A stretch of 57,464 nucleotides of DNA from a virus. The position numbers and the translations under genes are program-made. Of this stretch, positions 1 to 57,464 are shown one piece after another; position 1 is the stretch's first letter; each line of letters starts with the position of its first letter. The DNA is taken from the IMG/VR virus record IMGVR_UViG_3300017917_004798, positions 1 through 57,464 of that record; one strand, given 5' to 3'. The notes under the pieces are model-generated. The model saw nothing but the letters and a program-made list of their open reading frames with translations, did not search any database and was not told the origin of the DNA.

Positions 1-875
1 GGTTGGTGTTCTATTTGTTTGAATCCGTTTGCATCGAATGCTTCCTCTATAAAATTTAACATTGCTTGTTCTGCTTTTTTCATTTTTACTTTACCCGAGA
101 CCGGTTTGTATTTTTGGATGCGTTTGATGGTGAAATCTTCACTTTCTCTTAACTTGCGTTTTACTATGAAGAATTCTACTTCTATGTTTTCTTCGGGGAA
201 ATTGTATAGTTCCGCAAAGTATTTTTTGTAGAGTAAAAGTTGGTATTGTTTTATTTCGTTTTTCTTTTCTTTTTCTCCCCAACCCCAAGTTGAGGTTTTA
301 AAGTCTATTATGTAAATTTTGTTGGTTGGTTCATGGTACAGAACAGCATCGAGAAAACCTTGATATACTACGTTGGGGAGTTTTGGGTGTGGGTTCAGTA
401 CAATGGGTATTTCTATTCCTACTAGATACCACCCACGCTTGGAGAAATGTTTGCCCCTATTTTTTGCAAAATCGCGTATGATTTCTACTCCATCATCGTA
501 AAATTCTCTGAGCTCTATTGGTGTGGAGAAATGTTGTTTGTTGTTTGATTTATATTGTTTGGTGTATTCTTCTCTGAGTTTGTCCTCGAGCATTTCGGAT
601 GTGTTGATTTTATCAGCTGCTGTTCCACTTTGGTTGTAGTATGTGGTTAGGTAGTGCTGGAGTACTTCATGGAGGGAGGATCCAAATACTGTGTGGATGG
701 TGGAGGTAAATTGTTTATGGCCTTCTTTGTATTGGAGGGACCATTTTTTGGGGCATTCGGAGTACATGGATAGTTGGGAGTATGAGATGCTTTTTTCACT
801 TGCCCAATCTATGTCTCGTTTGATTTTATTTTGGACCTCTTTTACTATTTGAGGTATAACTTTCTTTTTGGCCAT
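1..875 (-). CDS. RecB-like PD-(D/E)XK nuclease, partial (3' end outside window)
   Basis: The reading frame runs from an ATG at 875 to the left edge with no stop, about 291 codons. The N-terminal part has SYSQLSMYSECPKKW, typical of the RecB/Cas4/AddB-type nuclease fold. Further on, GFLDAV followed about 15 residues later by IIDFKTS matches the D...D-x-K catalytic core of PDDEXK_1 nucleases, which cut or resect DNA. A GTATATT box lies 7 bases upstream of the ATG and a terminator-like hairpin precedes it, so the gene probably starts its own transcript. The role in the phage (recombination, host DNA degradation or DNA processing) cannot be settled from the sequence. The family call is fairly secure; the C-terminus is missing. 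Confidence 0.8.
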   Translation of the reverse strand, partial: MAKKKVIPQIVKEVQNKIKRDIDWASEKSISYSQLSMYSECPKKWSLQYKEGHKQFTSTIHTVFGSSLHEVLQHYLTTYYNQSGTAADKINTSEMLEDKLREEYTKQYKSNNKQHFSTPIELREFYDDGVEIIRDFAKNRGKHFSKRGWYLVGIEIPIVLNPHPKLPNVVYQGFLDAVLYHEPTNKIYIIDFKTSTWGWGEKEKKNEIKQYQLLLYKKYFAELYNFPEENIEVEFFIVKRKLRESEDFTIKRIQKYKPVSGKVKMKKAEQAMLNFIEEAFDANGFKQIEHQ

Positions 876-881
876 ATGGTA

Positions 882-888
882 AATATAC
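882..888 (-). promoter_or_regulatory. GTATATT promoter-like box
   Basis: Read on the minus strand this is TTTTTGTATATT, 7 bases before the ATG at 875. It is one of six exact GTATATT copies upstream of minus-strand genes (others at 3743, 7433, 20357, 23525 and 24053). Promoter function is inferred from the recurrence and position only. Confidence 0.45.
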
Positions 889-940
889 AAAAACTTTATT
901 GCTTATCCAAATAATCAATAATTTGATTATTGCTTTTAAA

Positions 941-980
941 GGAAAAAGAAACCCCCATGATAGCGAGAGTTGGGGGTTTC
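941..980 (-). terminator. Rho-independent terminator
   Basis: The arms GAAACCCCCA and TGGGGGTTTC (948-957 and 971-980) are perfectly complementary over 10 bp with a 13-base loop. On the minus strand the stem is followed by TTTTTCCTTT. It would end the leftward transcript coming from 1011 and beyond, before the nuclease gene. Confidence 0.8.
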
Positions 981-981
981 G

Positions 982-1001
982 CCGTTACTGTTTGGTAACG
1001 G
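982..1001 (-). terminator. Second hairpin in tandem with the terminator
   Basis: CCGTTAC and GTAACGG form a perfect 7-bp stem (982-988/995-1001) directly after the stop codon at 1011 and just before the main terminator. It has no T-run of its own, so it may protect the 3' end or assist termination. Confidence 0.5.
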
Positions 1002-1010
1002 TCCTAAATG

Positions 1011-1244
1011 TTATTTTAAAATGCCGGCTAGACGTTGGTTGCGTTTGATTTCTTCAATTTCTTGTCCGTCTCCCACTATTGCACCGTAATCCATCATACC
1101 TAAAGTACCAGCGTAGCGGGATAGTTCAATTGCGTTTTCGGCTACACGGTGTAGGTCCATATCATCTTTTGCATCCTCTCTAGCGTATTCGAGCAAACGG
1201 ATGAATAGCGGAACGTCTACTGTGATTTTGTCTTTTGGGTTCAT
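1011..1244 (-). CDS. Conserved small phage protein, unknown function
   Basis: This 77-aa soluble, mostly helical protein starts MNPKDKITVDVPLFIRLLEYAREDA. The pattern (K-I-x-V-D-V-P-L-F-I-R-L-L-E, then a run of acidic residues and VAENAIELS) looks like short hypothetical proteins of marine T4-like phages, but I cannot name a function. No catalytic motif is visible. Its ATG follows the stop of the upstream gene at 1246 by one base, so the two are cotranscribed. It is the last gene before the double hairpin at 941-1001. Confidence 0.75.
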   Translation of the reverse strand: MNPKDKITVDVPLFIRLLEYAREDAKDDMDLHRVAENAIELSRYAGTLGMMDYGAIVGDGQEIEEIKRNQRLAGILK

Positions 1245-1245
1245 G

Positions 1246-1713
1246 TTATTTGTTTAGTTTTCCGTACATTACTGCACCTGCTACTTTTTTGCCTGCTTCT
1301 TCTGAGCCATATTTTTTGGCTGCTGATTTGGCTATTTTCTCGAAGTTTTTTCCCTTTTCGCCAATGTCTTTTCCTGCACGTGCTTTTTTTGCCATTGCGG
1401 AACGTTCTTTGGCTGTGCCTGGTTTATTGGATTCGTCTAGCTCGTCTTCAGGGGTATCTATATCAAAAAAGTAGTCTGAGTATTCTTCGTCTTCGTCTTC
1501 ATCTTCATCTTCCATTTCCTCATTCAATGAAGTGCCTTTGGTGAAGTGCTCAAATGCTATTTCGTAATCTGTTTTTTCGCGCTCAAATATATTGTTGATA
1601 GCGGGAATACCAACGAAGTTTTCGTTTAGTGATTCTGTTGTGTTTTCTTCTGTTGTGGTTTCTGGGGTTGGTAAACCAGCCAATTCCACCATTCTTTTAA
1701 ATTCTTCGCTCAT
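1246..1713 (-). CDS. Acidic phage protein with basic C-terminal domain, unknown
   Basis: This 155-aa protein is sharply bipolar. Residues 1-50 are an ordinary leader, residues about 60-95 are almost all Asp and Glu (EDEDEDEDEE), and the last 55 residues are Lys-, Ala- and Gly-rich (AKERSAMAKKARAGKDIG, then AAKKYGSEEAGKKVAG). The C-terminal segment resembles a short domain found in hypothetical proteins of T4-like marine phages. The charge layout would suit an internal head or DNA-associated protein, but that is a guess. It sits in the gp62/gp44 transcript. Confidence 0.7.
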   Translation of the reverse strand: MSEEFKRMVELAGLPTPETTTEENTTESLNENFVGIPAINNIFEREKTDYEIAFEHFTKGTSLNEEMEDEDEDEDEEYSDYFFDIDTPEDELDESNKPGTAKERSAMAKKARAGKDIGEKGKNFEKIAKSAAKKYGSEEAGKKVAGAVMYGKLNK

Positions 1714-1735
1714 GTTATATGTTTGTTAATAAATA

Positions 1736-1951
1736 TTACATATTTTTTGCCTCTAGCATTTTCTTTACCTTCTGGAGGTAAAGTATAGCATCCATATGTT
1801 CCTCTAAAGCATGGTTGATGTAGTCTATTAGTTCTAGGTCGGTGCGATCCAAATCACATCCGTATTTTTCCTTGCCAAATGATGCTCTATCAACGAATTT
1901 GTCTATGATGGAGTCTACTATAGAGTCTGTAACCTTAATTTCTCTTGTCAT
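1736..1951 (-). CDS. MazG-related short all-alpha protein
   Basis: This 71-aa protein has the signature RASFGKEKYG-x4-RTDLELIDYINHALEEHMDAILYL. I recognise this from short phage proteins related to the all-alpha NTP pyrophosphohydrolase (MazG/dUTPase-like) superfamily, where the EEHMD stretch supplies metal-binding acids. At this size it holds only the core helices, so it may act as an oligomer or may not be catalytic. Its ATG shares one base with the TAA of the gp62 gene (TAATG overlap), indicating translational coupling. Confidence 0.6.
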   Translation of the reverse strand: MTREIKVTDSIVDSIIDKFVDRASFGKEKYGCDLDRTDLELIDYINHALEEHMDAILYLQKVKKMLEAKNM

Positions 1952-2382
1952 TACTTTAATAGTTTATCTGCTTCTTTAACTGTTATTCCCATTTTGTAGA
2001 GGATACCTCGAACACCATTTTCGCGTAAAATGTCCATATATTCTTCTGCTTCACCTAAACTACATTCAAAATGTTTGGCTACATAGTCTATTGCTTGAAG
2101 GTTTTTCTTGCGTTTGGTTACCTTTAAATACTTGAAGAACGTTTTTTGTTTCGGGATCATTTCTCTATAAATTGAATATATTTGTTGTTTGTTATCGTAT
2201 GGGATTGTTTGAATATAATTTACAAGTTCAATGTAGCGTATATCTGTCGATACATATTTGTTAATCATATACGAGTTCCATTTATCCCACGATTCTGGTG
2301 AAATATTTTCAATTGGTGATTTATATATGGTGATCTCGTTTAACCACCCAAATATATCCTTTATTTCTTTCTGTTTTCTCAC
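1951..2382 (-). CDS. 62: Clamp loader small subunit, gp62-like
   Basis: This 143-aa protein has DIFGWLNEITIYKSP near the start and repeated helices (WDKWNSYMINKYVS, then RYIELVNYIQTI). These match the T4/cyanophage gp62 family, the small subunit that joins four gp44 ATPases to load the gp45 clamp. T4 gp62 is somewhat longer (187 aa). The start is GTG, overlapping the upstream stop as GTGA. The location two genes downstream of gp44, as in T4, supports the call. Confidence 0.75.
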   Translation of the reverse strand: MRKQKEIKDIFGWLNEITIYKSPIENISPESWDKWNSYMINKYVSTDIRYIELVNYIQTIPYDNKQQIYSIYREMIPKQKTFFKYLKVTKRKKNLQAIDYVAKHFECSLGEAEEYMDILRENGVRGILYKMGITVKEADKLLK

Positions 2383-2615
2383 AGTGAAATATCTTTGTAT
2401 TCTGCTCTAATTTCTGGTGGGAGTGAGTCTGTCAATATCTTTTTGCTATCTAAATCATAAAATACTGGGATTGGGATAAGGGCATCCTCGTCTGCCCCAA
2501 TTAAAAACTTGGAGATTTTACGGATAATGAATGCTTGCCCGAATAGTTTTTCTCCGTTGAATCCTTCAACTGGGGTTGTTTGTTTGAAATCGATGTTTGG
2601 TGCTTGGTTTTGCAT
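2379..2615 (-). CDS. Small phage protein, unknown
   Basis: This 78-aa protein has no recognised domain. It has a beta-rich middle (FGQAFIIRKISKFLIG) and an acidic end. It lies between the clamp loader subunits, overlaps the gp62 start by 4 bases, and starts 6 bases after the stop of the upstream membrane protein. The position implies expression with the replisome genes; nothing further can be read from it. Confidence 0.65.
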   Translation of the reverse strand: MQNQAPNIDFKQTTPVEGFNGEKLFGQAFIIRKISKFLIGADEDALIPIPVFYDLDSKKILTDSLPPEIRAEYKDISL

Positions 2616-2621
2616 ATTTAT

Positions 2622-2828
2622 TTATTGTTTATTGGTTTTTTCGTTTTTGTATTCTATAAAATCATGTATAAAGCCTGCCGCAACTATTATGTTCATTCCA
2701 ATGGAAGCTAATATTTCAGTTATATCTTCATACACATTTGTGCTTAAATGGATATGACCCACTATCCAGAAAGGTACGGATAGATTTTGGGATATCCACG
2801 AAAGAGTGTACTTTATGAAATATTTCAT
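2622..2828 (-). CDS. Small membrane protein, unknown
   Basis: I chose the ATG at 2828 (68 aa, starting MKYFIKYTLSW) because it overlaps the gp44 stop as ATGA; a longer frame to 2855 would run into gp44. Two hydrophobic stretches (VPFWIVGHIHLS and ILASIGMNIIVAAGFIHDFI) suggest one or two membrane segments. No family is recognised. A membrane protein translationally coupled to the clamp loader is odd and may simply reflect insertion of an accessory gene. Confidence 0.6.
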   Translation of the reverse strand: MKYFIKYTLSWISQNLSVPFWIVGHIHLSTNVYEDITEILASIGMNIIVAAGFIHDFIEYKNEKTNKQ

Positions 2829-3736
2829 TTTACCTCTATAATTTTGGCTATACAAGAGGCTATGTTAATTTCCTTGTCTATTCTAAAGTTTGCCTGGTAT
2901 AGGTGCTCATTTAGTATGATTGCAATCATGCCTTCCTTCCCAGGTGCATATTTGGAGGCATAGTCAAATAGGCTACGGTATAGCTCCTCAAAGTCTTTTA
3001 CTCCACTATCGGCTATAGTTTGGCGAATATTTCTCCAGTCTGGTTTTGCTTGTGCTAGTTCTTTCAGTACTGCTTTGATGTAGTTATTTGCTACTAAAAC
3101 TGTTTTATCGAGTACAACCATATCATCTTTTACAGACATTTGCAAAACATTTAACATTTTGCGTAGGTCTGGATAGTACTGTACAATTAATGTTTTGATG
3201 TCTTCCGGCTCATACGATAAGTTCAATTGATCGGCCAATATCCAAGTTAAATGGTTGTATACTTCTTGTTTGGAAGGTGGTACAATTTTGAGTACCTGGC
3301 ATCTGGATTGGAGTGGATCTATTATTCGCTCTACAAAGTTGCATGTTAATATGAATCGAGTTGAGCGGGAGAATGTCTCAATTACGTTTCGTAGTGCGGC
3401 TTGTCCTTGGATAGTGATAAAATCTGCTTCATCCAGTATTACTACTTTGATGCTTTTCCACGATGCAGCACTAGCGAATCCTTTTACTTTGTCTCGGATG
3501 GCATCCACACCATTTTCGTCGGACGCATTGATGAAAAGATAGTCGCAATCTAGGTTTTTAACTATGATTTTGGCCAATGTAGTTTTCCCTGTGCCTGGGG
3601 TAGAATAGAATATAAAATTCTGGATGTCACCTTGGTCTAGGTATCTTTGGAGGGTTTCTTTGACAGCTTGATTTCCTACATATGTTTCTAGAGTGGTAGG
3701 GCGAAAACGCTCTACATATAACGTATTTTCTTTCAT
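2825..3736 (-). CDS. 44: Clamp loader large subunit, gp44-like AAA+ ATPase
   Basis: This is a 303-aa AAA+ ATPase. Walker A is STPGTGKTT, Walker B is VVILDEAD, sensor 1 is ILTCNF and the SRC arginine finger is LQSRCQ. The opening VERFRPTTLETYVGNQ is the usual start of clamp-loader subunits. With gp62 it loads the gp45 clamp. I placed the start at ATG 3736 (MKENTLYVERF); the frame extends to a TTG at 3751, but that would overlap the GTATATT box. A terminator-like hairpin and the box lie just upstream, so this gene likely begins a transcript. Confidence 0.93.
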   Translation of the reverse strand: MKENTLYVERFRPTTLETYVGNQAVKETLQRYLDQGDIQNFIFYSTPGTGKTTLAKIIVKNLDCDYLFINASDENGVDAIRDKVKGFASAASWKSIKVVILDEADFITIQGQAALRNVIETFSRSTRFILTCNFVERIIDPLQSRCQVLKIVPPSKQEVYNHLTWILADQLNLSYEPEDIKTLIVQYYPDLRKMLNVLQMSVKDDMVVLDKTVLVANNYIKAVLKELAQAKPDWRNIRQTIADSGVKDFEELYRSLFDYASKYAPGKEGMIAIILNEHLYQANFRIDKEINIASCIAKIIEVK

Positions 3737-3742
3737 AACCGT

Positions 3743-3749
3743 AATATAC
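3743..3749 (-). promoter_or_regulatory. GTATATT promoter-like box
   Basis: Minus-strand TTTTTTTGTATATT begins inside the T-run of the preceding hairpin and ends 6 bases before the gp44 ATG. If it is a -10 element the mRNA would be nearly leaderless. Confidence 0.45.
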
Positions 3750-3750
3750 A

Positions 3751-3774
3751 AAAAAAGCTTGCACTAGGCAAGCT
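3751..3774 (-). terminator. Terminator hairpin with shared AGCTTGCCTA element
   Basis: The arms AGCTTGC and GCAAGCT (3756-3762/3768-3774) form a 7-bp stem with a 5-base loop. On the minus strand it is followed by a run of seven T. The decamer TAGGCAAGCT (3765-3774) recurs in hairpins at 7455 and 49894. Confidence 0.75.
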
Positions 3775-3797
3775 ATTTTAAATTATTGTGGGGTATA

Positions 3798-4772
3798 TTA
3801 CTTTATAATTCCAGCTCGAACTAGCATCGCTCGCATTTCAAAGTCAATGTCTTCTTTAAGTTTAGTTTTAAAGTCAAATGCTATTGGCTGGAGTGCTGCT
3901 CTTTGAGATGCTGTAATACCTGTTACAACTAGTTTGTATTTTCTGTCTGCTCCTTCACCCGTTGGTTCAACTTCAAATTTTGCACTTGGAACGTCCCCTA
4001 GTTTGGCTTGCAATTGTTTGCGAAGTTTATCTGCTTGATCTGCTGTATTTACTGTGGTGGAGAGTGGTGGTACTTCCTCTGCTTTTGGTTTTTCAATTGT
4101 TTTGGGTGTTTCTGTTTCACCTGCCTCAATACTAATTACATTATATCCTACCCCAGCATTGTTGAATATAGTTTTGAGTACTTTTTCGAGGTATGCTTTA
4201 GTGTTGAATGGGTTTTCCATTGAGGAAGGAAATATGATTTTGCCATCTTCCACTTTATAGTTTATATCTTTCTCCAATTTACCAGCGTATTTTTTTAGGT
4301 TTGCTGGGGTTTTCATTGGAAAATAATTTGCCCCATAGCGACCAACTAGCTCTTTTGGTAGTGATTTGCCTGGTAGGGTAAATAGATAGTCATTTAGGCT
4401 ACCATCGTTTCCTTCTGCTTGCCATTTTTCATAGCCTGCTTCTGCTTCTTTTTCAGTAGCGGTCCATGCTTGTGGTGCTCTATTCTTGATGTCAATTAAC
4501 TTGAATGCTTTTTCGTCCTCTGAGCGTGAATCCCAGTCTTTCCATGCAGCACCTGCTTTTTGTGCTGGGATTGAAGGGCCGAAGGCTTTTGCAATGGCTT
4601 TAGGGTCACGCATGTTTTGCGCGTATATTCCGTAGTTGTCAATGGTATCGAGTGCTTTTAAAGCAGCATCCATGGATTCAGGTTCAACAGCTAGATCGTA
4701 TTTGACACGAAGTTGCTTTTGTTCTCCACCTTCTTCGTCCTCTATTTCGCGTAGAATATCAGTTAATTTCAT
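3798..4772 (-). CDS. Unknown phage protein with a MKLTDILRE leader
   Basis: This is a 324-aa soluble protein; I set the start at ATG 4772, since upstream codons lack ATG. The first residues, MKLTDILREIEDEEGG, share the pattern L-x-DIL-x-E with two unlinked proteins (19343-19780 and 29508-30227). In T4, short N-terminal leaders ending in L/I-x-E target internal proteins to the prohead and are cut by the gp21 protease, so this could be a head-internal protein (inference). The rest has Lys/Ala-rich helices, a Pro/Glu linker near residues 225-250 and a small C-terminal alpha/beta domain. No enzyme motif is seen. Confidence 0.6.
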   Translation of the reverse strand: MKLTDILREIEDEEGGEQKQLRVKYDLAVEPESMDAALKALDTIDNYGIYAQNMRDPKAIAKAFGPSIPAQKAGAAWKDWDSRSEDEKAFKLIDIKNRAPQAWTATEKEAEAGYEKWQAEGNDGSLNDYLFTLPGKSLPKELVGRYGANYFPMKTPANLKKYAGKLEKDINYKVEDGKIIFPSSMENPFNTKAYLEKVLKTIFNNAGVGYNVISIEAGETETPKTIEKPKAEEVPPLSTTVNTADQADKLRKQLQAKLGDVPSAKFEVEPTGEGADRKYKLVVTGITASQRAALQPIAFDFKTKLKEDIDFEMRAMLVRAGIIK

Positions 4773-4792
4773 ATCTATACATATTATAAAAA

Positions 4793-5062
4793 TCAATCGA
4801 AATCCCCATAAATATTAAAGCGCTTAGGTGGCTCTGGTGGTGCCTCTGGTATTTCTTCTGTTTCAACTCGTATAACAAATAGTTCACTGTTTAAAGGTTC
4901 CAATCTAAAGTGAGCGTTCTCGCCTGTTTTCTGGAACCATGCCTCTAGGGCTTCGGTTAGGGAGCCATGTTCTTCTGTCTCCCCAACCAAGATCCATACA
5001 TCCCCAAATCCTTTTTTTCTAGTTGCAATTAATTCGTTGTATTCTACTTCTTGTGTTTCCAT
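4793..5062 (-). CDS. Small protein next to groEL, unknown
   Basis: This 89-aa protein contains KKGFGDVWILVGETEEHGSL and a Pro-rich acidic end (EIPEAPPEPPKRF). It has no recognised domain or membrane segment. Its ATG lies just after the groEL stop (one base between), so it belongs to the groES-groEL transcript. It could be an accessory factor for the chaperonin or an unrelated passenger. Confidence 0.6.
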   Translation of the reverse strand: METQEVEYNELIATRKKGFGDVWILVGETEEHGSLTEALEAWFQKTGENAHFRLEPLNSELFVIRVETEEIPEAPPEPPKRFNIYGDFD

Positions 5063-5063
5063 A

Positions 5064-6716
<1,653 letters not shown>

Positions 6717-6721
6717 TTATT

Positions 6722-7018
6722 TTATTGTTCTATTACTTTAGCAAGCACCTGGTTTTCTGCCCCAATGAAGTATTCTGTTCCTTCATGCTCGATTTTGGTG
6801 AAACCCATGGTAGGCAATACAACTGTATCCCCTTCTTTCAAGATAGTGGGAATGAATGTTCCAGTTACTGTTTCTTTTCCAGGTCCAACTGCTATAACTG
6901 TTCCGTGTACGTTTCTGTCTTTTCCCATGTCAGGGACAATAATTGAGCCAAATTGTGTTTCTTCAATTTCTACTGGCTTTACGATAACTGCATCAAATAG
7001 TGCTTCTAGTTTACTCAT
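6722..7018 (-). CDS. groES: Co-chaperonin GroES (Cpn10)
   Basis: This 98-aa protein has the Cpn10 layout: LFDAVIVKPVEIEETQFG leads into the mobile loop (SIIVPDMGKDRNVHG), followed by GTVIAVGPGK and LKEGDTVVLP. It is closer to bacterial GroES than to T4 gp31. It caps the GroEL ring encoded next to it. Its ATG overlaps the stop of the upstream gene (ATGA at 7015-7018), so the three genes are translationally linked. Confidence 0.95.
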   Translation of the reverse strand: MSKLEALFDAVIVKPVEIEETQFGSIIVPDMGKDRNVHGTVIAVGPGKETVTGTFIPTILKEGDTVVLPTMGFTKIEHEGTEYFIGAENQVLAKVIEQ

Positions 7019-7377
7019 ATTTCGATTGATTTTAGTAGGTTGTCTATTCCGTTTTTGACTTCATTCCATGTATTGATATATTCTTTAATGGAGCTGTATT
7101 CTCCTTTGTTTAGGTAGAATTTTTGTTTTGCAATGCAATTTAGGGCATTCGAGAAACTACTGTAGTATCCAACTACTCTTTCTTGTTGTTTGCCGGTGGC
7201 TTCTTTACCGCCGAATCCACGGGTAGAAACAAATCTTTCAATTACTGTAAAGTTTGTTGCATCTTTGACAATATAGAAGGGTTCCATTGCGGAATCTTTA
7301 ATTGTGCAAAGTGTGGATTGTGTGTCAACTTCTTCGCCTCTAGCGGGACGACCGCGTCGTGTTTTTGTTTCTTGCAT
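7015..7377 (-). CDS. Small AT-hook-like protein, unknown
   Basis: This is a 120-aa protein from ATG 7377 (the frame extends upstream only through non-ATG codons). The N-terminus has TRRGRPARGEE, an AT-hook-like RGRP motif that could bind the minor groove of AT-rich DNA. The rest is a small alpha/beta domain (PFYIVKDATNFTVIERF) with Lys-rich helices. The protein encoded at 14774-15058 has a similar layout. It is the first gene of the groES-groEL transcript and is preceded by a GTATATT box, so a DNA-binding regulator is possible but unproven. Confidence 0.65.
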   Translation of the reverse strand: MQETKTRRGRPARGEEVDTQSTLCTIKDSAMEPFYIVKDATNFTVIERFVSTRGFGGKEATGKQQERVVGYYSSFSNALNCIAKQKFYLNKGEYSSIKEYINTWNEVKNGIDNLLKSIEI

Positions 7378-7432
7378 AACTAAATTTAAATCTATAACTG
7401 TAAAAATAATCAACTAATTGGTTAGTTGCTTC

Positions 7433-7439
7433 AATATAC
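7433..7439 (-). promoter_or_regulatory. GTATATT promoter-like box
   Basis: Minus-strand TTTTCGTATATT lies 55 bases before the ATG at 7377, which begins the groES-groEL transcript. It directly follows the hairpin at 7452-7468. Confidence 0.4.
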
Positions 7440-7451
7440 GAAAACTATTTT

Positions 7452-7468
7452 GAATAGGCAAGCTATTC
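7452..7468 (-). terminator. Hairpin after gp45 with shared AGCTTGCCTA element
   Basis: GAATAG and CTATTC form a 6-bp stem around the 5-base loop CTTGC (minus strand). The T-run is weak (AAAATAGTTTTC follows), so it may be a processing or binding site rather than a true terminator. TAGGCAAGCT (7455-7464) is repeated at 3765 and 49894. Confidence 0.4.
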
Positions 7469-7479
7469 TATTATACATA

Positions 7480-8214
7480 TTAAAAACTTTTGTCCTCTTT
7501 ACGTACCATATAATATTCACTGTTAATTTCGCCCGTGCTGAATTCTAGTTTGAGTAAACCTTGTGCATTTAAATATAGTTTGCCTTCTTTTGAGTCTTTG
7601 TTGATGTTTAGTATGTTTTTGAATTGGTTTGAATTGAACGGTAGGTTAATATCTGTAGCATCTATTTTGCCATATAGATTGTATGTAACTTTATTGTTGT
7701 GGCCCTGTTCATCTCCAAATGTAAAGGTACACATTTTGTCCCCATTTAAGTCAATTCCAGTTGAAACTAACATGTTGTCAATGTCCCCCAAAGATGTTTT
7801 GGCTTTAACTAGGTTAAGTAAATCCTCCGAATCTAACGGTAGTACTGCATCCCATTGTGGTTCCGTTACGGAGCCTACTTTGGGAATCAAGAGTGGATCA
7901 GCCAATGCATATGTTAAAGTGAATTTGTTGTCTTCAAAGTGTAGTTTTGTTGGTGTGCCTTTGTGTTTTTCTAGGTTTACCAAAATACTGCCCTGGGTGA
8001 TGTTGAGTAGGTTGAGGAATTTTTTGGTGTCGAAAATGGCTAGCTCACAATCTTCAATGTCAATGTCTTGGCATGTTATTTTGCCTATAACTTCTTTGTT
8101 TATGGACATGAAATTGATTGTGAGTGTTTTATTTTCAATTGTCCATTTGACGGATTCATTTTCTCCCAAGTAGTACTTGTTGATTGCGCTTTGTAAAACT
8201 AATTTGTTGATCAC
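7480..8214 (-). CDS. 45: Sliding clamp, gp45-like
   Basis: This 244-aa protein has the length and beta-rich pattern of T4-type processivity clamps, which form a trimeric ring tethering gp43 to DNA and in T4 also activating late transcription. Recognisable parts are the start INKLVLQSAINKYY, the central WDAVLPLDSEDLLNLVKA linker region and the end SGEINSEYYMVRKED. The start codon is GTG. It lies immediately downstream of the polymerase gene, close to the T4 order. There is no recognisable regA between clamp and polymerase. Confidence 0.85.
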   Translation of the reverse strand: MINKLVLQSAINKYYLGENESVKWTIENKTLTINFMSINKEVIGKITCQDIDIEDCELAIFDTKKFLNLLNITQGSILVNLEKHKGTPTKLHFEDNKFTLTYALADPLLIPKVGSVTEPQWDAVLPLDSEDLLNLVKAKTSLGDIDNMLVSTGIDLNGDKMCTFTFGDEQGHNNKVTYNLYGKIDATDINLPFNSNQFKNILNINKDSKEGKLYLNAQGLLKLEFSTGEINSEYYMVRKEDKSF

Positions 8215-8258
8215 TTTGTTTGGTTTTGGATGAATATATAAAAGACATTTTAAATATC

Positions 8259-9164
8259 CTAGCTAAAGTTAAAAAACATTGATTTGTATGGATTTAGCGA
8301 TAGATCCCAAGATATATCTGAATATAGTGTTTCGAGTTTGTTTCGCATAACGCTATCAAATAGGCCATCCCTATCAATGAATTTATCTATTAATTGAGTT
8401 ATTTCTGGTGGATCATTGTATCCGTTGTAGCCTATTACATCTATTTTGTATGGGTTTGGTTTCAAGTATGCAATGTACATTTTGTCCCCAATTGTAAATT
8501 CAGGGTATTGTTTGGTTAAACCTTTGAACCGTAATATGTCATTATATAAAATGCTTGCTTTTGTATTGATGGGGCATTTCAATTTTAATTTGGAAAATAA
8601 TTCACCAGCCATAGGTTTACGTTCAATGTATTCGTCTAGTTTTTTCAATCCTGTTGGCTTAAGCAATTTTGTCCATTCTACTGTTTGCATTGAATTTTTA
8701 AAGTCCATTACAAATTTGTCGATTTCGGTTTTGGATTTACCAAATAGTATACTTTTGATTAGCTCTTCCCCAAAGTTTCTGAAGTATGGGGGGAAATTGG
8801 ATTTCATAATGTCCAAACCTTTTATATCGAATTCCTCTGTAGGTATACCTTCTTTGTTAACTATGTATTGGGCATAACGGCGTTTTCCTGACCAATATGC
8901 CGATTTAATTATTGTTTCTGTTTTGAATTCTATTCTGTTTTGGGGTACATTAAATAATTTTTTAGATAATGTATCAAGGTAAGTGTTTATTTTGTTTGAA
9001 TTTTCTTCTGCTATATTTTGTACTTCTTGGGTAAGAACATTATCTGGGAGTTCATAGTATTTTTCCCCTAGACGTTTTTTTAGTTGTGGGGTTGCTTCAA
9101 AAAAACAGCTATCTGTGTCTGAAGCTACACAAAAATCCCGGTAATCAGATATATCAAATTTCAT
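8259..9164 (-). CDS. 43: Family B DNA polymerase, C-terminal part (gp43B)
   Basis: This 301-aa reading frame begins just before polymerase motif C: FCVASDTDSCFF corresponds to the GDTDS catalytic carboxylates of T4 gp43. The remainder matches the palm and thumb (KTETIIKSAYWSGKRRYAQYIVN contains the KKRY-type motif). The last residues, KSMFFNFS, resemble the C-terminal clamp-binding peptide of gp43. It lacks the exonuclease and motifs A and B, which are in the gene at 10319-12175. Its ATG overlaps the stop of the intervening homing endonuclease as ATGA, so its translation is probably coupled to it. The two polypeptides should assemble into one enzyme. Confidence 0.92.
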   Translation of the reverse strand: MKFDISDYRDFCVASDTDSCFFEATPQLKKRLGEKYYELPDNVLTQEVQNIAEENSNKINTYLDTLSKKLFNVPQNRIEFKTETIIKSAYWSGKRRYAQYIVNKEGIPTEEFDIKGLDIMKSNFPPYFRNFGEELIKSILFGKSKTEIDKFVMDFKNSMQTVEWTKLLKPTGLKKLDEYIERKPMAGELFSKLKLKCPINTKASILYNDILRFKGLTKQYPEFTIGDKMYIAYLKPNPYKIDVIGYNGYNDPPEITQLIDKFIDRDGLFDSVMRNKLETLYSDISWDLSLNPYKSMFFNFS

Positions 9165-10273
9165 AGGGTTAAGTTATTTAATATTGTTTCAATATCATTA
9201 AATTGAATAAAAGATATACGTAACAAATTAATTTTATTATTTTTACAGAATTCATTTTTAATATTGTCCAAATATATTTGTTTTTCATATGATTTACTAC
9301 CCCCGAAAAATTTTATTGGTTTAAAATGAAGTTCCCCATCATATTCAATACATAAATTTAAATGAGGAATATAAAAATCAAATTTTAAACGTGAGTTTGT
9401 TCTAGGATTAACACATAAATCAAATGTTTTTTGCCTAATATATGAAATATTTTTTTTATCTAAAAATTTTCTTATAGTTTCTTCACCTTTACTAGATTTA
9501 CATTTAGGACATTTTTGCCCTTGTAAATGGTTTGAAAGTTGTTGGGTGAACCACCCATGGCTATTGCACTTTATTTTAAAACTATTGTCATAATATCCTT
9601 TATATGAACCCCAATCATATTCATACCCAGTATTAAGGTTATATGTTTTTTCTTTTAATTCATCTAAAGTTATAGTATGTCTTCCCCATTTTTTACATTT
9701 AGGACACCCATGCATTTGATGGATATGGTTAGTCCAGAGTTGATCAAATTTACCATGTTTTGGACATATTATTGAAACTTTTTGGTTTGTATTAAAATCT
9801 TCATTTATTAATGAATAATCATATAATCCATTATGGATTTTGATCGCTTGTTCTATTTTTTCTGAGTAGGATAGGTTTCTACCTTTGCACTTAGGGCAGG
9901 ATGATTTTTTATTAATGTGGTTATCTAATGACACATCCCACGGACCATGATTGGGGCATATTATAGAGTATTTTTTCATTACCCCCTTATATTCTATTAT
10001 ATTAGAATAGTCATATTTATTATCATGAACTTCACTTGCACGTTCTATAAAAAATTCTAATGGATTAGAAATTTTCCCAACCCCAGTACATTTAATACAA
10101 CCATGCCCTAGTGAATCATGCCCATATGCAGAGACGGTTAATTCTCCATGGTTTGGACATATTATGGTTATGTTGTTTTTCATACCATGATATGTGGTTT
10201 TTGAATAATCATATTTAATATCATGTTTACATTTAACCCGATTAATGTATGCTTCGTTGGTGAGTTTAGCCAT
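9161..10273 (-). CDS. Homing endonuclease with zinc repeats and Vsr-like nuclease, inside gp43
   Basis: This 370-aa protein has four or five copies of an about 60-residue unit (H-x-x-KYDYS, then ICPNHG, then a CxxC pair), as in the DUF723-type DNA-binding repeats. A C-terminal nuclease core follows: LKFDFYIPHLNLCIEYDGELH, then NEFCKNNKINLLRISF, resembling the Vsr-like EDxHD homing nucleases. It sits exactly between the two polymerase parts, in the same orientation, with an ATGA overlap onto the second. It most likely caused the split. Base composition is more AT-rich than its neighbours, consistent with transfer. Confidence 0.85.
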   Translation of the reverse strand: MAKLTNEAYINRVKCKHDIKYDYSKTTYHGMKNNITIICPNHGELTVSAYGHDSLGHGCIKCTGVGKISNPLEFFIERASEVHDNKYDYSNIIEYKGVMKKYSIICPNHGPWDVSLDNHINKKSSCPKCKGRNLSYSEKIEQAIKIHNGLYDYSLINEDFNTNQKVSIICPKHGKFDQLWTNHIHQMHGCPKCKKWGRHTITLDELKEKTYNLNTGYEYDWGSYKGYYDNSFKIKCNSHGWFTQQLSNHLQGQKCPKCKSSKGEETIRKFLDKKNISYIRQKTFDLCVNPRTNSRLKFDFYIPHLNLCIEYDGELHFKPIKFFGGSKSYEKQIYLDNIKNEFCKNNKINLLRISFIQFNDIETILNNLTL

Positions 10274-10318
10274 ATAAAAGATTTAAATTTAACTCAATGC
10301 ATTGTACGGTTATACATA

Positions 10319-12175
10319 TTATAAATTTATTTCCTTTTTAATTTCTTCATTAATGTATTTAATACTTTCTTGAATAGTTCGTTGTCCTGTTGTAGTTATG
10401 GCACTGGATATTATCTTATATCCGTCTGTAAATCTGTATGAGTTTATTCCATTGGTTCCATAATTTCCATTAATGAAAATTTTATAAGCCATCTGGTAGT
10501 TCATGTATAGAAGTTGTTTAGAATGGTCCCCATCTTTATGGGCTTTTTTCATCTTATCTTTGTAATCTTTTCGGATATTAAAACCATTCTCTAATATTTC
10601 AGCTACAGAACTTTTAATATCTGTTCGGAAAAATACACCATTAGCTGATACAGTCCATTGATTTTCTTTGATGATGTTTACTAATTGTTGGATTTTAATG
10701 TTTTTTTTCTTAAGTATAAATTTATGTTTATCCAAGAGTTCTACTTCTACTATTTTATCCGGATTTTCTTGGGCCATTTCCTCCATTTCTACTAGACTAT
10801 TCCAACAATTATAGTTTGGTCTATCTATAACCATACGTCCTATTAGAGTCTCTACCCCCATATTAAGAGATATCATGATAAAAGGATACATACTAGTTAC
10901 ATCTTCATCGTATAACCACTCATATCTAGATGGTTTAGGGTCCAAAAGAAATCCACCGGCATATCCTTCCTTCTTTCGCACAGTTCTAATGTTACGTTGC
11001 ATATATTTGTTGGATAGTGTTTTGACAACTACCGTTTTATCCTCTATACTATATACAATACCCTCAATAGTTGGGGTTCCTCGTTGATGTACAATATGAT
11101 CTCCCACCTCCAATTCTCTAATGGTAGGGTTTGTGGTTGTGGGTTTGTTTGGTGCAACTATGTTTTTACGTTTTAGATACGTCAATATTGCTCCCTCGTT
11201 CAGGGATGTGTTGTAGTAAATTGACTCGTATGGTGTGTGGCATAGGTGGGAGATCAATATGGTTAATTCGATGAATTTTTGTTTTTCCTCTAGTGCCTCT
11301 ATGATTTCAACGTCTCGAATGTTGTATTCGATGTATTTGTTTGGGTCTTCTTTGAATAGTTTATCCAAACTACCGTTGTATTCTATTTTGCCTAGTTTAG
11401 CATATTTTGAACCAATGTCACCTAACTTATATGATGGTTCTTCCTTCATAATATACTTTTTCAATAAAAGCATATAATCTAGGCTGTTAACTAGCCCAAT
11501 TTTAATTGGAGAGTTTGGGTTGTATATGTTTTCCTCTATTTTTCCAATTGGAGACAAACGCAATACTTCATCCCCCAAACGCCTTTTAATACGATAGTAT
11601 AGATATGGTATATCAAAGAAATCTGAGTTGTATCCTACAACTATGGTTGGGTCCATTTGTTCCCATTTGTTGAGGAACTTGCCAATAAGATCATCCTCGC
11701 TTTTGCATGATATTATTTGCTTGCCCTCAACTGTGGTGTTCTGGATATTTTGTTGTTTGTCCAGGATAAAGCATATTTTTTCCTTGGTTCGAACATCAAT
11801 TAAAGCAATGGCTGTAATTTCAGCGTTTGCTTCCCTAATGGTGGTTGGTGTAAGGGCACCTAAAATTTCAATCTCAATATCCAGATACACTGTGTTGTGG
11901 TATTCTGGCATGTCATCGCTCTTGTAGTAAATGTCACGCAAGAGTATGAGTTCACGGTCAATGTCTTTTTCTAGGATGTTTGGATCGTTTTTGTCGTATT
12001 TACCTTGAATAGGGGAACACCTATCTCCAAATAACGTTTCGAATTCACCTTCTTCATCCAGTTTATAGACTGTGGGCCAGTATTGAAAGCAATTAATACC
12101 TTTCTTGTCATCACGCACATAGTAATGGTATTGATCGTCTCCCGGTTGGCGGTTATAGTATATCGCTTGGTACAA
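10319..12175 (-). CDS. 43: Family B DNA polymerase, N-terminal part (gp43A)
   Basis: This 618-aa protein carries the 3'-5' exonuclease motifs YLDIEIE (Exo I), NSDFFDIPYLYYR (Exo II) and YNIRDVEI (Exo III), then polymerase motif A (DEDVTSMYPFIM) and motif B (KIFINGNYG). It stops before motif C, which starts the gene at 8259-9164. The start appears to be TTG, because an in-frame stop lies four codons upstream and no ATG is near. An extra stretch of about 50 residues (from GDHIVHQRGTP to the basic region before KKEGYAGG) sits ahead of motif A where T4 gp43 has only a short loop; its pattern suggests a small SH3/KOW-like beta barrel. Confidence 0.93.
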   Translation of the reverse strand: MYQAIYYNRQPGDDQYHYYVRDDKKGINCFQYWPTVYKLDEEGEFETLFGDRCSPIQGKYDKNDPNILEKDIDRELILLRDIYYKSDDMPEYHNTVYLDIEIEILGALTPTTIREANAEITAIALIDVRTKEKICFILDKQQNIQNTTVEGKQIISCKSEDDLIGKFLNKWEQMDPTIVVGYNSDFFDIPYLYYRIKRRLGDEVLRLSPIGKIEENIYNPNSPIKIGLVNSLDYMLLLKKYIMKEEPSYKLGDIGSKYAKLGKIEYNGSLDKLFKEDPNKYIEYNIRDVEIIEALEEKQKFIELTILISHLCHTPYESIYYNTSLNEGAILTYLKRKNIVAPNKPTTTNPTIRELEVGDHIVHQRGTPTIEGIVYSIEDKTVVVKTLSNKYMQRNIRTVRKKEGYAGGFLLDPKPSRYEWLYDEDVTSMYPFIMISLNMGVETLIGRMVIDRPNYNCWNSLVEMEEMAQENPDKIVEVELLDKHKFILKKKNIKIQQLVNIIKENQWTVSANGVFFRTDIKSSVAEILENGFNIRKDYKDKMKKAHKDGDHSKQLLYMNYQMAYKIFINGNYGTNGINSYRFTDGYKIISSAITTTGQRTIQESIKYINEEIKKEINL

Positions 12176-12195
12176 AACTTTTATTTAAAGTAAAA

Positions 12196-12435
12196 TTACT
12201 TTTTGGTTGTCTTTCTAGTTGCTTTAACTTTAACTACTTCTTCAGTTACTTCAACAACTGGTTCTTCAACTACGACTTCAACAACAACTGGTTCTGGTTT
12301 TTTTGTGGTTGGTTGTGTGTTGAGTGTTGCTTCTAGCTCGTTAATTAGATTAGATAATTCTGTAAAACGGATGTTTGGTTGAGACCAATTCAATTGATGT
12401 TTCAATTCTTGGATAATTGCTTGTGGTGTTCTCAT
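12196..12435 (-). CDS. Small Val/Glu-rich protein, unknown
   Basis: This 79-aa protein has an N-terminal helix (TPQAIIQELKHQLNW), a central low-complexity tract of Val, Glu and Pro (EPVVVEVVVEEPVVEV) and a basic tail (KATRKTTKK). No domain is recognised. It begins the short run into gp43 and is probably cotranscribed with it. Confidence 0.6.
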   Translation of the reverse strand: MRTPQAIIQELKHQLNWSQPNIRFTELSNLINELEATLNTQPTTKKPEPVVVEVVVEEPVVEVTEEVVKVKATRKTTKK

Positions 12436-12448
12436 ATGGTTTATTTAT

Positions 12449-13036
12449 TTATTTGTTAAAAAATTGATTTAAGTTGGGTTTGAAATAATTTATTGATTTC
12501 ATTACTTTCATATCTGAAGAGCGGAAAACAACATATCCTCCATCTGTTTTTTTGAAATGGCATGGTTCTCCTTGTTGCTCACTTCTAACTTTTACTGTCT
12601 CTATTGCTTCTTCTTCAGTTTTACATATTTTAGACATGTTGGAAGCTTGCACTTCAGCATATCCTTTTAGCATTTTATCTTTTAAACCAAATACTAAAGC
12701 ACCATTTCCTAAACCAACATATGTTATGTCAAGTAATGCATCAAAAACTTCAACAATATTGTTATCTTCTACGGCTTGTTTTAGCTCATCCAGTTCTTCT
12801 TGAATAAAATTGATCACAAATTCAGCATCTTTTTTATTGATGGTAGGGGTTGTTCTATTTTGCCAACTTTTTCCCATTACTGCGTTAAATTCTTCAACTT
12901 CATCTACAAATGGAACGCTTTCCTCAATTGCTCTTTCAATATCTCTAGCATGAGCTGAGCTTTCATATTGTTGATCGGAGATCAATTTAAGTTTTAATTC
13001 TTTAAGTGATTTAAGGATTTGTTGTCTGTTTTTCAT
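12449..13036 (-). CDS. MazG-like nucleotide pyrophosphohydrolase with UVR-like N-terminus
   Basis: This is a 195-aa protein. The middle has the all-alpha NTP pyrophosphohydrolase pattern: FIQEELDELKQAVEDNN, then EVFDALLDITYVGLGNG, with the acidic EExxE and DxxxD metal ligands. Such enzymes hydrolyse (d)NTPs to monophosphates. The first 40 residues (LKLISDQQYESSAHARDIERAIEE) look like the UVR helical hairpin of UvrB/UvrC, an unusual addition. A short alpha/beta tail (ACHFKK-type region, GGYVVFRSSDMK) follows. It overlaps the preceding small gene by 26 bases and fits with nucleotide-pool genes nearby. Confidence 0.75.
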   Translation of the reverse strand: MKNRQQILKSLKELKLKLISDQQYESSAHARDIERAIEESVPFVDEVEEFNAVMGKSWQNRTTPTINKKDAEFVINFIQEELDELKQAVEDNNIVEVFDALLDITYVGLGNGALVFGLKDKMLKGYAEVQASNMSKICKTEEEAIETVKVRSEQQGEPCHFKKTDGGYVVFRSSDMKVMKSINYFKPNLNQFFNK

Positions 13037-13196
13037 GGTTTTCTATTAAATGGTGATATAATCGTTCGCTTACTAAGTCTTTCCAAACGTTTATTCTATT
13101 TTGCGATAGACTATCTTTCTTTTTAGGGTCAATTAGTATTGTAAGGTTATCTTGCAATTCAGCATTTATTATAGCTAGTATTTCTTCTTTTGTCAT
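13011..13196 (-). CDS. Small protein, unknown
   Basis: I placed the start at ATG 13196, which overlaps the upstream phosphoribosyltransferase stop as ATGA, giving 61 aa (starts MTKEEILAIINAELQDN). The frame remains open upstream but only inside the neighbour. The protein is helical and Lys-rich. It has no recognised domain and overlaps the MazG-like gene by 26 bases. Confidence 0.55.
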   Translation of the reverse strand: MTKEEILAIINAELQDNLTILIDPKKKDSLSQNRINVWKDLVSERLYHHLIENHEKQTTNP

Positions 13197-13600
13197 GTTA
13201 AATAGTCTTGAATTGGTTTTGCATCCTGTCTTTCCCATGGGTAAGTTATCCAATCATCTGCAAAAAATTTATTTGCTGAAAAACTTGGGTTAAAATCAGA
13301 TGTATGGGGTTTAAAATGTAAGCATGCAAATATAGAGTCTGGGTGTTTAATCCAAAATTCTTTAAATGTTTCTCCACTATCGCAAATATCATCTACAACC
13401 AAAATATTGGATTGGTTGGGATTTTGGGTCATTGGAATATTTAACTTGTGTGAAAGCATGACAGCTGGGATGAGTCCACCTCTGGGCATTCCAAATATAT
13501 GGTCAATTTGGATGCTTGATCGGATGATTTGGGTACATAGAAGATTAATTAGTTCCTCTACTTCATCCCAACTTACAAATATTTTAGATTTGGTGTCCAC
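13193..13600 (-). CDS. Type I phosphoribosyltransferase
   Basis: This 135-aa protein has the PRPP-binding motif NILVVDDICDSGET, an upstream GMPRGGLIPAVMLSHKL substrate segment and the late DDWITYPWE hood segment typical of xanthine/hypoxanthine-guanine phosphoribosyltransferases. It probably attaches PRPP to a purine base (salvage). Near the preQ0 genes it could alternatively handle a 7-deazapurine, but that is speculative. The start is GTG. It heads the MazG-like run. Confidence 0.85.
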   Translation of the reverse strand: MDTKSKIFVSWDEVEELINLLCTQIIRSSIQIDHIFGMPRGGLIPAVMLSHKLNIPMTQNPNQSNILVVDDICDSGETFKEFWIKHPDSIFACLHFKPHTSDFNPSFSANKFFADDWITYPWERQDAKPIQDYLT

Positions 13601-13619
13601 CGTTGTTAATTTTTAATGA

Positions 13620-13766
13620 TTAATATAGACTAATAACTATTTCTTTATTTAACCATCCTATTATAAATTCTACATATCCATTTAAACGTCTATGGTATGT
13701 AAATTTTACAAATGGAAGAACATATACTTGATCTAGTATATTATATATTTTAATTCTATTTAACAT
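13620..13766 (-). CDS. Small ORF of 48 aa after folE2, unknown
   Basis: A 48-codon frame starts at ATG 13766, overlapping the end of folE2 by 7 bases, and stops at TAA 13620. It fills what would otherwise be a 150-base gap. It reads MLNRIKIYNILDQVYV, then a hydrophobic and Arg-containing middle and a VEFIIGWLNKE end. The overlap and the dense packing around it favour a real gene, but there is no homology I can cite. Confidence 0.4.
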   Translation of the reverse strand: MLNRIKIYNILDQVYVLPFVKFTYHRRLNGYVEFIIGWLNKEIVISLY

Positions 13767-14764
13767 ACTAAACTTCTATATACTTCTACTGGCACATCTG
13801 GGGTTAGGCCACCAGGTATACCTTTTACTAGTACTGAAATGGCATCATGTGAATGGAGTGATTCTAAGTGGGAGCAGATTATTTTGAAATCATGTATGGA
13901 TGAGTTGTTTTCAAGTTGTTCATGAATTAATCTAGCAGCATCTTCTACAAATTTTAGATTAGCACCGTTTAATTCAGCAAATGCTTGCTCATCTTCACGT
14001 TTAACCATAACTTGGGTTTCTGTTTTCAATGCTTCTACACACATGTCTCTCAAGTCCTCGATCCATACCATTTCACTAAACTCAATAGTAATACGTGTTT
14101 TACTACGTTGTGAATGAGAAACTACAGCCTTATTACGTTCTTCCATAGCTTGCATAGCTAACTCAAAGGAACAAGGGCAAGCGGAGGAATATACAAAATC
14201 GAAGTGAATGAATTTCTTTAAAGTATCGTCTGATTTGTGGTGGGCTTCTAGGGATACGTTATAGTATTGGTATCCTGATAAGCCACTGCGTAATGAATTT
14301 TGGATGATGGGGAAACTAAAATTTAAAATAATATGTGCATCGTATGATCCCAATTTATCTTTGTAACTAGAAAGAATACTTTCTAGTAGATCTATTGAGA
14401 ATGTTTGATCCTTATATTCATAAAATGAACGCATAATCCTAGACATATTAATACCTTTTTTTTCTGCTTCTAGTGATACGGTTCCAGTAACACCGGTTTC
14501 TAATTCAATAGTGCTGCCGTCTTTTTTCTTAAAAGTTAGAGGCAATCTAAAATTATGTATGCCTACTTGGTGAATTTTAGTATGGGATCCTTGAATGTTG
14601 GAAGAAGGACCATTTTGTAAATCATGCAAAGTAGAAATATATTCTTCTGTTGCTTTAAAACCAGTATCATATGTGCGATCTAAACGATTGCCTAATGAAT
14701 TTGGATCATCTTTGTACGGTAATGAACCTTCATCACCTAACCATTCATAAGTTGTGTTTTTCAT
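13760..14764 (-). CDS. folE2: GTP cyclohydrolase IB (FolE2)
   Basis: This 334-aa protein has the COG1469 signatures: HQVGIHNFRLPL near residue 70, SLEAEKKGINMSRIMRSFYE, SACPCSFELA with the metal-binding Cys and HSQRSKTRI. FolE2 makes 7,8-dihydroneopterin triphosphate from GTP, the first step of the preQ0 pathway. It clusters with queE, queD and queC upstream. Phage preQ0 clusters usually carry the unrelated FolE1; the type used here is the one that does not strictly depend on zinc. Confidence 0.93.
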   Translation of the reverse strand: MKNTTYEWLGDEGSLPYKDDPNSLGNRLDRTYDTGFKATEEYISTLHDLQNGPSSNIQGSHTKIHQVGIHNFRLPLTFKKKDGSTIELETGVTGTVSLEAEKKGINMSRIMRSFYEYKDQTFSIDLLESILSSYKDKLGSYDAHIILNFSFPIIQNSLRSGLSGYQYYNVSLEAHHKSDDTLKKFIHFDFVYSSACPCSFELAMQAMEERNKAVVSHSQRSKTRITIEFSEMVWIEDLRDMCVEALKTETQVMVKREDEQAFAELNGANLKFVEDAARLIHEQLENNSSIHDFKIICSHLESLHSHDAISVLVKGIPGGLTPDVPVEVYRSLVC

Positions 14765-14773
14765 ATATTTGAA

Positions 14774-15058
14774 TTAATCTTTAATTGTAACTTCTTTTAT
14801 ATTATATTGTTGCATATATCTTTTAATATACGATTTTCCTATACCAATGTCAAGGATTTCGCAATCATCTGGGATAAGAGGGGTATGTTTTCTGGTGGTA
14901 ATGATTGCATCTACATTGAAGTTTGTGTATGTGTTGAGGTAATTGGTTTTACCTTTTTTGTATACAACACATGTTGTAATTTTTTCAGTTGCCGGTCTGC
15001 CGGTTCTTACTGGGGGTGTTGTGGATGCGGTTTTTTTCGAAGGTCTGCCTCTTCCCAT
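14774..15058 (-). CDS. Small AT-hook-like protein, unknown
   Basis: This is a 94-aa protein from ATG 15058; an upstream TTG at 15139 lies in a hairpin and is unlikely. The first 30 residues hold two RGRP/TGRP motifs (MGRGRPSKK and RTGRPATEK), followed by a small alpha/beta domain (ILDIGIGKSYIKRYMQQY). It shares the layout of the 7015-7377 protein: an N-terminal AT-hook-like motif and a short compact domain. It may be a DNA-binding regulator. It lies just upstream of folE2. Confidence 0.6.
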   Translation of the reverse strand: MGRGRPSKKTASTTPPVRTGRPATEKITTCVVYKKGKTNYLNTYTNFNVDAIITTRKHTPLIPDDCEILDIGIGKSYIKRYMQQYNIKEVTIKD

Positions 15059-15119
15059 AACTTTAATTTTTATTGTAAAAATACTCAAATAACTATTTGT
15101 TATTTGCTTTAATATATGA

Positions 15120-15135
15120 AGGAGCTTTCGCTCCT
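15120..15135 (-). terminator. Hairpin with GAAA tetraloop after the thioredoxin gene
   Basis: AGGAGC-GAAA-GCTCCT on the minus strand is a 6-bp stem closed by a stable GNRA loop, followed by TTCATATATT. It starts 9 bases after the thioredoxin stop codon. Confidence 0.55.
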
Positions 15136-15144
15136 CCAAATATT

Positions 15145-15390
15145 TTATCGATTATATAGAGCTCGAATTTCGTCTTTGGTTTTAACTCCAACTGCACGTC
15201 CGATTTCCATACCATCTTTGATAACAATAACGGTTGGAATTGAGCGTATGTTCCATGTTGTGGTTGTTTGTGGGGAAGCATCTATGTCAATGAATGTGAT
15301 AGACATTTCTGAGCGTAATGATTCCATTATGGGTCGGAATGATTTGCAAGGTTGGCACCAAGTTCCGGTAAAATATAGTACTTGTTTCAT
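15145..15390 (-). CDS. Short thioredoxin
   Basis: This 81-aa protein has the thioredoxin active site TWCQPCKSF at residues 10-18, then ITFIDIDASP, and the cis-Pro segment RSIPTVIVIKDG. It is a minimal thioredoxin fold without the usual N-terminal strand. The likely role is to reduce the phage ribonucleotide reductase (nrdA and nrdB are in this window) or to serve general disulfide reduction in the host cytoplasm. Confidence 0.9.
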   Translation of the reverse strand: MKQVLYFTGTWCQPCKSFRPIMESLRSEMSITFIDIDASPQTTTTWNIRSIPTVIVIKDGMEIGRAVGVKTKDEIRALYNR

Positions 15391-15461
15391 TTTGTTATGA
15401 TGTAATTAATTTGGATGTTGTCTCCAAATGTTGTTGTCGTTGTATACATATTGTTTTAATT

Positions 15462-16349
15462 TTAAACATCTAATGTTTTGTCCCAAGCTGAGATATGCAG
15501 GCGGGTTAAACCTACAAATTTGTATTTCTTTGCCATTTCCAGTACCCATTGAGTTCTTTCATGGAAGTCATCTTGACTGTCCAAACCAGGCATACAACAT
15601 ACTTTTTTCAATGGAATATTGAATGGTTCAATGAAATCTCTAAATATTTCTTGAATATCTTCTTCGTTTGAAATAACGAATTTAAATTGGTAGTTATCAT
15701 GTTCTATGATTCGTTTGATGGCTGCAGGCACTATACGTTGTTTTTCTGTCATGCCTGAGTTGGATAATTTGGGTGAGCAGTTGATTTGGTCTAGAAGATA
15801 GAATAGATCGTCTTCTATGTAAATAGTGCCGTTTGTTTCTATTTCATTGTAAAAACTTCGGGAGAATGGTTTATTAAAATATCTAGAAATATGGTACTTA
15901 AGGTTACTACTAATTACATCTAGATCTTGGGACATCCAATATTTATGGAAATTCACAATTGCCTCTTGATGTCCTTTAATTGTGGGTTCACCACCAGTCC
16001 AAATAATATGGATAAGTCCACTTCTTACATCATCGTATATGCCCTCCTCTTTCCATCTGTCAATCAAATATTGAAAATCTTTGTTTTCTCCCCTAAATAA
16101 CCATTGGGATGTTGAATCGCATGTCCAAGTTGCCTTTCCTTCAGTATGTAAATCACCCTCAAATATTTCACCATTTTCCAATGTTTTTTCCTTCATTAGT
16201 TTATTGGTGAACAAGCGGGACATCCCGCATGTTAAATTGCAGTTTCCTAAACGTACAAAGTATGATGGTACACCTGTGGTGAATCCTTCTCCTTGCACAC
16301 TGTAAAAGTCACTGGAGATTAGTAGTTGGTTTTTTTCTATTTTGCTCAT
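15462..16349 (-). CDS. queE: 7-carboxy-7-deazaguanine synthase (QueE), radical SAM
   Basis: This 295-aa protein has SVQGEGFTTGVPSYFVRLGNC at the start and IIWTGGEPT in the middle, both diagnostic for QueE. It converts 6-carboxytetrahydropterin to 7-carboxy-7-deazaguanine using SAM. The cluster cysteines are at about residues 37 and 41 and then at 77 (WTCDS): an insert of 35 residues separates the second and third cysteines where most QueE proteins have two or a modest insert. A basic C-terminal part (VLEMAKKYKFVGLTRLHI) completes the barrel. Its start overlaps the upstream stop as ATGA. Confidence 0.92.
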   Translation of the reverse strand: MSKIEKNQLLISSDFYSVQGEGFTTGVPSYFVRLGNCNLTCGMSRLFTNKLMKEKTLENGEIFEGDLHTEGKATWTCDSTSQWLFRGENKDFQYLIDRWKEEGIYDDVRSGLIHIIWTGGEPTIKGHQEAIVNFHKYWMSQDLDVISSNLKYHISRYFNKPFSRSFYNEIETNGTIYIEDDLFYLLDQINCSPKLSNSGMTEKQRIVPAAIKRIIEHDNYQFKFVISNEEDIQEIFRDFIEPFNIPLKKVCCMPGLDSQDDFHERTQWVLEMAKKYKFVGLTRLHISAWDKTLDV

Positions 16350-16747
16350 TGGTTTTTATGTATGTAATATTTAATATGGTATGTTATTCCCGTAATATAT
16401 GAAAGAGAAGTGGGGGGTCCAAATAAAGAACCATAGTTAAGTTCAGTTTCTATAAAGAATCTTATTTTATATGTGTTTTCTTTTAATAGATGATATATAA
16501 ATTTTCTATAAAGTTGGGTAGTTTGAGTTAAATTTCCTACATCTTCACTTTGAGTAACCGTATATTGGAATGGGAGGGACTTTTTGTTAGTTTTTATGGA
16601 TGATTGGATGTTAATTTTCCAAAGGAGTTGAATAAGTTCTTCTTCTTTCTGTTTTTCTATATATGGTTGAAAGTCTTCCCAATTTTTTCCCCATCTATTT
16701 TTACAGTAGTTGTTGAAATTATCTATACCATTTATGGGTAATATCAT
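16346..16747 (-). CDS. Unknown protein in the preQ0 cluster
   Basis: This is a 133-aa soluble protein with no recognised motif. It has an aromatic, Lys-rich N-terminus (NYCKNRWGKNWEDFQPYIEKQKEEE, helical) and a beta-rich C-terminus. Both ends are ATGA overlaps: with the queD-like gene upstream and with queE downstream. Such tight coupling on both sides suggests a function linked to the pathway or to its complex, but that is inference. Confidence 0.55.
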   Translation of the reverse strand: MILPINGIDNFNNYCKNRWGKNWEDFQPYIEKQKEEELIQLLWKINIQSSIKTNKKSLPFQYTVTQSEDVGNLTQTTQLYRKFIYHLLKENTYKIRFFIETELNYGSLFGPPTSLSYITGITYHIKYYIHKNQ

Positions 16748-17175
16748 ATTATTACATCTATTTTGGATACTGTTACTCTTCCTTCAAGTTCATCATATAT
16801 AAATTTAGAAAGCACATTATGTAAATGTTTTGAAATACCTTCTTCGCTGGTATTCTCTAGTGTTCTTAATTGGATGATCCCCTTTTTACCCATTTCTTGG
16901 AATTTGGGTAAGTATGGATCATCAGTTGAAATTAGACATGTATGATCAAACATATATGAGAAATAGTCTTTTGGGGACATTCCTTGAATTGTATTTTTTG
17001 CTCGTTTAAATAATCCAAAATCTGCAACCCAATTGCGATGGTCCATTTCCCCTTCAAAGTAAACTCTGAATTTTAAGTCGGTGCCGTGGAGGAAAGCTGT
17101 TTGATTGGGTGATTTATGGTTTCTATAGCAAGTGCTAAATCCATCTATTAGTTTTGATGATTGAAACTTTTTCAT
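16744..17175 (-). CDS. queD: 6-carboxytetrahydropterin synthase-like, QueD paralog A
   Basis: This is a 143-aa T-fold protein. The catalytic Cys is in FSTCYRN (residue 16), LHGTD stands where the HGH zinc site normally is, NWVADFG is the usual structural motif (about 49-54), MFDH at 75-78 supplies the Asp-His of the catalytic triad, and SEEG gives the late substrate-binding Glu. QueD makes 6-carboxytetrahydropterin from dihydroneopterin triphosphate. One zinc ligand is altered (HGT, not HGH). It retains the catalytic residues lacking in the second copy at 18131-18676. Confidence 0.8.
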   Translation of the reverse strand: MKKFQSSKLIDGFSTCYRNHKSPNQTAFLHGTDLKFRVYFEGEMDHRNWVADFGLFKRAKNTIQGMSPKDYFSYMFDHTCLISTDDPYLPKFQEMGKKGIIQLRTLENTSEEGISKHLHNVLSKFIYDELEGRVTVSKIDVII

Positions 17176-18083
17176 ATTTTATGTTGTATATATATTGATT
17201 TTATATGTTTATTAAATATACTATTCTCTATTTGGGGGAGGAAATAATCTATTGATTTTTTATACTTTTGTATAGGTTTTTTATCCAATAAAAAATCTTC
17301 TTCAAAAAGAAACAAACATTTGATATTATTTTCAGTATAAAATTTAATTTTTTCATTCATCCTATCTTTATAAACACCCACATTAGACATCCCAAAAATT
17401 TCTATAAATGTTCTACTTTTAGGAAGATAAATATCAGGGGAATAATTTTTACCTTTATAAGAAATTCTTACATTTGTAAAATATTTCACATCTGATTCAT
17501 ACAAGTAATCTGCTATTTTTTCTTCCCATGTTGATAAAAATTTATCCCCCCTTGAATTATAATATGAATTATAATCCCCAGAATAGAACCGTTCTATAGA
17601 ATGATATGTGGCATATTCTTCAGGAGTAAGAAATTTTTTTCTTATGTTGCGTATGCATACTCCATCTATATTTTTTATGATTCCCATCTGGTCATTTCCT
17701 ATTCCTTTTTTACTTCCATCTAGGATATCTTGGATATCTTGGTCTGTTAATTTATGTGAAGATATTTTAGGGGTTTGAAAGTGATTGATTATGTTTTGAT
17801 TTGATGTTTTATGAATTACTTGCTCTAATGAGTGATTAGATGTATTAGTATAATTTGTAATTTTTGATTTTGTCCCAGTATATGGAAATAATTTAATTGC
17901 TTCTAATATTTTGTTTTCTAATTCTTTATCTAATTCTAAGGAATTAGAGCAATATTTGTTTATGATTGTACTAACAGAACTTCTATTTAATCCTAATTGG
18001 TCTGCTACCCAATATTTCCCCTTTTCTTGGTTTTGTAAATATAGAGAAATAATTTTTTCTTTATCCAATGTATTTCTATTCAT
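17172..18083 (-). CDS. Homing-type endonuclease with HTH and PD-(D/E)XK-like domain
   Basis: This is a 303-aa protein. The N-terminus (KIISLYLQNQEKGKYWVADQLG, then NRSSVSTIINKY) is a helix-turn-helix; a second HTH-like segment follows near residue 115. The C-terminal domain has SPDIYLPKSRTFIEIFGM and NIKCLFLFEEDF, the pattern of a PD-(D/E)XK/Vsr-like nuclease. It sits between the two queD-like genes, preceded by the ATATTTATAA box and ending in an ATGA overlap with queD paralog A. The gene is strongly AT-rich compared with its neighbours. Confidence 0.75.
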   Translation of the reverse strand: MNRNTLDKEKIISLYLQNQEKGKYWVADQLGLNRSSVSTIINKYCSNSLELDKELENKILEAIKLFPYTGTKSKITNYTNTSNHSLEQVIHKTSNQNIINHFQTPKISSHKLTDQDIQDILDGSKKGIGNDQMGIIKNIDGVCIRNIRKKFLTPEEYATYHSIERFYSGDYNSYYNSRGDKFLSTWEEKIADYLYESDVKYFTNVRISYKGKNYSPDIYLPKSRTFIEIFGMSNVGVYKDRMNEKIKFYTENNIKCLFLFEEDFLLDKKPIQKYKKSIDYFLPQIENSIFNKHIKSIYIQHKI

Positions 18084-18095
18084 GGTAGTGTTTTA

Positions 18096-18105
18096 TTATA
18101 AATAT
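18096..18105 (-). promoter_or_regulatory. ATATTTATAA box (late-type promoter candidate)
   Basis: Minus-strand ATATTTATAATAAAA, 12 bases before the ATG at 18083. Flanking GGTGTT and AACAC can pair imperfectly around it. Confidence 0.5.
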
Positions 18106-18130
18106 TAACACCATGCATAAAAATGCATTT

Positions 18131-18676
18131 CTATAATAAAGCTATCCCACTATTTTTATCATGTTCCCAAGTTTCAACTTTAATACATCTGCTATCTACT
18201 CCAAAATCTGAAAGAATTTTGTTTAGGTTATCTAGTACAAATTCGGAGAATCGTTCACATCCAACTTGGGGGAGTTCAACTAAATCAATGATTTTGTTGG
18301 TGTGAAGATATTTAAATGATTCTAATTCAGGATCATCAGATGCTACAAATGTTTTATAATTAAAAGTTAATTCAAACCATTCATGTATGTAATTACACAA
18401 TTCAGGATAATCTTTTAAGTCAGTATTAAAAGTTAATTCAAACCATATTTTGTAAGCATGGGTAAAACGGCAATGTGTTCCTTCTGCTTTCCATTGGCGA
18501 AAACAAGATGTAAATCTATTTGTCTTCCAAAGGGTATTTGTAATTTTTACCATATTATTTTTGTTTTTCCATTTTATCCATTCCTCTGGTGTCATTGAAT
18601 CTAAAGCTGAATCTAATTCTTCGTTTAATTTATCCCAATTAGCCATTGTATCTTGTTTTATATTCTTCCCATCCAT
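18131..18676 (-). CDS. queD: QueD-like paralog B, catalytic Asp-His replaced
   Basis: This is a 181-aa protein. After a 45-residue helical extension (KLNEELDSALDSMTPEEW) comes NRFTSCFRQWKAEGTHCRFTHAY, with the Cys (residue 58) and zinc-site region of QueD. SDDPELESF, VELPQVGCERFSEF and VETWEH continue the fold. The DFG segment is missing and the expected FDH is FNY, so the Asp-His pair is absent. The segment WFELTFN occurs twice, 22 residues apart, encoded by a 22-base perfect repeat. It may be a structural partner of paralog A, a new activity, or decaying. It overlaps queC by 38 bases. Confidence 0.75.
   Translation of the reverse strand: MDGKNIKQDTMANWDKLNEELDSALDSMTPEEWIKWKNKNNMVKITNTLWKTNRFTSCFRQWKAEGTHCRFTHAYKIWFELTFNTDLKDYPELCNYIHEWFELTFNYKTFVASDDPELESFKYLHTNKIIDLVELPQVGCERFSEFVLDNLNKILSDFGVDSRCIKVETWEHDKNSGIALL
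18359..18446 (-). repeat. 22-bp direct repeat inside queD paralog B
   Basis: ATTAAAAGTTAATTCAAACC (first 20 of 22 bases, plus strand) occurs at 18359-18380 and again at 18425-18446, in the same reading frame and 66 bases apart. It encodes WFELTFN twice. Confidence 0.85.
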
Positions 18677-19346
18677 TTGCTCTTAATTGGCATGCTGGGC
18701 AGAATGGGTCTTCTTCTGTTCCTTGCTCAGAACTCCAACCCCATTTAAATTGGTATAAACGTTGTCCGTTATAGCAAGTGTGGGAGAGTTGGATTACATC
18801 TTCTAAACATCCTTCATCTACTGCTAATTTAAATGTATCTGCTTTGTCTAAGTACATTAGTGGGGTTTCAATGGTTAAACCGCTTGTATTTTCTCCAAAT
18901 ACACCCATTTCCATGGTTTTTAAAAGTTGATCGATAAAATCACGTCTACAGTCAGGGTAACCGCTATAATCTGTTTGACAAACCCCTGTCACCAAAGCAT
19001 CTGCTCCAACTTTTAAAGCATAAACATACGCGTTGTAAAGGAAAATACCGTTTCTCCCAGGTACAAATGAGGATGGTAAACCATATTTGTTAATCTGGGA
19101 TACATCTCCATTTGATGTTAAAGCACTTTCAGCTAAAAACCCAAGTGATTGATCTAGATTAACTACAATTTGTTTTACACCTGTTTTTTCAAGTATTTTT
19201 TTAGATTGTTCTATTTCAATGTCATGTTTTTGACCATATTGGAATGTAATGGCTTCTACTTGTTCGTATCTGTTTAAGGCCCAATACAAACATGTGGTGG
19301 AGTCTTGACCACCAGAAAATACTACAATTGCTTTTCCTTTGTTCAT
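18639..19346 (-). CDS. queC: 7-cyano-7-deazaguanine synthase (QueC)
   Basis: This 235-aa protein has the PP-loop SGGQDSTTCL, the segment SSFVPGRNGIFL, and the zinc site formed by HTCYNG and CPACQLRANGWEEY. QueC uses ATP and ammonia to turn 7-carboxy-7-deazaguanine into preQ0. Nothing is fused to it. Its ATG overlaps the upstream gene's stop as ATGA and its end overlaps the queD-like gene, so the cluster is an operon. Confidence 0.96.
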   Translation of the reverse strand: MNKGKAIVVFSGGQDSTTCLYWALNRYEQVEAITFQYGQKHDIEIEQSKKILEKTGVKQIVVNLDQSLGFLAESALTSNGDVSQINKYGLPSSFVPGRNGIFLYNAYVYALKVGADALVTGVCQTDYSGYPDCRRDFIDQLLKTMEMGVFGENTSGLTIETPLMYLDKADTFKLAVDEGCLEDVIQLSHTCYNGQRLYQFKWGWSSEQGTEEDPFCPACQLRANGWEEYKTRYNG

Positions 19347-19780
19347 ATATAATTGTTTACGTTAATAACTTTATTGTTTACCATATCATTAGATATTTGT
19401 CTAAATATACGTTCTATTTTTTGGTTTAGCAAGGATAAATCAGAATAGTCTATATGATATGATGGTTTATAGTAATCGGTTTCAATGTCTTGTATAAGGT
19501 CCTCTAGTTGGTATATTTCACCTAATGGCTCTTTCCACAGCAATTTCACCAAATCACGTTCTTTTAATGTGTTTGTGGTGTATCGTTTAATGTCCCGTAA
19601 CCATCCATTTAATTTACCTTGCCAATGTGGTTGATTTTTGGAGGTAGGGTACATCAGTATTTTGAGTAGTTCTCTACTAGTATTTAAGCTAAGGTCCCGG
19701 GTTTTGTCCATGGCTACTTTTCTGGAGTATGCCATTTCGAATATTTTGGTTTCAATTAGTATGTCTAGTAGTTTGGTCAT
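19343..19780 (-). CDS. Unknown protein with a LLDILIE leader
   Basis: This 145-aa protein starts MTKLLDILIETKIFEMAYSR. The first 11 residues match the leader of the proteins at 29508-30227 and 3798-4772. The body is helical (LNTSRELLKILMYP, KLNGWLRDIKRYTTNTLKERDLVKLLW) with no recognised domain. If the leader is a capsid-targeting sequence cut after LIE, this would be a head-internal protein, yet it lies inside the preQ0 operon with an ATGA overlap onto queC. Confidence 0.6.
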   Translation of the reverse strand: MTKLLDILIETKIFEMAYSRKVAMDKTRDLSLNTSRELLKILMYPTSKNQPHWQGKLNGWLRDIKRYTTNTLKERDLVKLLWKEPLGEIYQLEDLIQDIETDYYKPSYHIDYSDLSLLNQKIERIFRQISNDMVNNKVINVNNYI

Positions 19781-19782
19781 TT

Positions 19783-19926
19783 CTATAGCTTGTTTGCTAT
19801 TTTTCTGATTGTTTCCTCATCTTCTGCACTTAAACGCAAACGTGACATTGGCTTTAATAATTTTAAAATTATATCGTGCCATTCTTGGTCTAGTGTATTA
19901 CTGTTTTTCGGATAATTCTTTGCCAT
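19783..19926 (-). CDS. Small ORF of 47 aa, unknown
   Basis: It runs from ATG 19926 to TAG 19783. It reads MAKNYPKNSNTLDQEW, then an amphipathic helix (IILKLLKPMSRLRLSAEDEE) and RKIANKL. It overlaps the next small ORF upstream by 29 bases in another frame and stops 3 bases before the next start. The composition is protein-like and the spacing fits the operon, so I consider it probably real. Confidence 0.5.
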   Translation of the reverse strand: MAKNYPKNSNTLDQEWHDIILKLLKPMSRLRLSAEDEETIRKIANKL

Positions 19927-20074
19927 ATGGTTCTTTATTTAATTTATCAAATTCTGCTTTTGGTAGGCCCCTCATTAACATATAAGCTTCAAAGTCAATA
20001 TCCAAGAGTCTCCAATGGTTATGCCACTCTAGCTTCCAGAGTTTGCGATATCCTTCAAATGTTTCTTTACTCAT
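19898..20074 (-). CDS. Small ORF of 58 aa, unknown
   Basis: It runs from ATG 20074 to TAA 19898. It reads MSKETFEGYRKLWKLEWHNH, then WRLLDIDFEAYMLMRGLPKAEF. It is rich in aromatic residues. Its ATG falls just after the TAA of the upstream gene at 20077, so it is in the same transcript. Function unknown. Confidence 0.55.
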   Translation of the reverse strand: MSKETFEGYRKLWKLEWHNHWRLLDIDFEAYMLMRGLPKAEFDKLNKEPYGKELSEKQ

Positions 20075-20076
20075 GG

Positions 20077-20337
20077 CTAAAATGGTAAATCATCATCTTC
20101 AAGATTTCCCATCCAATCGTGTCCTTCAGGTAAATCTTCATGGATTGAATTTGGTTCTCTAAAGTAGAATTCGAGGAAATCTTCTGGGTATAGAAGGACT
20201 ATACCTTCATATTTTGGGTTGGAGATTTCTCTGGTTTGTAGTTTAATACCTGCTTTACTAGCTGCGGCTGCTACTTCTTTGCCTAACTGTCCACCTGCTG
20301 GTTTTCCTAGGTAATCATATAAACTTAAATATTTCAT
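20077..20337 (-). CDS. Small protein with an SSB-like acidic tail, unknown
   Basis: This 86-aa protein has a Lys/Gly/Ala-rich N-terminus (GKPAGGQLGKEVAAAASKAGIK) and ends in EDDDLPF. That tail is almost the same as the DDDMPF end of this phage's gp32 and the DDDIPF end of bacterial SSB, the segment SSB uses to contact partner proteins. It may mimic or compete for those contacts. A hairpin and a GTATATT box lie upstream, so it heads the transcript running into queC. Confidence 0.6.
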   Translation of the reverse strand: MKYLSLYDYLGKPAGGQLGKEVAAAASKAGIKLQTREISNPKYEGIVLLYPEDFLEFYFREPNSIHEDLPEGHDWMGNLEDDDLPF

Positions 20338-20356
20338 AACTTAATTATTTTATATT

Positions 20357-20363
20357 AATATAC
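20357..20363 (-). promoter_or_regulatory. GTATATT promoter-like box
   Basis: Minus-strand ATTCGTATATTAATA, 19 bases before the ATG at 20337. It follows the hairpin at 20375-20397. Confidence 0.45.
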
Positions 20364-20374
20364 GAATAAAAGAT

Positions 20375-20397
20375 ATGGACTCCAAACTAGAGTCCAT
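20375..20397 (-). terminator. Terminator-like hairpin overlapping a stop codon
   Basis: ATGGACTC and GAGTCCAT form a perfect 8-bp stem with a 7-base loop containing the TAG of the upstream gene. ATCTTTTATTC follows on the minus strand. Confidence 0.65.
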
Positions 20398-21187
20398 TTA
20401 TTTCACGAAATTTTTCTACATTATATAGTACTAAATCTTCATTTACAAACTCTAAACTTATGTCTTGATATTTGTTCATGTTGGCCAATGGTTTTGAATA
20501 TAGGCCCATATTTGTATATGGTAGTTCTCCAATTGCAGCCATAATTGGGTTTGAAGTATCAATGGACTCTATACATTTGGTATTTTTGTACATTCCAAAT
20601 TCGATCGGAGAGCTTGTACCCAAGAGGTGGACTCGATCTGTATCTGTTAAAATACCATCGTTACATAATTGCGAGATAACCATAAAGCGTCCAATTGCTT
20701 TACCCAAATCTTTGTTTGGGTGTGGGCATACTTCGTTGTAGTATGAAGCACCATATGAATATGCTATTTTTCTATAGCCAAAATCTTTGTATGCTTGTGT
20801 ACATAGTACTGCTTCATGGTATGATTTTGCTTGCACTACAGCTACTTTCATTACTCCATCTGGTAGTTCAATTTGTGACCATAGTTTTGCGTTTCTAACT
20901 GATGCTGTGTAGTCCTCCCAGACATCCGGTATAAAAAAGTTTGATGGTTCTAGGATATTAATCCATTTTAAAAGAGTATCAGCATCCATGGAATAACCAA
21001 GTTCATGGAGGCTGTTATCGAGGTAAATTTCAATTCCCCTCTCCTTACATTTGATAAAATGGTTTCTGTATTCCTCGTTTGATTCTAATAAGTGGGGGAG
21101 AGCATACTGATAGTCGCAAAAGTCAAGGCTTTTCTCTAATAAGCAAAAAGGTACTTCATGACTTACAAGAATTTTTTTGTTTTTCAT
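20387..21187 (-). CDS. dpdA: TGT-like DNA transglycosylase (DpdA-like candidate)
   Basis: This is a 266-aa protein. The order of motifs fits the tRNA-guanine transglycosylase TIM barrel: IYLDNSLHELG (possible catalytic Asp), FFIPDVWEDYTAS, VMKVAVVQAKSYHEA (counterpart of GVVQG), FGYRKIAYSYGASYYNE, and RVHLLGTSSPIEFGMY with SIDTSNPIMAA. Phage DpdA proteins of this superfamily insert a 7-deazaguanine into DNA. The genes that make preQ0 lie directly downstream, which strongly favours DNA modification over tRNA modification. The assignment rests on motif order and context; similarity to well-known TGTs is distant. Confidence 0.75.
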   Translation of the reverse strand: MKNKKILVSHEVPFCLLEKSLDFCDYQYALPHLLESNEEYRNHFIKCKERGIEIYLDNSLHELGYSMDADTLLKWINILEPSNFFIPDVWEDYTASVRNAKLWSQIELPDGVMKVAVVQAKSYHEAVLCTQAYKDFGYRKIAYSYGASYYNEVCPHPNKDLGKAIGRFMVISQLCNDGILTDTDRVHLLGTSSPIEFGMYKNTKCIESIDTSNPIMAAIGELPYTNMGLYSKPLANMNKYQDISLEFVNEDLVLYNVEKFREINGL

Positions 21188-21210
21188 AATATAAATTTTA
21201 TTAAATATAA

Positions 21211-21819
21211 CTATTTTGTTTTATATTTCCAAATATACCCAGCGGAAGTTGCATTTTTTCCTTTTCTTAAAGCATTATTAATTGCTGTAGGGTTCCCATT
21301 AACATTTTTAGCTGCTTCTTCTATACTAGGATGTTCTCGGAGAAATTCCCCATGTTGGGTATATTGAAGAATAGGTTTATTATTGGCAGGGATAGGTTTT
21401 CCTTTTTTGGATTGGCTAAGTTTAAGTTTATTTTCTTCACTTCGGGTTTTACCTTTCCAATGGGAATTTTTTCTTTTTCCTACATTCAATTTTCCTTTCT
21501 CACTAATAAGTTTTTTAGTATTTTCATTATGAGCTTCCACCCCACCTCCTCCAGGATTTGAATTTAAACCTTTATTATATGAGTTATAAAATTTAATCCA
21601 ATGTTTTTCTCGTTGAGCTAATGAATCTTCAATATCTTCTAAAATTTCAAAAGTATGGTTTTCAAATCCGTATGTTTCAAAAGATTGGTTTAATTTAGGT
21701 TGTTTTGTTGTTTTACTACGGTTTTTGTAATTCATCCATCTAACATGAATATTTTGAGAACACCCTATATAAATCTCTCCTTTTGGATTTGTAATCTTAT
21801 AAATTCCACTTTTTTTCAT
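21211..21819 (-). CDS. GIY-YIG homing endonuclease
   Basis: This 202-aa protein starts with SGIYKITNPKGEIYIGCSQN, the GIY-YIG catalytic core, with the Arg in VRWMNYK and the Glu in AQREKHWI. A NUMOD3-like segment (SEENKLKLSQSKKGKPIP) and a C-terminal IENR1/NUMOD1-like DNA-binding helix (SIEEAAKNVNGNPTAINNAL) follow. It is freestanding, sits upstream of the DpdA-like gene, and has an ATATTTATAA box 12 bases before its ATG. Confidence 0.92.
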   Translation of the reverse strand: MKKSGIYKITNPKGEIYIGCSQNIHVRWMNYKNRSKTTKQPKLNQSFETYGFENHTFEILEDIEDSLAQREKHWIKFYNSYNKGLNSNPGGGGVEAHNENTKKLISEKGKLNVGKRKNSHWKGKTRSEENKLKLSQSKKGKPIPANNKPILQYTQHGEFLREHPSIEEAAKNVNGNPTAINNALRKGKNATSAGYIWKYKTK

Positions 21820-21831
21820 ATCTTCCGTTTA

Positions 21832-21841
21832 TTATAAATAT
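21832..21841 (-). promoter_or_regulatory. ATATTTATAA box (late-type promoter candidate)
   Basis: Minus-strand ATATTTATAATAAACGG, directly upstream of the GIY-YIG gene. Confidence 0.5.
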
Positions 21842-21888
21842 GTGGGAGACAATAAAAAATGTGGGGGGCAATAAAATATTTTACAATT

Positions 21889-22038
21889 TTATTTCATGTA
21901 GTTTATAGGGGAATCAAAGCGACTTCTATATATTTTTTTACCGCAATTAACACAAGTATGTTCTACAAGCATTGACCCTAAAAACCCTGTTTTTACATAA
22001 AAATGTAAACAGAATAATTTTTTTAAATATTTTTTCAT
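21889..22038 (-). CDS. Small zinc-ribbon-like ORF of 49 aa
   Basis: It runs from ATG 22038, overlapping the upstream stop as ATGA, to TAA 21889. It has KKLFCLHFYVKTG and, 18 residues on, HTCVNCGKKIYRS: a Cys/His pair plus a CxxC knuckle as in short phage zinc-ribbon proteins. It occupies most of a 215-base stretch that otherwise has no gene. The metal-binding pattern and coupling make it likely to be real. Confidence 0.6.
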   Translation of the reverse strand: MKKYLKKLFCLHFYVKTGFLGSMLVEHTCVNCGKKIYRSRFDSPINYMK

Positions 22039-22412
22039 GTATTTAATATAAGTTCTTCTCCTGTTAATGCAAAGTAAAGATTTTGAAGTTGGTGCACATA
22101 TTTTAATAGTTTTCTATTTTTTATTTGAAACCCAGAACCTAATTCATTAGGGTATACACCCCATTCAAACTCTGTATTATCAGGTACATTTTTAATGTAT
22201 ATAACACCATTTGAATAATCAGCATGATGTCTGGTGAAATCAAACTTCAACAACCATTCTTCAGTTAGTGGAATAGGGATAAGTTCATCAATACTTATTG
22301 TAGGATAACCATAATTAAGATTAATACCCCCATGTGTTATATCACAAACAGTAACCTCAGCATTAAATCTATCATTAACATAATTTCCAATTCTTAATTC
22401 ACTTGCTTTCAT
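22035..22412 (-). CDS. Conserved Bacteroidota-type phage protein
   Basis: This is a 125-aa protein from ATG 22412 (a TTG at 22448 is less likely). MKASELRIGNYV at the start, LTEEWLLKFDF in the middle and KYVHQLQNLYFALTGEEL at the end are hallmarks of a hypothetical family I know from Bacteroidota genomes and their phages. Function unknown. It is the best host clue in the window. ATGA overlap with the zinc-ribbon-like ORF downstream. Confidence 0.8.
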   Translation of the reverse strand: MKASELRIGNYVNDRFNAEVTVCDITHGGINLNYGYPTISIDELIPIPLTEEWLLKFDFTRHHADYSNGVIYIKNVPDNTEFEWGVYPNELGSGFQIKNRKLLKYVHQLQNLYFALTGEELILNT

Positions 22413-22416
22413 GGCA

Positions 22417-22677
22417 TTAATTATATGCAAAATTTGTTTCCTGGGCAACTATTCTAAATTCCATTGTATCATCTTCTACTACTCTAAAGCGCGTAGCATC
22501 ATAGCCAATCCATTTCATGCCCCATTTGGTGGTTCCTTGGTTTGGAGCGCCTTTAAGCATGTATACTCGTTGATCTAGATAATTGGTGTGTTCAGTTTCT
22601 ACAATGTATTCTTGTCCTTCTTTCACGTTTGCTCCAAGGGGGAGATTTCTGTCGTTAATGCATACTACTTTCTTCAT
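22417..22677 (-). CDS. Small protein, unknown
   Basis: This 86-aa protein (MKKVVCINDRNLPLGANVKEGQEYIV) has the look of a small beta-barrel, with KVVCIND and GQEYIVETE as strands. Similar short proteins occur in Bacteroidota and phage genomes without assigned function. ATGA overlap with the upstream transglycosylase gene; 4 bases separate it from the next gene. Confidence 0.65.
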   Translation of the reverse strand: MKKVVCINDRNLPLGANVKEGQEYIVETEHTNYLDQRVYMLKGAPNQGTTKWGMKWIGYDATRFRVVEDDTMEFRIVAQETNFAYN

Positions 22678-23189
22678 TTCCAGTTTATTTTATGGTTTAG
22701 TACTTTAATAGCGTATCCGTTTATTTGGGGGTATCCTGTGTTGTAGTACCCAAATACAATTCCCCAGTTTCTATATTTCTTGTACAATCTGCGGAGCATT
22801 TTCATGGATGTACGCACATTGTATTTTATGTCTGTTTTCAATTGCTCGCGGGAAACATGGTCTTTGTTTAATCCTCTGGCAGTGGATAGTAATATTTGCA
22901 TAGGTCCAAGTGCATTTGCGCTGGATGTTTGTGCTGGGTTGTATCTCCAGTGGAATGGTCCGTTATATCCAGTTTCTACTTTAGCTACTCCATATGCATA
23001 GCGTTTTGGTATATCAAATGAATCCGCGTAATATTCTATGTAATGGTACATTTGAATGCATGGGGGATCGATTGGGGAGACAGGATTGGATGAACGAATA
23101 TATTCTTTGGGTGGTGGTGGGTCTGGTGTGTAGGATACCATTAACAGTAGTCCCAAAGTAGCGATAAATAAAAATTTTAGTTTATTCAT
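22674..23189 (-). CDS. Exported lytic transglycosylase (SLT-like)
   Basis: This 171-aa protein has a signal peptide (KLKFLFIATLGLLLMVS) and a Pro-rich linker (PDPPPPKEY), then a lysozyme-fold domain: KRYAYGVAKVETGYNG holds the catalytic Glu, SSANALGPMQILLSTARGL is the GLMQ-type motif, and GIVFGYYNTG closes the site. It would cleave peptidoglycan in the periplasm, at lysis or during envelope interaction. It is encoded in the same transcript as the membrane protein immediately upstream. Confidence 0.88.
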   Translation of the reverse strand: MNKLKFLFIATLGLLLMVSYTPDPPPPKEYIRSSNPVSPIDPPCIQMYHYIEYYADSFDIPKRYAYGVAKVETGYNGPFHWRYNPAQTSSANALGPMQILLSTARGLNKDHVSREQLKTDIKYNVRTSMKMLRRLYKKYRNWGIVFGYYNTGYPQINGYAIKVLNHKINWK

Positions 23190-23500
23190 TTTTCAATTGC
23201 GTTTTGGTAAATACGATTAGTGTACATTTTAAATATAGTCATTCCTATTCCATCCGAGTAGATAATGTATTTTCCTGTTTTCTTGTCAAATATCAAGAGT
23301 TCGTTGCTTTCGTTTACAGCAATGGAAACTTCGTTTTCATCATATGCGTGCGAGTATGGGTTTTCTTGTGGAGTTAGATTGGTGGATGGGAATCTTTTTC
23401 CGATGAAGAAACCAATTACTAGAGCTCCTACAATAATTACATATGTAAATGCTTTTTTGGCCAGGGCGATAGCCTTTTCTTTGTTCACAACTGCTTTCAT
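23186..23500 (-). CDS. Single-pass membrane protein, unknown
   Basis: This is a 104-aa protein from ATG 23500. A basic N-terminus (NKEKAIALAKKAF) precedes one strong membrane helix (YVIIVGALVIGFFIG), and the C-terminal 70 residues should face the periplasm. ATGA overlap with the exported transglycosylase suggests joint function in the envelope, for example as a spanin-like or lysis accessory protein, though no spanin coiled coil is seen. Confidence 0.65.
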   Translation of the reverse strand: MKAVVNKEKAIALAKKAFTYVIIVGALVIGFFIGKRFPSTNLTPQENPYSHAYDENEVSIAVNESNELLIFDKKTGKYIIYSDGIGMTIFKMYTNRIYQNAIEK

Positions 23501-23522
23501 ATAACTTAATTTTAGGTTTATA

Positions 23523-24035
23523 TTAATATACGGATGGATATTTGGGGGGCCTACCTCTTCTTTCAATTTTCTTGCCTGAGCGTTCAAATGTCTTTAAGCA
23601 ATACATGTAGAATTCCTCAGTGGTGCCATCAAAATTTATAACGTGTTGGTCATACTGCTGGTTGGTCATGATGAATTCGCGGGTGAAGTTTTTCTTTAGT
23701 TCAGCCAATAGTTCGGATTCTATTTTGTTGAAGTCTTCCCATAGACGTTTCCTGCGGGCTAGATCTACTGCATTTTTCTCGATTAGTTTTTGAATATCTC
23801 CACGGTATTCTTGCATTTTAGCGTTGATTTCTAGCTCGCATAGTTGGGCTTGCCAGTAGTAGTGCGAGAATTCAAATTCACCGTTTTGTATGCGCTGCAG
23901 GAACGTTGCTCCTTTGGGGAGTGGTTTGACTTTGGAATCAAAGCGTCTCCACCATCTAAATTGGTTGTAATTTAGTGGTTGTAGTTTGCTGATTTCTTTG
24001 AGTACAAGATCGGGGTTGTCTATTTTGTATAACAT
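23523..24035 (-). CDS. Helical protein with a C-terminal AT-hook-like motif, unknown
   Basis: This 170-aa protein contains FRWWRRFDSKVKPLPKG near residue 27 and a long charged helical middle, and ends in KKIERRGRPPKYPSVY, an AT-hook-like motif. No domain is named. It may bind DNA. A GTATATT box lies 17 bases upstream of its ATG, and the box for the next gene overlaps its 3' end. Confidence 0.6.
   Translation of the reverse strand: MLYKIDNPDLVLKEISKLQPLNYNQFRWWRRFDSKVKPLPKGATFLQRIQNGEFEFSHYYWQAQLCELEINAKMQEYRGDIQKLIEKNAVDLARRKRLWEDFNKIESELLAELKKNFTREFIMTNQQYDQHVINFDGTTEEFYMYCLKTFERSGKKIERRGRPPKYPSVY
23525..23531 (-). promoter_or_regulatory. GTATATT promoter-like box
   Basis: Minus-strand ATCCGTATATTAATA, 24 bases before the ATG at 23500; the sequence after the box resembles the one upstream of 20337. 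Confidence 0.4.
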
Positions 24036-24052
24036 AACCTTAATTTAAATGA

Positions 24053-24059
24053 AATATAC
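24053..24059 (-). promoter_or_regulatory. GTATATT promoter-like box
   Basis: Minus-strand CTTTTGTATATTTCA between the membrane protein gene and the gene starting at 24035. Confidence 0.45.
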
Positions 24060-24069
24060 AAAAGAAATT

Positions 24070-25104
24070 TTATGTATCCAACTGTTTTCTAAGTTGATTT
24101 ATTTTTTCTTGTAGTGGGGCAACGGCTGCTTCGGTTCGTTTTCCGATGGCTCCGGATTTTCTAATTCGTTTGATTTCTTTTTCTGTGTTTTGAATTTCTT
24201 TTTCTATTTCGGATAATTCTTTTTGCTCTGTTTTTTTTTGTTTTACTACAAATGATTTTGGTAGTGGGGCTTCTGTTTTTGGTTCCCCATACATACTCAT
24301 GACTGGTTGGGTGTTTTTGAATGCTTGGTTTGTGGCAATTACGAGTACAATGGCTAAAGGATCAAATACAAATACAATCAATAAAATGAAAAAGTTTGCT
24401 ACTTTTTTAATGGGTGCCCCAGTAATTTCACTTATGTATTGTACTGCCCCTAATTCATTTGCTGATTCAGCCTCTGATTGCATGTCCAGGATTTGAATGT
24501 CAAGTCTGGTTATACTATCGTTTAGTGATTCTATTTTGATGGATGTTTTGTTTTTATTTTCGGTTGCTGTGTTTAATTGTTGCTCGAATGCTTTTCTGTT
24601 GCCTGTGTTTTCTTTGGTGATGAGTTGTCCTGTTTTTCTATCTACTGTTTGTGTGGTAGTGTTGGTTGAAAGAGCATTTCGCAAACTGGATATGTCTTTG
24701 TCTAGGGTTTGTTTTTCGAGGGTGAGTTCTTGCTTGATTTGGTTGAATCGTTGTTTTTTGACTTCAATATTGGCTATTTGTTTATCTCCTATTTCCATTT
24801 TGGAGATGTTTTTCTGGAATCCTGTGGTTAGTAGACCATATATACCCAAAGATGTTATGAATGATAACACTACTAAAGCAATAGTTAAATATGCTTTTAA
24901 TCCAAGATATGTTTTTTTCCATTGGTCATGTAGGTATGTTGCAATGGCTATTTTAGATATTTCCAAAAACGAACCCATTACTATAACGGGTATAGCTACA
25001 CTAGCAAATAGGATGGAGAGTCCCATTACACTATAGTATGCTGCTGTAAGGGATAATCCAATGGCACAGAATAGTATAAAGTAAGGTAAAAATTTCTCTT
25101 TCAT
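24070..25104 (-). CDS. Multi-pass membrane protein with coiled coil, unknown
   Basis: This is a 344-aa protein from ATG 25104; a longer frame to 25191 would overlap the small gene at 25112. It has three hydrophobic segments in the first 110 residues (PYFILFCAIGLSLTAAYYS; ILFASVAIPVIVMGSF; YLTIALVVLSFITSLGIYG), a coiled coil of about 100 residues, a fourth helix (FFILLIVFVFDPLAIVLVIA) and a charged tail. Similar membrane/coiled-coil proteins occur in marine T4-like phages without known role. It probably sits in the host inner membrane. Confidence 0.65.
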   Translation of the reverse strand: MKEKFLPYFILFCAIGLSLTAAYYSVMGLSILFASVAIPVIVMGSFLEISKIAIATYLHDQWKKTYLGLKAYLTIALVVLSFITSLGIYGLLTTGFQKNISKMEIGDKQIANIEVKKQRFNQIKQELTLEKQTLDKDISSLRNALSTNTTTQTVDRKTGQLITKENTGNRKAFEQQLNTATENKNKTSIKIESLNDSITRLDIQILDMQSEAESANELGAVQYISEITGAPIKKVANFFILLIVFVFDPLAIVLVIATNQAFKNTQPVMSMYGEPKTEAPLPKSFVVKQKKTEQKELSEIEKEIQNTEKEIKRIRKSGAIGKRTEAAVAPLQEKINQLRKQLDT

Positions 25105-25111
25105 GGAATAT

Positions 25112-25252
25112 TTACTTTCCTTGACCTCTATATGGTTTTTTGTAGTTCTTTGATGATTTATTGGATGATGTCTTTGATTTTGCATGTACACCAGGGCGAG
25201 AAACTTTAGTTGTCTCTAGAACATTGGATGATGTTGATTTTATTTTTGCCAT
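25112..25252 (-). CDS. Small basic protein of 46 aa
   Basis: It runs from ATG 25252 to TAA 25112. It is rich in Ser and Lys (HAKSKTSSNKSSKNYKKPYR) and ends GQGK. I recognise the KNYKKPYxGQG ending from very small proteins in T4-like phages; function unknown. Its ATG follows the upstream stop by one base and the next ATG is 7 bases downstream, so it fits the operon exactly. Confidence 0.65.
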   Translation of the reverse strand: MAKIKSTSSNVLETTKVSRPGVHAKSKTSSNKSSKNYKKPYRGQGK

Positions 25253-25253
25253 T

Positions 25254-25628
25254 TTATTTCATTATAGTTATGTCTTTGGGGTTTACAATGAATGATTTTA
25301 CTCCCTCAACGCGTTTAACACTCGATATTATGTCTTTAATTTTGTCACGTGAAAACCCTCCATGACGTATGAATGGATATCCATCCACTTTTAAATTTAA
25401 AATAACCCTTAAATTGTCATTATTTTGTGAGTATTCTTGATCCAAATCCACCGTTGATACAATGGTTACCCCAGTTAATGCTCTAATATCTGAGAGTATT
25501 TCTTGTTGGGGTCTAATAGTTGTATTGGTGATTAGGATACCTTTGACTTTAAATTTGTCAATGTATTCTTCATTTAATACTTTGGATAGTTCCTCTTTAA
25601 TGATATGTTTTAAGTTTTCTAGTTTCAT
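25254..25628 (-). CDS. Unknown protein, ferredoxin-like core
   Basis: This is a 124-aa protein from ATG 25628, overlapping the M15 peptidase stop as ATGA. An amphipathic N-terminal helix (MKLENLKHIIKEELSKVLNE) is followed by an alternating beta-alpha-beta pattern (GILITNTTIRP, DIRALTGVTIVSTVD, RVILNLKVDGYPFI, RVEGVKSFIV) like a ferredoxin-type fold. No function is recognised. The leader resembles, less closely, the DIL-x-E leaders described elsewhere in this window. Confidence 0.6.
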   Translation of the reverse strand: MKLENLKHIIKEELSKVLNEEYIDKFKVKGILITNTTIRPQQEILSDIRALTGVTIVSTVDLDQEYSQNNDNLRVILNLKVDGYPFIRHGGFSRDKIKDIISSVKRVEGVKSFIVNPKDITIMK

Positions 25629-26089
25629 TGGTATGCTTGGTAAACTGTTCTTCCACCCCTTTTTACAGCACGCAATATTTGTTTGCGTTGTCTTCCGTTT
25701 GATTCGTATGAAACATGTACCCAATTTGGATTGGTTGCTGTTCCGAATTCCCATATTAATTGATCAAATTCAAGATTGTCTTTAATATAATTGAATATTT
25801 GGGCATTCGTTACGTTTGTTCCATCCATATCGATATCTACAGCCTCGCCTGAACTGTGTTGTGAGGTGGATGAAGCCCCTGGGGTAACTGCATTTAATGC
25901 TGCACTTCTGTATCCAGAGCTAATTATAATTGGGCGAGCAAAATGGGTGCGGATTGGCTCCAATATTTTTTCACATAAAAGTCTCATATTTGCAATGTGG
26001 CCTTCAGTAGGTTTGTTACTTATACCAGCACGTTTTGCTGTGGAGCTTCTGGTGAATTCTGCTAGTTCAAAATGTTTACTTAATTGCAT
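25625..26089 (-). CDS. M15-family peptidase, endolysin candidate
   Basis: This 154-aa protein has the D-Ala-D-Ala carboxypeptidase-like pattern: LAEFTRSSTAKRAGI, IIISSGYRSAALNAV, SQHSSGEAVDIDMDG (zinc His and Asp) and WVHVSYE (third zinc ligand). It would cut peptide bonds in the host cell wall. It follows the lysozyme gene by a few bases, giving two muralytic enzymes with different bonds in one lysis cassette. Confidence 0.92.
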   Translation of the reverse strand: MQLSKHFELAEFTRSSTAKRAGISNKPTEGHIANMRLLCEKILEPIRTHFARPIIISSGYRSAALNAVTPGASSTSQHSSGEAVDIDMDGTNVTNAQIFNYIKDNLEFDQLIWEFGTATNPNWVHVSYESNGRQRKQILRAVKRGGRTVYQAYQ

Positions 26090-26093
26090 GATG

Positions 26094-26555
26094 TTATGGT
26101 TTAAAGTATAAATTTGCTTCTGCTTCTCTACGTTTAACTAAACCTTTTAATGTTTTACCTCCTGCTTTGACCCACTTCATAAATTCATCTCTAATAGTCC
26201 CATCATTTGGATTTGTATTTACTTTTTTAAGTAAAGTAGATGATTTTAAGTTAGCTGGGCCCAGATTATATGTAAAAGAAACTAAAGCATCAAACTGATT
26301 TTGGTTAATGTCGTCTCGACAATATGAATCTACATACTTTTCAAATGACTTTAACATATGGCGAAGTAAATCAGTTGCTTCTTGCTCTGTGATTGCTTTG
26401 TCGGCCATAGTTACTTTTTTACCATTTGGATAGAACGTAGCACCATACCCAATAGTTGGAACACCTGCTGGACATTTGTAAGGTTTACTTTGGAATCCTT
26501 CAAATAGTTTAATCAACTTTACGCCTTCTTCCCCTACGGTTGTTACTTTGGACAT
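26094..26555 (-). CDS. Phage lysozyme (T4-type, GH24)
   Basis: This 153-aa protein has LIKLFEGFQSKPYKCPAG (catalytic Glu), PTIGYGATFYPNGKKV (catalytic Asp/Thr region), NQFDALVSFTYNLG and GLVKRREAEANLY, the full endolysin signature. It cleaves the glycan between MurNAc and GlcNAc. There is no signal peptide, so it needs a holin; the small membrane protein gene directly upstream overlaps it by 47 bases. Confidence 0.95.
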   Translation of the reverse strand: MSKVTTVGEEGVKLIKLFEGFQSKPYKCPAGVPTIGYGATFYPNGKKVTMADKAITEQEATDLLRHMLKSFEKYVDSYCRDDINQNQFDALVSFTYNLGPANLKSSTLLKKVNTNPNDGTIRDEFMKWVKAGGKTLKGLVKRREAEANLYFKP

Positions 26556-26733
26556 CTTCTTCTTTGAAAAAATTAGTTAAAAATTTACCTATGATTCCCA
26601 CAATAAATAGCGTTAAACCTATCCATTTATACCCTGATAGCTCTGCTGGGATTCCTACTAGGGCTACTGCCAGTAGTGCATCACCTAGTTGTCTCCACTT
26701 TTTGGGGGTAGGAGCATAGTAATTGTTTTTCAT
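26509..26733 (-). CDS. Holin-like small membrane protein
   Basis: This is 74 aa from ATG 26733 (an in-frame ATG at 26754 would give 81). Two hydrophobic helices (ALLAVALVGIPAELSG and WIGLTLFIVGIIGKFLTNF) are followed by an acidic then strongly basic tail (NNRRGRRRKVD). The size, two helices, charged tail and overlap with the lysozyme gene fit a class II holin. A second start codon 21 bases apart could allow dual products, as in some holin genes. Confidence 0.65.
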   Translation of the reverse strand: MKNNYYAPTPKKWRQLGDALLAVALVGIPAELSGYKWIGLTLFIVGIIGKFLTNFFKEEDVQSNNRRGRRRKVD

Positions 26734-26780
26734 TTTAGCTATATGTTTTATCATAAGCAGAACTTTAACATTAATGTTTA

Positions 26781-26790
26781 TTATACATAT
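26781..26790 (-). promoter_or_regulatory. ATATGTATAA box (variant late-type candidate)
   Basis: Minus-strand ATATGTATAATAAA, 26 bases upstream of the ATG at 26754 that opens the lysis cassette. The same variant precedes the HNH gene at 28517-29068. Confidence 0.4.
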
Positions 26791-26792
26791 GG

Positions 26793-28520
26793 TTAACCTT
26801 CACAACTAATACATGAACTTTCATCTCGTTGGATAGCATCTCCCCTTAAAATACTTTCGCTACGGCAATAGTACAAAGTTTTAATGCCTTCTTTCCAAGC
26901 TAATTTATGCACATCACTAATATATTTGGGTGAATCGGATGGATCAAACGTTAAATTCAACGAGATAGCTTGATCTACATATTTTTGTCTGATTCCGTTT
27001 TGGCGAACAATCTCGTATGGGTTAATTTCCTTGAATGTAAGGAATATTTCTTTTTCCTCATCCGTTAAAATATAGTCAGGTAACCCCAGAACAGATCCTT
27101 TATCTTTAGCGATTTGTTCCCAAACGCTATCTATGTTGTATCCTTTAGATTCAAGTAGTTTTTCTAGCGTTGGATTTTTCTTGATGAATGTGCCCTTTGC
27201 TGTTTTCAAATTATATACATTAGCTGGGATGGGTTCAATTGAGGGTGATACACCACCTGAAATATGTGCGTTTGAAACTGTTGGGGCAATTGCTAAATGA
27301 TGTGAATGACGCAATCCAGTTCCTTTACACCATTCTGGTTCGCCATATTCTTTTGCTTGGTCACGAGATGCTCTTAGGGCACCTTTTTCGATAAAGTCAA
27401 ACATCAAACGTGTGTATGAGTTTGCCTGTAGACCAGCAAATGGGATTCCTTTTTCTTGTAGAAACGTGTGCCATCCCAAAACACCAATTCCAATTGCTCT
27501 ACCTTTGGAAGCTGAGCGGTATGTGTTTTCCATGAAACGGATATTTTTTGCTCTATCGATGAATTCTTGCAATACACCCTCCAAAAACCAACAAGTTAAC
27601 TCTGGGAGGTCCATTCCATTTTCAAATTTGTATTCTTTCCATTCATCCCAACGTGCTAGGTTAAGGGAAGATAGACAACAAATAAATGAATGTAATTCAT
27701 CTGTGTAGAGTGCAATTTCTGAACATATATTTGTGATTGAAACATGCAAATTATTCTTCTTGTATGCTTCAGGGTTTGCATTGTTCACATTATCCTCAAA
27801 CATGATATATGGCTCGCCTGTCTCAAGTCGTGTTTTCAATATTTCGCCCCACAACTTTAATGCTTTTGGATCACGTGCCTCAACTTTGTTCATGAATTCA
27901 TCATCAATTACAACACATTGATGTAGATTCAAGCATTGGCGGTTAACATCGCCTTTTGGTCGTCGAATCATTAAGAATTCCTCAATGTCTGGGTGATTAA
28001 TTGATAGGTTGACTGATGCTGCTCCTCGACGCACTGAGCCTTGGTTTGTGGCTAAAATAGTTGAGTCATATATTTTGCACCATGGAACTACTCCCTCTGA
28101 TACTCCATTGCCCGAAATTGTTTTACCGCGTCCTCTGATGCGGGAAACACCAATACCAACACCTCCACCTTGGGAAGATAAACGCATTAGTTCTGCGTTG
28201 GTGAGTGCAATTCCTTCAATCGAGTCGTCTGTGTCAACTCCAAAACATGAAATTGGCATACCACGTTCTGTTCCCATATTTGAAAGTACGGGTGAAGCTA
28301 AACATAGCCAATTTTTAACCATTGCCTCGTAAAAGTATGGTTGAAGGTCTTTACGTTTTAGTCGTTTTGCTGCCGCTCGGGAAACGCGTTTGAATGCTCC
28401 AAATACATCTTCATCAGGTAGTAAATAACCTTTTGAGATCATTGATAGAGAAATCTCGTTCATAAACTCTGGGTAGTTTTTTCCTTTAACCCATTTACTA
28501 GTATCTACTTGTATGCTCAT
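26793..28520 (-). CDS. nrdA: Ribonucleotide reductase alpha subunit (class I, NrdA)
   Basis: This 575-aa protein has PISCFG (first active-site Cys), SSQGGGVGIGVSRIRGRG, SVRRGAASVNLSINHPD, NICSEI (thiyl-radical Cys and Glu), CCLSSLNLA, and LYYCRSES (the Tyr pair of the radical path). It ends SCISCEG, a CxxC pair reduced by thioredoxin. It lacks the N-terminal ATP-cone found in longer NrdA proteins, so it should escape dATP inhibition. It reduces NDPs to dNDPs with NrdB. ATGA overlap with the upstream HNH gene. Confidence 0.96.
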   Translation of the reverse strand: MSIQVDTSKWVKGKNYPEFMNEISLSMISKGYLLPDEDVFGAFKRVSRAAAKRLKRKDLQPYFYEAMVKNWLCLASPVLSNMGTERGMPISCFGVDTDDSIEGIALTNAELMRLSSQGGGVGIGVSRIRGRGKTISGNGVSEGVVPWCKIYDSTILATNQGSVRRGAASVNLSINHPDIEEFLMIRRPKGDVNRQCLNLHQCVVIDDEFMNKVEARDPKALKLWGEILKTRLETGEPYIMFEDNVNNANPEAYKKNNLHVSITNICSEIALYTDELHSFICCLSSLNLARWDEWKEYKFENGMDLPELTCWFLEGVLQEFIDRAKNIRFMENTYRSASKGRAIGIGVLGWHTFLQEKGIPFAGLQANSYTRLMFDFIEKGALRASRDQAKEYGEPEWCKGTGLRHSHHLAIAPTVSNAHISGGVSPSIEPIPANVYNLKTAKGTFIKKNPTLEKLLESKGYNIDSVWEQIAKDKGSVLGLPDYILTDEEKEIFLTFKEINPYEIVRQNGIRQKYVDQAISLNLTFDPSDSPKYISDVHKLAWKEGIKTLYYCRSESILRGDAIQRDESSCISCEG

Positions 28521-29068
28521 TTTTTAAATCTTTTTGTTCTGTTTTCGTTAATTGTTAATGGTTGGAGGTTTTGGTAATTCCAACATTCATATATTTCTAT
28601 TTCGTTTTCAAAGTTAAAAATTTCTATAGGTTTAATATGGTCAATTTCCCAATATTTTCCATAGTTTCCCCAATTCATATCTTTATCAAATTGTTGTTCT
28701 AAATATATTTTAAATTCTTCAATAGAACAACCTAAATATTTAAAAACTGAATTGGTTTTGTTAGTTATTGTTTGGTAAAAATATGCTCTAAGGTTTTCTT
28801 TGAGTCTGTATCCTATTTCTAGTCTTTTTTTCTTTTTATACTCTCTTTGGTATTCTCTATGTTTTTCTTGGTAGATAGGGTCTGTTTTTTTCTTTAACCA
28901 ATTTTCTTTAGCATATTGTTTGTCATATTCTTTATATTTTGGTCTATTATTTTTAATTTGAATGCTATGACATTCTTTACAATATTTCATATACCCCTCT
29001 CTATAGGTTTTTGAAGGGTTAAAATCACAAATTGGTTTGAATTGGTTACATTTGTTACATTCTTTCAT
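28517..29068 (-). CDS. HNH homing endonuclease upstream of nrdA
   Basis: This is a 183-aa protein from ATG 29068. An N-terminal zinc motif (ECNKCNQFKPICDF, then YCKECH) is followed by a basic helical region and the HNH core YWEIDHIKPIEIF with WNYQNLQPL and N-x-x-K. It is a paralog of the protein at 34399-35046 (both have GCSI, NW, WEIDHIKP). It ends in an ATGA overlap with nrdA. ATATGTATAATAAAATG places a promoter-like box right at the start codon. Confidence 0.9.
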   Translation of the reverse strand: MKECNKCNQFKPICDFNPSKTYREGYMKYCKECHSIQIKNNRPKYKEYDKQYAKENWLKKKTDPIYQEKHREYQREYKKKKRLEIGYRLKENLRAYFYQTITNKTNSVFKYLGCSIEEFKIYLEQQFDKDMNWGNYGKYWEIDHIKPIEIFNFENEIEIYECWNYQNLQPLTINENRTKRFKK

Positions 29069-29072
29069 TTTA

Positions 29073-29082
29073 TTATACATAT
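29073..29082 (-). promoter_or_regulatory. ATATGTATAA box at the start codon
   Basis: Minus-strand ATATGTATAATAAAATG, matching the spacing of ATATTTATAATAAAATG at 35046. If used as a promoter the transcript would be leaderless or nearly so. Confidence 0.4.
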
Positions 29083-29112
29083 TGGAAAAAACTGTCCTCT
29101 GTGTACAATATG

Positions 29113-29511
29113 TTAATTTTTATTTAAATATTTTACCACTTCATTTAGGGATTTTAAATATTTGCCCCCATTATTTTCTACCATAACCCCCACTTTATCT
29201 AAAGATTTAATTTGAGATTCATCAAATTTTTCTTTCCCATCTTGTTTTACAAAACAGAATATGGTTTTCTTCGGTCTTTTATTTGAGTCATCTACAACTT
29301 CAGCTATAGAATAAGTTCCCGTCATTTTAGGAGTTATTACATATAAACAGTAGTTACATTCTTCTCTTTCCCTTAATTCATTTTGGTAGTCTTCTTCTGT
29401 CCAATCATCAACTACAGGATTAAAATAATCGATTGTTAATTTGGGAGATATTATATCTCTCCATTTGGAACCATTGCATGTTCCTCCTAAAAATACTTTT
29501 TTCATGCTCAT
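29113..29511 (-). CDS. Nucleoside 2-deoxyribosyltransferase-like protein
   Basis: This 132-aa protein has KKVFLGGTCNGSKWRD, then YFNPVVDDWTEED, CNYCLYVITPKMTGTYSIAEVVDDS, all matching the Nuc_deoxyri_tr2 family. The Asp of NPVVDDW and the Glu of SIAEVV would line the active site. Such enzymes transfer or hydrolyse (deoxy)ribose from nucleosides or nucleotides. It is translationally coupled (ATGA) to the possible ADP-ribosyltransferase upstream and lies between nrdB and nrdA, suggesting nucleotide-pool or NAD-related work. Confidence 0.75.
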   Translation of the reverse strand: MSMKKVFLGGTCNGSKWRDIISPKLTIDYFNPVVDDWTEEDYQNELREREECNYCLYVITPKMTGTYSIAEVVDDSNKRPKKTIFCFVKQDGKEKFDESQIKSLDKVGVMVENNGGKYLKSLNEVVKYLNKN

Positions 29512-30227
29512 AGTTTTATGTCTTTTATTTTTTCTATTGCGTGTGGTGGTATATTGTTTAAAGTATAATATCCATACTTAAAATTAGGATCATAATATAA
29601 TCTTAAATAGTTTCCGGGGATAAAATCGGTATTTATTTTTAATAAAACCCATTCATTTAATCCTGTATCTTGGTAGAATTTTGGGGATAATTTGATTGTA
29701 TTTTGTTCATCTTTCCCCAAATATACTCTTTCGGGGTGATAAGATCTTTTTGATCTTGATTTAGGAACTAATCCAATTTTTTGGATTTTTTCCCAATTTC
29801 TTAATGGAGCTACATGATATAAAACTTCAGGTATTTTATTTACTTTTTGATCAAATTTAGCTTCACATTTTAAATATATTGAAACAACTTTAGGATTTTG
29901 GAATGAATTTTTGACCAATGTTTCATCATATTTATCTCTTATTGAAATACTGTCTCCATAAACTTCCATATAAGAAATAAAATATCCTAGATTATTTAGT
30001 AAAGGTAATAGTTTTTCAAAGTATTGTAATTGTATGCCTTCTTTTAATCTCAAAATTTCTATGGTGAAATCTTTATTCCCCTTTTCGTATTGAAAAATCC
30101 AATTTGAGAATTGTTTTTTTAGAATATAAATTGTTTCCCCTACATGAGTAGATTTTATTAAACCCTCTTGAATATTTAGTTTATATTCTTCTTTATATGT
30201 CTCTAGGAGTATATCTAGTAGTTTCAT
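29508..30227 (-). CDS. Possible ADP-ribosyltransferase-like protein with a LLDILLE leader
   Basis: This 239-aa protein begins MKLLDILLETYKEEY, the leader shared with the proteins at 3798-4772 and 19343-19780. The C-terminal 110 residues have EVLYHVAPLRNWEKIQKIGL, then HPERVYLG, VLLKINTDF and GYYTLNNIPPHAIEKI. A YHxTxxxNxxxIxxxGL opening, a middle YL and a closing IPPxxI are seen in ART-fold families (Tpt1/KptA, DarT-like). In T4 the ART Alt is packaged in the head and injected; the leader here would fit that. Family and function are both inferred. ATGA overlaps on both sides. Confidence 0.5.
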   Translation of the reverse strand: MKLLDILLETYKEEYKLNIQEGLIKSTHVGETIYILKKQFSNWIFQYEKGNKDFTIEILRLKEGIQLQYFEKLLPLLNNLGYFISYMEVYGDSISIRDKYDETLVKNSFQNPKVVSIYLKCEAKFDQKVNKIPEVLYHVAPLRNWEKIQKIGLVPKSRSKRSYHPERVYLGKDEQNTIKLSPKFYQDTGLNEWVLLKINTDFIPGNYLRLYYDPNFKYGYYTLNNIPPHAIEKIKDIKL

Positions 30228-30943
30228 ATTTTCCTTTTACGGTTAATTACTTGTTTGTTTATTTTACCGTAGTCTGGGTTTTCTTGGAATAAAACTTCAT
30301 ATCCTTCCCATTTAAATGGTTTATAGCATTTAGAGTCTTTTTGGATGATACCTTTGTTTACCCATTTACGCACCATTCCTTCAGGGAAACCATATTTCAT
30401 TAAAGATTTCAAATTAGGAAATTCTATTATTTCTCTATCTGGGGTGTATAGAGTGTAGGTTCCTTTACTTTTTCCATAATTTCCCGCTAGTTCTCCAGGG
30501 CGTTTTTTTCCATACATTGGATGAAGGGGTCCTTCCATGTTTTTTACGTATCTGTTATAGAATTCTTCTTCTGTCATGTTTTGGATGGTTTGTTTGTAGC
30601 TTTCTCTTCGTTTTTCTATGGTTTTGGGGTCCCATTTTTTATTGTTTTTACTTTCTTTAACTCTTAAAATTTTTAATTCTTCAATGGCTTGTTTTTTATT
30701 TTCATTTACTCCACTCATCAATCTATATGCTATCCAATTACTATTTGTAGGTTTCCATTTATATAAAAGAAAATGTGCAAAAACATGTTGATTATAAGTT
30801 AATATTACTAAATTACTTTCATCATCATTTCCCCCAGAAGATTTAGGTAAAATATGATGTTTGTGGTATATTTTACCTTCTTCTATTGTTTGGTTTTTAC
30901 ATCTTTTTATATGTTTATAATACAATTCTTTCCAATTTATCAT
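30224..30943 (-). CDS. HNH homing endonuclease
   Basis: This 239-aa protein has the compact HNH core YHKHHILPKSSGGND, then NLVILTYNQHVFAHFLL, followed by basic linker helices and a NUMOD-like C-terminal DNA-binding segment (ITYLYTPDRE-type strand, NLKSLMKYGFPEGMVRKWVNKG). It stands alone downstream of nrdB and is coupled by ATGA to the ART-like gene. An ATATTTATAA box lies 12 bases upstream of the ATG. Confidence 0.9.
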   Translation of the reverse strand: MINWKELYYKHIKRCKNQTIEEGKIYHKHHILPKSSGGNDDESNLVILTYNQHVFAHFLLYKWKPTNSNWIAYRLMSGVNENKKQAIEELKILRVKESKNNKKWDPKTIEKRRESYKQTIQNMTEEEFYNRYVKNMEGPLHPMYGKKRPGELAGNYGKSKGTYTLYTPDREIIEFPNLKSLMKYGFPEGMVRKWVNKGIIQKDSKCYKPFKWEGYEVLFQENPDYGKINKQVINRKRKI

Positions 30944-30955
30944 AATATTGTTTTA

Positions 30956-30965
30956 TTATAAATAT
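30956..30965 (-). promoter_or_regulatory. ATATTTATAA box (late-type promoter candidate)
   Basis: Minus-strand ATATTTATAATAAAAC before the HNH gene. CATGATATT and AATATTATG around its core can pair with one G-U. Confidence 0.5.
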
Positions 30966-30995
30966 CATGATTTTTTGGAAAAATATCATTTTGTT

Positions 30996-31949
30996 TTAAA
31001 GATCTGACCAGTCTGCAGTTGATTTAGAGTAGTCAGTGCTTCTATTGCTAAAGAAATCGGTGTGACTCTTACCACTTGTTAAATGTCCGAACCACTCCAT
31101 CTGTTTAAGTAAATTTGGATCAATATCATTATAGATAGCTGTATAGCCAAGCTCTATTAGTTTTTGGTTTGCTCTTTCTTTAATGAAATTTTTCAATTGT
31201 TCTTTGTTTAATCCTTCAATACTACCCATTTCAAATGCTTTGTCTATAAAGTCATACTCTAGTTTAACTGAAAGATCACATGCCTCATATATTGCTTGGG
31301 TTAGTTCTTTGGTGTCCAGTTCCGGGTTTTCCTCTAGTAAAGTTCTGTATAACCAGCATCCTGCTTTTGAATGTAAAGATTCATCTCGCACACTGTACTC
31401 TACAATTTGGCCTGTTCCTTTCATTAGGTTACGCAATTGGAATGACATTAAGATAGCAAATGAACTAAATAAATTTACACCTTCTGTAAATGCTGAGAAT
31501 ATGGCAAGGGAAAGTGCTTTTTCGTGTAGAGTATCTCCATGTAGTTCAACTAAACGATCGATTTTGGCTTTGGCTTCCTCGTCTTCCATGAATGCTTCAA
31601 AGTCATCCAAACCTAGTTCCTCATTTAGGCGAGCGTACGCTTCAGCGTGTATGCTTTCAAAATCAGCAAATGCACACGCCATAGCTTTAATTTCGTGTTT
31701 TGGAAACCATACTGCAACTTTTGTTGCCCAATAATCGTTTACATATGTTTCGGTTTGTGCAAATGACTTTAAAATGTTACCAACTAGATTTTTTTCACTT
31801 TCGGTTAATTTAAGTTTCCAATCATTTAAGTCTGATGCTAAAGGTACCTCATCGGCAAGCCAATGCACACGATGTTGATTTTTGTAGAATTCAAATGCAA
31901 TTTGGTATTCAAATGGTTTGTAGTGTGGACGAAGTGTTGTAATTGACAT
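30996..31949 (-). CDS. nrdB: Ribonucleotide reductase beta subunit (class I, NrdB)
   Basis: This 317-aa ferritin-like protein retains the di-iron and radical residues: FESIHAEAYARL gives Glu, His and the radical Tyr, FTEGVNLF gives Glu, and VRDESLHSKAG gives Glu and His. The first metal ligand falls in QTETYV, a Glu where E. coli NrdB has Asp. It generates the tyrosyl radical for NrdA. The two subunits are 2.5 kb apart because four genes, two of them HNH endonucleases, intervene. Confidence 0.95.
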   Translation of the reverse strand: MSITTLRPHYKPFEYQIAFEFYKNQHRVHWLADEVPLASDLNDWKLKLTESEKNLVGNILKSFAQTETYVNDYWATKVAVWFPKHEIKAMACAFADFESIHAEAYARLNEELGLDDFEAFMEDEEAKAKIDRLVELHGDTLHEKALSLAIFSAFTEGVNLFSSFAILMSFQLRNLMKGTGQIVEYSVRDESLHSKAGCWLYRTLLEENPELDTKELTQAIYEACDLSVKLEYDFIDKAFEMGSIEGLNKEQLKNFIKERANQKLIELGYTAIYNDIDPNLLKQMEWFGHLTSGKSHTDFFSNRSTDYSKSTADWSDL

Positions 31950-31952
31950 ATT

Positions 31953-33314
31953 TTATGTGTTTAATTCAAAAAATTTACTTGATAGCATTCTTCTATCCAA
32001 ATCATCAAAGTTGGTGTTCTTTTGTGAAGATTTTGGTGCTCTAGGTTCATCATCTGGGTCTGGGGCATCTGTGATTTCGAAATGTCCAGTTGATGTGTCT
32101 GCGTTCAAATGGAAAGTAACTCCATCCATCCCGTATCTGTTCTTCATAATGTGGAATCTACCTGTGTTGCTCACTTTGTCTTCTTTTTTTCTTGATAGTG
32201 ATATTGCAACGTCTGTAATCATCATTTTATCGTAACTACCGGCTGCTTTATCGCCTTCAATAACATCATCTTTTGATCCTGCACGGTTAACTTGCGAAAC
32301 ACTCCAAATTGGGAGGTTCAATTCACGAGCTAGACCTTTCGTGCTTGTATAAATATCGTCTATTTCGAATTTACGGTCAGTGGATTTGCGTTTGGAGGAA
32401 AGAAGATCAACATAATCTATGATAATCAAATCGGGTTGTATCCCCAGTGAAATAATTTTCTTAATGTGGGATTCTATTGTATTAATTGTTGCTTTACCTG
32501 TTGGGAATTCTTTAATGATTAGTTGTCCCTCTAGTTGTGGAACGACTTCCTCTACTTTATTTCTGTTCTCTAATATTTTGTTTACTGGTACATGTGTAAA
32601 GAATGCATCATATCGTCTACCTACATAATCCTCACCTAGTTCTAGCGTATAGTGCAACACATTGTATCCTAGTTGTACAGCATATCCGCCTAGAGCAACG
32701 AGTGACCAAGATTTACCACCTCCTGGGTTACCAAATATGAGGCCAAAGTCACCATTACCTAGTCCACCCTGTAGCAATTCATTAATATCGGGCCAAGGTG
32801 TAGCAATAGCGATTCGGTTGTCTTCTCTATACCTTGATTCAACGTCTTTGTTATATTCATGTCCTATGTTTTTGTCTTGACCTGCTTTCATTGCATTTTC
32901 AATCATGAGTTTGATTGAATCATAGTCGCCAGCTTTAAGTAAATCTACACTGTTTAATAGTGCTTTTTTGAGTTGTTGGTTTTTGCAAAATGTAGCAAAT
33001 TCTTCTTGTACGTATTCTGTATCTTCTTCACTTGATTTGTATGCTTCTCTAAGTTGTTCTTTAACAGCAACCTGTAGAACCTCATTTGATATTTTTTTCA
33101 TTTCTACCTTCAATACATCCATGGAAGGATGTGTGTGGTATTTTACATAGTATCTTAAGATTTCTGTAACTATCCATTTATGGGCATCTTTTCCGAACAT
33201 ATCTGGGTCCAGTATGTCGTTAATGTTTACGAGGAAATCTTTATGGGTTAAAAGTGAGGATATCACTTTAATTTGGAACTGTGGTCCATATTCTTCTATA
33301 CTGTGTAAAACCAT
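31953..33314 (-). CDS. 41: Replicative DNA helicase, gp41-like
   Basis: This is a 453-aa RecA-fold hexameric helicase of the DnaB/gp41 type. An N-terminal helical domain (FQIKVISSLLTHKDFL) is followed by Walker A GNPGGGKSW, Walker B LIIIDYVDLL, the LPIWSVSQVNR motif and GDKAAGSYDKMMITD. It unwinds DNA ahead of the polymerase. I see no gp61-type primase in the window. The stop is 4 bases before the nrdB ATG. Confidence 0.92.
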   Translation of the reverse strand: MVLHSIEEYGPQFQIKVISSLLTHKDFLVNINDILDPDMFGKDAHKWIVTEILRYYVKYHTHPSMDVLKVEMKKISNEVLQVAVKEQLREAYKSSEEDTEYVQEEFATFCKNQQLKKALLNSVDLLKAGDYDSIKLMIENAMKAGQDKNIGHEYNKDVESRYREDNRIAIATPWPDINELLQGGLGNGDFGLIFGNPGGGKSWSLVALGGYAVQLGYNVLHYTLELGEDYVGRRYDAFFTHVPVNKILENRNKVEEVVPQLEGQLIIKEFPTGKATINTIESHIKKIISLGIQPDLIIIDYVDLLSSKRKSTDRKFEIDDIYTSTKGLARELNLPIWSVSQVNRAGSKDDVIEGDKAAGSYDKMMITDVAISLSRKKEDKVSNTGRFHIMKNRYGMDGVTFHLNADTSTGHFEITDAPDPDDEPRAPKSSQKNTNFDDLDRRMLSSKFFELNT

Positions 33315-33362
33315 TTTATAATTCTAATTGTTAATAACTTTTATTGTAAATGTACAAATTGT

Positions 33363-34391
33363 TTATTTGGTAGTCACTAAATTTTGGAAGGTATCTTTAA
33401 CCCAAAATTCTACATTTCGAATTAATCCACCTAATTGATCTTGATTGTACATTTGGATAAACTCTTTGGCTTTAAGTTCAAGTTCCCATGGTTGTATGAA
33501 TTCAGCAATGTATTCCTTGTCTTCATCTGTTATCATAGGGTTGGATAAATCCATTATTCTGTATTTATTTTCTAGCATCTCAACATCATGTAGTATTCTG
33601 GCGTACACTACGTGTTCGTTTATTCGTTTTTCGCTTATATCCAGTATATCTTCAAACGTTAAATGTTCAGTGGCTAGTTCGGGGAATTTCTTGAATAATG
33701 TTTTGGCACCTAGTCCTTTTATACCTGGTAGTGCATCGGAGGCATCCCCCAAAAGTGTCTTCATTAATATAAAGTTGTGTGGATCCAACCCAAATTTTTC
33801 CTTTACAACGGTTTCCGTGAAGAATTCCTTTTCAATTGGTCTATACACAATTACTTGCTGATCTACCAGTTGTAGATAGTCTTTGTCGCTAGAAACTATA
33901 AATACTTTTTCCTCTTTAGTTTGGGGGAGTACTTGGCTTAAATGTGCTATGATATCGTCTGCCTCTACTCTATCTAGCGAGATGACTTTAACTGGGAGTG
34001 TTTGCAGGTATTCAATGATTCGAATGATTTGGTTTACTTTGGCATCATCTTCTTCATCAATACTGTCAAATAATTCATGTTTGGTTACTCGAGTAATGTT
34101 TCGGTTTGATTTGTATTCTGGGATGATGTTTTTGCGGTTATTGGAGGAACCAACCCCATCAAATACAACTATAATTTGTGTGGGTTGTATTTGACGGGTT
34201 AATACCCCTAAAGATCTAAAAAAACCACCTAAACCCCCAACATGTACCCCGTTTGAATTTACTGCGTTGAGGATGCTGAAGTTGCGAAAGAATAGATTGA
34301 GTCCATCAACTAGCATGTATCTTTCGGGTTGTGGGGTCTCAATATTGTTTTCTTGAACGTTGTCCAAGAGCTTTAATAGATCTTTTTTCAT
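33363..34391 (-). CDS. 5'-3' exonuclease of the FEN/RNase H family
   Basis: This 342-aa protein has the FEN/PIN pattern: YMLVDGLNLFFRNF, VVFDGVGSSNNRK, SLDRVEADDIIAHLS, FIVSSDKDYLQLV and LGDASDALPGIKGLGAKT (helix-hairpin-helix). The acidic residues would bind two metals. By position and length it resembles T4 RNase H (rnh), which removes RNA primers, or a T5-type 5' exonuclease. It lies between uvsX and gp41 and next to an HNH gene. Confidence 0.9.
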   Translation of the reverse strand: MKKDLLKLLDNVQENNIETPQPERYMLVDGLNLFFRNFSILNAVNSNGVHVGGLGGFFRSLGVLTRQIQPTQIIVVFDGVGSSNNRKNIIPEYKSNRNITRVTKHELFDSIDEEDDAKVNQIIRIIEYLQTLPVKVISLDRVEADDIIAHLSQVLPQTKEEKVFIVSSDKDYLQLVDQQVIVYRPIEKEFFTETVVKEKFGLDPHNFILMKTLLGDASDALPGIKGLGAKTLFKKFPELATEHLTFEDILDISEKRINEHVVYARILHDVEMLENKYRIMDLSNPMITDEDKEYIAEFIQPWELELKAKEFIQMYNQDQLGGLIRNVEFWVKDTFQNLVTTK

Positions 34392-34398
34392 ATAACTT

Positions 34399-35046
34399 TT
34401 ATTTTTTTGGTTTATTTCTGTTTCCTATTTGATCAATATACCCAAAAGATTTTGCGATATCACTAGTTTTAAAAAGAGGTTGCATGTTTGTATAATGGAA
34501 ACATTTTTTCTGTTCTTCTGGGTTGGTTAAATCAAATAAAAAGCATGGTTTGATGTGATCTATTTCCCATATTTCTCCATGGTTATTCCAGTTCATTTCG
34601 GGGAGGAATTGGGATGATAAAAAATCTTTAAATGAATCTATAGAACATCCTAAAAGATTAATGATAGATTCTATTTTAAAGTTATTTTTTAAGGCATGGT
34701 GAAACCTACTTCTTAAAAGTTTTCTAATTTTAAAATTCTCATCAACTTTCATTCTTTTTTCATGGTAACTATTATTATATGAAAGAATACGTGGTTTGTT
34801 TTTTTTATAGTATGATGGAAAATATGAAATATTATATGCTTTCTTATAAGCGTCCACTACTTCTTTATTTTTTTCTCTATATTCTTTTTGATATGCTAAT
34901 TTAGAGTCACGATTTTTTTGATATGCTAATTTATTTTTTTCTTTTTTACATATCTTACACACATTGTTGTACCCATCAGGAGATGCCTTTTTTAGGTGGA
35001 ACATATCATAAAAATATTCTCCCTTACATTCATTGCATTTTTTCAT
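34399..35046 (-). CDS. HNH homing endonuclease
   Basis: This 215-aa protein has two zinc knuckles (KKCNECKGEYFYDMF and NVCKICKKE), repeated Lys/Tyr-rich helices, and the HNH core IWEIDHIKPCFLF with HYTNMQPL. It is a paralog of the gene at 28517-29068 (both share LLGCSI, MNW and WEIDHIKP). The late-type box runs directly into the start codon (ATATTTATAATAAAATG). It is inserted between uvsX and the 5' exonuclease. Confidence 0.92.
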   Translation of the reverse strand: MKKCNECKGEYFYDMFHLKKASPDGYNNVCKICKKEKNKLAYQKNRDSKLAYQKEYREKNKEVVDAYKKAYNISYFPSYYKKNKPRILSYNNSYHEKRMKVDENFKIRKLLRSRFHHALKNNFKIESIINLLGCSIDSFKDFLSSQFLPEMNWNNHGEIWEIDHIKPCFLFDLTNPEEQKKCFHYTNMQPLFKTSDIAKSFGYIDQIGNRNKPKK

Positions 35047-35050
35047 TTTA

Positions 35051-35060
35051 TTATAAATAT
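35051..35060 (-). promoter_or_regulatory. ATATTTATAA box at the start codon
   Basis: Minus-strand ATATTTATAATAAAATG: only 4 bases separate the core from the ATG at 35046. This constrains models of how the box works. Confidence 0.5.
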
Positions 35061-35084
35061 GCAGAAATGAAGGGAGAATTATCC

Positions 35085-36176
35085 TTAATCTAATTCATCA
35101 TTGTCTTCTAGATTTAAATAGCTATCAATTTTTTCCCCCCATTCTGAATCATCTGTGGATATTCCATAATTTCCTGCACCTAAGATATCTACCCATTCAT
35201 GGGAATGTTCTTTTTTATATTTATCTATTGCTGATGGTTTATCAGGGATGAAACCATGGGCTGTGGAAATAATAGTTCCAGTTGTTGTGATTCCGTTGAT
35301 ATGGTTCTTATCACATGAAATTTTGGTGCGTAGTGCAAATTCAACTTTTTTCTTATCTTTCACAGCGCTTATTTTGGATGTACCGGCATTTGTAACATTC
35401 CCGAATGTTAAGCATAAAGAAGCATCATAATAAAATGTATCTCCACCTTTATTTGTCATTCTAGGTTGGGACATTGGGGTTAAGGCTGGGGCTACTCCGG
35501 TTTTGTTAATTATTAGAAATGTGTTTGTGTATTTGGAGGATTCTTTACGGGAAAGAACAATTTGTTGATTAATAAAATTTCCAAATTGGGTTGCAATTGC
35601 CCCACTATTCCACATTGGGTTATTAGTTCCCTTCTCAATACTCATGTCACAAGCAATTGAACCCACTGAGTCCCATAGGAATAAAAGATCGTATGGGAGA
35701 TTACCTTTTTTCTGTTCAGTTAATAAATCTACCATGAATTTAGCAATATCTTCAATTGAATTTAAAGTACTCCTATCTCTGTAGATAAAAAAACCAGTAT
35801 GGTCTATAATTTCTCCAGTGCTTTCATCAACAACATCTTCCATTTCAAACCCCATTTGCCTCCAGTGTTCAAAACTATGTTTCATTTCGGTGATAATCAA
35901 CACAGGCAATATTCCCATCTTTTGAGCATTAACGGCCAACTCAATAGAAGTTGTTGATTTCCCTGTATTGGATCGTCCTCTAACCATCATGATGTGACCT
36001 ATGGGGCAACCTGGGATAGATAGTGCTTCTTGCAAAGCAGGGGAAAATGGTATCCATTTTTGGTCTTTGAATTTGACATTTGTGGATAGACCTTTGTTCT
36101 CTTTAAATTTGTCTAAACTAAAGGCGGACTGGATTGCTTTTCCAGCCGCCACAGTTAATGATTTTCTTCCAGCCAT
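35085..36176 (-). CDS. uvsX: UvsX-like RecA recombinase
   Basis: This is a 363-aa protein. Walker A is RGRSNTGKST, Walker B is LLFLWDSVGSIA, and MWNSGAIATQFGNFINQ with NTFLIINKTGVAP and NKGGDTFYYDASLCL matches the UvsX/RecA strand-exchange core. It forms the presynaptic filament on single-stranded DNA bound by gp32, whose gene is immediately upstream. The acidic tail (LEDNDELD) is usual. No uvsY is evident. Confidence 0.92.
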   Translation of the reverse strand: MAGRKSLTVAAGKAIQSAFSLDKFKENKGLSTNVKFKDQKWIPFSPALQEALSIPGCPIGHIMMVRGRSNTGKSTTSIELAVNAQKMGILPVLIITEMKHSFEHWRQMGFEMEDVVDESTGEIIDHTGFFIYRDRSTLNSIEDIAKFMVDLLTEQKKGNLPYDLLFLWDSVGSIACDMSIEKGTNNPMWNSGAIATQFGNFINQQIVLSRKESSKYTNTFLIINKTGVAPALTPMSQPRMTNKGGDTFYYDASLCLTFGNVTNAGTSKISAVKDKKKVEFALRTKISCDKNHINGITTTGTIISTAHGFIPDKPSAIDKYKKEHSHEWVDILGAGNYGISTDDSEWGEKIDSYLNLEDNDELD

Positions 36177-36192
36177 AACTTATTTTATAATA

Positions 36193-37032
36193 TTAAAACG
36201 GCATATCGTCATCTTCATCATCAAATAGAGCATCAAACTTGTCTACTGGTTTGGCTACTTGTTTTTTGGTGGATAGACTATAGTTTGATTTTGGTTCTTC
36301 TTTGAGTTCTTCTTCAACATCAACCTCAACAGCATCAACTACATCCTCTTCTTCATCCTCTGGGGATAGGAAGTTTTGTAGGATTGATTTTAGATCGTCA
36401 AATGATTTTTTGTATTTTTCTTGCAATTCAAGAATGTTTGGTTGGTTTTCAAGCCATGACTCAATTTGTTTAGCATCATCTGAGAGTGCGGATGTTTTGC
36501 GTTTTGGGCGAATAGATGATTTGAGTGCTTGACGTCCGCCTACATCACCCATTACGGCCTCTAGGGTAAAGTCAAATCCTTCATATACATCTGTAAAGTC
36601 ACCATAGTCTTCATCTTCAGCTAGTGCCAAAAGTTGCATGTATGTTTCTTTACCAAATTCCCATAAACGAACACCTTTGTCCTCCTCACCGCGAACGATA
36701 ATGGGGGCAAATATTCGCATTTTGGGGTCTAATTTTTTGGCCAATTGCCAGTTAGCACGGTCGTTTGTGCCACGTAATTGCTTTGCAAATTCAACAATTG
36801 GATCTTTTTCACCCCAATTGGTCAATGCATAAATAGGGAATTTTGACAGCCCATAGTGAAGGTGTACTTCTTTAAATGGGTTTGACTTGTCGAATTTTGA
36901 AGGAACAATTCGAATCTGATACTTGCCTTCTGATCTGGGCTTCCATTGGGTCAGTGAATAATCGACCTTTTCTTTCTTTTGCCCGTTGGTTTGTAAGGCG
37001 TTTAATTTCGACTTAATTAGATTTAAATCCAT
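36193..37032 (-). CDS. 32: Single-stranded DNA-binding protein, gp32-like
   Basis: This is a 279-aa protein. The N-terminus (NLIKSKLNALQTNG, then YSLTQWKPRSEGKYQIRIVP) and the segment VGGRQALKSSIRP fit gp32 of T4-like phages. It contains no Cys at all, so the zinc finger of T4 gp32 is absent. The C-terminus is a long acidic tail ending DDEDDDMPF, like bacterial SSB. It coats single-stranded DNA and recruits replication and recombination proteins. Confidence 0.88.
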   Translation of the reverse strand: MDLNLIKSKLNALQTNGQKKEKVDYSLTQWKPRSEGKYQIRIVPSKFDKSNPFKEVHLHYGLSKFPIYALTNWGEKDPIVEFAKQLRGTNDRANWQLAKKLDPKMRIFAPIIVRGEEDKGVRLWEFGKETYMQLLALAEDEDYGDFTDVYEGFDFTLEAVMGDVGGRQALKSSIRPKRKTSALSDDAKQIESWLENQPNILELQEKYKKSFDDLKSILQNFLSPEDEEEDVVDAVEVDVEEELKEEPKSNYSLSTKKQVAKPVDKFDALFDDEDDDMPF

Positions 37033-37090
37033 ATAACTATTATTTATTGATTACAACTTAAATATAATAACCTTTATTTGGGGAGCCAAA

Positions 37091-37552
37091 CTATAGTTCA
37101 ACTATTCTAAATATTCTGGTGTTCAATTGCTTTAACTCATTGTGCTGGGTAAGTAGAATGCAATTTTTGTAGTGGTGCCAATTTATGGAAAATCTTGTAT
37201 CAACTACCCCACCATTTAAACTTTTGATTAGTTGGTTGAGGGCATTTATGGTATAGAGTGAGTTGGTTTCTTTTTTTCTGTGCACCAGGATTGTATTTTC
37301 TGGGATACTGTCAACGTTTCCTTGGTCCACATTGTATGTGACAGCGTATTCGTTGTTGCTTTTGATATGCAACACAAACATTTTATTGTATAATATGTCG
37401 TACTTTTGTCTTAAATTTGAAACTAGGTTATCTAGTTCCTCTAGTGGGGTAAAAGTACAGAATAGTCTATTGTTTATCATGGAATCCAATACGAAATCAA
37501 AATCATACTGGTGATACATATCGATAGAGGGTTCCAAAGTTGAGTTGTACAT
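37091..37552 (-). CDS. Conserved phage protein, unknown
   Basis: This 153-aa protein contains FTPLEELDNLVSNLRQKYD, VLHIKSNNEYAVTYN, SLYTINALNQLIKSLNGG and SINWHHYKNCILL. I have seen this type of protein as a hypothetical near replication genes in marine T4-like phages, without a function. It follows the polymerase A-like gene by 6 bases, so the two are probably expressed together. Confidence 0.65.
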   Translation of the reverse strand: MYNSTLEPSIDMYHQYDFDFVLDSMINNRLFCTFTPLEELDNLVSNLRQKYDILYNKMFVLHIKSNNEYAVTYNVDQGNVDSIPENTILVHRKKETNSLYTINALNQLIKSLNGGVVDTRFSINWHHYKNCILLTQHNELKQLNTRIFRIVEL

Positions 37553-37558
37553 AACTGT

Positions 37559-38818
37559 TTAATTAAATTTGTAAGTTGTTCCTTTTTTAAATTTGACTTG
37601 TAATTTGTATTTTGTAAATATATCTAGTATTTCCTTAAGGGTGTCTTTTTCGTTTTTGTCCACATCAAATAAAAATGAATCGTAAACGTAAAGTACTAGT
37701 TTGGTATTTTTTCCTCTAAGTAACTTTAATATATCCCATAATATAAGAACATTATTTGCGGTCTCCAACGACTGTAAGAGGTAGTTTAAAAGCTTTTGCG
37801 GGTTCATGTCCTCTAGTTGGTCCCTTCTATATATGTGTTTTGAGATCGGGCATTCAATATATCCTTGATAATTAAATGTATCCCATAAATCATCTGTGTA
37901 TGCTTGCATTTTCTGAAAGAATGGTAAATTTTTGTATTCTGGCCATACTCCACCATACATTTGTTTGAAGGTTATTTCTTTGGCTTTGGCATAATCCACT
38001 CCATACATTTCAGCAAAACTTTGATGCACATCATCGCTATCAAAACTATAGCCAAGTAAATTGGCCAAAAGAGTAGGATGATAGGCGCTAATGTCCATTT
38101 CAATAAAAAAGTCATTACGTGGAACAAAGCATTTTCTTTCTTCATTGTCTTTATTTAATGCAGCAAAATTTATGCCCCCAAATGTATTTGAGGGTCTGGT
38201 TGTTGTTGTGCTTAGATTATATTGGGTGTGAATGTATTCTGTTTCAATTGGGTGGAAATGTTCTTCAAATAGTGTTGGATTTACTTTAATTCCCTCACTC
38301 TCTATTTTATTGAATATAATGGTTGCTCTATCGTTAAAGAATTTGTTGGGATGAATGTTGAAGTGTGGTTTTAAAATATCAAAATGTTTTTCACATACCT
38401 CATAGTGCTTAACTATGGGAACTATAGTGTTTATGTCTTTTTGCTTTGGGTATTTGGAGTGAAAGAATGAGTGTGTAGTGGTGGTTTCTCTTTCAAATCC
38501 AGGTATATGTAAATTTAAAGATACAATGTTGGGGTGAAATAGATAGTGTAGGAATTCTTTTTTATCTATTACGTGTATTTTCTCTATGGTTAATAGCAGC
38601 TCTTGAACTAACTCAATTTCCACGCGAAATGCCTCGCTATGGTAAACAGTCACCATGTATCCCTTGCTTTTATCTACCGGTTTGATGTACACGGCGGATA
38701 CGTTGTTTTTGCATGGGTGTATGGTGGGAGAGAATGGGATTATTTCAACATATGCCTCCTTTAGTTCTATGGTGGAGAGTATGTTTGTTTTTTCTTTATC
38801 CTCTATTAGCCAGTACAT
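37559..38818 (-). CDS. Reduced family A DNA polymerase-like protein
   Basis: This is a 419-aa protein. The second half carries family A polymerase landmarks in order: STTTTRPSNTFGG and NFAALNK (like the RLSSxxPNLQNIP region), IEMDISAYHPTLLANLLG (motif A), AKEITFKQMYGG (motif B with Lys, Phe and Tyr), and LYVYDSFLFD (motif C). Motif A has His-Pro where PolA has the steric-gate Glu and Arg. The N-terminal half has no clear exonuclease motif. It may be a specialised repair, lesion-bypass or priming enzyme; the main replicase here is gp43. The start overlaps nothing; the gene is flanked by structural and replication genes. Confidence 0.75.
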   Translation of the reverse strand: MYWLIEDKEKTNILSTIELKEAYVEIIPFSPTIHPCKNNVSAVYIKPVDKSKGYMVTVYHSEAFRVEIELVQELLLTIEKIHVIDKKEFLHYLFHPNIVSLNLHIPGFERETTTTHSFFHSKYPKQKDINTIVPIVKHYEVCEKHFDILKPHFNIHPNKFFNDRATIIFNKIESEGIKVNPTLFEEHFHPIETEYIHTQYNLSTTTTRPSNTFGGINFAALNKDNEERKCFVPRNDFFIEMDISAYHPTLLANLLGYSFDSDDVHQSFAEMYGVDYAKAKEITFKQMYGGVWPEYKNLPFFQKMQAYTDDLWDTFNYQGYIECPISKHIYRRDQLEDMNPQKLLNYLLQSLETANNVLILWDILKLLRGKNTKLVLYVYDSFLFDVDKNEKDTLKEILDIFTKYKLQVKFKKGTTYKFN

Positions 38819-38842
38819 GGACTTGAAGATAAGAAAAATATT

Positions 38843-39430
38843 TTACTCCCCCAAATAATATTTCAAATAATCTTCTTTAAGGTATTTTGAAAAACCATAC
38901 CACTTTTGACGTTGCTCAATTACTGAGATAAGTCCCTTGTTTGCTTTGTATGTTGTTTCTTTGTTTCCTTTAATGTACCATACTGTGGTTAATGGTGTAT
39001 ATAAATCCCATGCTATCTTTGAAGAACGGGAGGATAGATCTGTAAATGTTTGTTTGTCTATTTCAAGGTAGATTAGTTCGTTGTTTTTCTTGCAGAAGTA
39101 TCTTGAAAATACACCTAGGTTTTTGTCTGGTGTGGTTGGTAGTGTTGGGTTAAATTGAGGGAGTAAACGAGTGGGTAGTGATTTTGATGGAGATTTATCT
39201 ATTGTGTATATGTTTTGTGCTGTTAAATCTTCTTCTGCTATTTGGGAATTGAATGATTTTGGAACTAATAGAAGGACATTGGGGATATCTTGAGGTGATT
39301 TACCTGTATATCTTGCTCCTGTAGATGTTTCATAGTAATATCCTATATAGAATTCTTTAGTGGTGGATAAAATATATTCACCCCCATTGGTATGAAGATT
39401 GGTTTTTATTTGGGATGAGGGGAAATACAT
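38843..39430 (-). CDS. Probable virion-associated protein, unknown
   Basis: This 195-aa protein has FYIGYYYETSTGARYTGKSPQD near the start, a YIG-Y-(x)n-TGxxYTG motif found in structural or hypothetical proteins of marine phages, and a soluble C-terminal half with no named domain. Its ATG follows the hub gene's stop by 3 bases (39434), so it is in the tail transcript. A baseplate or tail role is inferred from this. Confidence 0.55.
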   Translation of the reverse strand: MYFPSSQIKTNLHTNGGEYILSTTKEFYIGYYYETSTGARYTGKSPQDIPNVLLLVPKSFNSQIAEEDLTAQNIYTIDKSPSKSLPTRLLPQFNPTLPTTPDKNLGVFSRYFCKKNNELIYLEIDKQTFTDLSSRSSKIAWDLYTPLTTVWYIKGNKETTYKANKGLISVIEQRQKWYGFSKYLKEDYLKYYLGE

Positions 39431-39433
39431 ATT

Positions 39434-42400
39434 TTATGTTGTTAATTTAGTTAAAACTTGCTGTGCAAATCCAGTGCGTTTAGTCAATGCTGCTTCTCCT
39501 TGATCAGCTGGTCTTTCATATTTGGTTAAAACAATATTTGTAGCTTGTCTTATGTTGATTGATTTACGTAATTGGGTAGTTGCTGAGGATGATTTGAGTT
39601 CCTTTACAAGAAAAGCATAATTTATATCATCTGTAAGATTTTGGGTTTTATAGTCAATTCCATAATTTTTGGCTGTATCTGCTAAATTTCTTTGTCTATT
39701 TGAGGAGGTCCATTGAGCATACCCGTATCCGGTGGATCCGTTTATTTGGAGTTTTCCTCTTTTTATACCAGCTCCCTGGATTCTGTCAGGGTAGAGACCA
39801 CTTTCAGCTATTAAATTCCCCACAATGGCTGCTGCTTGAAAGTCTTTTAAGTTAAGGTCCCTCATTAATTTTCTAGCTATTTCAGCACCTTTATTTGATG
39901 TATTAAATGATAGTGGTGGGGAAGTTTCTGGGGTTGCTCCGCCACTCTCTCCACTAGCTTCCCCCAATGCTATACCAGCATCATGTATTTCTTTATCTAT
40001 GACTTGTTTAATTCTGGAGTATGGGAGTTGTTTTTTGTTTTTGTCCCCAGATTGGGATATAACAATGGTTTCAATATTGGTTTCCCAATCGCTATTTGAA
40101 AGTTTGTGGTTTACTCCTTTGATGATGAAACGTAAACTATCATTGTAATTTTGGGGTAAAAATCTAGTATCTACATTTATTTCATTGTATATCTTAATGC
40201 CAGAGATACCATCCATGGTTAATCCCAAACTAATGGGAACAAACCCGTTTGTTGGGGATGAATATGTAGTTTCTACCTCTTGGATTTTGGATTGGCAGTA
40301 TTTATAGAATTCTGAAACTGTGGATAGGTTTCTTTCTATGAGTGCATCATCTACTGATGCTTTATCTGAGATAGACCATGTAAGGTCATCTTCTACATTC
40401 TTTAATGTATATCCCCAAGCGGAATATCTTTGCCTCCAAAACTCTTCCACATATAGTCTGGCAGGGTCTTTTTCGTCGTCTCCACCGGATTCTCTTGCTT
40501 TCTTTGGTGGGGATATTTTTTCTTTCCATCTATCTGTTAGTCCTTTGTTCCATTTAGAAAACATGGTGTTTTCTACACCTTTGGTGTATCCACCAGCGGT
40601 GGAGCCAATTGAGGCCATAGTGGCAAAATCGTTTGTGATTTCTGTTTTTAAATTAAAATTACGAACGAATGTGGATGCTGTTTTGTTGTATCCATACAGT
40701 TCAATTTGATATCCTGGGTCTTTTTGTGGGGTATAGCTTCCATCCACAATTGAAATTGTATGAGTATCTTCGTCATATACTGGTTCAAGGTTGTTGATGC
40801 CCCCCATTGCTTTGTTTATGGCTGTGCAAAGGGAATTCAGGAAATCAAATAGGTTTACTTCCCCTTTATCGTTTTTTGCATCCTCTACACTCGAGAATAT
40901 TTGGGCATGGTTGATATATATATTCATGGTCCAACCGTATGCCTCGGTTTGATCACTCGATATATATTTCCAGTTGATTAAGTTGGGGAAGAATTCTTTA
41001 CTGTTGACTTTTTCCACAGCTGCATTGACAATGCATACTCTAGGATCCAAAGATACTTGATATGGGAGAGTATACATTTTGTTGGACCACATCTCGTAAT
41101 CTATTTTCAATAGTGGATTATTGTCATTTTCGTTTACTACTGGAATAACGTATTCTGAAATAAATGATAATAGGTGGCCTAATCTCATATAGAATTCACT
41201 ATCTACCATGGTTTGGTCCTCGTCTGTTTCTCCTCTATTGTATGCAAAGTGCACTACATCTTTTGGTCCTGCACCCGTATTGAGTGGATCTAGGTTTGGG
41301 AATGTTTTGAAAAACAGTACATTTTCTTGAATATGGTATACGTTTTCTTGAGTAGATGAGTTTACTTCTGCTATACTATTGACTTTTTTAAGTGGTGGAT
41401 TAATATTTAAACTGTTTAAATATTGTTCTGCTTTTTCTTCTGTTTCAAATTCTTTACTTGCAAATACTCCATCCTCAATTACAATAGCATTTTTATTTGG
41501 TAATATGAAAACACCACCTAAATCCAGTGTTGTGTCCTCCCCTATTTTACCAGCTAGAGCTATTTGTGAAGCTAAAACACCGTTTTCTGCCGGTTCAAAT
41601 CTTTGTTCATTTGAATATCCAGTTTCGGGATTGTTTGTACTATCTGCAAGTAGTTTCTGTAAAAATAAATATGCAGATATCCAATTGTCTGCTGGGTTGG
41701 GTGGAACCGAAGTTTCTGGGTCTGTATCCTCTTTGTATAGACCATATGTTTGGTTGATGAATTGGGCAACATTGAATGATGGTGTAGTATTTAATCGAAG
41801 TGATTCTATTACATCCCCCAAACTTATAAGATCCAATGCAATATCGTATGAGCCATCTTGTGCAAATGTCCAACTAAAATTAGTTACTCTACATAGAAGA
41901 CCATCGTAATTTCCTTTTTTTGCTTTTCTATATCCCTCTATTACTGGGAGGAATCCAAGGTAAGATGAATCTTTCCATTGTGGGGAAAAGAAACCACCTT
42001 CAGATTCTATTAAGGTATACCCCATTTGGTTTAGCTTGTCACCTTTGTCCAGATATATGCTGTTTCCCCATTCCAAAAACATGGTGTACCCTATTCTCAA
42101 GTAAAGTAAATCAATTATTTGAAATTGTTCTGGGCTATAGCATTTGAGATTAACTGTGGCTTTTTTAATGGATCCTCGGTTGATGCATTTCACATCTACA
42201 CTAGTTATACCAGGCATGGGAATTAAACCAAACTCGCTAGTGGCTCCATCTTCAAGTGGGGAAGCATTTACATTGTATACTCCATTGTAAAAGCCCCACA
42301 CGTTATTATCTCCATCCCCATATACTCCTCTTTGCTTTAAGTAGGTTCCGTCTCTTTCGGATGTACCTCCAAATAAAATAAAATGTCTAGCTAGGCTTTC

Positions 42401-42616
42401 CCATGCAAATCCATCTAGAATTTTTTCTGTTTTTGCTCTTTCTGGGTTAACGCGTACACCCGAAGCTAATTTTACCCAAGCTGTTTTTGAATTTAAATAT
42501 GTTATTTGATTTAAAGTACGGGGAGTTCCATCCGTTCCGGAACCATGAGCGGCTTGACGGACTTCTATTTGATCTTTAACATATTTTCGGATTTGTTCCC
42601 CTATTATTTTTGGCAT
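39434..42616 (-). CDS. Baseplate hub protein with C-terminal tail lysozyme
   Basis: This is a 1060-aa protein. The N-terminal 850 residues are a long beta-rich body (FILFGGTSERDGTY, IGYTMFLEWGNSIYL, and LGLTMDGISGIKIYNEI near residue 800) consistent with a gp27/gp5-type hub. The last 170 residues form a phage tail lysozyme domain: IARKLMRDLNLKDFQAAAIV, NLIAESGLYPDRIQG (catalytic Glu), GYGYAQWTSSNRQ and VLTKYERPADQGE. It would sit at the tail tip and open the peptidoglycan on contraction. It follows the gp53-like gene by 6 bases. Confidence 0.85.
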   Translation of the reverse strand: MPKIIGEQIRKYVKDQIEVRQAAHGSGTDGTPRTLNQITYLNSKTAWVKLASGVRVNPERAKTEKILDGFAWESLARHFILFGGTSERDGTYLKQRGVYGDGDNNVWGFYNGVYNVNASPLEDGATSEFGLIPMPGITSVDVKCINRGSIKKATVNLKCYSPEQFQIIDLLYLRIGYTMFLEWGNSIYLDKGDKLNQMGYTLIESEGGFFSPQWKDSSYLGFLPVIEGYRKAKKGNYDGLLCRVTNFSWTFAQDGSYDIALDLISLGDVIESLRLNTTPSFNVAQFINQTYGLYKEDTDPETSVPPNPADNWISAYLFLQKLLADSTNNPETGYSNEQRFEPAENGVLASQIALAGKIGEDTTLDLGGVFILPNKNAIVIEDGVFASKEFETEEKAEQYLNSLNINPPLKKVNSIAEVNSSTQENVYHIQENVLFFKTFPNLDPLNTGAGPKDVVHFAYNRGETDEDQTMVDSEFYMRLGHLLSFISEYVIPVVNENDNNPLLKIDYEMWSNKMYTLPYQVSLDPRVCIVNAAVEKVNSKEFFPNLINWKYISSDQTEAYGWTMNIYINHAQIFSSVEDAKNDKGEVNLFDFLNSLCTAINKAMGGINNLEPVYDEDTHTISIVDGSYTPQKDPGYQIELYGYNKTASTFVRNFNLKTEITNDFATMASIGSTAGGYTKGVENTMFSKWNKGLTDRWKEKISPPKKARESGGDDEKDPARLYVEEFWRQRYSAWGYTLKNVEDDLTWSISDKASVDDALIERNLSTVSEFYKYCQSKIQEVETTYSSPTNGFVPISLGLTMDGISGIKIYNEINVDTRFLPQNYNDSLRFIIKGVNHKLSNSDWETNIETIVISQSGDKNKKQLPYSRIKQVIDKEIHDAGIALGEASGESGGATPETSPPLSFNTSNKGAEIARKLMRDLNLKDFQAAAIVGNLIAESGLYPDRIQGAGIKRGKLQINGSTGYGYAQWTSSNRQRNLADTAKNYGIDYKTQNLTDDINYAFLVKELKSSSATTQLRKSINIRQATNIVLTKYERPADQGEAALTKRTGFAQQVLTKLTT

Positions 42617-42622
42617 AACAAT

Positions 42623-42937
42623 TTATATTCCTCTATTTAAATTCTCATATTGGCTTATTATGTTGGATACTCGTTGGGCTGCTGGGATTCTAAGTTGTTC
42701 CCCATAATTTGGTATGAGGGAATCTGATGTTTGTGATGGATTTGCTCTTGAAATAATCCACCACAAAGAAGAATCACCATAGTATGCTAGCGCTAAAGTA
42801 TCATATCTGTCACCTCGGGTAGTATACACATAGATATCTGAAAAGTCAAGTGAGATTTCAGGGTATTTTACATTGATGTACCTTCTTTTGGGGTTATCTG
42901 CTGTTTGTGTTACTGGTATGCTACTGTATCTATTCAT
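42623..42937 (-). CDS. 53: Baseplate wedge, gp53-like
   Basis: This 104-aa protein has RYINVKYPEISLDFSDIYV, then GDRYDTLALAYYGDSSLWWIISRAN and GEQLRIP, the LysM-like core seen in gp53-type baseplate proteins and tail protein X. T4 gp53 is longer (196 aa), so this is the minimal domain. Both neighbours are tail proteins; its ATG overlaps the upstream stop as ATGA. Confidence 0.75.
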   Translation of the reverse strand: MNRYSSIPVTQTADNPKRRYINVKYPEISLDFSDIYVYTTRGDRYDTLALAYYGDSSLWWIISRANPSQTSDSLIPNYGEQLRIPAAQRVSNIISQYENLNRGI

Positions 42938-45009
42938 GACTGGTTAATGTATTGGTGTGGGGTCTTGAATTGAGATTCTGGTCTAAAGTTATGGATTGGG
43001 GTGAATTTAATACCAGTTACTTTAATATAGAATGGTAGGTTTTTGTCAATGTCCCATGGTGATTCATCCATTATCTCGTATGTAAACCCATTTATGATTC
43101 CCACTTGATTGTAAATGTAATTACCTATAGTTAATTTATGTAAATTACCAGCCATATACCCTTGAGTAGTATACGTAGGAGCTAGTGAGGCAGCAAGGGT
43201 ATTGAGCTGGGTATACATAGTGTCCAGATTGGCTTTGTTGTCTGCCACTATAGTGAACCCTAGAGAAATACTTCTATCGAATGAATCATATTTATAGAAT
43301 TTTTCTGCTCTACCCATGTATGTTTGACTTTTCCATTCTGGTGAGTATGTATCTGAAAGGTTGTCTATGTATGCTCTGAATGTGAGGGTTTCTGTGCTTT
43401 TTGTTGGGTTTGTTGGGTTTATGATTTCAAAGCGGAATGGAATCAAGTCATTTTCTTCATTCAATTCATTGGAGGATCTTGTTTGGGCAGATTTATAGTA
43501 TATTCTATCTATTATTTTAGCTTCACTACTTATGTAATCAGACCCTGATGTGGTTAAATAATCATATGAACCTAAAGTTACACCATCTTTTTCACCTATT
43601 GAAAAATCTGTAAAACCCCTAACAGATCTGTTGGTTTTTCTAAAATCTGGGGCTATATTTCTTGGGTATTGGGCCAATTTAAATGTATAATTACCATTAG
43701 AATCAATATATGGGCCAGCATTTTTATCTAAGTTAGCCAGATATCCTTTTTTGTGGTTCTTTGGAGAAACATCAAATCTTTCATTCAAATTATCATTCCA
43801 TAATGTATTGATAGAGGAATATTCACCTAAATTTTTTCCATTGAAACTTTGGGCAACAAAAGTACCTGTGGTTAGATCATATTTTAAATCTGTAACTAAT
43901 TGTCTACCACTTCCAGATACTCCAGTGGTTGATCCAGATCCTAGTGAATTCAAACGGGTATTGATGGGGGAAACATATTTTGCAGATTCGCTACCGTGTT
44001 TTGTTAGGGCAGCACTTCTATTAGCTTGGTATCCATTTGATCCACTTAAATTAAGTATGGGATTTAGTGTTTTTGGTTTATATACACTATTTGAAAATAG
44101 TTGAAGTTGTGTGGAATTATTTGTTGTACTATATTTACCTTTTAGAGGATCTACCCCTGTTAAATCCTGGTATAGGCCACTTACAGTATTTCCATTAAAT
44201 ATTCTGGCTCCATCCCATGAAATTGGGCGTGGGTTTTTGAAGATTGAGTAGTTGTCGTACCCAAAATTGGTGAAGAATTCATTTGGAATTTTGGGGTTAT
44301 TTTTACCGGTTCTTTGATCAGCGTATCTGATATGGGTTTTACCTACCCCCAAATATGATCTAGGCCCCCCACCATAAGTAATAATATCATTACCTTGGTT
44401 TAAATCATATCCTTTTATTCCATTAAAATCTTTAAGAGAATATTGGGATAAATTTACTAATCTATTGTCTTTTGTAGGTTGATCAAAATTAACAATATCA
44501 TTGTATTTATTTATACCCAATCCAGGCAGTAATCCAGTGGGGTCAATTCCCTGTTTATTTAAATGTATACCCGCGAAACCAACTCCAGCTTGCGCTAGTG
44601 TGGATAATGGTGTGTAGACACCCTCATTTAACGCTCCACCAGCGTATCCTGCACCTTTGGATGCCTCTGTTTTGGGTGCAATTCTGGATAGTAGGTTTTG
44701 TTTGGCTATAAATAGTAGGCCACTAGGTGATTTCAGGTCAAACATGTATTTAGTTAACCTAACTACGTCTTCTGCAGCATCAATTGGGGCATTCAATCCA
44801 CCACGTAATAGAAAATCGGGTGAGTTTGGTGGTGGATTATCCAGTATTAGGTCTTGAATGTATGGTTGTCCACTGTCCCCACCTCCAGGTCTGTCTTTTC
44901 CAAACTTGAGAGATTTCATTCCGGGTTCATCACCACCACCGGTGTAACCTTTACTGGTGTAGAATTTAAAGTTTTCTACTTCATCATTAAGTAGGTTTAT
45001 AAGCCCCAT
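42934..45009 (-). CDS. Large baseplate/tail structural protein
   Basis: This is a 691-aa protein. The first 450 residues are Gly/Ser/Asn-rich with little predicted secondary structure. The C-terminal 200 residues (FRAYIDNLSDTYSPEWKSQ, YMGRAEKFYKYDSFDRSISLGF, LYTQLNTLAASLAPTY-like helix and KLTIGNYIYNQVGIINGFTY) look like a tube-like domain seen in tube-initiating or baseplate proteins of myophages. A baseplate or tube-cap role is inferred from context between the tape measure and gp53. Confidence 0.65.
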   Translation of the reverse strand: MGLINLLNDEVENFKFYTSKGYTGGGDEPGMKSLKFGKDRPGGGDSGQPYIQDLILDNPPPNSPDFLLRGGLNAPIDAAEDVVRLTKYMFDLKSPSGLLFIAKQNLLSRIAPKTEASKGAGYAGGALNEGVYTPLSTLAQAGVGFAGIHLNKQGIDPTGLLPGLGINKYNDIVNFDQPTKDNRLVNLSQYSLKDFNGIKGYDLNQGNDIITYGGGPRSYLGVGKTHIRYADQRTGKNNPKIPNEFFTNFGYDNYSIFKNPRPISWDGARIFNGNTVSGLYQDLTGVDPLKGKYSTTNNSTQLQLFSNSVYKPKTLNPILNLSGSNGYQANRSAALTKHGSESAKYVSPINTRLNSLGSGSTTGVSGSGRQLVTDLKYDLTTGTFVAQSFNGKNLGEYSSINTLWNDNLNERFDVSPKNHKKGYLANLDKNAGPYIDSNGNYTFKLAQYPRNIAPDFRKTNRSVRGFTDFSIGEKDGVTLGSYDYLTTSGSDYISSEAKIIDRIYYKSAQTRSSNELNEENDLIPFRFEIINPTNPTKSTETLTFRAYIDNLSDTYSPEWKSQTYMGRAEKFYKYDSFDRSISLGFTIVADNKANLDTMYTQLNTLAASLAPTYTTQGYMAGNLHKLTIGNYIYNQVGIINGFTYEIMDESPWDIDKNLPFYIKVTGIKFTPIHNFRPESQFKTPHQYINQS

Positions 45010-45018
45010 GTAAATATG

Positions 45019-45264
45019 TTATCCTGGTAAGTTATCTAGGTAGGGTAACTGTTGGTTTGGGTTGGCAGATGATATTGAAGGGACTTGTCCATTCAAATCC
45101 AATAATGATGGAGATGGAAATCCATTCATGTTTGGTTTACCATTGATTGAATATTGATCATGTAATGTTGAACCTTGTACATCAATATTTGATGGTGGTG
45201 GTGTTTGTCCATCGTATTGGCTTAATTGTGAGCCACCTGTTGTTAATTTGTCTAATAGTCCCAT
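45019..45264 (-). CDS. Small Pro/Ser-rich tail-region protein
   Basis: This 81-aa protein starts MGLLDKLTTGGSQLSQYDG and continues with TPPPSNIDVQGSTLHDQYSI. It is low in charged residues and probably disordered. Its first residues resemble those of the following gene (MGLINLLND). Short proteins of this type sit next to the tape measure in related phages; function unknown. An ATATTTATAA box precedes it. Confidence 0.6.
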   Translation of the reverse strand: MGLLDKLTTGGSQLSQYDGQTPPPSNIDVQGSTLHDQYSINGKPNMNGFPSPSLLDLNGQVPSISSANPNQQLPYLDNLPG

Positions 45265-45279
45265 GGTTATTTGTTTTGT

Positions 45280-45289
45280 TTATAAATAT
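45280..45289 (-). promoter_or_regulatory. ATATTTATAA box (late-type promoter candidate)
   Basis: Minus-strand AATATTTATAAACAAAAC, 15 bases before the ATG at 45264 and 5 bases after the tape measure stop. Confidence 0.5.
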
Positions 45290-45294
45290 TGGTG

Positions 45295-48015
45295 TTATTG
45301 TACTTTTATTGTAGATACAGTATTTACTTTACCTGTCATTGCAATTAGAGCATCTAATCGAGCATTTGTACCTGCACTTGGATCTACTGGGGTTTCTTTT
45401 GCAGGTGCTGTTTTATTGGATACTGTAACGGTTCCTTTAGGGGAAGATACCATGTCATCTGCTTTATCGAATAGATTTGTTCCCGCTATTACTGTGTCTT
45501 TGTCGTTTAGTTGGATAGCTCCTTCTGGTCCAAATAGGGTGCGTTTACCATAGCCACCACCTGAGCCGCCTGGGGAGAGTACGTCGTCTCCTTTGGAGAA
45601 AAAACTACTAGCTAATCCTACTAATCCTGCTCCTGCGGCTATAGCTGCTGGGATGCCAAAAGGGCCTAAAAAACTTACCATAGCCCCCCATATTTTAGCA
45701 ATAGATGTTCCTATACTCATCCAAAAATCTTTTTTGAGTAAACCACTAAATACGCCTTGTAAAGTAATATTCTTTAGGGTTTCTTTTCCTAGCATTTTAG
45801 ATGATAAAACTATTCCTGCCCAAACTACAGCAATTGATTGCATAATTTGAAGAAATCCTCCTAAACCTTCATGTAAATTTCCTGTAATTAAGTCTGTAAA
45901 GCCTGTAATTGTATCTCCTATGATTTTAAAAATTCCTACAATAGGTTGTAAAAGTATATTGATGGCTGGGAGTATAGTGGAAACTAAATTCATAAGAGGG
46001 GAAACTATAGCTAATATAGGTTCTGCTAGTTGAACAAATATCTCTTGTAGTTTTTGAATAGATTGATTAAATCGTTCTTGTACTGATTGTTGTTCATATT
46101 GGTTAGCTAGTTGTTCGTCTCCTAAACGTTTTTTGGCTTCTGCCATCCCTACTTCTTGGACCAATCTATTGAATGCTTGTTGGGCATTTTCCCCTTCTCT
46201 AGCTGATAGTTTGGATAGGGCTTCTCTATCCATTAAGGATTGGGCAAGTTGATCTTTGGTTAGACCCGCTGCTTTAGCTATAGCTTCCTGTTGGATAGCG
46301 TTCATTTCTGCAAAGTTAGCTGAAGATCCAACTTGGTTTGCTATTTCTTCAGCAGCACCTGCTATATCGTTATTTAATGCTAGTTGTCGAGCTCGCTCAA
46401 AGTTTAGATCTTTACCTAAAAGTAATTCTGCACTTAATTCGTTTTCAATTGAGGATTCAAATTGAAGTAATGAATCTGCCATTGCTGCGGCTTGCTCTAA
46501 ATTCAAACCAACTGCTCTGGTTTGTACTGCTGCTTTGGCTAGTGCATCAGCGCTACCACCCAAGGATAGTTTTAGGGATGCTGATGCTTTTACTACATCG
46601 TTGAGTACTTCTTTTTCGTTTATGACTAGTCCTCTGCGAGAAGCATATGCTTTGGCACCACCTAGGATTTCTTTGGTGTTTTGCTCTAAAGATTTACCAT
46701 TAACTAATGATAATTTATTGAGTTCTGTTAGTTGTTCATTGGTATAGCCAGCTTGTTCCCTCAATTTTGTCATTGTTATGAGGGTTGCTTCGCTAGCCAT
46801 AGCGTTTGAACCTAAAGATTTACCTATAGCTACATATGATTCTTGCAATCCTTTAGTAGTTACAGCTACATCTCCAGACATTGCTGCCATATTGCCCAAT
46901 TCTCTTCTGACCCCTAGGGCCTCAGAGTAGGTCATGTTCATTGTTTTGGCTAGTTCCCCGGCTCCAGTATCCGTTATTTTGAGAGCATCGGTTAGTTGGT
47001 CAATAGCCATTGATATCAATGTAATGGGACCCAAAGATTTTACTAGGTTTTGTCCCATAACTTTAACACCTTCCCCAAGGACCTTAAATTGCCCTGAAAG
47101 GCCAGATGCTGCTTTATTGGATGCGGATAGTGTGTCTTTTTCTTGTTGTAGATCTTTTAGGGTTTTACCACCAAATCCAGCCCTAAGTTGAGCCTCTGAA
47201 AGTTGTTTTTTGTTTAGTTGGGATATTCTCTCGTTAAGGTGTTGTTCTCTTTTCTTGTCGTTAACTATCTTTTCGGAGGCTGATTGCATTTTTTCATTGG
47301 CCTCTTCCATTCCTAGTCTGCTGGCTAGATTTCCGAATCCTAGTTTGTTTAGGGATGAATTTAATCCATTTATGATGCCTCCACCAACTCCCAGTAATTT
47401 GTTAATTTCTTGTTGTTCCTTTTGTATTCTGGAGATTTTGTCTAGTTCCTGGTCGTACAAGCCTTCTCCTTCTTTCAATAGGGTATTATTTATTTTTATA
47501 CTCTCATTTATATCTGCAATGAGTTTGCGGTTTTTTCTTCTTTGGTCATACGAGATTGTTCCGGATTGGTTCTCGTCTATTAGTGCTTGTTTCTGTTGTT
47601 CAAGGAGGCTGCGTTGAGTTTCTAGATCTTGTTTTTTGGCTTTTAATTTTTCCTTGATACTTTTTAATTCTTTCTCACTCAATGAATTGTAACCTTGTTG
47701 GTGGTCCCTTAATTTTCTAGATAAATCCGCACTAGTTGAGATAAGTCTATTGTTTTGGTTTAAAACATTTTTGGCTCCTTTTACTTCATTAATGATAGAT
47801 TTCCATGCTTCGTAAGTTTCATTTATGGAAGCATTCATGTCCTCTATTCTTGAGTTAAGACCTTTGATAGTATCCTCAAGAACTTTGGTTTGTCTTGCAG
47901 AAGCAGCTACTTTTTCGGCATCCCAATCTTTAAATGGATTGGATTCCTTTAGCTTTCTGTAAGCATCTTCTATTTCTTTCAGAAGTTTCTTTATTTCCTT
48001 GGGATCATTTGCCAT
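45295..48015 (-). CDS. Tail tape measure protein
   Basis: This 906-aa protein is helical and coiled-coil rich for the first 300 residues (KELKSIKEKLKAKKQDLETQ). A middle with typical tape-measure segments (GVRRELGNMAAMSGDVAVTT, TLITMTKLREQAGYTNEQL) follows. Hydrophobic helices near residues 650-820 (IVSPLMNLVSTILPAINILL, FGIPAAIAAGAGLVGLASSFF) come next, then a Gly-rich end. It sets tail length and may form the DNA channel through the membrane. At about 900 residues the tail would be roughly 135 nm at 1.5 angstrom per residue. Confidence 0.88.
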   Translation of the reverse strand: MANDPKEIKKLLKEIEDAYRKLKESNPFKDWDAEKVAASARQTKVLEDTIKGLNSRIEDMNASINETYEAWKSIINEVKGAKNVLNQNNRLISTSADLSRKLRDHQQGYNSLSEKELKSIKEKLKAKKQDLETQRSLLEQQKQALIDENQSGTISYDQRRKNRKLIADINESIKINNTLLKEGEGLYDQELDKISRIQKEQQEINKLLGVGGGIINGLNSSLNKLGFGNLASRLGMEEANEKMQSASEKIVNDKKREQHLNERISQLNKKQLSEAQLRAGFGGKTLKDLQQEKDTLSASNKAASGLSGQFKVLGEGVKVMGQNLVKSLGPITLISMAIDQLTDALKITDTGAGELAKTMNMTYSEALGVRRELGNMAAMSGDVAVTTKGLQESYVAIGKSLGSNAMASEATLITMTKLREQAGYTNEQLTELNKLSLVNGKSLEQNTKEILGGAKAYASRRGLVINEKEVLNDVVKASASLKLSLGGSADALAKAAVQTRAVGLNLEQAAAMADSLLQFESSIENELSAELLLGKDLNFERARQLALNNDIAGAAEEIANQVGSSANFAEMNAIQQEAIAKAAGLTKDQLAQSLMDREALSKLSAREGENAQQAFNRLVQEVGMAEAKKRLGDEQLANQYEQQSVQERFNQSIQKLQEIFVQLAEPILAIVSPLMNLVSTILPAINILLQPIVGIFKIIGDTITGFTDLITGNLHEGLGGFLQIMQSIAVVWAGIVLSSKMLGKETLKNITLQGVFSGLLKKDFWMSIGTSIAKIWGAMVSFLGPFGIPAAIAAGAGLVGLASSFFSKGDDVLSPGGSGGGYGKRTLFGPEGAIQLNDKDTVIAGTNLFDKADDMVSSPKGTVTVSNKTAPAKETPVDPSAGTNARLDALIAMTGKVNTVSTIKVQ

Positions 48016-48031
48016 TTACAAAAATATTTTA

Positions 48032-48041
48032 TTATAAATAT
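48032..48041 (-). promoter_or_regulatory. ATATTTATAA box (late-type promoter candidate)
   Basis: Minus-strand ATATTTATAATAAAA, 16 bases before the tape measure ATG and just after the hairpin at 48045-48077. Confidence 0.55.
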
Positions 48042-48044
48042 GAA

Positions 48045-48077
48045 AGACCTGCATTTTTATTTATATTTTGCAGGTCT
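48045..48077 (-). terminator. Terminator-like hairpin spanning a stop codon
   Basis: AGACCTGCA and TGCAGGTCT form a perfect 9-bp stem; the 15-base loop contains the TAA of the 48057-48401 gene. TTTCATATTTATAATAAAA follows on the minus strand. Confidence 0.6.
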
Positions 48078-48401
48078 CTTATATTCTTTATTGGCTTGTA
48101 GGAATTCTGGGGTATTTACTTTACCTGATGGATCTATTAATGTTTTCTGGTTAGAGTTACCTCCATTTTTGGTATTCTCAATTTGCTCACTTTGTTTGGT
48201 GTAGTGTTCCTGAAGTTTATTGAAAGTAAATTTCCTCAACCATATGGGCATATTATATACTGTATTCCAATCATATCCACCTTGTCCATGAAAACATATT
48301 TCATGTATTTGGGTAAATAGTGCAGCTCTAGCTTGGGGGGCGGTTTCAGGGATTATACCAAAGAATGCTAATTGTCTTCTGAGTCTTTCATTAACTTCCA
48401 T
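48057..48401 (-). CDS. Probable tail/baseplate assembly protein, gp51-like
   Basis: This 114-aa protein has LFTQIHEICFHGQGGYDWNTVYNMPIWLRKF (shown here only as landmarks: IHEICFHGQGG and VYNMPIWLRKF), a pattern I recall from small T4-like proteins in the gp26/gp51 hub-assembly region. Its position between the gp26-like gene and the tape measure matches tail assembly chaperones of other phages. The C-terminal 40 residues are polar and probably flexible. Confidence 0.6.
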   Translation of the reverse strand: MEVNERLRRQLAFFGIIPETAPQARAALFTQIHEICFHGQGGYDWNTVYNMPIWLRKFTFNKLQEHYTKQSEQIENTKNGGNSNQKTLIDPSGKVNTPEFLQANKEYKRPAKYK

Positions 48402-48404
48402 AAC

Positions 48405-49022
48405 CTATATAAATTTAAATGTGTATCCTTTTGTTTGTTTTGATTCTCCTTTACATACTTTTATAATTGAAGGTGGATATATATTTAATTCTTTTGAAGC
48501 TTGATGAGCACTTTTATAAATTTTATTATTTTCTATACATAATACAGAATACCTAAATCTGCTGTTACTCATATTATCTTTATGTTGTTGGGTAAAAGTC
48601 ATACCTTTTCTAGCTTTTTTTATATTGTCTCTATGTTGTTGAGTCTTTTTCTTACCTAGAAGAGATTTACTTATTTTTTCTTTCATTTCTTGGGATAAAG
48701 GCCCTCCTCCAGTATCATATATTTTACAAAATAAAACTTTTTTCCAATTACCTTTAAATTGATCAAGATAGTATTGTTTCCAGTATATTTCTTTTTCATC
48801 TAAATATTCTAAAGAACATTCTTCTATAATATCAAATACATGATTGTCAAAACCATACTTTTTAAATGAGTTGTAAAGTTTAATTTGATTTTTACAATTA
48901 ACAAATGAGTAGCGTTTTTGTCTTTTATATATATCTTTACTTTGTCCTATATAGACTTTTCCGGTCGGAGATATAATTCTATAAATTCCTATTATAGGAG
49001 ACTTTTTGTTAGTATTTATCAT
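48405..49022 (-). CDS. GIY-YIG homing endonuclease
   Basis: This 205-aa protein has PIIGIYRIISPTGKVYIGQSKD as the GIY-YIG core and the catalytic Glu in YLDEKEIYWK. NUMOD3-like segments (SQEMKEKISKSLLGKKKTQQ and TQQHKDNMSNSR) and a C-terminal HTH-like helix (SAHQASKELNIYPPSIIKVC) follow. It is inserted between the gp26-like and gp51-like genes; only 3 bases separate it from the latter. Confidence 0.93.
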   Translation of the reverse strand: MINTNKKSPIIGIYRIISPTGKVYIGQSKDIYKRQKRYSFVNCKNQIKLYNSFKKYGFDNHVFDIIEECSLEYLDEKEIYWKQYYLDQFKGNWKKVLFCKIYDTGGGPLSQEMKEKISKSLLGKKKTQQHRDNIKKARKGMTFTQQHKDNMSNSRFRYSVLCIENNKIYKSAHQASKELNIYPPSIIKVCKGESKQTKGYTFKFI

Positions 49023-49041
49023 CGTATTATTTTAATATCCA

Positions 49042-49052
49042 ATAATAAATAT
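49042..49052 (-). promoter_or_regulatory. ATATTTATTAT box (variant)
   Basis: Minus-strand AATATTTATTATTGG, 19 bases before the GIY-YIG ATG at 49022 and 9 bases after the terminator at 49062. It has one inserted T relative to the core. Confidence 0.35.
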
Positions 49053-49061
49053 TACAAAAAT

Positions 49062-49085
49062 ATGGCTTCTCACACGAGAAGCCAT
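49062..49085 (-). terminator. Rho-independent terminator after the gp26-like gene
   Basis: ATGGCTTCTC and GAGAAGCCAT form a perfect 10-bp stem with the 4-base loop GTGT (minus strand), followed by ATTTTTG. Confidence 0.8.
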
Positions 49086-49097
49086 TTTTAATTTAAA

Positions 49098-49826
49098 TTA
49101 AATATCGGGCCAAAAGAAACTAATTCCTATAGGAATATTTATTTTATTTCCCCCATCACTGGGAAAGAAAGACAAATCTACATCTGGTTGCATTTCTTTG
49201 ATGTGTTCTCTTAGTGCGCGGGAGTCTTTTGCTAGTAAATAGTTGTCTATAAAGTCACGAATGTCTTTTTTCTCTCTACTTCCCTCAACAGATGTGATAA
49301 TATACTTTAAACGTGTGGTAAGTTCGGATGAAGATTCTTTATTGATTTTTTTCAATCCGTCAATTTCACGGTTAATATCCTGCTCATCTTTATGTGTTAA
49401 AAAGCGAAACGTTAAACGATTACCCGAATGGGGTAAAACAAATTCAAACTCGTTGGTTTTGCGTTGTTCTACTTCTGGGTGTAGTGGTTTGGATTCAATA
49501 TTGGATAGATCCACTGTGTGGGTTTCTCCAAGATAATCAAATGTATAATCTTTTCCATACCCTAAAACACGAGCAGCAACCATAATTGCGTTCTTGTCTC
49601 CAATTAATAATTCATTGTAGTCAATTGGGGATACAATTAATGATTTCATTAATTTGTCCAATACTGTTCCGTTTTGAATATATGATTGGTTGGTGAGGAT
49701 GTCTTCCTCGCGGGCAGTCATATATTTCATTTCAATTGTTCCTTTGGCTAGTTCGGAGCCTTCAGGGTAAAGTAAACCTTTGGATGGTAGTTCAACTGTT
49801 TCTGTTGGGATTTTAAATTCACTCAT
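49098..49826 (-). CDS. 26: Baseplate hub subunit, gp26-like
   Basis: This 242-aa protein has the pattern ETVELPSKGLLYPEGSEL, then GTIEMKYMTAREEDILTN, LMKSLIVSPIDYNELLIGD and KNAIMVAARVLGYG, which match the T4-type gp26 baseplate hub family. It probably helps assemble the hub around the lysozyme-bearing protein. The lone hairpin/terminator downstream suggests it is a monocistronic late transcript. Confidence 0.85.
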   Translation of the reverse strand: MSEFKIPTETVELPSKGLLYPEGSELAKGTIEMKYMTAREEDILTNQSYIQNGTVLDKLMKSLIVSPIDYNELLIGDKNAIMVAARVLGYGKDYTFDYLGETHTVDLSNIESKPLHPEVEQRKTNEFEFVLPHSGNRLTFRFLTHKDEQDINREIDGLKKINKESSSELTTRLKYIITSVEGSREKKDIRDFIDNYLLAKDSRALREHIKEMQPDVDLSFFPSDGGNKINIPIGISFFWPDI

Positions 49827-49876
49827 AATTTTTATTTAATAATAACTTATTGTTGTATATAAATATATTGCAAGAT

Positions 49877-49907
49877 AAGAAGCCTACCTAAAATAGGCAA
49901 GCTTCTT
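49877..49907 (-). terminator. Intergenic hairpin with shared AGCTTGCCTA element
   Basis: AAGAAGC and GCTTCTT form the outer 7-bp stem, with CCTA/TAGG able to pair inside. No strong T-run follows on the minus strand. TAGGCAAGCT (49894-49903) is the third copy of this decamer. The remaining sequence from 49827 to 49967 shows no gene I can support. Confidence 0.5.
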
Positions 49908-49967
49908 TAAACTGTTGGTAAAGTATATTAGTGTCGGATTGTGCTGGGTATACATATGGTGGGGTGG

Positions 49968-50819
49968 TTAGTTAGTTAAATATTCCATTAATGTTCTCTT
50001 AACTTCTTTTATGTTATTGTTTATGTCGTCCTCCCAGAATCGAATTAATTTATATCCATTTTCGTTTGCCCATTGGTTTTTTTCTTTGTCATTTTCTAGG
50101 TTTATTTCTTGAGTTTTACAGGTTGGTTGGGGAAATTTGTTTGGATTGCAGTGCCAAAAGTCTCCATCTACCTCTATCAATATATTATAGTCGGGTAAAT
50201 AAAAGTCATATATTTTTTTAACTTGAGGGATATAAAGGGAATGGGTATAGTTTAGGTTTAATCCTATCAAAATACCTTCAAATTTAAATTCCAGTTTAGA
50301 TCTTTTAACTTTTCCCGTTTTCAATAGATTTTCAATAGCACTTTCACTCATTTTTTCTTTGGTTTCCTCTGAGTGCTTTCTACCTATACCAAATCCTTCA
50401 GGTTTGGGTTTGGGTACACCTTTGGCTGATTGGGATATTTTTTTGCCTAGTTCTGGGTTTTTTCTGTTTTCCTTGATGGCTTCTTTTATATGGTCATATT
50501 CACCGGAAGCAAATTTGTTTTTTCTGGTATCTGAAATGGCTTTTACACGCTTTTCTGATTTGGGGTCTCCCCATATCTCCTCGAATGTTTTTCCCTCATT
50601 TATTTTTTTGAGGTGTTGTTTGTTGTATTTGGGGAAATCTGCTAAAGTAGCGTTGTATTTCATTAGCTCACCACAACCACATTGGCATGTAGGTTGGATA
50701 CCATTGTATTTGGTTTGGATTAAATAGTTTTGCCTGTTTAATTTATGTTCGTGGAGAACATGTTTGGCAAATTTGATTTTGTTGTCTGTTTGATAATCAC
50801 AGTATGCACATTGTTCCAT
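49968..50819 (-). CDS. Homing endonuclease with zinc finger, NUMOD3 and Vsr-like domain
   Basis: This 283-aa protein begins with a C2H2-like finger (QCAYCDYQTDNKIKFAKHVLHEH) and a CQCGCG zinc knuckle. A NUMOD3 segment (GIGRKHSEETKEKMSESA) follows, and the C-terminus has IYDFYLPDYNILIEVDGDFWH with NGYKLIRFWEDDI, the Vsr-like/EDxHD nuclease pattern. It is inserted between the tail tube and the gp26-like gene. Its promoter-like box lies in the loop of a perfect 10-bp hairpin. Confidence 0.88.
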   Translation of the reverse strand: MEQCAYCDYQTDNKIKFAKHVLHEHKLNRQNYLIQTKYNGIQPTCQCGCGELMKYNATLADFPKYNKQHLKKINEGKTFEEIWGDPKSEKRVKAISDTRKNKFASGEYDHIKEAIKENRKNPELGKKISQSAKGVPKPKPEGFGIGRKHSEETKEKMSESAIENLLKTGKVKRSKLEFKFEGILIGLNLNYTHSLYIPQVKKIYDFYLPDYNILIEVDGDFWHCNPNKFPQPTCKTQEINLENDKEKNQWANENGYKLIRFWEDDINNNIKEVKRTLMEYLTN

Positions 50820-50826
50820 AAAAATA

Positions 50827-50860
50827 GCCCTTTCGTTCTATTATAAATATACGAAAGGGC
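50827..50860 (-). terminator. Terminator hairpin with a promoter-like box in its loop
   Basis: GCCCTTTCGT (50827-50836) and ACGAAAGGGC (50851-50860) form a perfect 10-bp stem. The 14-base loop contains ATATTTATAATAGA (minus strand) and TATTTTTATG follows, running into the ATG of the homing endonuclease. It probably ends the tail tube transcript and starts the next one. Confidence 0.75.
50841..50850 (-). promoter_or_regulatory. ATATTTATAA box inside hairpin loop
   Basis: The core of the late-type motif, 21 bases before the ATG at 50819, entirely within the loop of the hairpin at 50827-50860. Confidence 0.5.
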
Positions 50861-50900
50861 TTGTAAAGTACAAATGGATTGTAGTGTCTTTAACTAAGGA

Positions 50901-51389
50901 TCAGTAGTTCAACACACAATAATCTGGTTGAACGGTCATGGAAATGTTTACAGCAACACCATCATCATCAAAGCTATAATCGCCAAAGCTGGCTTCTGTG
51001 ATGAGGGCACCTTTAACTACCCATTCTGAAACGATATCACCAACTGGGCCTATGATATTGAATGTTAGATCTTTCTTGTAGAAATCAGAGTAACCATCTC
51101 TACCAGTTACTGATTCGTGGTGTAAACGAACCCATTCCATTACTGCTTGTGCTCCACTTGGGGTAATTGGATCAAATAGAGTAAATTGAATTGGTCCCCA
51201 TGTAGTTTTTCCTTTTACAAAACGTTGAACGTTAATGTGGTTAAGAGCAACTGCGGTTTGTGATAGTGTTACAGCACCCATTCCTTTAACCATATATGAT
51301 GGAATACCATCAATGTATAGGATGAAGCGGTTGGTTTGTTTTGGTTCAAAAGCCGTATAGAATATTTCATTCGGGTCTAGAATTGCCAT
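50901..51389 (-). CDS. 19: Tail tube protein, gp19-like
   Basis: This 162-aa protein (T4 gp19 is 163 aa) has NRFILYIDGIPSYMVKG, the segment WGPIQFTLFDPITPSGAQAVMEW and GYSDFYKKDLTFNIIGPVGD, then the closing strand VNISMTVQPDYCVL. It stacks in hexameric rings inside the contractile sheath. An ATATTTATAA box lies about 35 bases upstream. It sits next to the sheath genes as in T4, with two endonuclease genes between. Confidence 0.92.
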   Translation of the reverse strand: MAILDPNEIFYTAFEPKQTNRFILYIDGIPSYMVKGMGAVTLSQTAVALNHINVQRFVKGKTTWGPIQFTLFDPITPSGAQAVMEWVRLHHESVTGRDGYSDFYKKDLTFNIIGPVGDIVSEWVVKGALITEASFGDYSFDDDGVAVNISMTVQPDYCVLNY

Positions 51390-51423
51390 GTTGTGTTTGG
51401 TTTTTTAAGTTAAATTAATTTTA

Positions 51424-51433
51424 TTATAAATAT
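51424..51433 (-). promoter_or_regulatory. ATATTTATAA box for the tail tube gene
   Basis: Minus-strand ATATTTATAATAAAA, 34 bases before the ATG at 51389, back to back with a plus-strand copy at 51465. Confidence 0.55.
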
Positions 51434-51463
51434 AGAATATTTGCATATTTCCCTTTTCTTTGC

Positions 51464-51473
51464 TATATTTATC
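51464..51473 (+). promoter_or_regulatory. Plus-strand TATATTTATC box
   Basis: ATATTTATCAACG on the plus strand, 27 bases before the ATG at 51500. It is the only copy pointing right and precedes the only convincing plus-strand gene, which supports the box having a direction. Confidence 0.4.
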
Positions 51474-51499
51474 AACGTAACATCATTTAAACCAAAACA

Positions 51500-52984
51500 A
51501 TGGGAAGAAAACCAGGCATACAAGTAGACAACATATGTAAAAATTGTGATATAACATTCAAATCAATTCCATCACTTCAAAGAGATTTTTGCACAAATAA
51601 ATGTGCGCAACAATATAAAGGAAAAGACAAATCATGGTTGGATAAAAGAAAACAAACATGTTTAGATAAATATGGCACAGAAATCGCATTCAAATCAGAA
51701 GAAGTACAGAAAAAATACAAGGAGAATTTGGTAAAAAAATATGGGGTAGATAACCCTTTCTATTTAAAGGAAACAAGAGATAAGGCCAGAAAGACCATGA
51801 AGGAAAGGTATGGATATGAAACCGCAGCTAGTAACCCCGATATAAAGAAAAAGATATCGAATTCGTTAAAGGGTAGAGAATTACCTAGAGAAAATTTTGT
51901 AGATATCAAATATGAAAAAATAGTTCATTATTGCAATGAAGTGGGTTTGGAGCCCATGTTTGATAAAGAATATATGATTGAAAATAAATTAAACCATCAA
52001 TTCAAAAATAGGTTTAGTTTTAAATGTATAAAATGTGGAGAAGTTACATCAGTTCATTTAAGTAATGGATATCTTCCCATGTGTAAATGTTCAAACTATA
52101 AAGGGTATTCGTTGGTGGAGGAAGAAATCATAAAATTTCTATATGAATTTATGGATAAAGAAGATATACTACTAAATAGGAGAGATATATTACCAAATAG
52201 AATGGAAATTGACATATATATTCCTAAATTAAACCTGGCTATAGAGGTGAATGGTGTGTATTGGCATTCAGAATCTATGGGGAAATATAGGGACTATCAC
52301 CTATATAAAACAAATAAATGTTTAGATAAGGGAATACAGTTGGTTCATATACTGGATTATGAATGGTTGTTCAAGAAGCCCATAGTGCAATCTATCTTGC
52401 AAAACAAAATAGGGGAAAACAAGAATAGAGTATATGCTAGGAAATGTGTTATATCTCAAATATATGATACAAGCATTGTCAAACAATTTCTTAATGAAAA
52501 TCACATTCAAGGATATACCCATTCATCAACCAATATTGGTTTATATTTTAATGGGGAGTTGGTGTCTTTAATGACATTTGGAAAAAATCGATTTAAAAAA
52601 GATTCAAATGAATATGAAATGGTACGTTTCTGTAATAAATTGAATACCAATGTTGTAGGGGCGTCTTCCAAACTATTAAAATACTTTGAAATAAATATAA
52701 ATACAAATAACCTAGATATAATAAGTTTTTCCGATAGAAGGTTTTTTGATGGAAATACATATAAACTATTGGGGTTTGAATTCGATAAGAATACATCCCC
52801 CTCTTACATATATTGGAAAAACAATAAAATTAAAAACCGAATGTCTTGCCAAAAACATAAATTAAGTAAAATATTGGAAATATTCGATAAGAATATATCA
52901 GAATATGAAAATATGAAAGCTAATGGGTGGAGGAGAGTTTGGGACTGTGGAAATACCAAATGGATAAAAAAAGGGAGCAAATAG
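51500..52984 (+). CDS. Hef-like homing endonuclease on the plus strand
   Basis: This 494-aa protein is the only convincing gene on this strand. The N-terminus has zinc cysteines (CKNCDITF, then DFCTNKCAQQY) and NUMOD-like repeats (KTMKERYGYETAASNPDIKKK). The nuclease core has NRMEIDIYIPKLNLAIEVNGVYWHSE and GIQLVHILDYEW. The C-terminal 200 residues (ARKCVISQIYDTSIVKQFLN, NIGLYFNGELVSLMTFGKNR) match the extended domain of Hef-type phage homing nucleases. It is inserted between tail tube and sheath, convergent with the GIY-YIG gene downstream. Confidence 0.88.
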   Translation: MGRKPGIQVDNICKNCDITFKSIPSLQRDFCTNKCAQQYKGKDKSWLDKRKQTCLDKYGTEIAFKSEEVQKKYKENLVKKYGVDNPFYLKETRDKARKTMKERYGYETAASNPDIKKKISNSLKGRELPRENFVDIKYEKIVHYCNEVGLEPMFDKEYMIENKLNHQFKNRFSFKCIKCGEVTSVHLSNGYLPMCKCSNYKGYSLVEEEIIKFLYEFMDKEDILLNRRDILPNRMEIDIYIPKLNLAIEVNGVYWHSESMGKYRDYHLYKTNKCLDKGIQLVHILDYEWLFKKPIVQSILQNKIGENKNRVYARKCVISQIYDTSIVKQFLNENHIQGYTHSSTNIGLYFNGELVSLMTFGKNRFKKDSNEYEMVRFCNKLNTNVVGASSKLLKYFEININTNNLDIISFSDRRFFDGNTYKLLGFEFDKNTSPSYIYWKNNKIKNRMSCQKHKLSKILEIFDKNISEYENMKANGWRRVWDCGNTKWIKKGSK

Positions 52985-52992
52985 CTCCCTTT
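52970..52992. terminator. Bidirectional terminator between convergent genes
   Basis: AAAGGGAGC and GCTCCCTTT form a perfect 9-bp stem with a 5-base loop; the endonuclease's TAG is in the loop. On the minus strand TTTTATCC follows, on the plus strand AATATTTAATTTTTC. It can serve both the plus-strand gene and the GIY-YIG gene. Confidence 0.8.
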
Positions 52993-53019
52993 AATATTTA
53001 ATTTTTCTATTTTTTACTT

Positions 53020-53730
53020 TTATCTATAAGTCCATACAAACCCATATGCTGTTTTAGATCGATTATTTAAACAACAACTTATATTAGCGGTTTTAAACTT
53101 AGAATTACTTTGTGCTGCTTCTTTTATACTTTTAAATTCTTGAATTATATTATTTTGTTTATCTAATTGCAATATTGGTTTATATTTTTTTTGGAAAAAT
53201 GAACTAGGTTGTTTTTTGCCTATTTTTCCTTGTCTTATTTTTTCACAATGTTCCTTAGATAATTTAACTCCAGATTTTATTTTACTTATTTTATTTCCAA
53301 ATCCTTTTGGTTTAGGTTTACCTGAATTGGCTTTTTTTAATTTTTCTTTTCGTTCTTGGTTTTGGGATATTTTATCTTTAGTTTCTTGGGATATTATTTT
53401 CCCTTTATTAGATTCTGATATTTTTTTGATTACGTGGTTATATTTTTCAGGGTTTAATTCTTTATTATACCATCCTGAGGTTTGGCTTCTGATATTGTAA
53501 TAATCTGCAGATTTAGCGGCATTAAAAAAATCAATCCAATATTCTTCTCGTTCTCCTAGGGTATCTTTAGTACAATATTCTAAAATATCTTTTTTAAAAT
53601 TTTCTTTGCCATATTTTTTAATATCTTCTAAAAGTAGAGATCCAGAACCTAAATAGTCAGGATTATTAAAAGAATCCTTCCCTATATATTTTTTTCCGTT
53701 TATTAAATTTTTTGTAATGTATATTACCAT
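53020..53730 (-). CDS. GIY-YIG homing endonuclease next to the tail sheath
   Basis: This 236-aa protein begins VIYITKNLINGKKYIGKDSF, a GIY-YIG core with an Ile in place of Gly and the Glu in LGEREEYWI. NUMOD3-like segments (SQETKDKISQNQERKEKL, SKEHCEKIRQGKIGKK) and a C-terminal NUMOD1-like part (KPILQLDKQNNIIQEFKSIK, then EAAQSNSKFKTANISCCL) follow. It sits downstream of the first sheath gene with its own box-in-hairpin signal. Confidence 0.9.
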   Translation of the reverse strand: MVIYITKNLINGKKYIGKDSFNNPDYLGSGSLLLEDIKKYGKENFKKDILEYCTKDTLGEREEYWIDFFNAAKSADYYNIRSQTSGWYNKELNPEKYNHVIKKISESNKGKIISQETKDKISQNQERKEKLKKANSGKPKPKGFGNKISKIKSGVKLSKEHCEKIRQGKIGKKQPSSFFQKKYKPILQLDKQNNIIQEFKSIKEAAQSNSKFKTANISCCLNNRSKTAYGFVWTYR

Positions 53731-53734
53731 AAAA

Positions 53735-53774
53735 ATATCCCTTTGTTTTTATTATAAATATTACAAAGGGATAT
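53735..53774 (-). terminator. Terminator hairpin with a promoter-like box in its loop
   Basis: ATATCCCTTTGT (53735-53746) and ACAAAGGGATAT (53763-53774) form a perfect 12-bp stem. The 16-base loop contains AATATTTATAATAAAA (minus strand), and TTTTATGG follows into the next gene's ATG. Same arrangement as 50827-50860 with a different stem sequence. Confidence 0.75.
53752..53761 (-). promoter_or_regulatory. ATATTTATAA box inside hairpin loop
   Basis: The core motif lies in the loop of the 12-bp hairpin, 21 bases before the GIY-YIG ATG at 53730. Confidence 0.5.
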
Positions 53775-53817
53775 AAAAATTAATTTTTTACCTAAAGGAA
53801 CTACCCTAAATATACAT

Positions 53818-55515
53818 TTAAATAAAAGTTGCCCCTGTAGGAAGCAAGATAAAATCAAGTGCTATAAATTCTGCTGTGCGTGATGGTTGAACGTAAATTT
53901 GGCCAATCAATTGATTTCTATCAATCACATCAGGTGTATTGTTTGTTTCATCCATAATTACTTTAAACGCATATAAACCTTGTTTCTGTTGAATTGTGGT
54001 TAGGTATGGGTTTACACGAGATAGGAAGTTATTACGCGTTGTAATTGTGTTTTGTTCGAACACTAGTGTATCTGCAATTTGAGAGATATATGATTTTAGT
54101 TCAATCATTAATCGTCGTACATTAATTCTATCTAGAGCAGAAGCACCTTTTTGCAATGTTTTCTGTCCAAATACAGATACTCCAGTTCGAGGGAATGTTG
54201 CAATTGGGTTGATGTTGTTTGTATAAAGGTTGTCTCTATCTGCTTGGGATAATTTTGATTTAGCAGATAATACTGAAGATAATCCACCACGATTAATTCC
54301 CGCTGGTGCGAACCATGGAGCAGATACTTTATCGTTGTATGCGTATACTCCTGGAATTAATGTTGAAGCTGGTACCCAAACTTGTCTTCCTGTTCCTGGG
54401 TCCACTATACGAACCCAAGGCCAGTATGTTGAGGCATATGAAGTGTCTCGGCTTGTTGCTTGTGTTATTGCATCTGCTAGTACTCCATCATAATCTACCA
54501 TATCTACTACATATAAATTGTCTCCTCTATTTGTAGTGTTTGTGATAATGGTTGATATTATTGCTGTGTGATGTTCGTTGATTAATCCAGGTGTAGATAG
54601 GATGTTGAATTGGTAAGCATCTTTGTTGGATAATGCTGTAACCATGTTAGTGTAGTTTCCTGCTACCAATCCTTGGGTGTTTGATGAGTTAATTGCCTCG
54701 TAGAAATTAGCTCCACCTTTTATAGTACCGGTTGCACCACCAAATGAACCTGATCCATCTACCGGGATTGATGCTGTATATGCTGCAACTGGTAATCCGT
54801 TATTATCTAGATAATTTGGGGTTGGTGTTACGTTTTTAACACGAATGTAGCGTGATTGGTTGGCAAATGATCCTGTTGTAACTTCAACTTGGCTAGTTGC
54901 TGAATTGTATTCTACTACTTGGTCTCCAATTACTTTGGAAATATAGCGAGATGAGAATGGATCCAAGCTAACGTTGTTCCATGACTCTAGTATAATTTTG
55001 TTACTTGTTTTGTCATCTCCTCTTCTAACCAATACATTGAATGTACCTGATCCAGTATTTGAGTTGGTGATTTCCCATCTAACGTTATCTGCTGAGCCGG
55101 ATACGAGTGAACCGGATACTTCAGCTCCACTGTTATTCATGATTACTCCCTCGGAAATTGTCTCTAGAGCAAATGATGATGAAGCAGCATTGATATAGTT
55201 TGAAATAACTGAACTGGTAGCAGAAGTAAATGATCCTGTTACAACACGAGCAACAATTAGGGATGTACCTCCATTTTGGAAGTAATTATATGCTGAAATA
55301 GATGTTAGGTATGAGTATGTATTGCTACCGCTTATTAATACATCTCCAAATCTATTTACATAATCTGCGTATGAGGTAACTAATGTAGGAACTTCAACTG
55401 GTCCTTTAACTGTAGGTCCGATAATAGCTGCACCTGCTTGTACCGGTTGTCCAGTTAAAAACGTGTTGTCTATTTCACTAGTTGTTACTCCAGGGGATAC
55501 TGAAAAATTTGCCAT
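53818..55515 (-). CDS. 18: Tail sheath protein, gp18-like, copy 1
   Basis: This 565-aa protein starts SVSPGVTTSEIDNTFLTGQP, then PVQAGAAIIGPTVKGPVEVP, typical of T4-type sheaths. TYSYLTSISAYNYFQNGG and the C-terminal block NINPIATFPRTGVSVFGQKT, ALDRINVRRLMIELKSYI, QIYVQPSRTAEFIALDFI form the conserved core. It polymerises around the tube and contracts. It is a close paralog of the gene immediately upstream. Confidence 0.95.
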   Translation of the reverse strand: MANFSVSPGVTTSEIDNTFLTGQPVQAGAAIIGPTVKGPVEVPTLVTSYADYVNRFGDVLISGSNTYSYLTSISAYNYFQNGGTSLIVARVVTGSFTSATSSVISNYINAASSSFALETISEGVIMNNSGAEVSGSLVSGSADNVRWEITNSNTGSGTFNVLVRRGDDKTSNKIILESWNNVSLDPFSSRYISKVIGDQVVEYNSATSQVEVTTGSFANQSRYIRVKNVTPTPNYLDNNGLPVAAYTASIPVDGSGSFGGATGTIKGGANFYEAINSSNTQGLVAGNYTNMVTALSNKDAYQFNILSTPGLINEHHTAIISTIITNTTNRGDNLYVVDMVDYDGVLADAITQATSRDTSYASTYWPWVRIVDPGTGRQVWVPASTLIPGVYAYNDKVSAPWFAPAGINRGGLSSVLSAKSKLSQADRDNLYTNNINPIATFPRTGVSVFGQKTLQKGASALDRINVRRLMIELKSYISQIADTLVFEQNTITTRNNFLSRVNPYLTTIQQKQGLYAFKVIMDETNNTPDVIDRNQLIGQIYVQPSRTAEFIALDFILLPTGATFI

Positions 55516-55539
55516 TTTTTAATTGGGTATTTTATTTTG

Positions 55540-55554
55540 TTTATAAATATTAAT
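55540..55554 (-). promoter_or_regulatory. ATATTTATAA box (late-type promoter candidate)
   Basis: Minus-strand AATATTTATAAACAAAATA about 25 bases upstream of the sheath copy 1 ATG at 55515, giving each sheath gene its own signal. Confidence 0.5.
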
Positions 55555-55574
55555 AGTTTATTCAAAAATCTATC

Positions 55575-57299
55575 CTATTCAAAAGAAACTCCAGTTGAAG
55601 TTACATTAAATGTAAGATAAATGAATTCAGCTGTTTTAGTTGGTTGCAAATATATAGCACCTACCAATTGATTGTTGTCAATTACTGTTGGTGTATTGTT
55701 TGTCTCGTCCATTACCACTCTAAATGAAGTCAATCCTTGTCTCTGTTGAACGGATGACAAATATGGATTCACTTGTAGCAAGAAATTGTTGCGAGTCGCT
55801 GTGGTGTTTTGTTCAAACACCAACGTGTCTGCAACTTGTGTGATATAGTTCTTGAGTTCAATTAATAAACGACGAACATTTACACGATCGAGTGCACTTG
55901 CTTTTTTCTGTAGTGTTTTCTGGCCAAATACTACTACTCCTGTGTTGGGGAATGTAGCAATTGGGTTAATGTTTGCCTCGTATAGTGTGTCTCTATTTGT
56001 TTGCGTTAAATATCTTTCCGCCATTATTGCATTTGATATTACTCCTCGGTTTGTTCCAGCTGGGGCATACCATGGTTCTGCTGCATTATCGTTAAATGCA
56101 TATACACCTGGGATCATGGTTGATGCAGGTACCCAAACTTGTTGTCCTGTTCCTGGATCAATTGTGCGAAGCCATGGCCAATATGCAGCAGCATATGATG
56201 AATCTAGTTTGGATCCTTCACTAGCCGCTGAGGATATCTGTTGTCCGTAATGGATTGGATCAAGAATTACCATTGAATTTCCATTATCCGAACATATAGA
56301 ATTCAACAATGCTAATGTACTGTAATGGTAATTGAGGGTCAATCCTGGAGTGGTGATGAAATTGAAGCGGTAAGCATCCTTGTTGGATAGCAAATATATA
56401 GATTCTGTGTATTCAGATGCTGGGATACCTTGTGGTAGAGCTGAATTTATGTCCTCGTAATATGCTCCCACACCCGCAGGTAGGTTGGATCCTACTGCTG
56501 CTCCAAATGTTCCACTAGCTGCTACCGGAATGGATGAAGTATATTGTGGTTTTGCGTTACCTAGGTTATCTAGATAATTTGGTGTGGTAATGTTTACTTG
56601 CTTTACTCTAACGTACGCTGAGTTGTTTTTGTAGCTACCTGAAAGCTGAACGTATGTGTCTGAAGGTCCACCGTTAACTATGTTTTCCTTTTGGTTACCG
56701 ATTACTTTCTCAATGTAGTTTGGTGAGAATGGATCGAGCGATAGTGGCCCCCATGACTCTAAAACTGAGGGTGAATTTGTTGTATCATTTCCTTGACGAA
56801 TGATCAAGTTAAATGTACCAGAGGATGTATTTGGGGAAACAATTTGCCATCTGAAGTTATCCGCTGAACCAGATACGAGTGAGCCAGATATTTCAGTTCC
56901 AGTGCTATTCATTATTGCTCCCTCAGATAGTGTCTCTAAAACAAATACGTTGGTTGGGGTAGGCGATACTGAGTTGGGTATTTGGGATGAAGTAGCGGGT
57001 AGCCAATTTGAGCTTCCACTTACTACTCTAGTTACCAATAGTGAAACACCACCATTCTGGAAATAATTGTATGCTGAAATAGAGGTAAAGTATGAATATG
57101 TTTGGGAACCGCTGATGAATGTGGTTCCGAATTTGTTTACATATTCGCTATATGTAGTAACTAAAGTAGGAATACCTACAGGGCCTTTAACAGCTGGTCC
57201 AATTATTGCTGCTCCCGCTTGTACAGGTTGTTGGGTTACAAACGATTGATCGTTCTCTATGGCTAGAACTCCGGGGGATATTAATACTTCTTCTGGCAT
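55575..57299 (-). CDS. 18: Tail sheath protein, gp18-like, copy 2
   Basis: This 574-aa protein is colinear with copy 1: VLISPGVLAIENDQSFVTQQ, PVQAGAAIIGPAVKGPVGIP, TYSYFTSISAYNYFQNGG and the C-terminal NINPIATFPNTGVVVFGQKT, ALDRVNVRRLLIELKNYI, GAIYLQPTKTAEFIYLTF. The ends are highly alike while the middle 150-300 region differs most, where the exposed domains lie in T4 gp18. It may co-assemble with copy 1 or serve as an alternative sheath. Confidence 0.95.
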   Translation of the reverse strand: MPEEVLISPGVLAIENDQSFVTQQPVQAGAAIIGPAVKGPVGIPTLVTTYSEYVNKFGTTFISGSQTYSYFTSISAYNYFQNGGVSLLVTRVVSGSSNWLPATSSQIPNSVSPTPTNVFVLETLSEGAIMNSTGTEISGSLVSGSADNFRWQIVSPNTSSGTFNLIIRQGNDTTNSPSVLESWGPLSLDPFSPNYIEKVIGNQKENIVNGGPSDTYVQLSGSYKNNSAYVRVKQVNITTPNYLDNLGNAKPQYTSSIPVAASGTFGAAVGSNLPAGVGAYYEDINSALPQGIPASEYTESIYLLSNKDAYRFNFITTPGLTLNYHYSTLALLNSICSDNGNSMVILDPIHYGQQISSAASEGSKLDSSYAAAYWPWLRTIDPGTGQQVWVPASTMIPGVYAFNDNAAEPWYAPAGTNRGVISNAIMAERYLTQTNRDTLYEANINPIATFPNTGVVVFGQKTLQKKASALDRVNVRRLLIELKNYITQVADTLVFEQNTTATRNNFLLQVNPYLSSVQQRQGLTSFRVVMDETNNTPTVIDNNQLVGAIYLQPTKTAEFIYLTFNVTSTGVSFE

Positions 57300-57306
57300 G
57301 TGTTTT

Positions 57307-57317
57307 TGTTATAAATA
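57307..57317 (-). promoter_or_regulatory. ATATTTATAA box (late-type promoter candidate)
   Basis: Minus-strand ATATTTATAACAAAAAC about 10 bases before the sheath copy 2 ATG; its first bases overlap the TAA of the upstream gene. Confidence 0.5.
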
Positions 57318-57464
57318 TTATGGGGCTGGTGTAATTTCGCCTGTTTGTGGGTTGAGGGTGATTTTTCCGTATTTGGTGAATATGGCTTGGTTAAAGTCAG
57401 ATTCCTTTTGGGATAGCTCTTGAAGGAATGCTTTGGCTCTTTCCCTTCTTTCCTCTAGTTGTAA
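57318..57464 (-). CDS. Unknown phage protein, C-terminal end only
   Basis: The last 48 codons of a gene entering from the right edge, ending at TAA 57318. A charged helix (LEERRERAKAFLQELSQKE) is followed by IFTKYGKITLNPQTGEITP. The KYGxGxxxPxTGExxP ending is familiar from short hypothetical proteins beside the sheath genes of T4-like marine phages. Function unknown; the start lies outside the window. Confidence 0.65.
   Translation of the reverse strand, partial: LQLEERRERAKAFLQELSQKESDFNQAIFTKYGKITLNPQTGEITPAP

What the first reader, a model, noticed from the sequence alone, without database searches (positions are those of the whole stretch)
29508..30227. Possible injected ADP-ribosyltransferase with a capsid-targeting leader
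The C-terminal part shows an ART-like order of motifs (YHVAPLRNWEKIQKIGL, then VYLG, then IPPHAIEKI). The N-terminus MKLLDILLE ends in L-x-E, like T4 leaders cut by the prohead protease. T4 packages the ART Alt in its head and injects it. No sequence likeness to Alt is apparent, so this would be an independent version. Its gene is coupled to a deoxyribosyltransferase-like gene.
Basis: inference. Interest (0 to 1): 0.75.

Follow-up and report, generated by a model that had tools for sequence, protein, structure and literature searches.

The report
Phage ADP-ribosyltransferase with capsid-targeting-like leader
This gene encodes a phage-only enzyme of the ADP-ribosyltransferase fold (nearest to tRNA phosphotransferase Tpt1, not to phage T4's Alt) whose front end looks like the tag T4-type phages use to pack proteins into their heads, so it is probably carried in the virus particle and injected into the bacterium at infection.

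Summary
The ORF is real (29508-30227, minus strand, 239 aa). It belongs to a previously unnamed phage family: 52 IMG/VR loci plus Lak, huge-phage and Caulobacter phage Cr30 relatives. AlphaFold2 plus Foldseek give an ADP-ribosyltransferase (ART) fold; the 18 best PDB matches are all Tpt1/KptA (E 3e-5 to 7e-4), then DarT1. H138, R167, Y169 and D213 are invariant. There is no likeness to T4 Alt. Three of the four catalytic residues that define Tpt1 sit in a lobe this protein lacks. The leader idea is supported by comparison, not direct proof. Relatives encode a T4-type prohead protease (S77). The leader changes between lineages, but (L/I)-x-E|G at residues 19-22 is nearly invariant while the middle residue varies freely. 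The member in a 482-kb phage carries that phage's own leader, found on about 40 unrelated proteins (44 observed, 3.2 by shuffling). Cr30, a cultured phage, has MKTFKQFFNE on a bare ART domain, almost T4's MKTYQEFIAE. The likelier cut is after E21, not LLE-9 (E9 is lost in several members). Coupling to the deoxyribosyltransferase-like gene is real but not conserved. Packaging, injection and NAD activity are untested. New variant of a known kind (head-packaged ARTs).

The parts
29508..30227 (-). ART-family ORF, 239 aa
   Evidence: Open frame; family of 52 viral loci; AlphaFold2 model mean pLDDT 83
30165..30227 (-). Putative capsid-targeting leader, residues 1-21 (MKLLDILLETYKEEYKLNIQE)
   Evidence: Predicted helix 2-20 at low confidence, joined to the body by a pLDDT<50 stretch at residues 17-22; replaced by other leaders in distant members
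30201..30209 (-).
   Evidence: Present here; E9 is K in L031, G in L034, D in L040/L042
30159..30173 (-). Preferred cleavage site I19-Q20-E21|G22-L23
   Evidence: E21-G22-L23 invariant in A1; over 46 distinct members with the junction, P3 is L/I in 42, P2 varies, P1' is G in 40
29850..30161 (-). N-terminal alpha/beta lobe, residues 23-126, ending in the conserved E-x-K-F-D motif
   Evidence: AlphaFold2 pLDDT 92, pTM 0.85; no confident PDB match (best E 5e-3, S6 permutants); E122, K124 invariant in A2
29511..29849 (-). ART domain, residues 127-239 (H138, G152-L153, K156, K160, H164, R167, Y169, D213)
   Evidence: Foldseek to Tpt1/KptA and DarT1; residues invariant or nearly so in A3; Pfam PTS_2-RNA sub-threshold in 18 of 32 members
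29113..29511 (-). Nucleoside deoxyribosyltransferase-like gene (PF15891), overlaps the ART stop by 4 nt
   Evidence: Pfam 5e-9; not found beside the ART gene in the relatives' loci
30224..30943 (-). HNH homing endonuclease-like gene just upstream, 4-nt overlap
   Evidence: PHROG 655 homing endonuclease 1e-25; gap -4
28517..29080 (-). Endonuclease VII-like gene between the ART segment and nrdA
   Evidence: PHROG 1035 endonuclease VII 2e-14
30996..31949 (-). Ribonucleotide reductase small subunit-like (nrdB) flank
   Evidence: Synteny with Immuto nrdB-nrdA, where the two genes are adjacent with no ART gene between; adjacent to ART in L006, L026, L032
26793..28520 (-). Ribonucleotide reductase large subunit-like (nrdA) flank
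   Evidence: As above

Best explanation
It is a two-lobe ART with an N-terminal capsid-targeting sequence. Proposed course: late in infection the leader (residues 1-21) docks the protein on the prohead core; the phage's S77 prohead protease cuts after E21 (perhaps also E9), leaving a mature protein that starts GLIK; DNA is packed around it; at the next infection it enters the cell with the DNA and transfers ADP-ribose from NAD to a host target. The active site is H138-Y169 with an aromatic or small residue, not Glu, at the third position, in a Tpt1-like fold. The acceptor is therefore more likely a phosphate of RNA, DNA or a nucleotide than a protein side chain, with the unclassified N-lobe reading the substrate. 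Shown by computation: family, fold, conserved residues, conserved junction, protease in relatives, leader shared with unrelated proteins in relatives. Inferred: packaging, cleavage, injection, catalysis, acceptor.
For: Fold: PDB Foldseek top 18 all Tpt1/KptA, E 2.7e-5 to 7.4e-4, prob 1.00, then DarT1. Weak but consistent profile hits: PTS_2-RNA in 18 of 32 members (best 0.004), PHROG RNA 2'-phosphotransferase in 12 of 24 (best 9e-5), PDB DarT1 0.006 and Tpt1 0.06. Junction [L/I]-x-E|G conserved while P2 and the upstream leader vary, and it falls in the only stretch with pLDDT<50. S77 prohead protease in 7 of 18 related records, including one whose ART is 72% identical. Major capsid and protease genes of relatives carry the same kind of site (LLE-9 and L-x-x-E near residue 60 in the capsid protein, LVE/LIE-7 in the protease). 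The 482-kb phage has a shared leader MKHIKLFExFLNE on about 40 proteins (44 vs 3.2 shuffled, maximum 12) and the 183-kb one 17 vs 1.5; their ART members carry those leaders and, in the 482-kb phage, sit in a run of leader genes. Cr30 MKTFKQFFNE|SLTE + ART domain against T4 IPII/IPIII MKTYQEFIAE. T4 facts: PMC9026906, PMC5694885.
Against: No virion data. In the window's own clade the short leader type is not clearly above chance (4 vs 1.0 in the window, 7 vs 4.0 in G001). In the window and several close relatives the gene lies between nrdB and nrdA, not with head genes (though T4 ip genes and alt are also outside the head cluster). No prohead protease or capsid gene is in the 57-kb window itself. 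PBS1's ART has no such leader. [quoted passage not shown]
Confidence: 0.6

Rival explanations
1. A Tpt1-like NAD-dependent RNA-end or RNA-repair enzyme made and used inside the infected cell, not packaged; the N-terminal helix is just part of the fold.
For: Tpt1 is the nearest fold. Leader-bearing 2H phosphoesterase genes lie next to or one gene away from the ART in three loci (L055, L025, L043), the pairing proposed for phage RNA repair in PMC9503650. The gene often sits in the replication/nucleotide region.
Against: The RNA lobe with the Arg-His-Arg residues is absent. The 2H neighbours carry leaders too. The leader-body junction is poorly ordered yet conserved, and leaders are shared with unrelated proteins.
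Confidence: 0.2
2. Packaged and injected as proposed, but a protein-modifying mono-ADP-ribosyltransferase functionally like Alt (for example on RNA polymerase).
For: Known packaged phage ARTs such as Alt modify proteins (PMC9503650); ARTs without catalytic Glu, such as PARP10, can modify proteins (general knowledge).
Against: H-H-h type ARTs mostly act on RNA or small molecules (PMC9503650); no Alt likeness.
Confidence: 0.3
3. A catalytically dead ART-fold protein serving as a head or core structural component, or a DarT-like toxin of a toxin-antitoxin pair.
For: The third active-site position is not Glu; weak DarT profile hit in a relative (PADLOC 0.01).
Against: H138, R167, Y169 and D213 invariant across very divergent members argue for an active site; the neighbour that could be an antidote is not conserved.
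Confidence: 0.1

Closest known systems
Tpt1/KptA RNA 2'-phosphotransferase
   Same: ART fold of the C-terminal domain; LYH motif and GL-x-P turn aligned by profile
   Different: No winged-helix RNA lobe, so Arg-His-Arg of the tetrad is missing; second-motif His replaced by Tyr (RVYL); leader present; different N-lobe
T4 Alt (head-packaged ART)
   Same: ART activity class expected, N-terminal cleavage motif of the form [LI]-x-E, gene outside the head cluster
   Different: No sequence likeness; Alt is 682 aa, cut at ITE-6 and also near its C-terminus (LTE-619, PMC5694885); Alt/VIP2 is a different ART clade
T4 internal proteins IPI-III and their capsid-targeting sequence
   Same: Short leader ending [LI]-x-E before an unrelated mature part; leader shared by otherwise unrelated proteins
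   Different: Cargo here is an enzyme-fold protein; leader sequence differs in the window's clade (MKLLDILLE...) though Cr30's is almost T4's
DarT DNA-modifying ART
   Same: Second-best fold match; similar start of the ART domain
   Different: No partner antitoxin seen; sub-threshold profile scores
Phage head-packaged ARTs proposed in PMC9503650 (Alt/VIP2, N4-ART, MuF fusions)
   Same: General idea that myoviruses pack ARTs and inject them
   Different: This family is Tpt1-like, not fused to a head protein, and inferred to be packed by a cleavable T4-type leader

Membership tests
ART superfamily | ART fold of the catalytic domain | tested here: met
   Foldseek to Tpt1, DarT1 and weakly other ARTs
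ART superfamily | NAD-binding His in the first strand and conserved second-motif residue | tested here: met
   H138 and Y169 invariant in 24 divergent members
ART superfamily | NAD-dependent ADP-ribosyl transfer | not testable with these tools
   Needs an assay
Tpt1/KptA | Arg-His-Arg-Arg tetrad (three in the RNA lobe) | tested here: not met
   No RNA lobe: the N-lobe is alpha/beta with no Tpt1 match; definition from PMC6333775. The fourth Arg aligns near R/K158
Tpt1/KptA | Pfam PF01885 above curated cut-off | tested here: not met
   13.9 bits vs 26
Alt/VIP2 ARTs | Sequence likeness to Alt | tested here: not met
   HMMs and BLAST against full T4 Alt: no meaningful score
DarT | DarT profile above cut-off and DarG partner | tested here: not met
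   No DarT hit for the window protein; weak hits in single relatives only; no partner gene seen
T4-type capsid-targeted internal proteins | N-terminal leader ending in [LI]-x-E | tested here: met
   Near-invariant [L/I]-x-E|G junction
T4-type capsid-targeted internal proteins | Leader shared with unrelated proteins of the same phage | tested here: inconclusive
   Strong in the distant relatives' phages; only marginal for the window's own leader type
T4-type capsid-targeted internal proteins | Phage encodes a gp21-type (S77) prohead protease | tested here: met
   Present in close relatives; the window is a fragment without head genes
T4-type capsid-targeted internal proteins | Found processed inside virions | not testable with these tools
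   No proteomics available

The most novel reading that the evidence does not exclude
Phages across the T4-like and huge-phage range tag large sets of effectors (up to about 40 per genome) with cleavable head-targeting leaders, and this family is an injected Tpt1-type enzyme that modifies phosphates of host nucleic acids or signal nucleotides in the first minutes of infection: a delivered RNA/DNA ADP-ribosylation activity of a kind not yet described.
Probability: 0.3. Interest if true: 0.82.

Novelty: new variant of a known kind. Interest (0 to 1): 0.6.

Why it matters
Alt has long been the model of a head-packaged ART. Here a different branch of the ART superfamily seems to have been fitted to the same delivery route in many phages of uncultured and Bacteroidetes-type hosts, with a related short ART in one cultured phage (Cr30) where it can be tested at once. 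The conserved leader gives a simple rule for predicting which unknown proteins of such phages are injected: in one 482-kb phage it points to about 40 candidates. This bears on how phages disarm their hosts at the moment of entry.

Tried and rejected
1) LLE-9 as the sole cut site: not invariant. 2) Functional pairing with the deoxyribosyltransferase-like gene: not found beside the ART in relatives. 3) T4-type late promoter TATAAATA upstream: no consistent match. 4) Bacterial relatives: a genome-contig scan with A1 found none; with A3 it could not run. 5) N-lobe identification by fold: no confident match. 6) A first alignment of ART domains failed on a frame error and was redone from letters. 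7) The spurious top PDB profile hit to CstF-77 was rejected: it covers only the middle of the domain and disagrees with the fold search. 8) A 21-aa leader as a tblastn query found nothing, too short to be informative. 9) The leader pattern of the window's own clade is not significant alone; reported as evidence against.

Full report
Observation. The ORF lies at 29508-30227 on the minus strand, 239 aa, ATG start. It overlaps the upstream HNH gene and the downstream deoxyribosyltransferase-like gene by 4 nt each. The window is a 57,464-base virus record from IMG/VR; its tail sheath is nearest to Flavobacterium phage Immuto (52%).

Family. tblastn found relatives in Lak phages and huge phages; scans of IMG/VR gave 52 loci at 27-78% identity. 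A scan of bacterial genomes found none. In many close relatives the gene lies between or beside nrdB and nrdA (L006, L026, L032, and with small insertions L024, L027), in others beside glycosyltransferases (L003, L025, L030). In cultured Immuto nrdB and nrdA are adjacent with no such gene, so it looks like an insert at that site. The HNH, endonuclease VII-like and deoxyribosyltransferase-like genes around it in the window are not its constant companions.

Fold. An AlphaFold2 model from 32 sequences has mean pLDDT 83. Against the PDB the 18 best hits are all Tpt1/KptA, then E. coli DarT1, with other ARTs at weak E-values. Sequence profiles agree weakly but consistently: PTS_2-RNA in 18 of 32 members, PHROG RNA 2'-phosphotransferase in 12 of 24, DarT1 and Tpt1 at the top of the PDB profile search of the ART domain. 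H138, G152-L153, R167, Y169 and D213 are invariant in 24 divergent members. The third ART position holds aromatic or small residues (my reading of the alignment), so the site is H-Y-h, close to the H-H-h clade defined in PMC9503650. There is no likeness to T4 Alt. Tpt1's defining Arg-His-Arg-Arg tetrad (PMC6333775) cannot be complete because the RNA lobe is replaced by a confident alpha/beta lobe (pLDDT 92) without a clear PDB match. So it works on a Tpt1-like chassis but is not filed as Tpt1.

Leader. T4 packs IPI-III and Alt with short N-terminal capsid-targeting sequences that gp21 removes after a short motif ending in Glu (PMC9026906, PMC5694885; IP sequences). Close relatives of the window encode the same protease family, S77. 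Their major capsid and protease proteins carry matching sites. In the ART family the upstream leader changes from lineage to lineage, while the junction [L/I]-x-E|G persists: of 46 distinct members, P3 is L or I in 42, P2 is free, P1' is G in 40. The model's only stretch below pLDDT 50 is residues 17-22, exactly here. This is what a protease site predicts; a folded core would be less likely to leave P2 free.

Shared leaders. In G012, the 482-kb phage of member L051, 44 of 704 N-termini fit a CTS-type pattern (mean 3.2, maximum 12 in shuffles), mostly MKHIKLFExFLNE; the ART member is MKHIRSYKQHLEE|GLIKT and is followed by MRHIKLYEEFVVDE and MKHLKLYEEFVDE. G013 gives 17 against 1.5. In G001, G002 and cultured Immuto, other leaders (MKKSELKQIIKEE.., MNKEFLKMQKLAGLITES, MENFDLKKFLVENKLT) recur on unrelated proteins, many near head genes. 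In cultured Caulobacter phage Cr30 a 106-aa ART-domain protein starts MKTFKQFFNESLTESDDYYYHGTS, almost T4's own leader. The window's own leader type is not significant by itself.

Mechanism. The best account is a packaged, processed, injected ART. The acceptor is inferred: the Tpt1-like site without Glu, the known ability of Tpt1 enzymes to ADP-ribosylate phosphorylated RNA ends (PMC6582358) and leader-bearing 2H phosphoesterases near the gene in three loci favour nucleic-acid or nucleotide phosphates, but a protein target remains open.

Novelty. Head-packaged phage ARTs beyond Alt have been proposed (PMC9503650). New here are a Tpt1-like family that matched no curated family above its cut-off, its cleavable leader with a conserved site, and the tie to large leader-tagged gene sets.

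Noticed in passing
L014:2944-3264 (Caulobacter phage Cr30, AGS80945.1): 106-aa ART-domain protein behind an almost T4-identical leader, MKTFKQFFNE; annotated only as hypothetical protein.
   Followed up: partly
G012 (482 kb; L091-L115): About 40 unrelated proteins share the N-terminal leader MKHIKLFExFLNE: a candidate set of head-packaged, injected proteins.
   Followed up: partly
G012:268755-269963 and G012:432854-433381: Two further leader-bearing proteins with ART-like starts (LYHTSPITNSYSIL, IYHFTLFDSLEGIL), by eye; not hit by the A2/A3 profiles.
   Followed up: no
G001:127552-128628: Another possible ART-like protein (LYHFTSPINIWNIL) in a run of leader-bearing genes; by eye only.
   Followed up: no
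L055:6699-7241, L025:7978-8541, L043:6781-7200: 2H phosphoesterase genes (PF13563) with leader-like N-termini beside, or one gene away from, the ART gene.
   Followed up: partly
Immuto NC_055915 102-126 kb (L131): A cultured Flavobacterium phage has three families of repeated N-terminal leaders, many of them near its terminase-portal-protease-capsid genes: suited to proteomic test.
   Followed up: partly
window 3798-4769 (-), 19343-19780 (-), 1246-1713 (-): Other window proteins with leader-like N-termini: MKLTDILREIE, MTKLLDILIETK, MSEEFKRMVELAGL.
   Followed up: partly
window 13760-21187 (-): Genes resembling FolE, QueE and QueC, and a DpdA-like gene at 20387-21187, by eye and by analogy with Immuto: the phage may carry 7-deazaguanine in its DNA.
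   Followed up: no
L050:4046-4774, L055:4988-5719 (-), L053:4764-5468, L057:6775-7464, L016 about 2449: Paralogues of the ART family beside or near family members, with junctions FINE|TLKT, ILNE|TLKT or LIVE|GLIY.
   Followed up: partly
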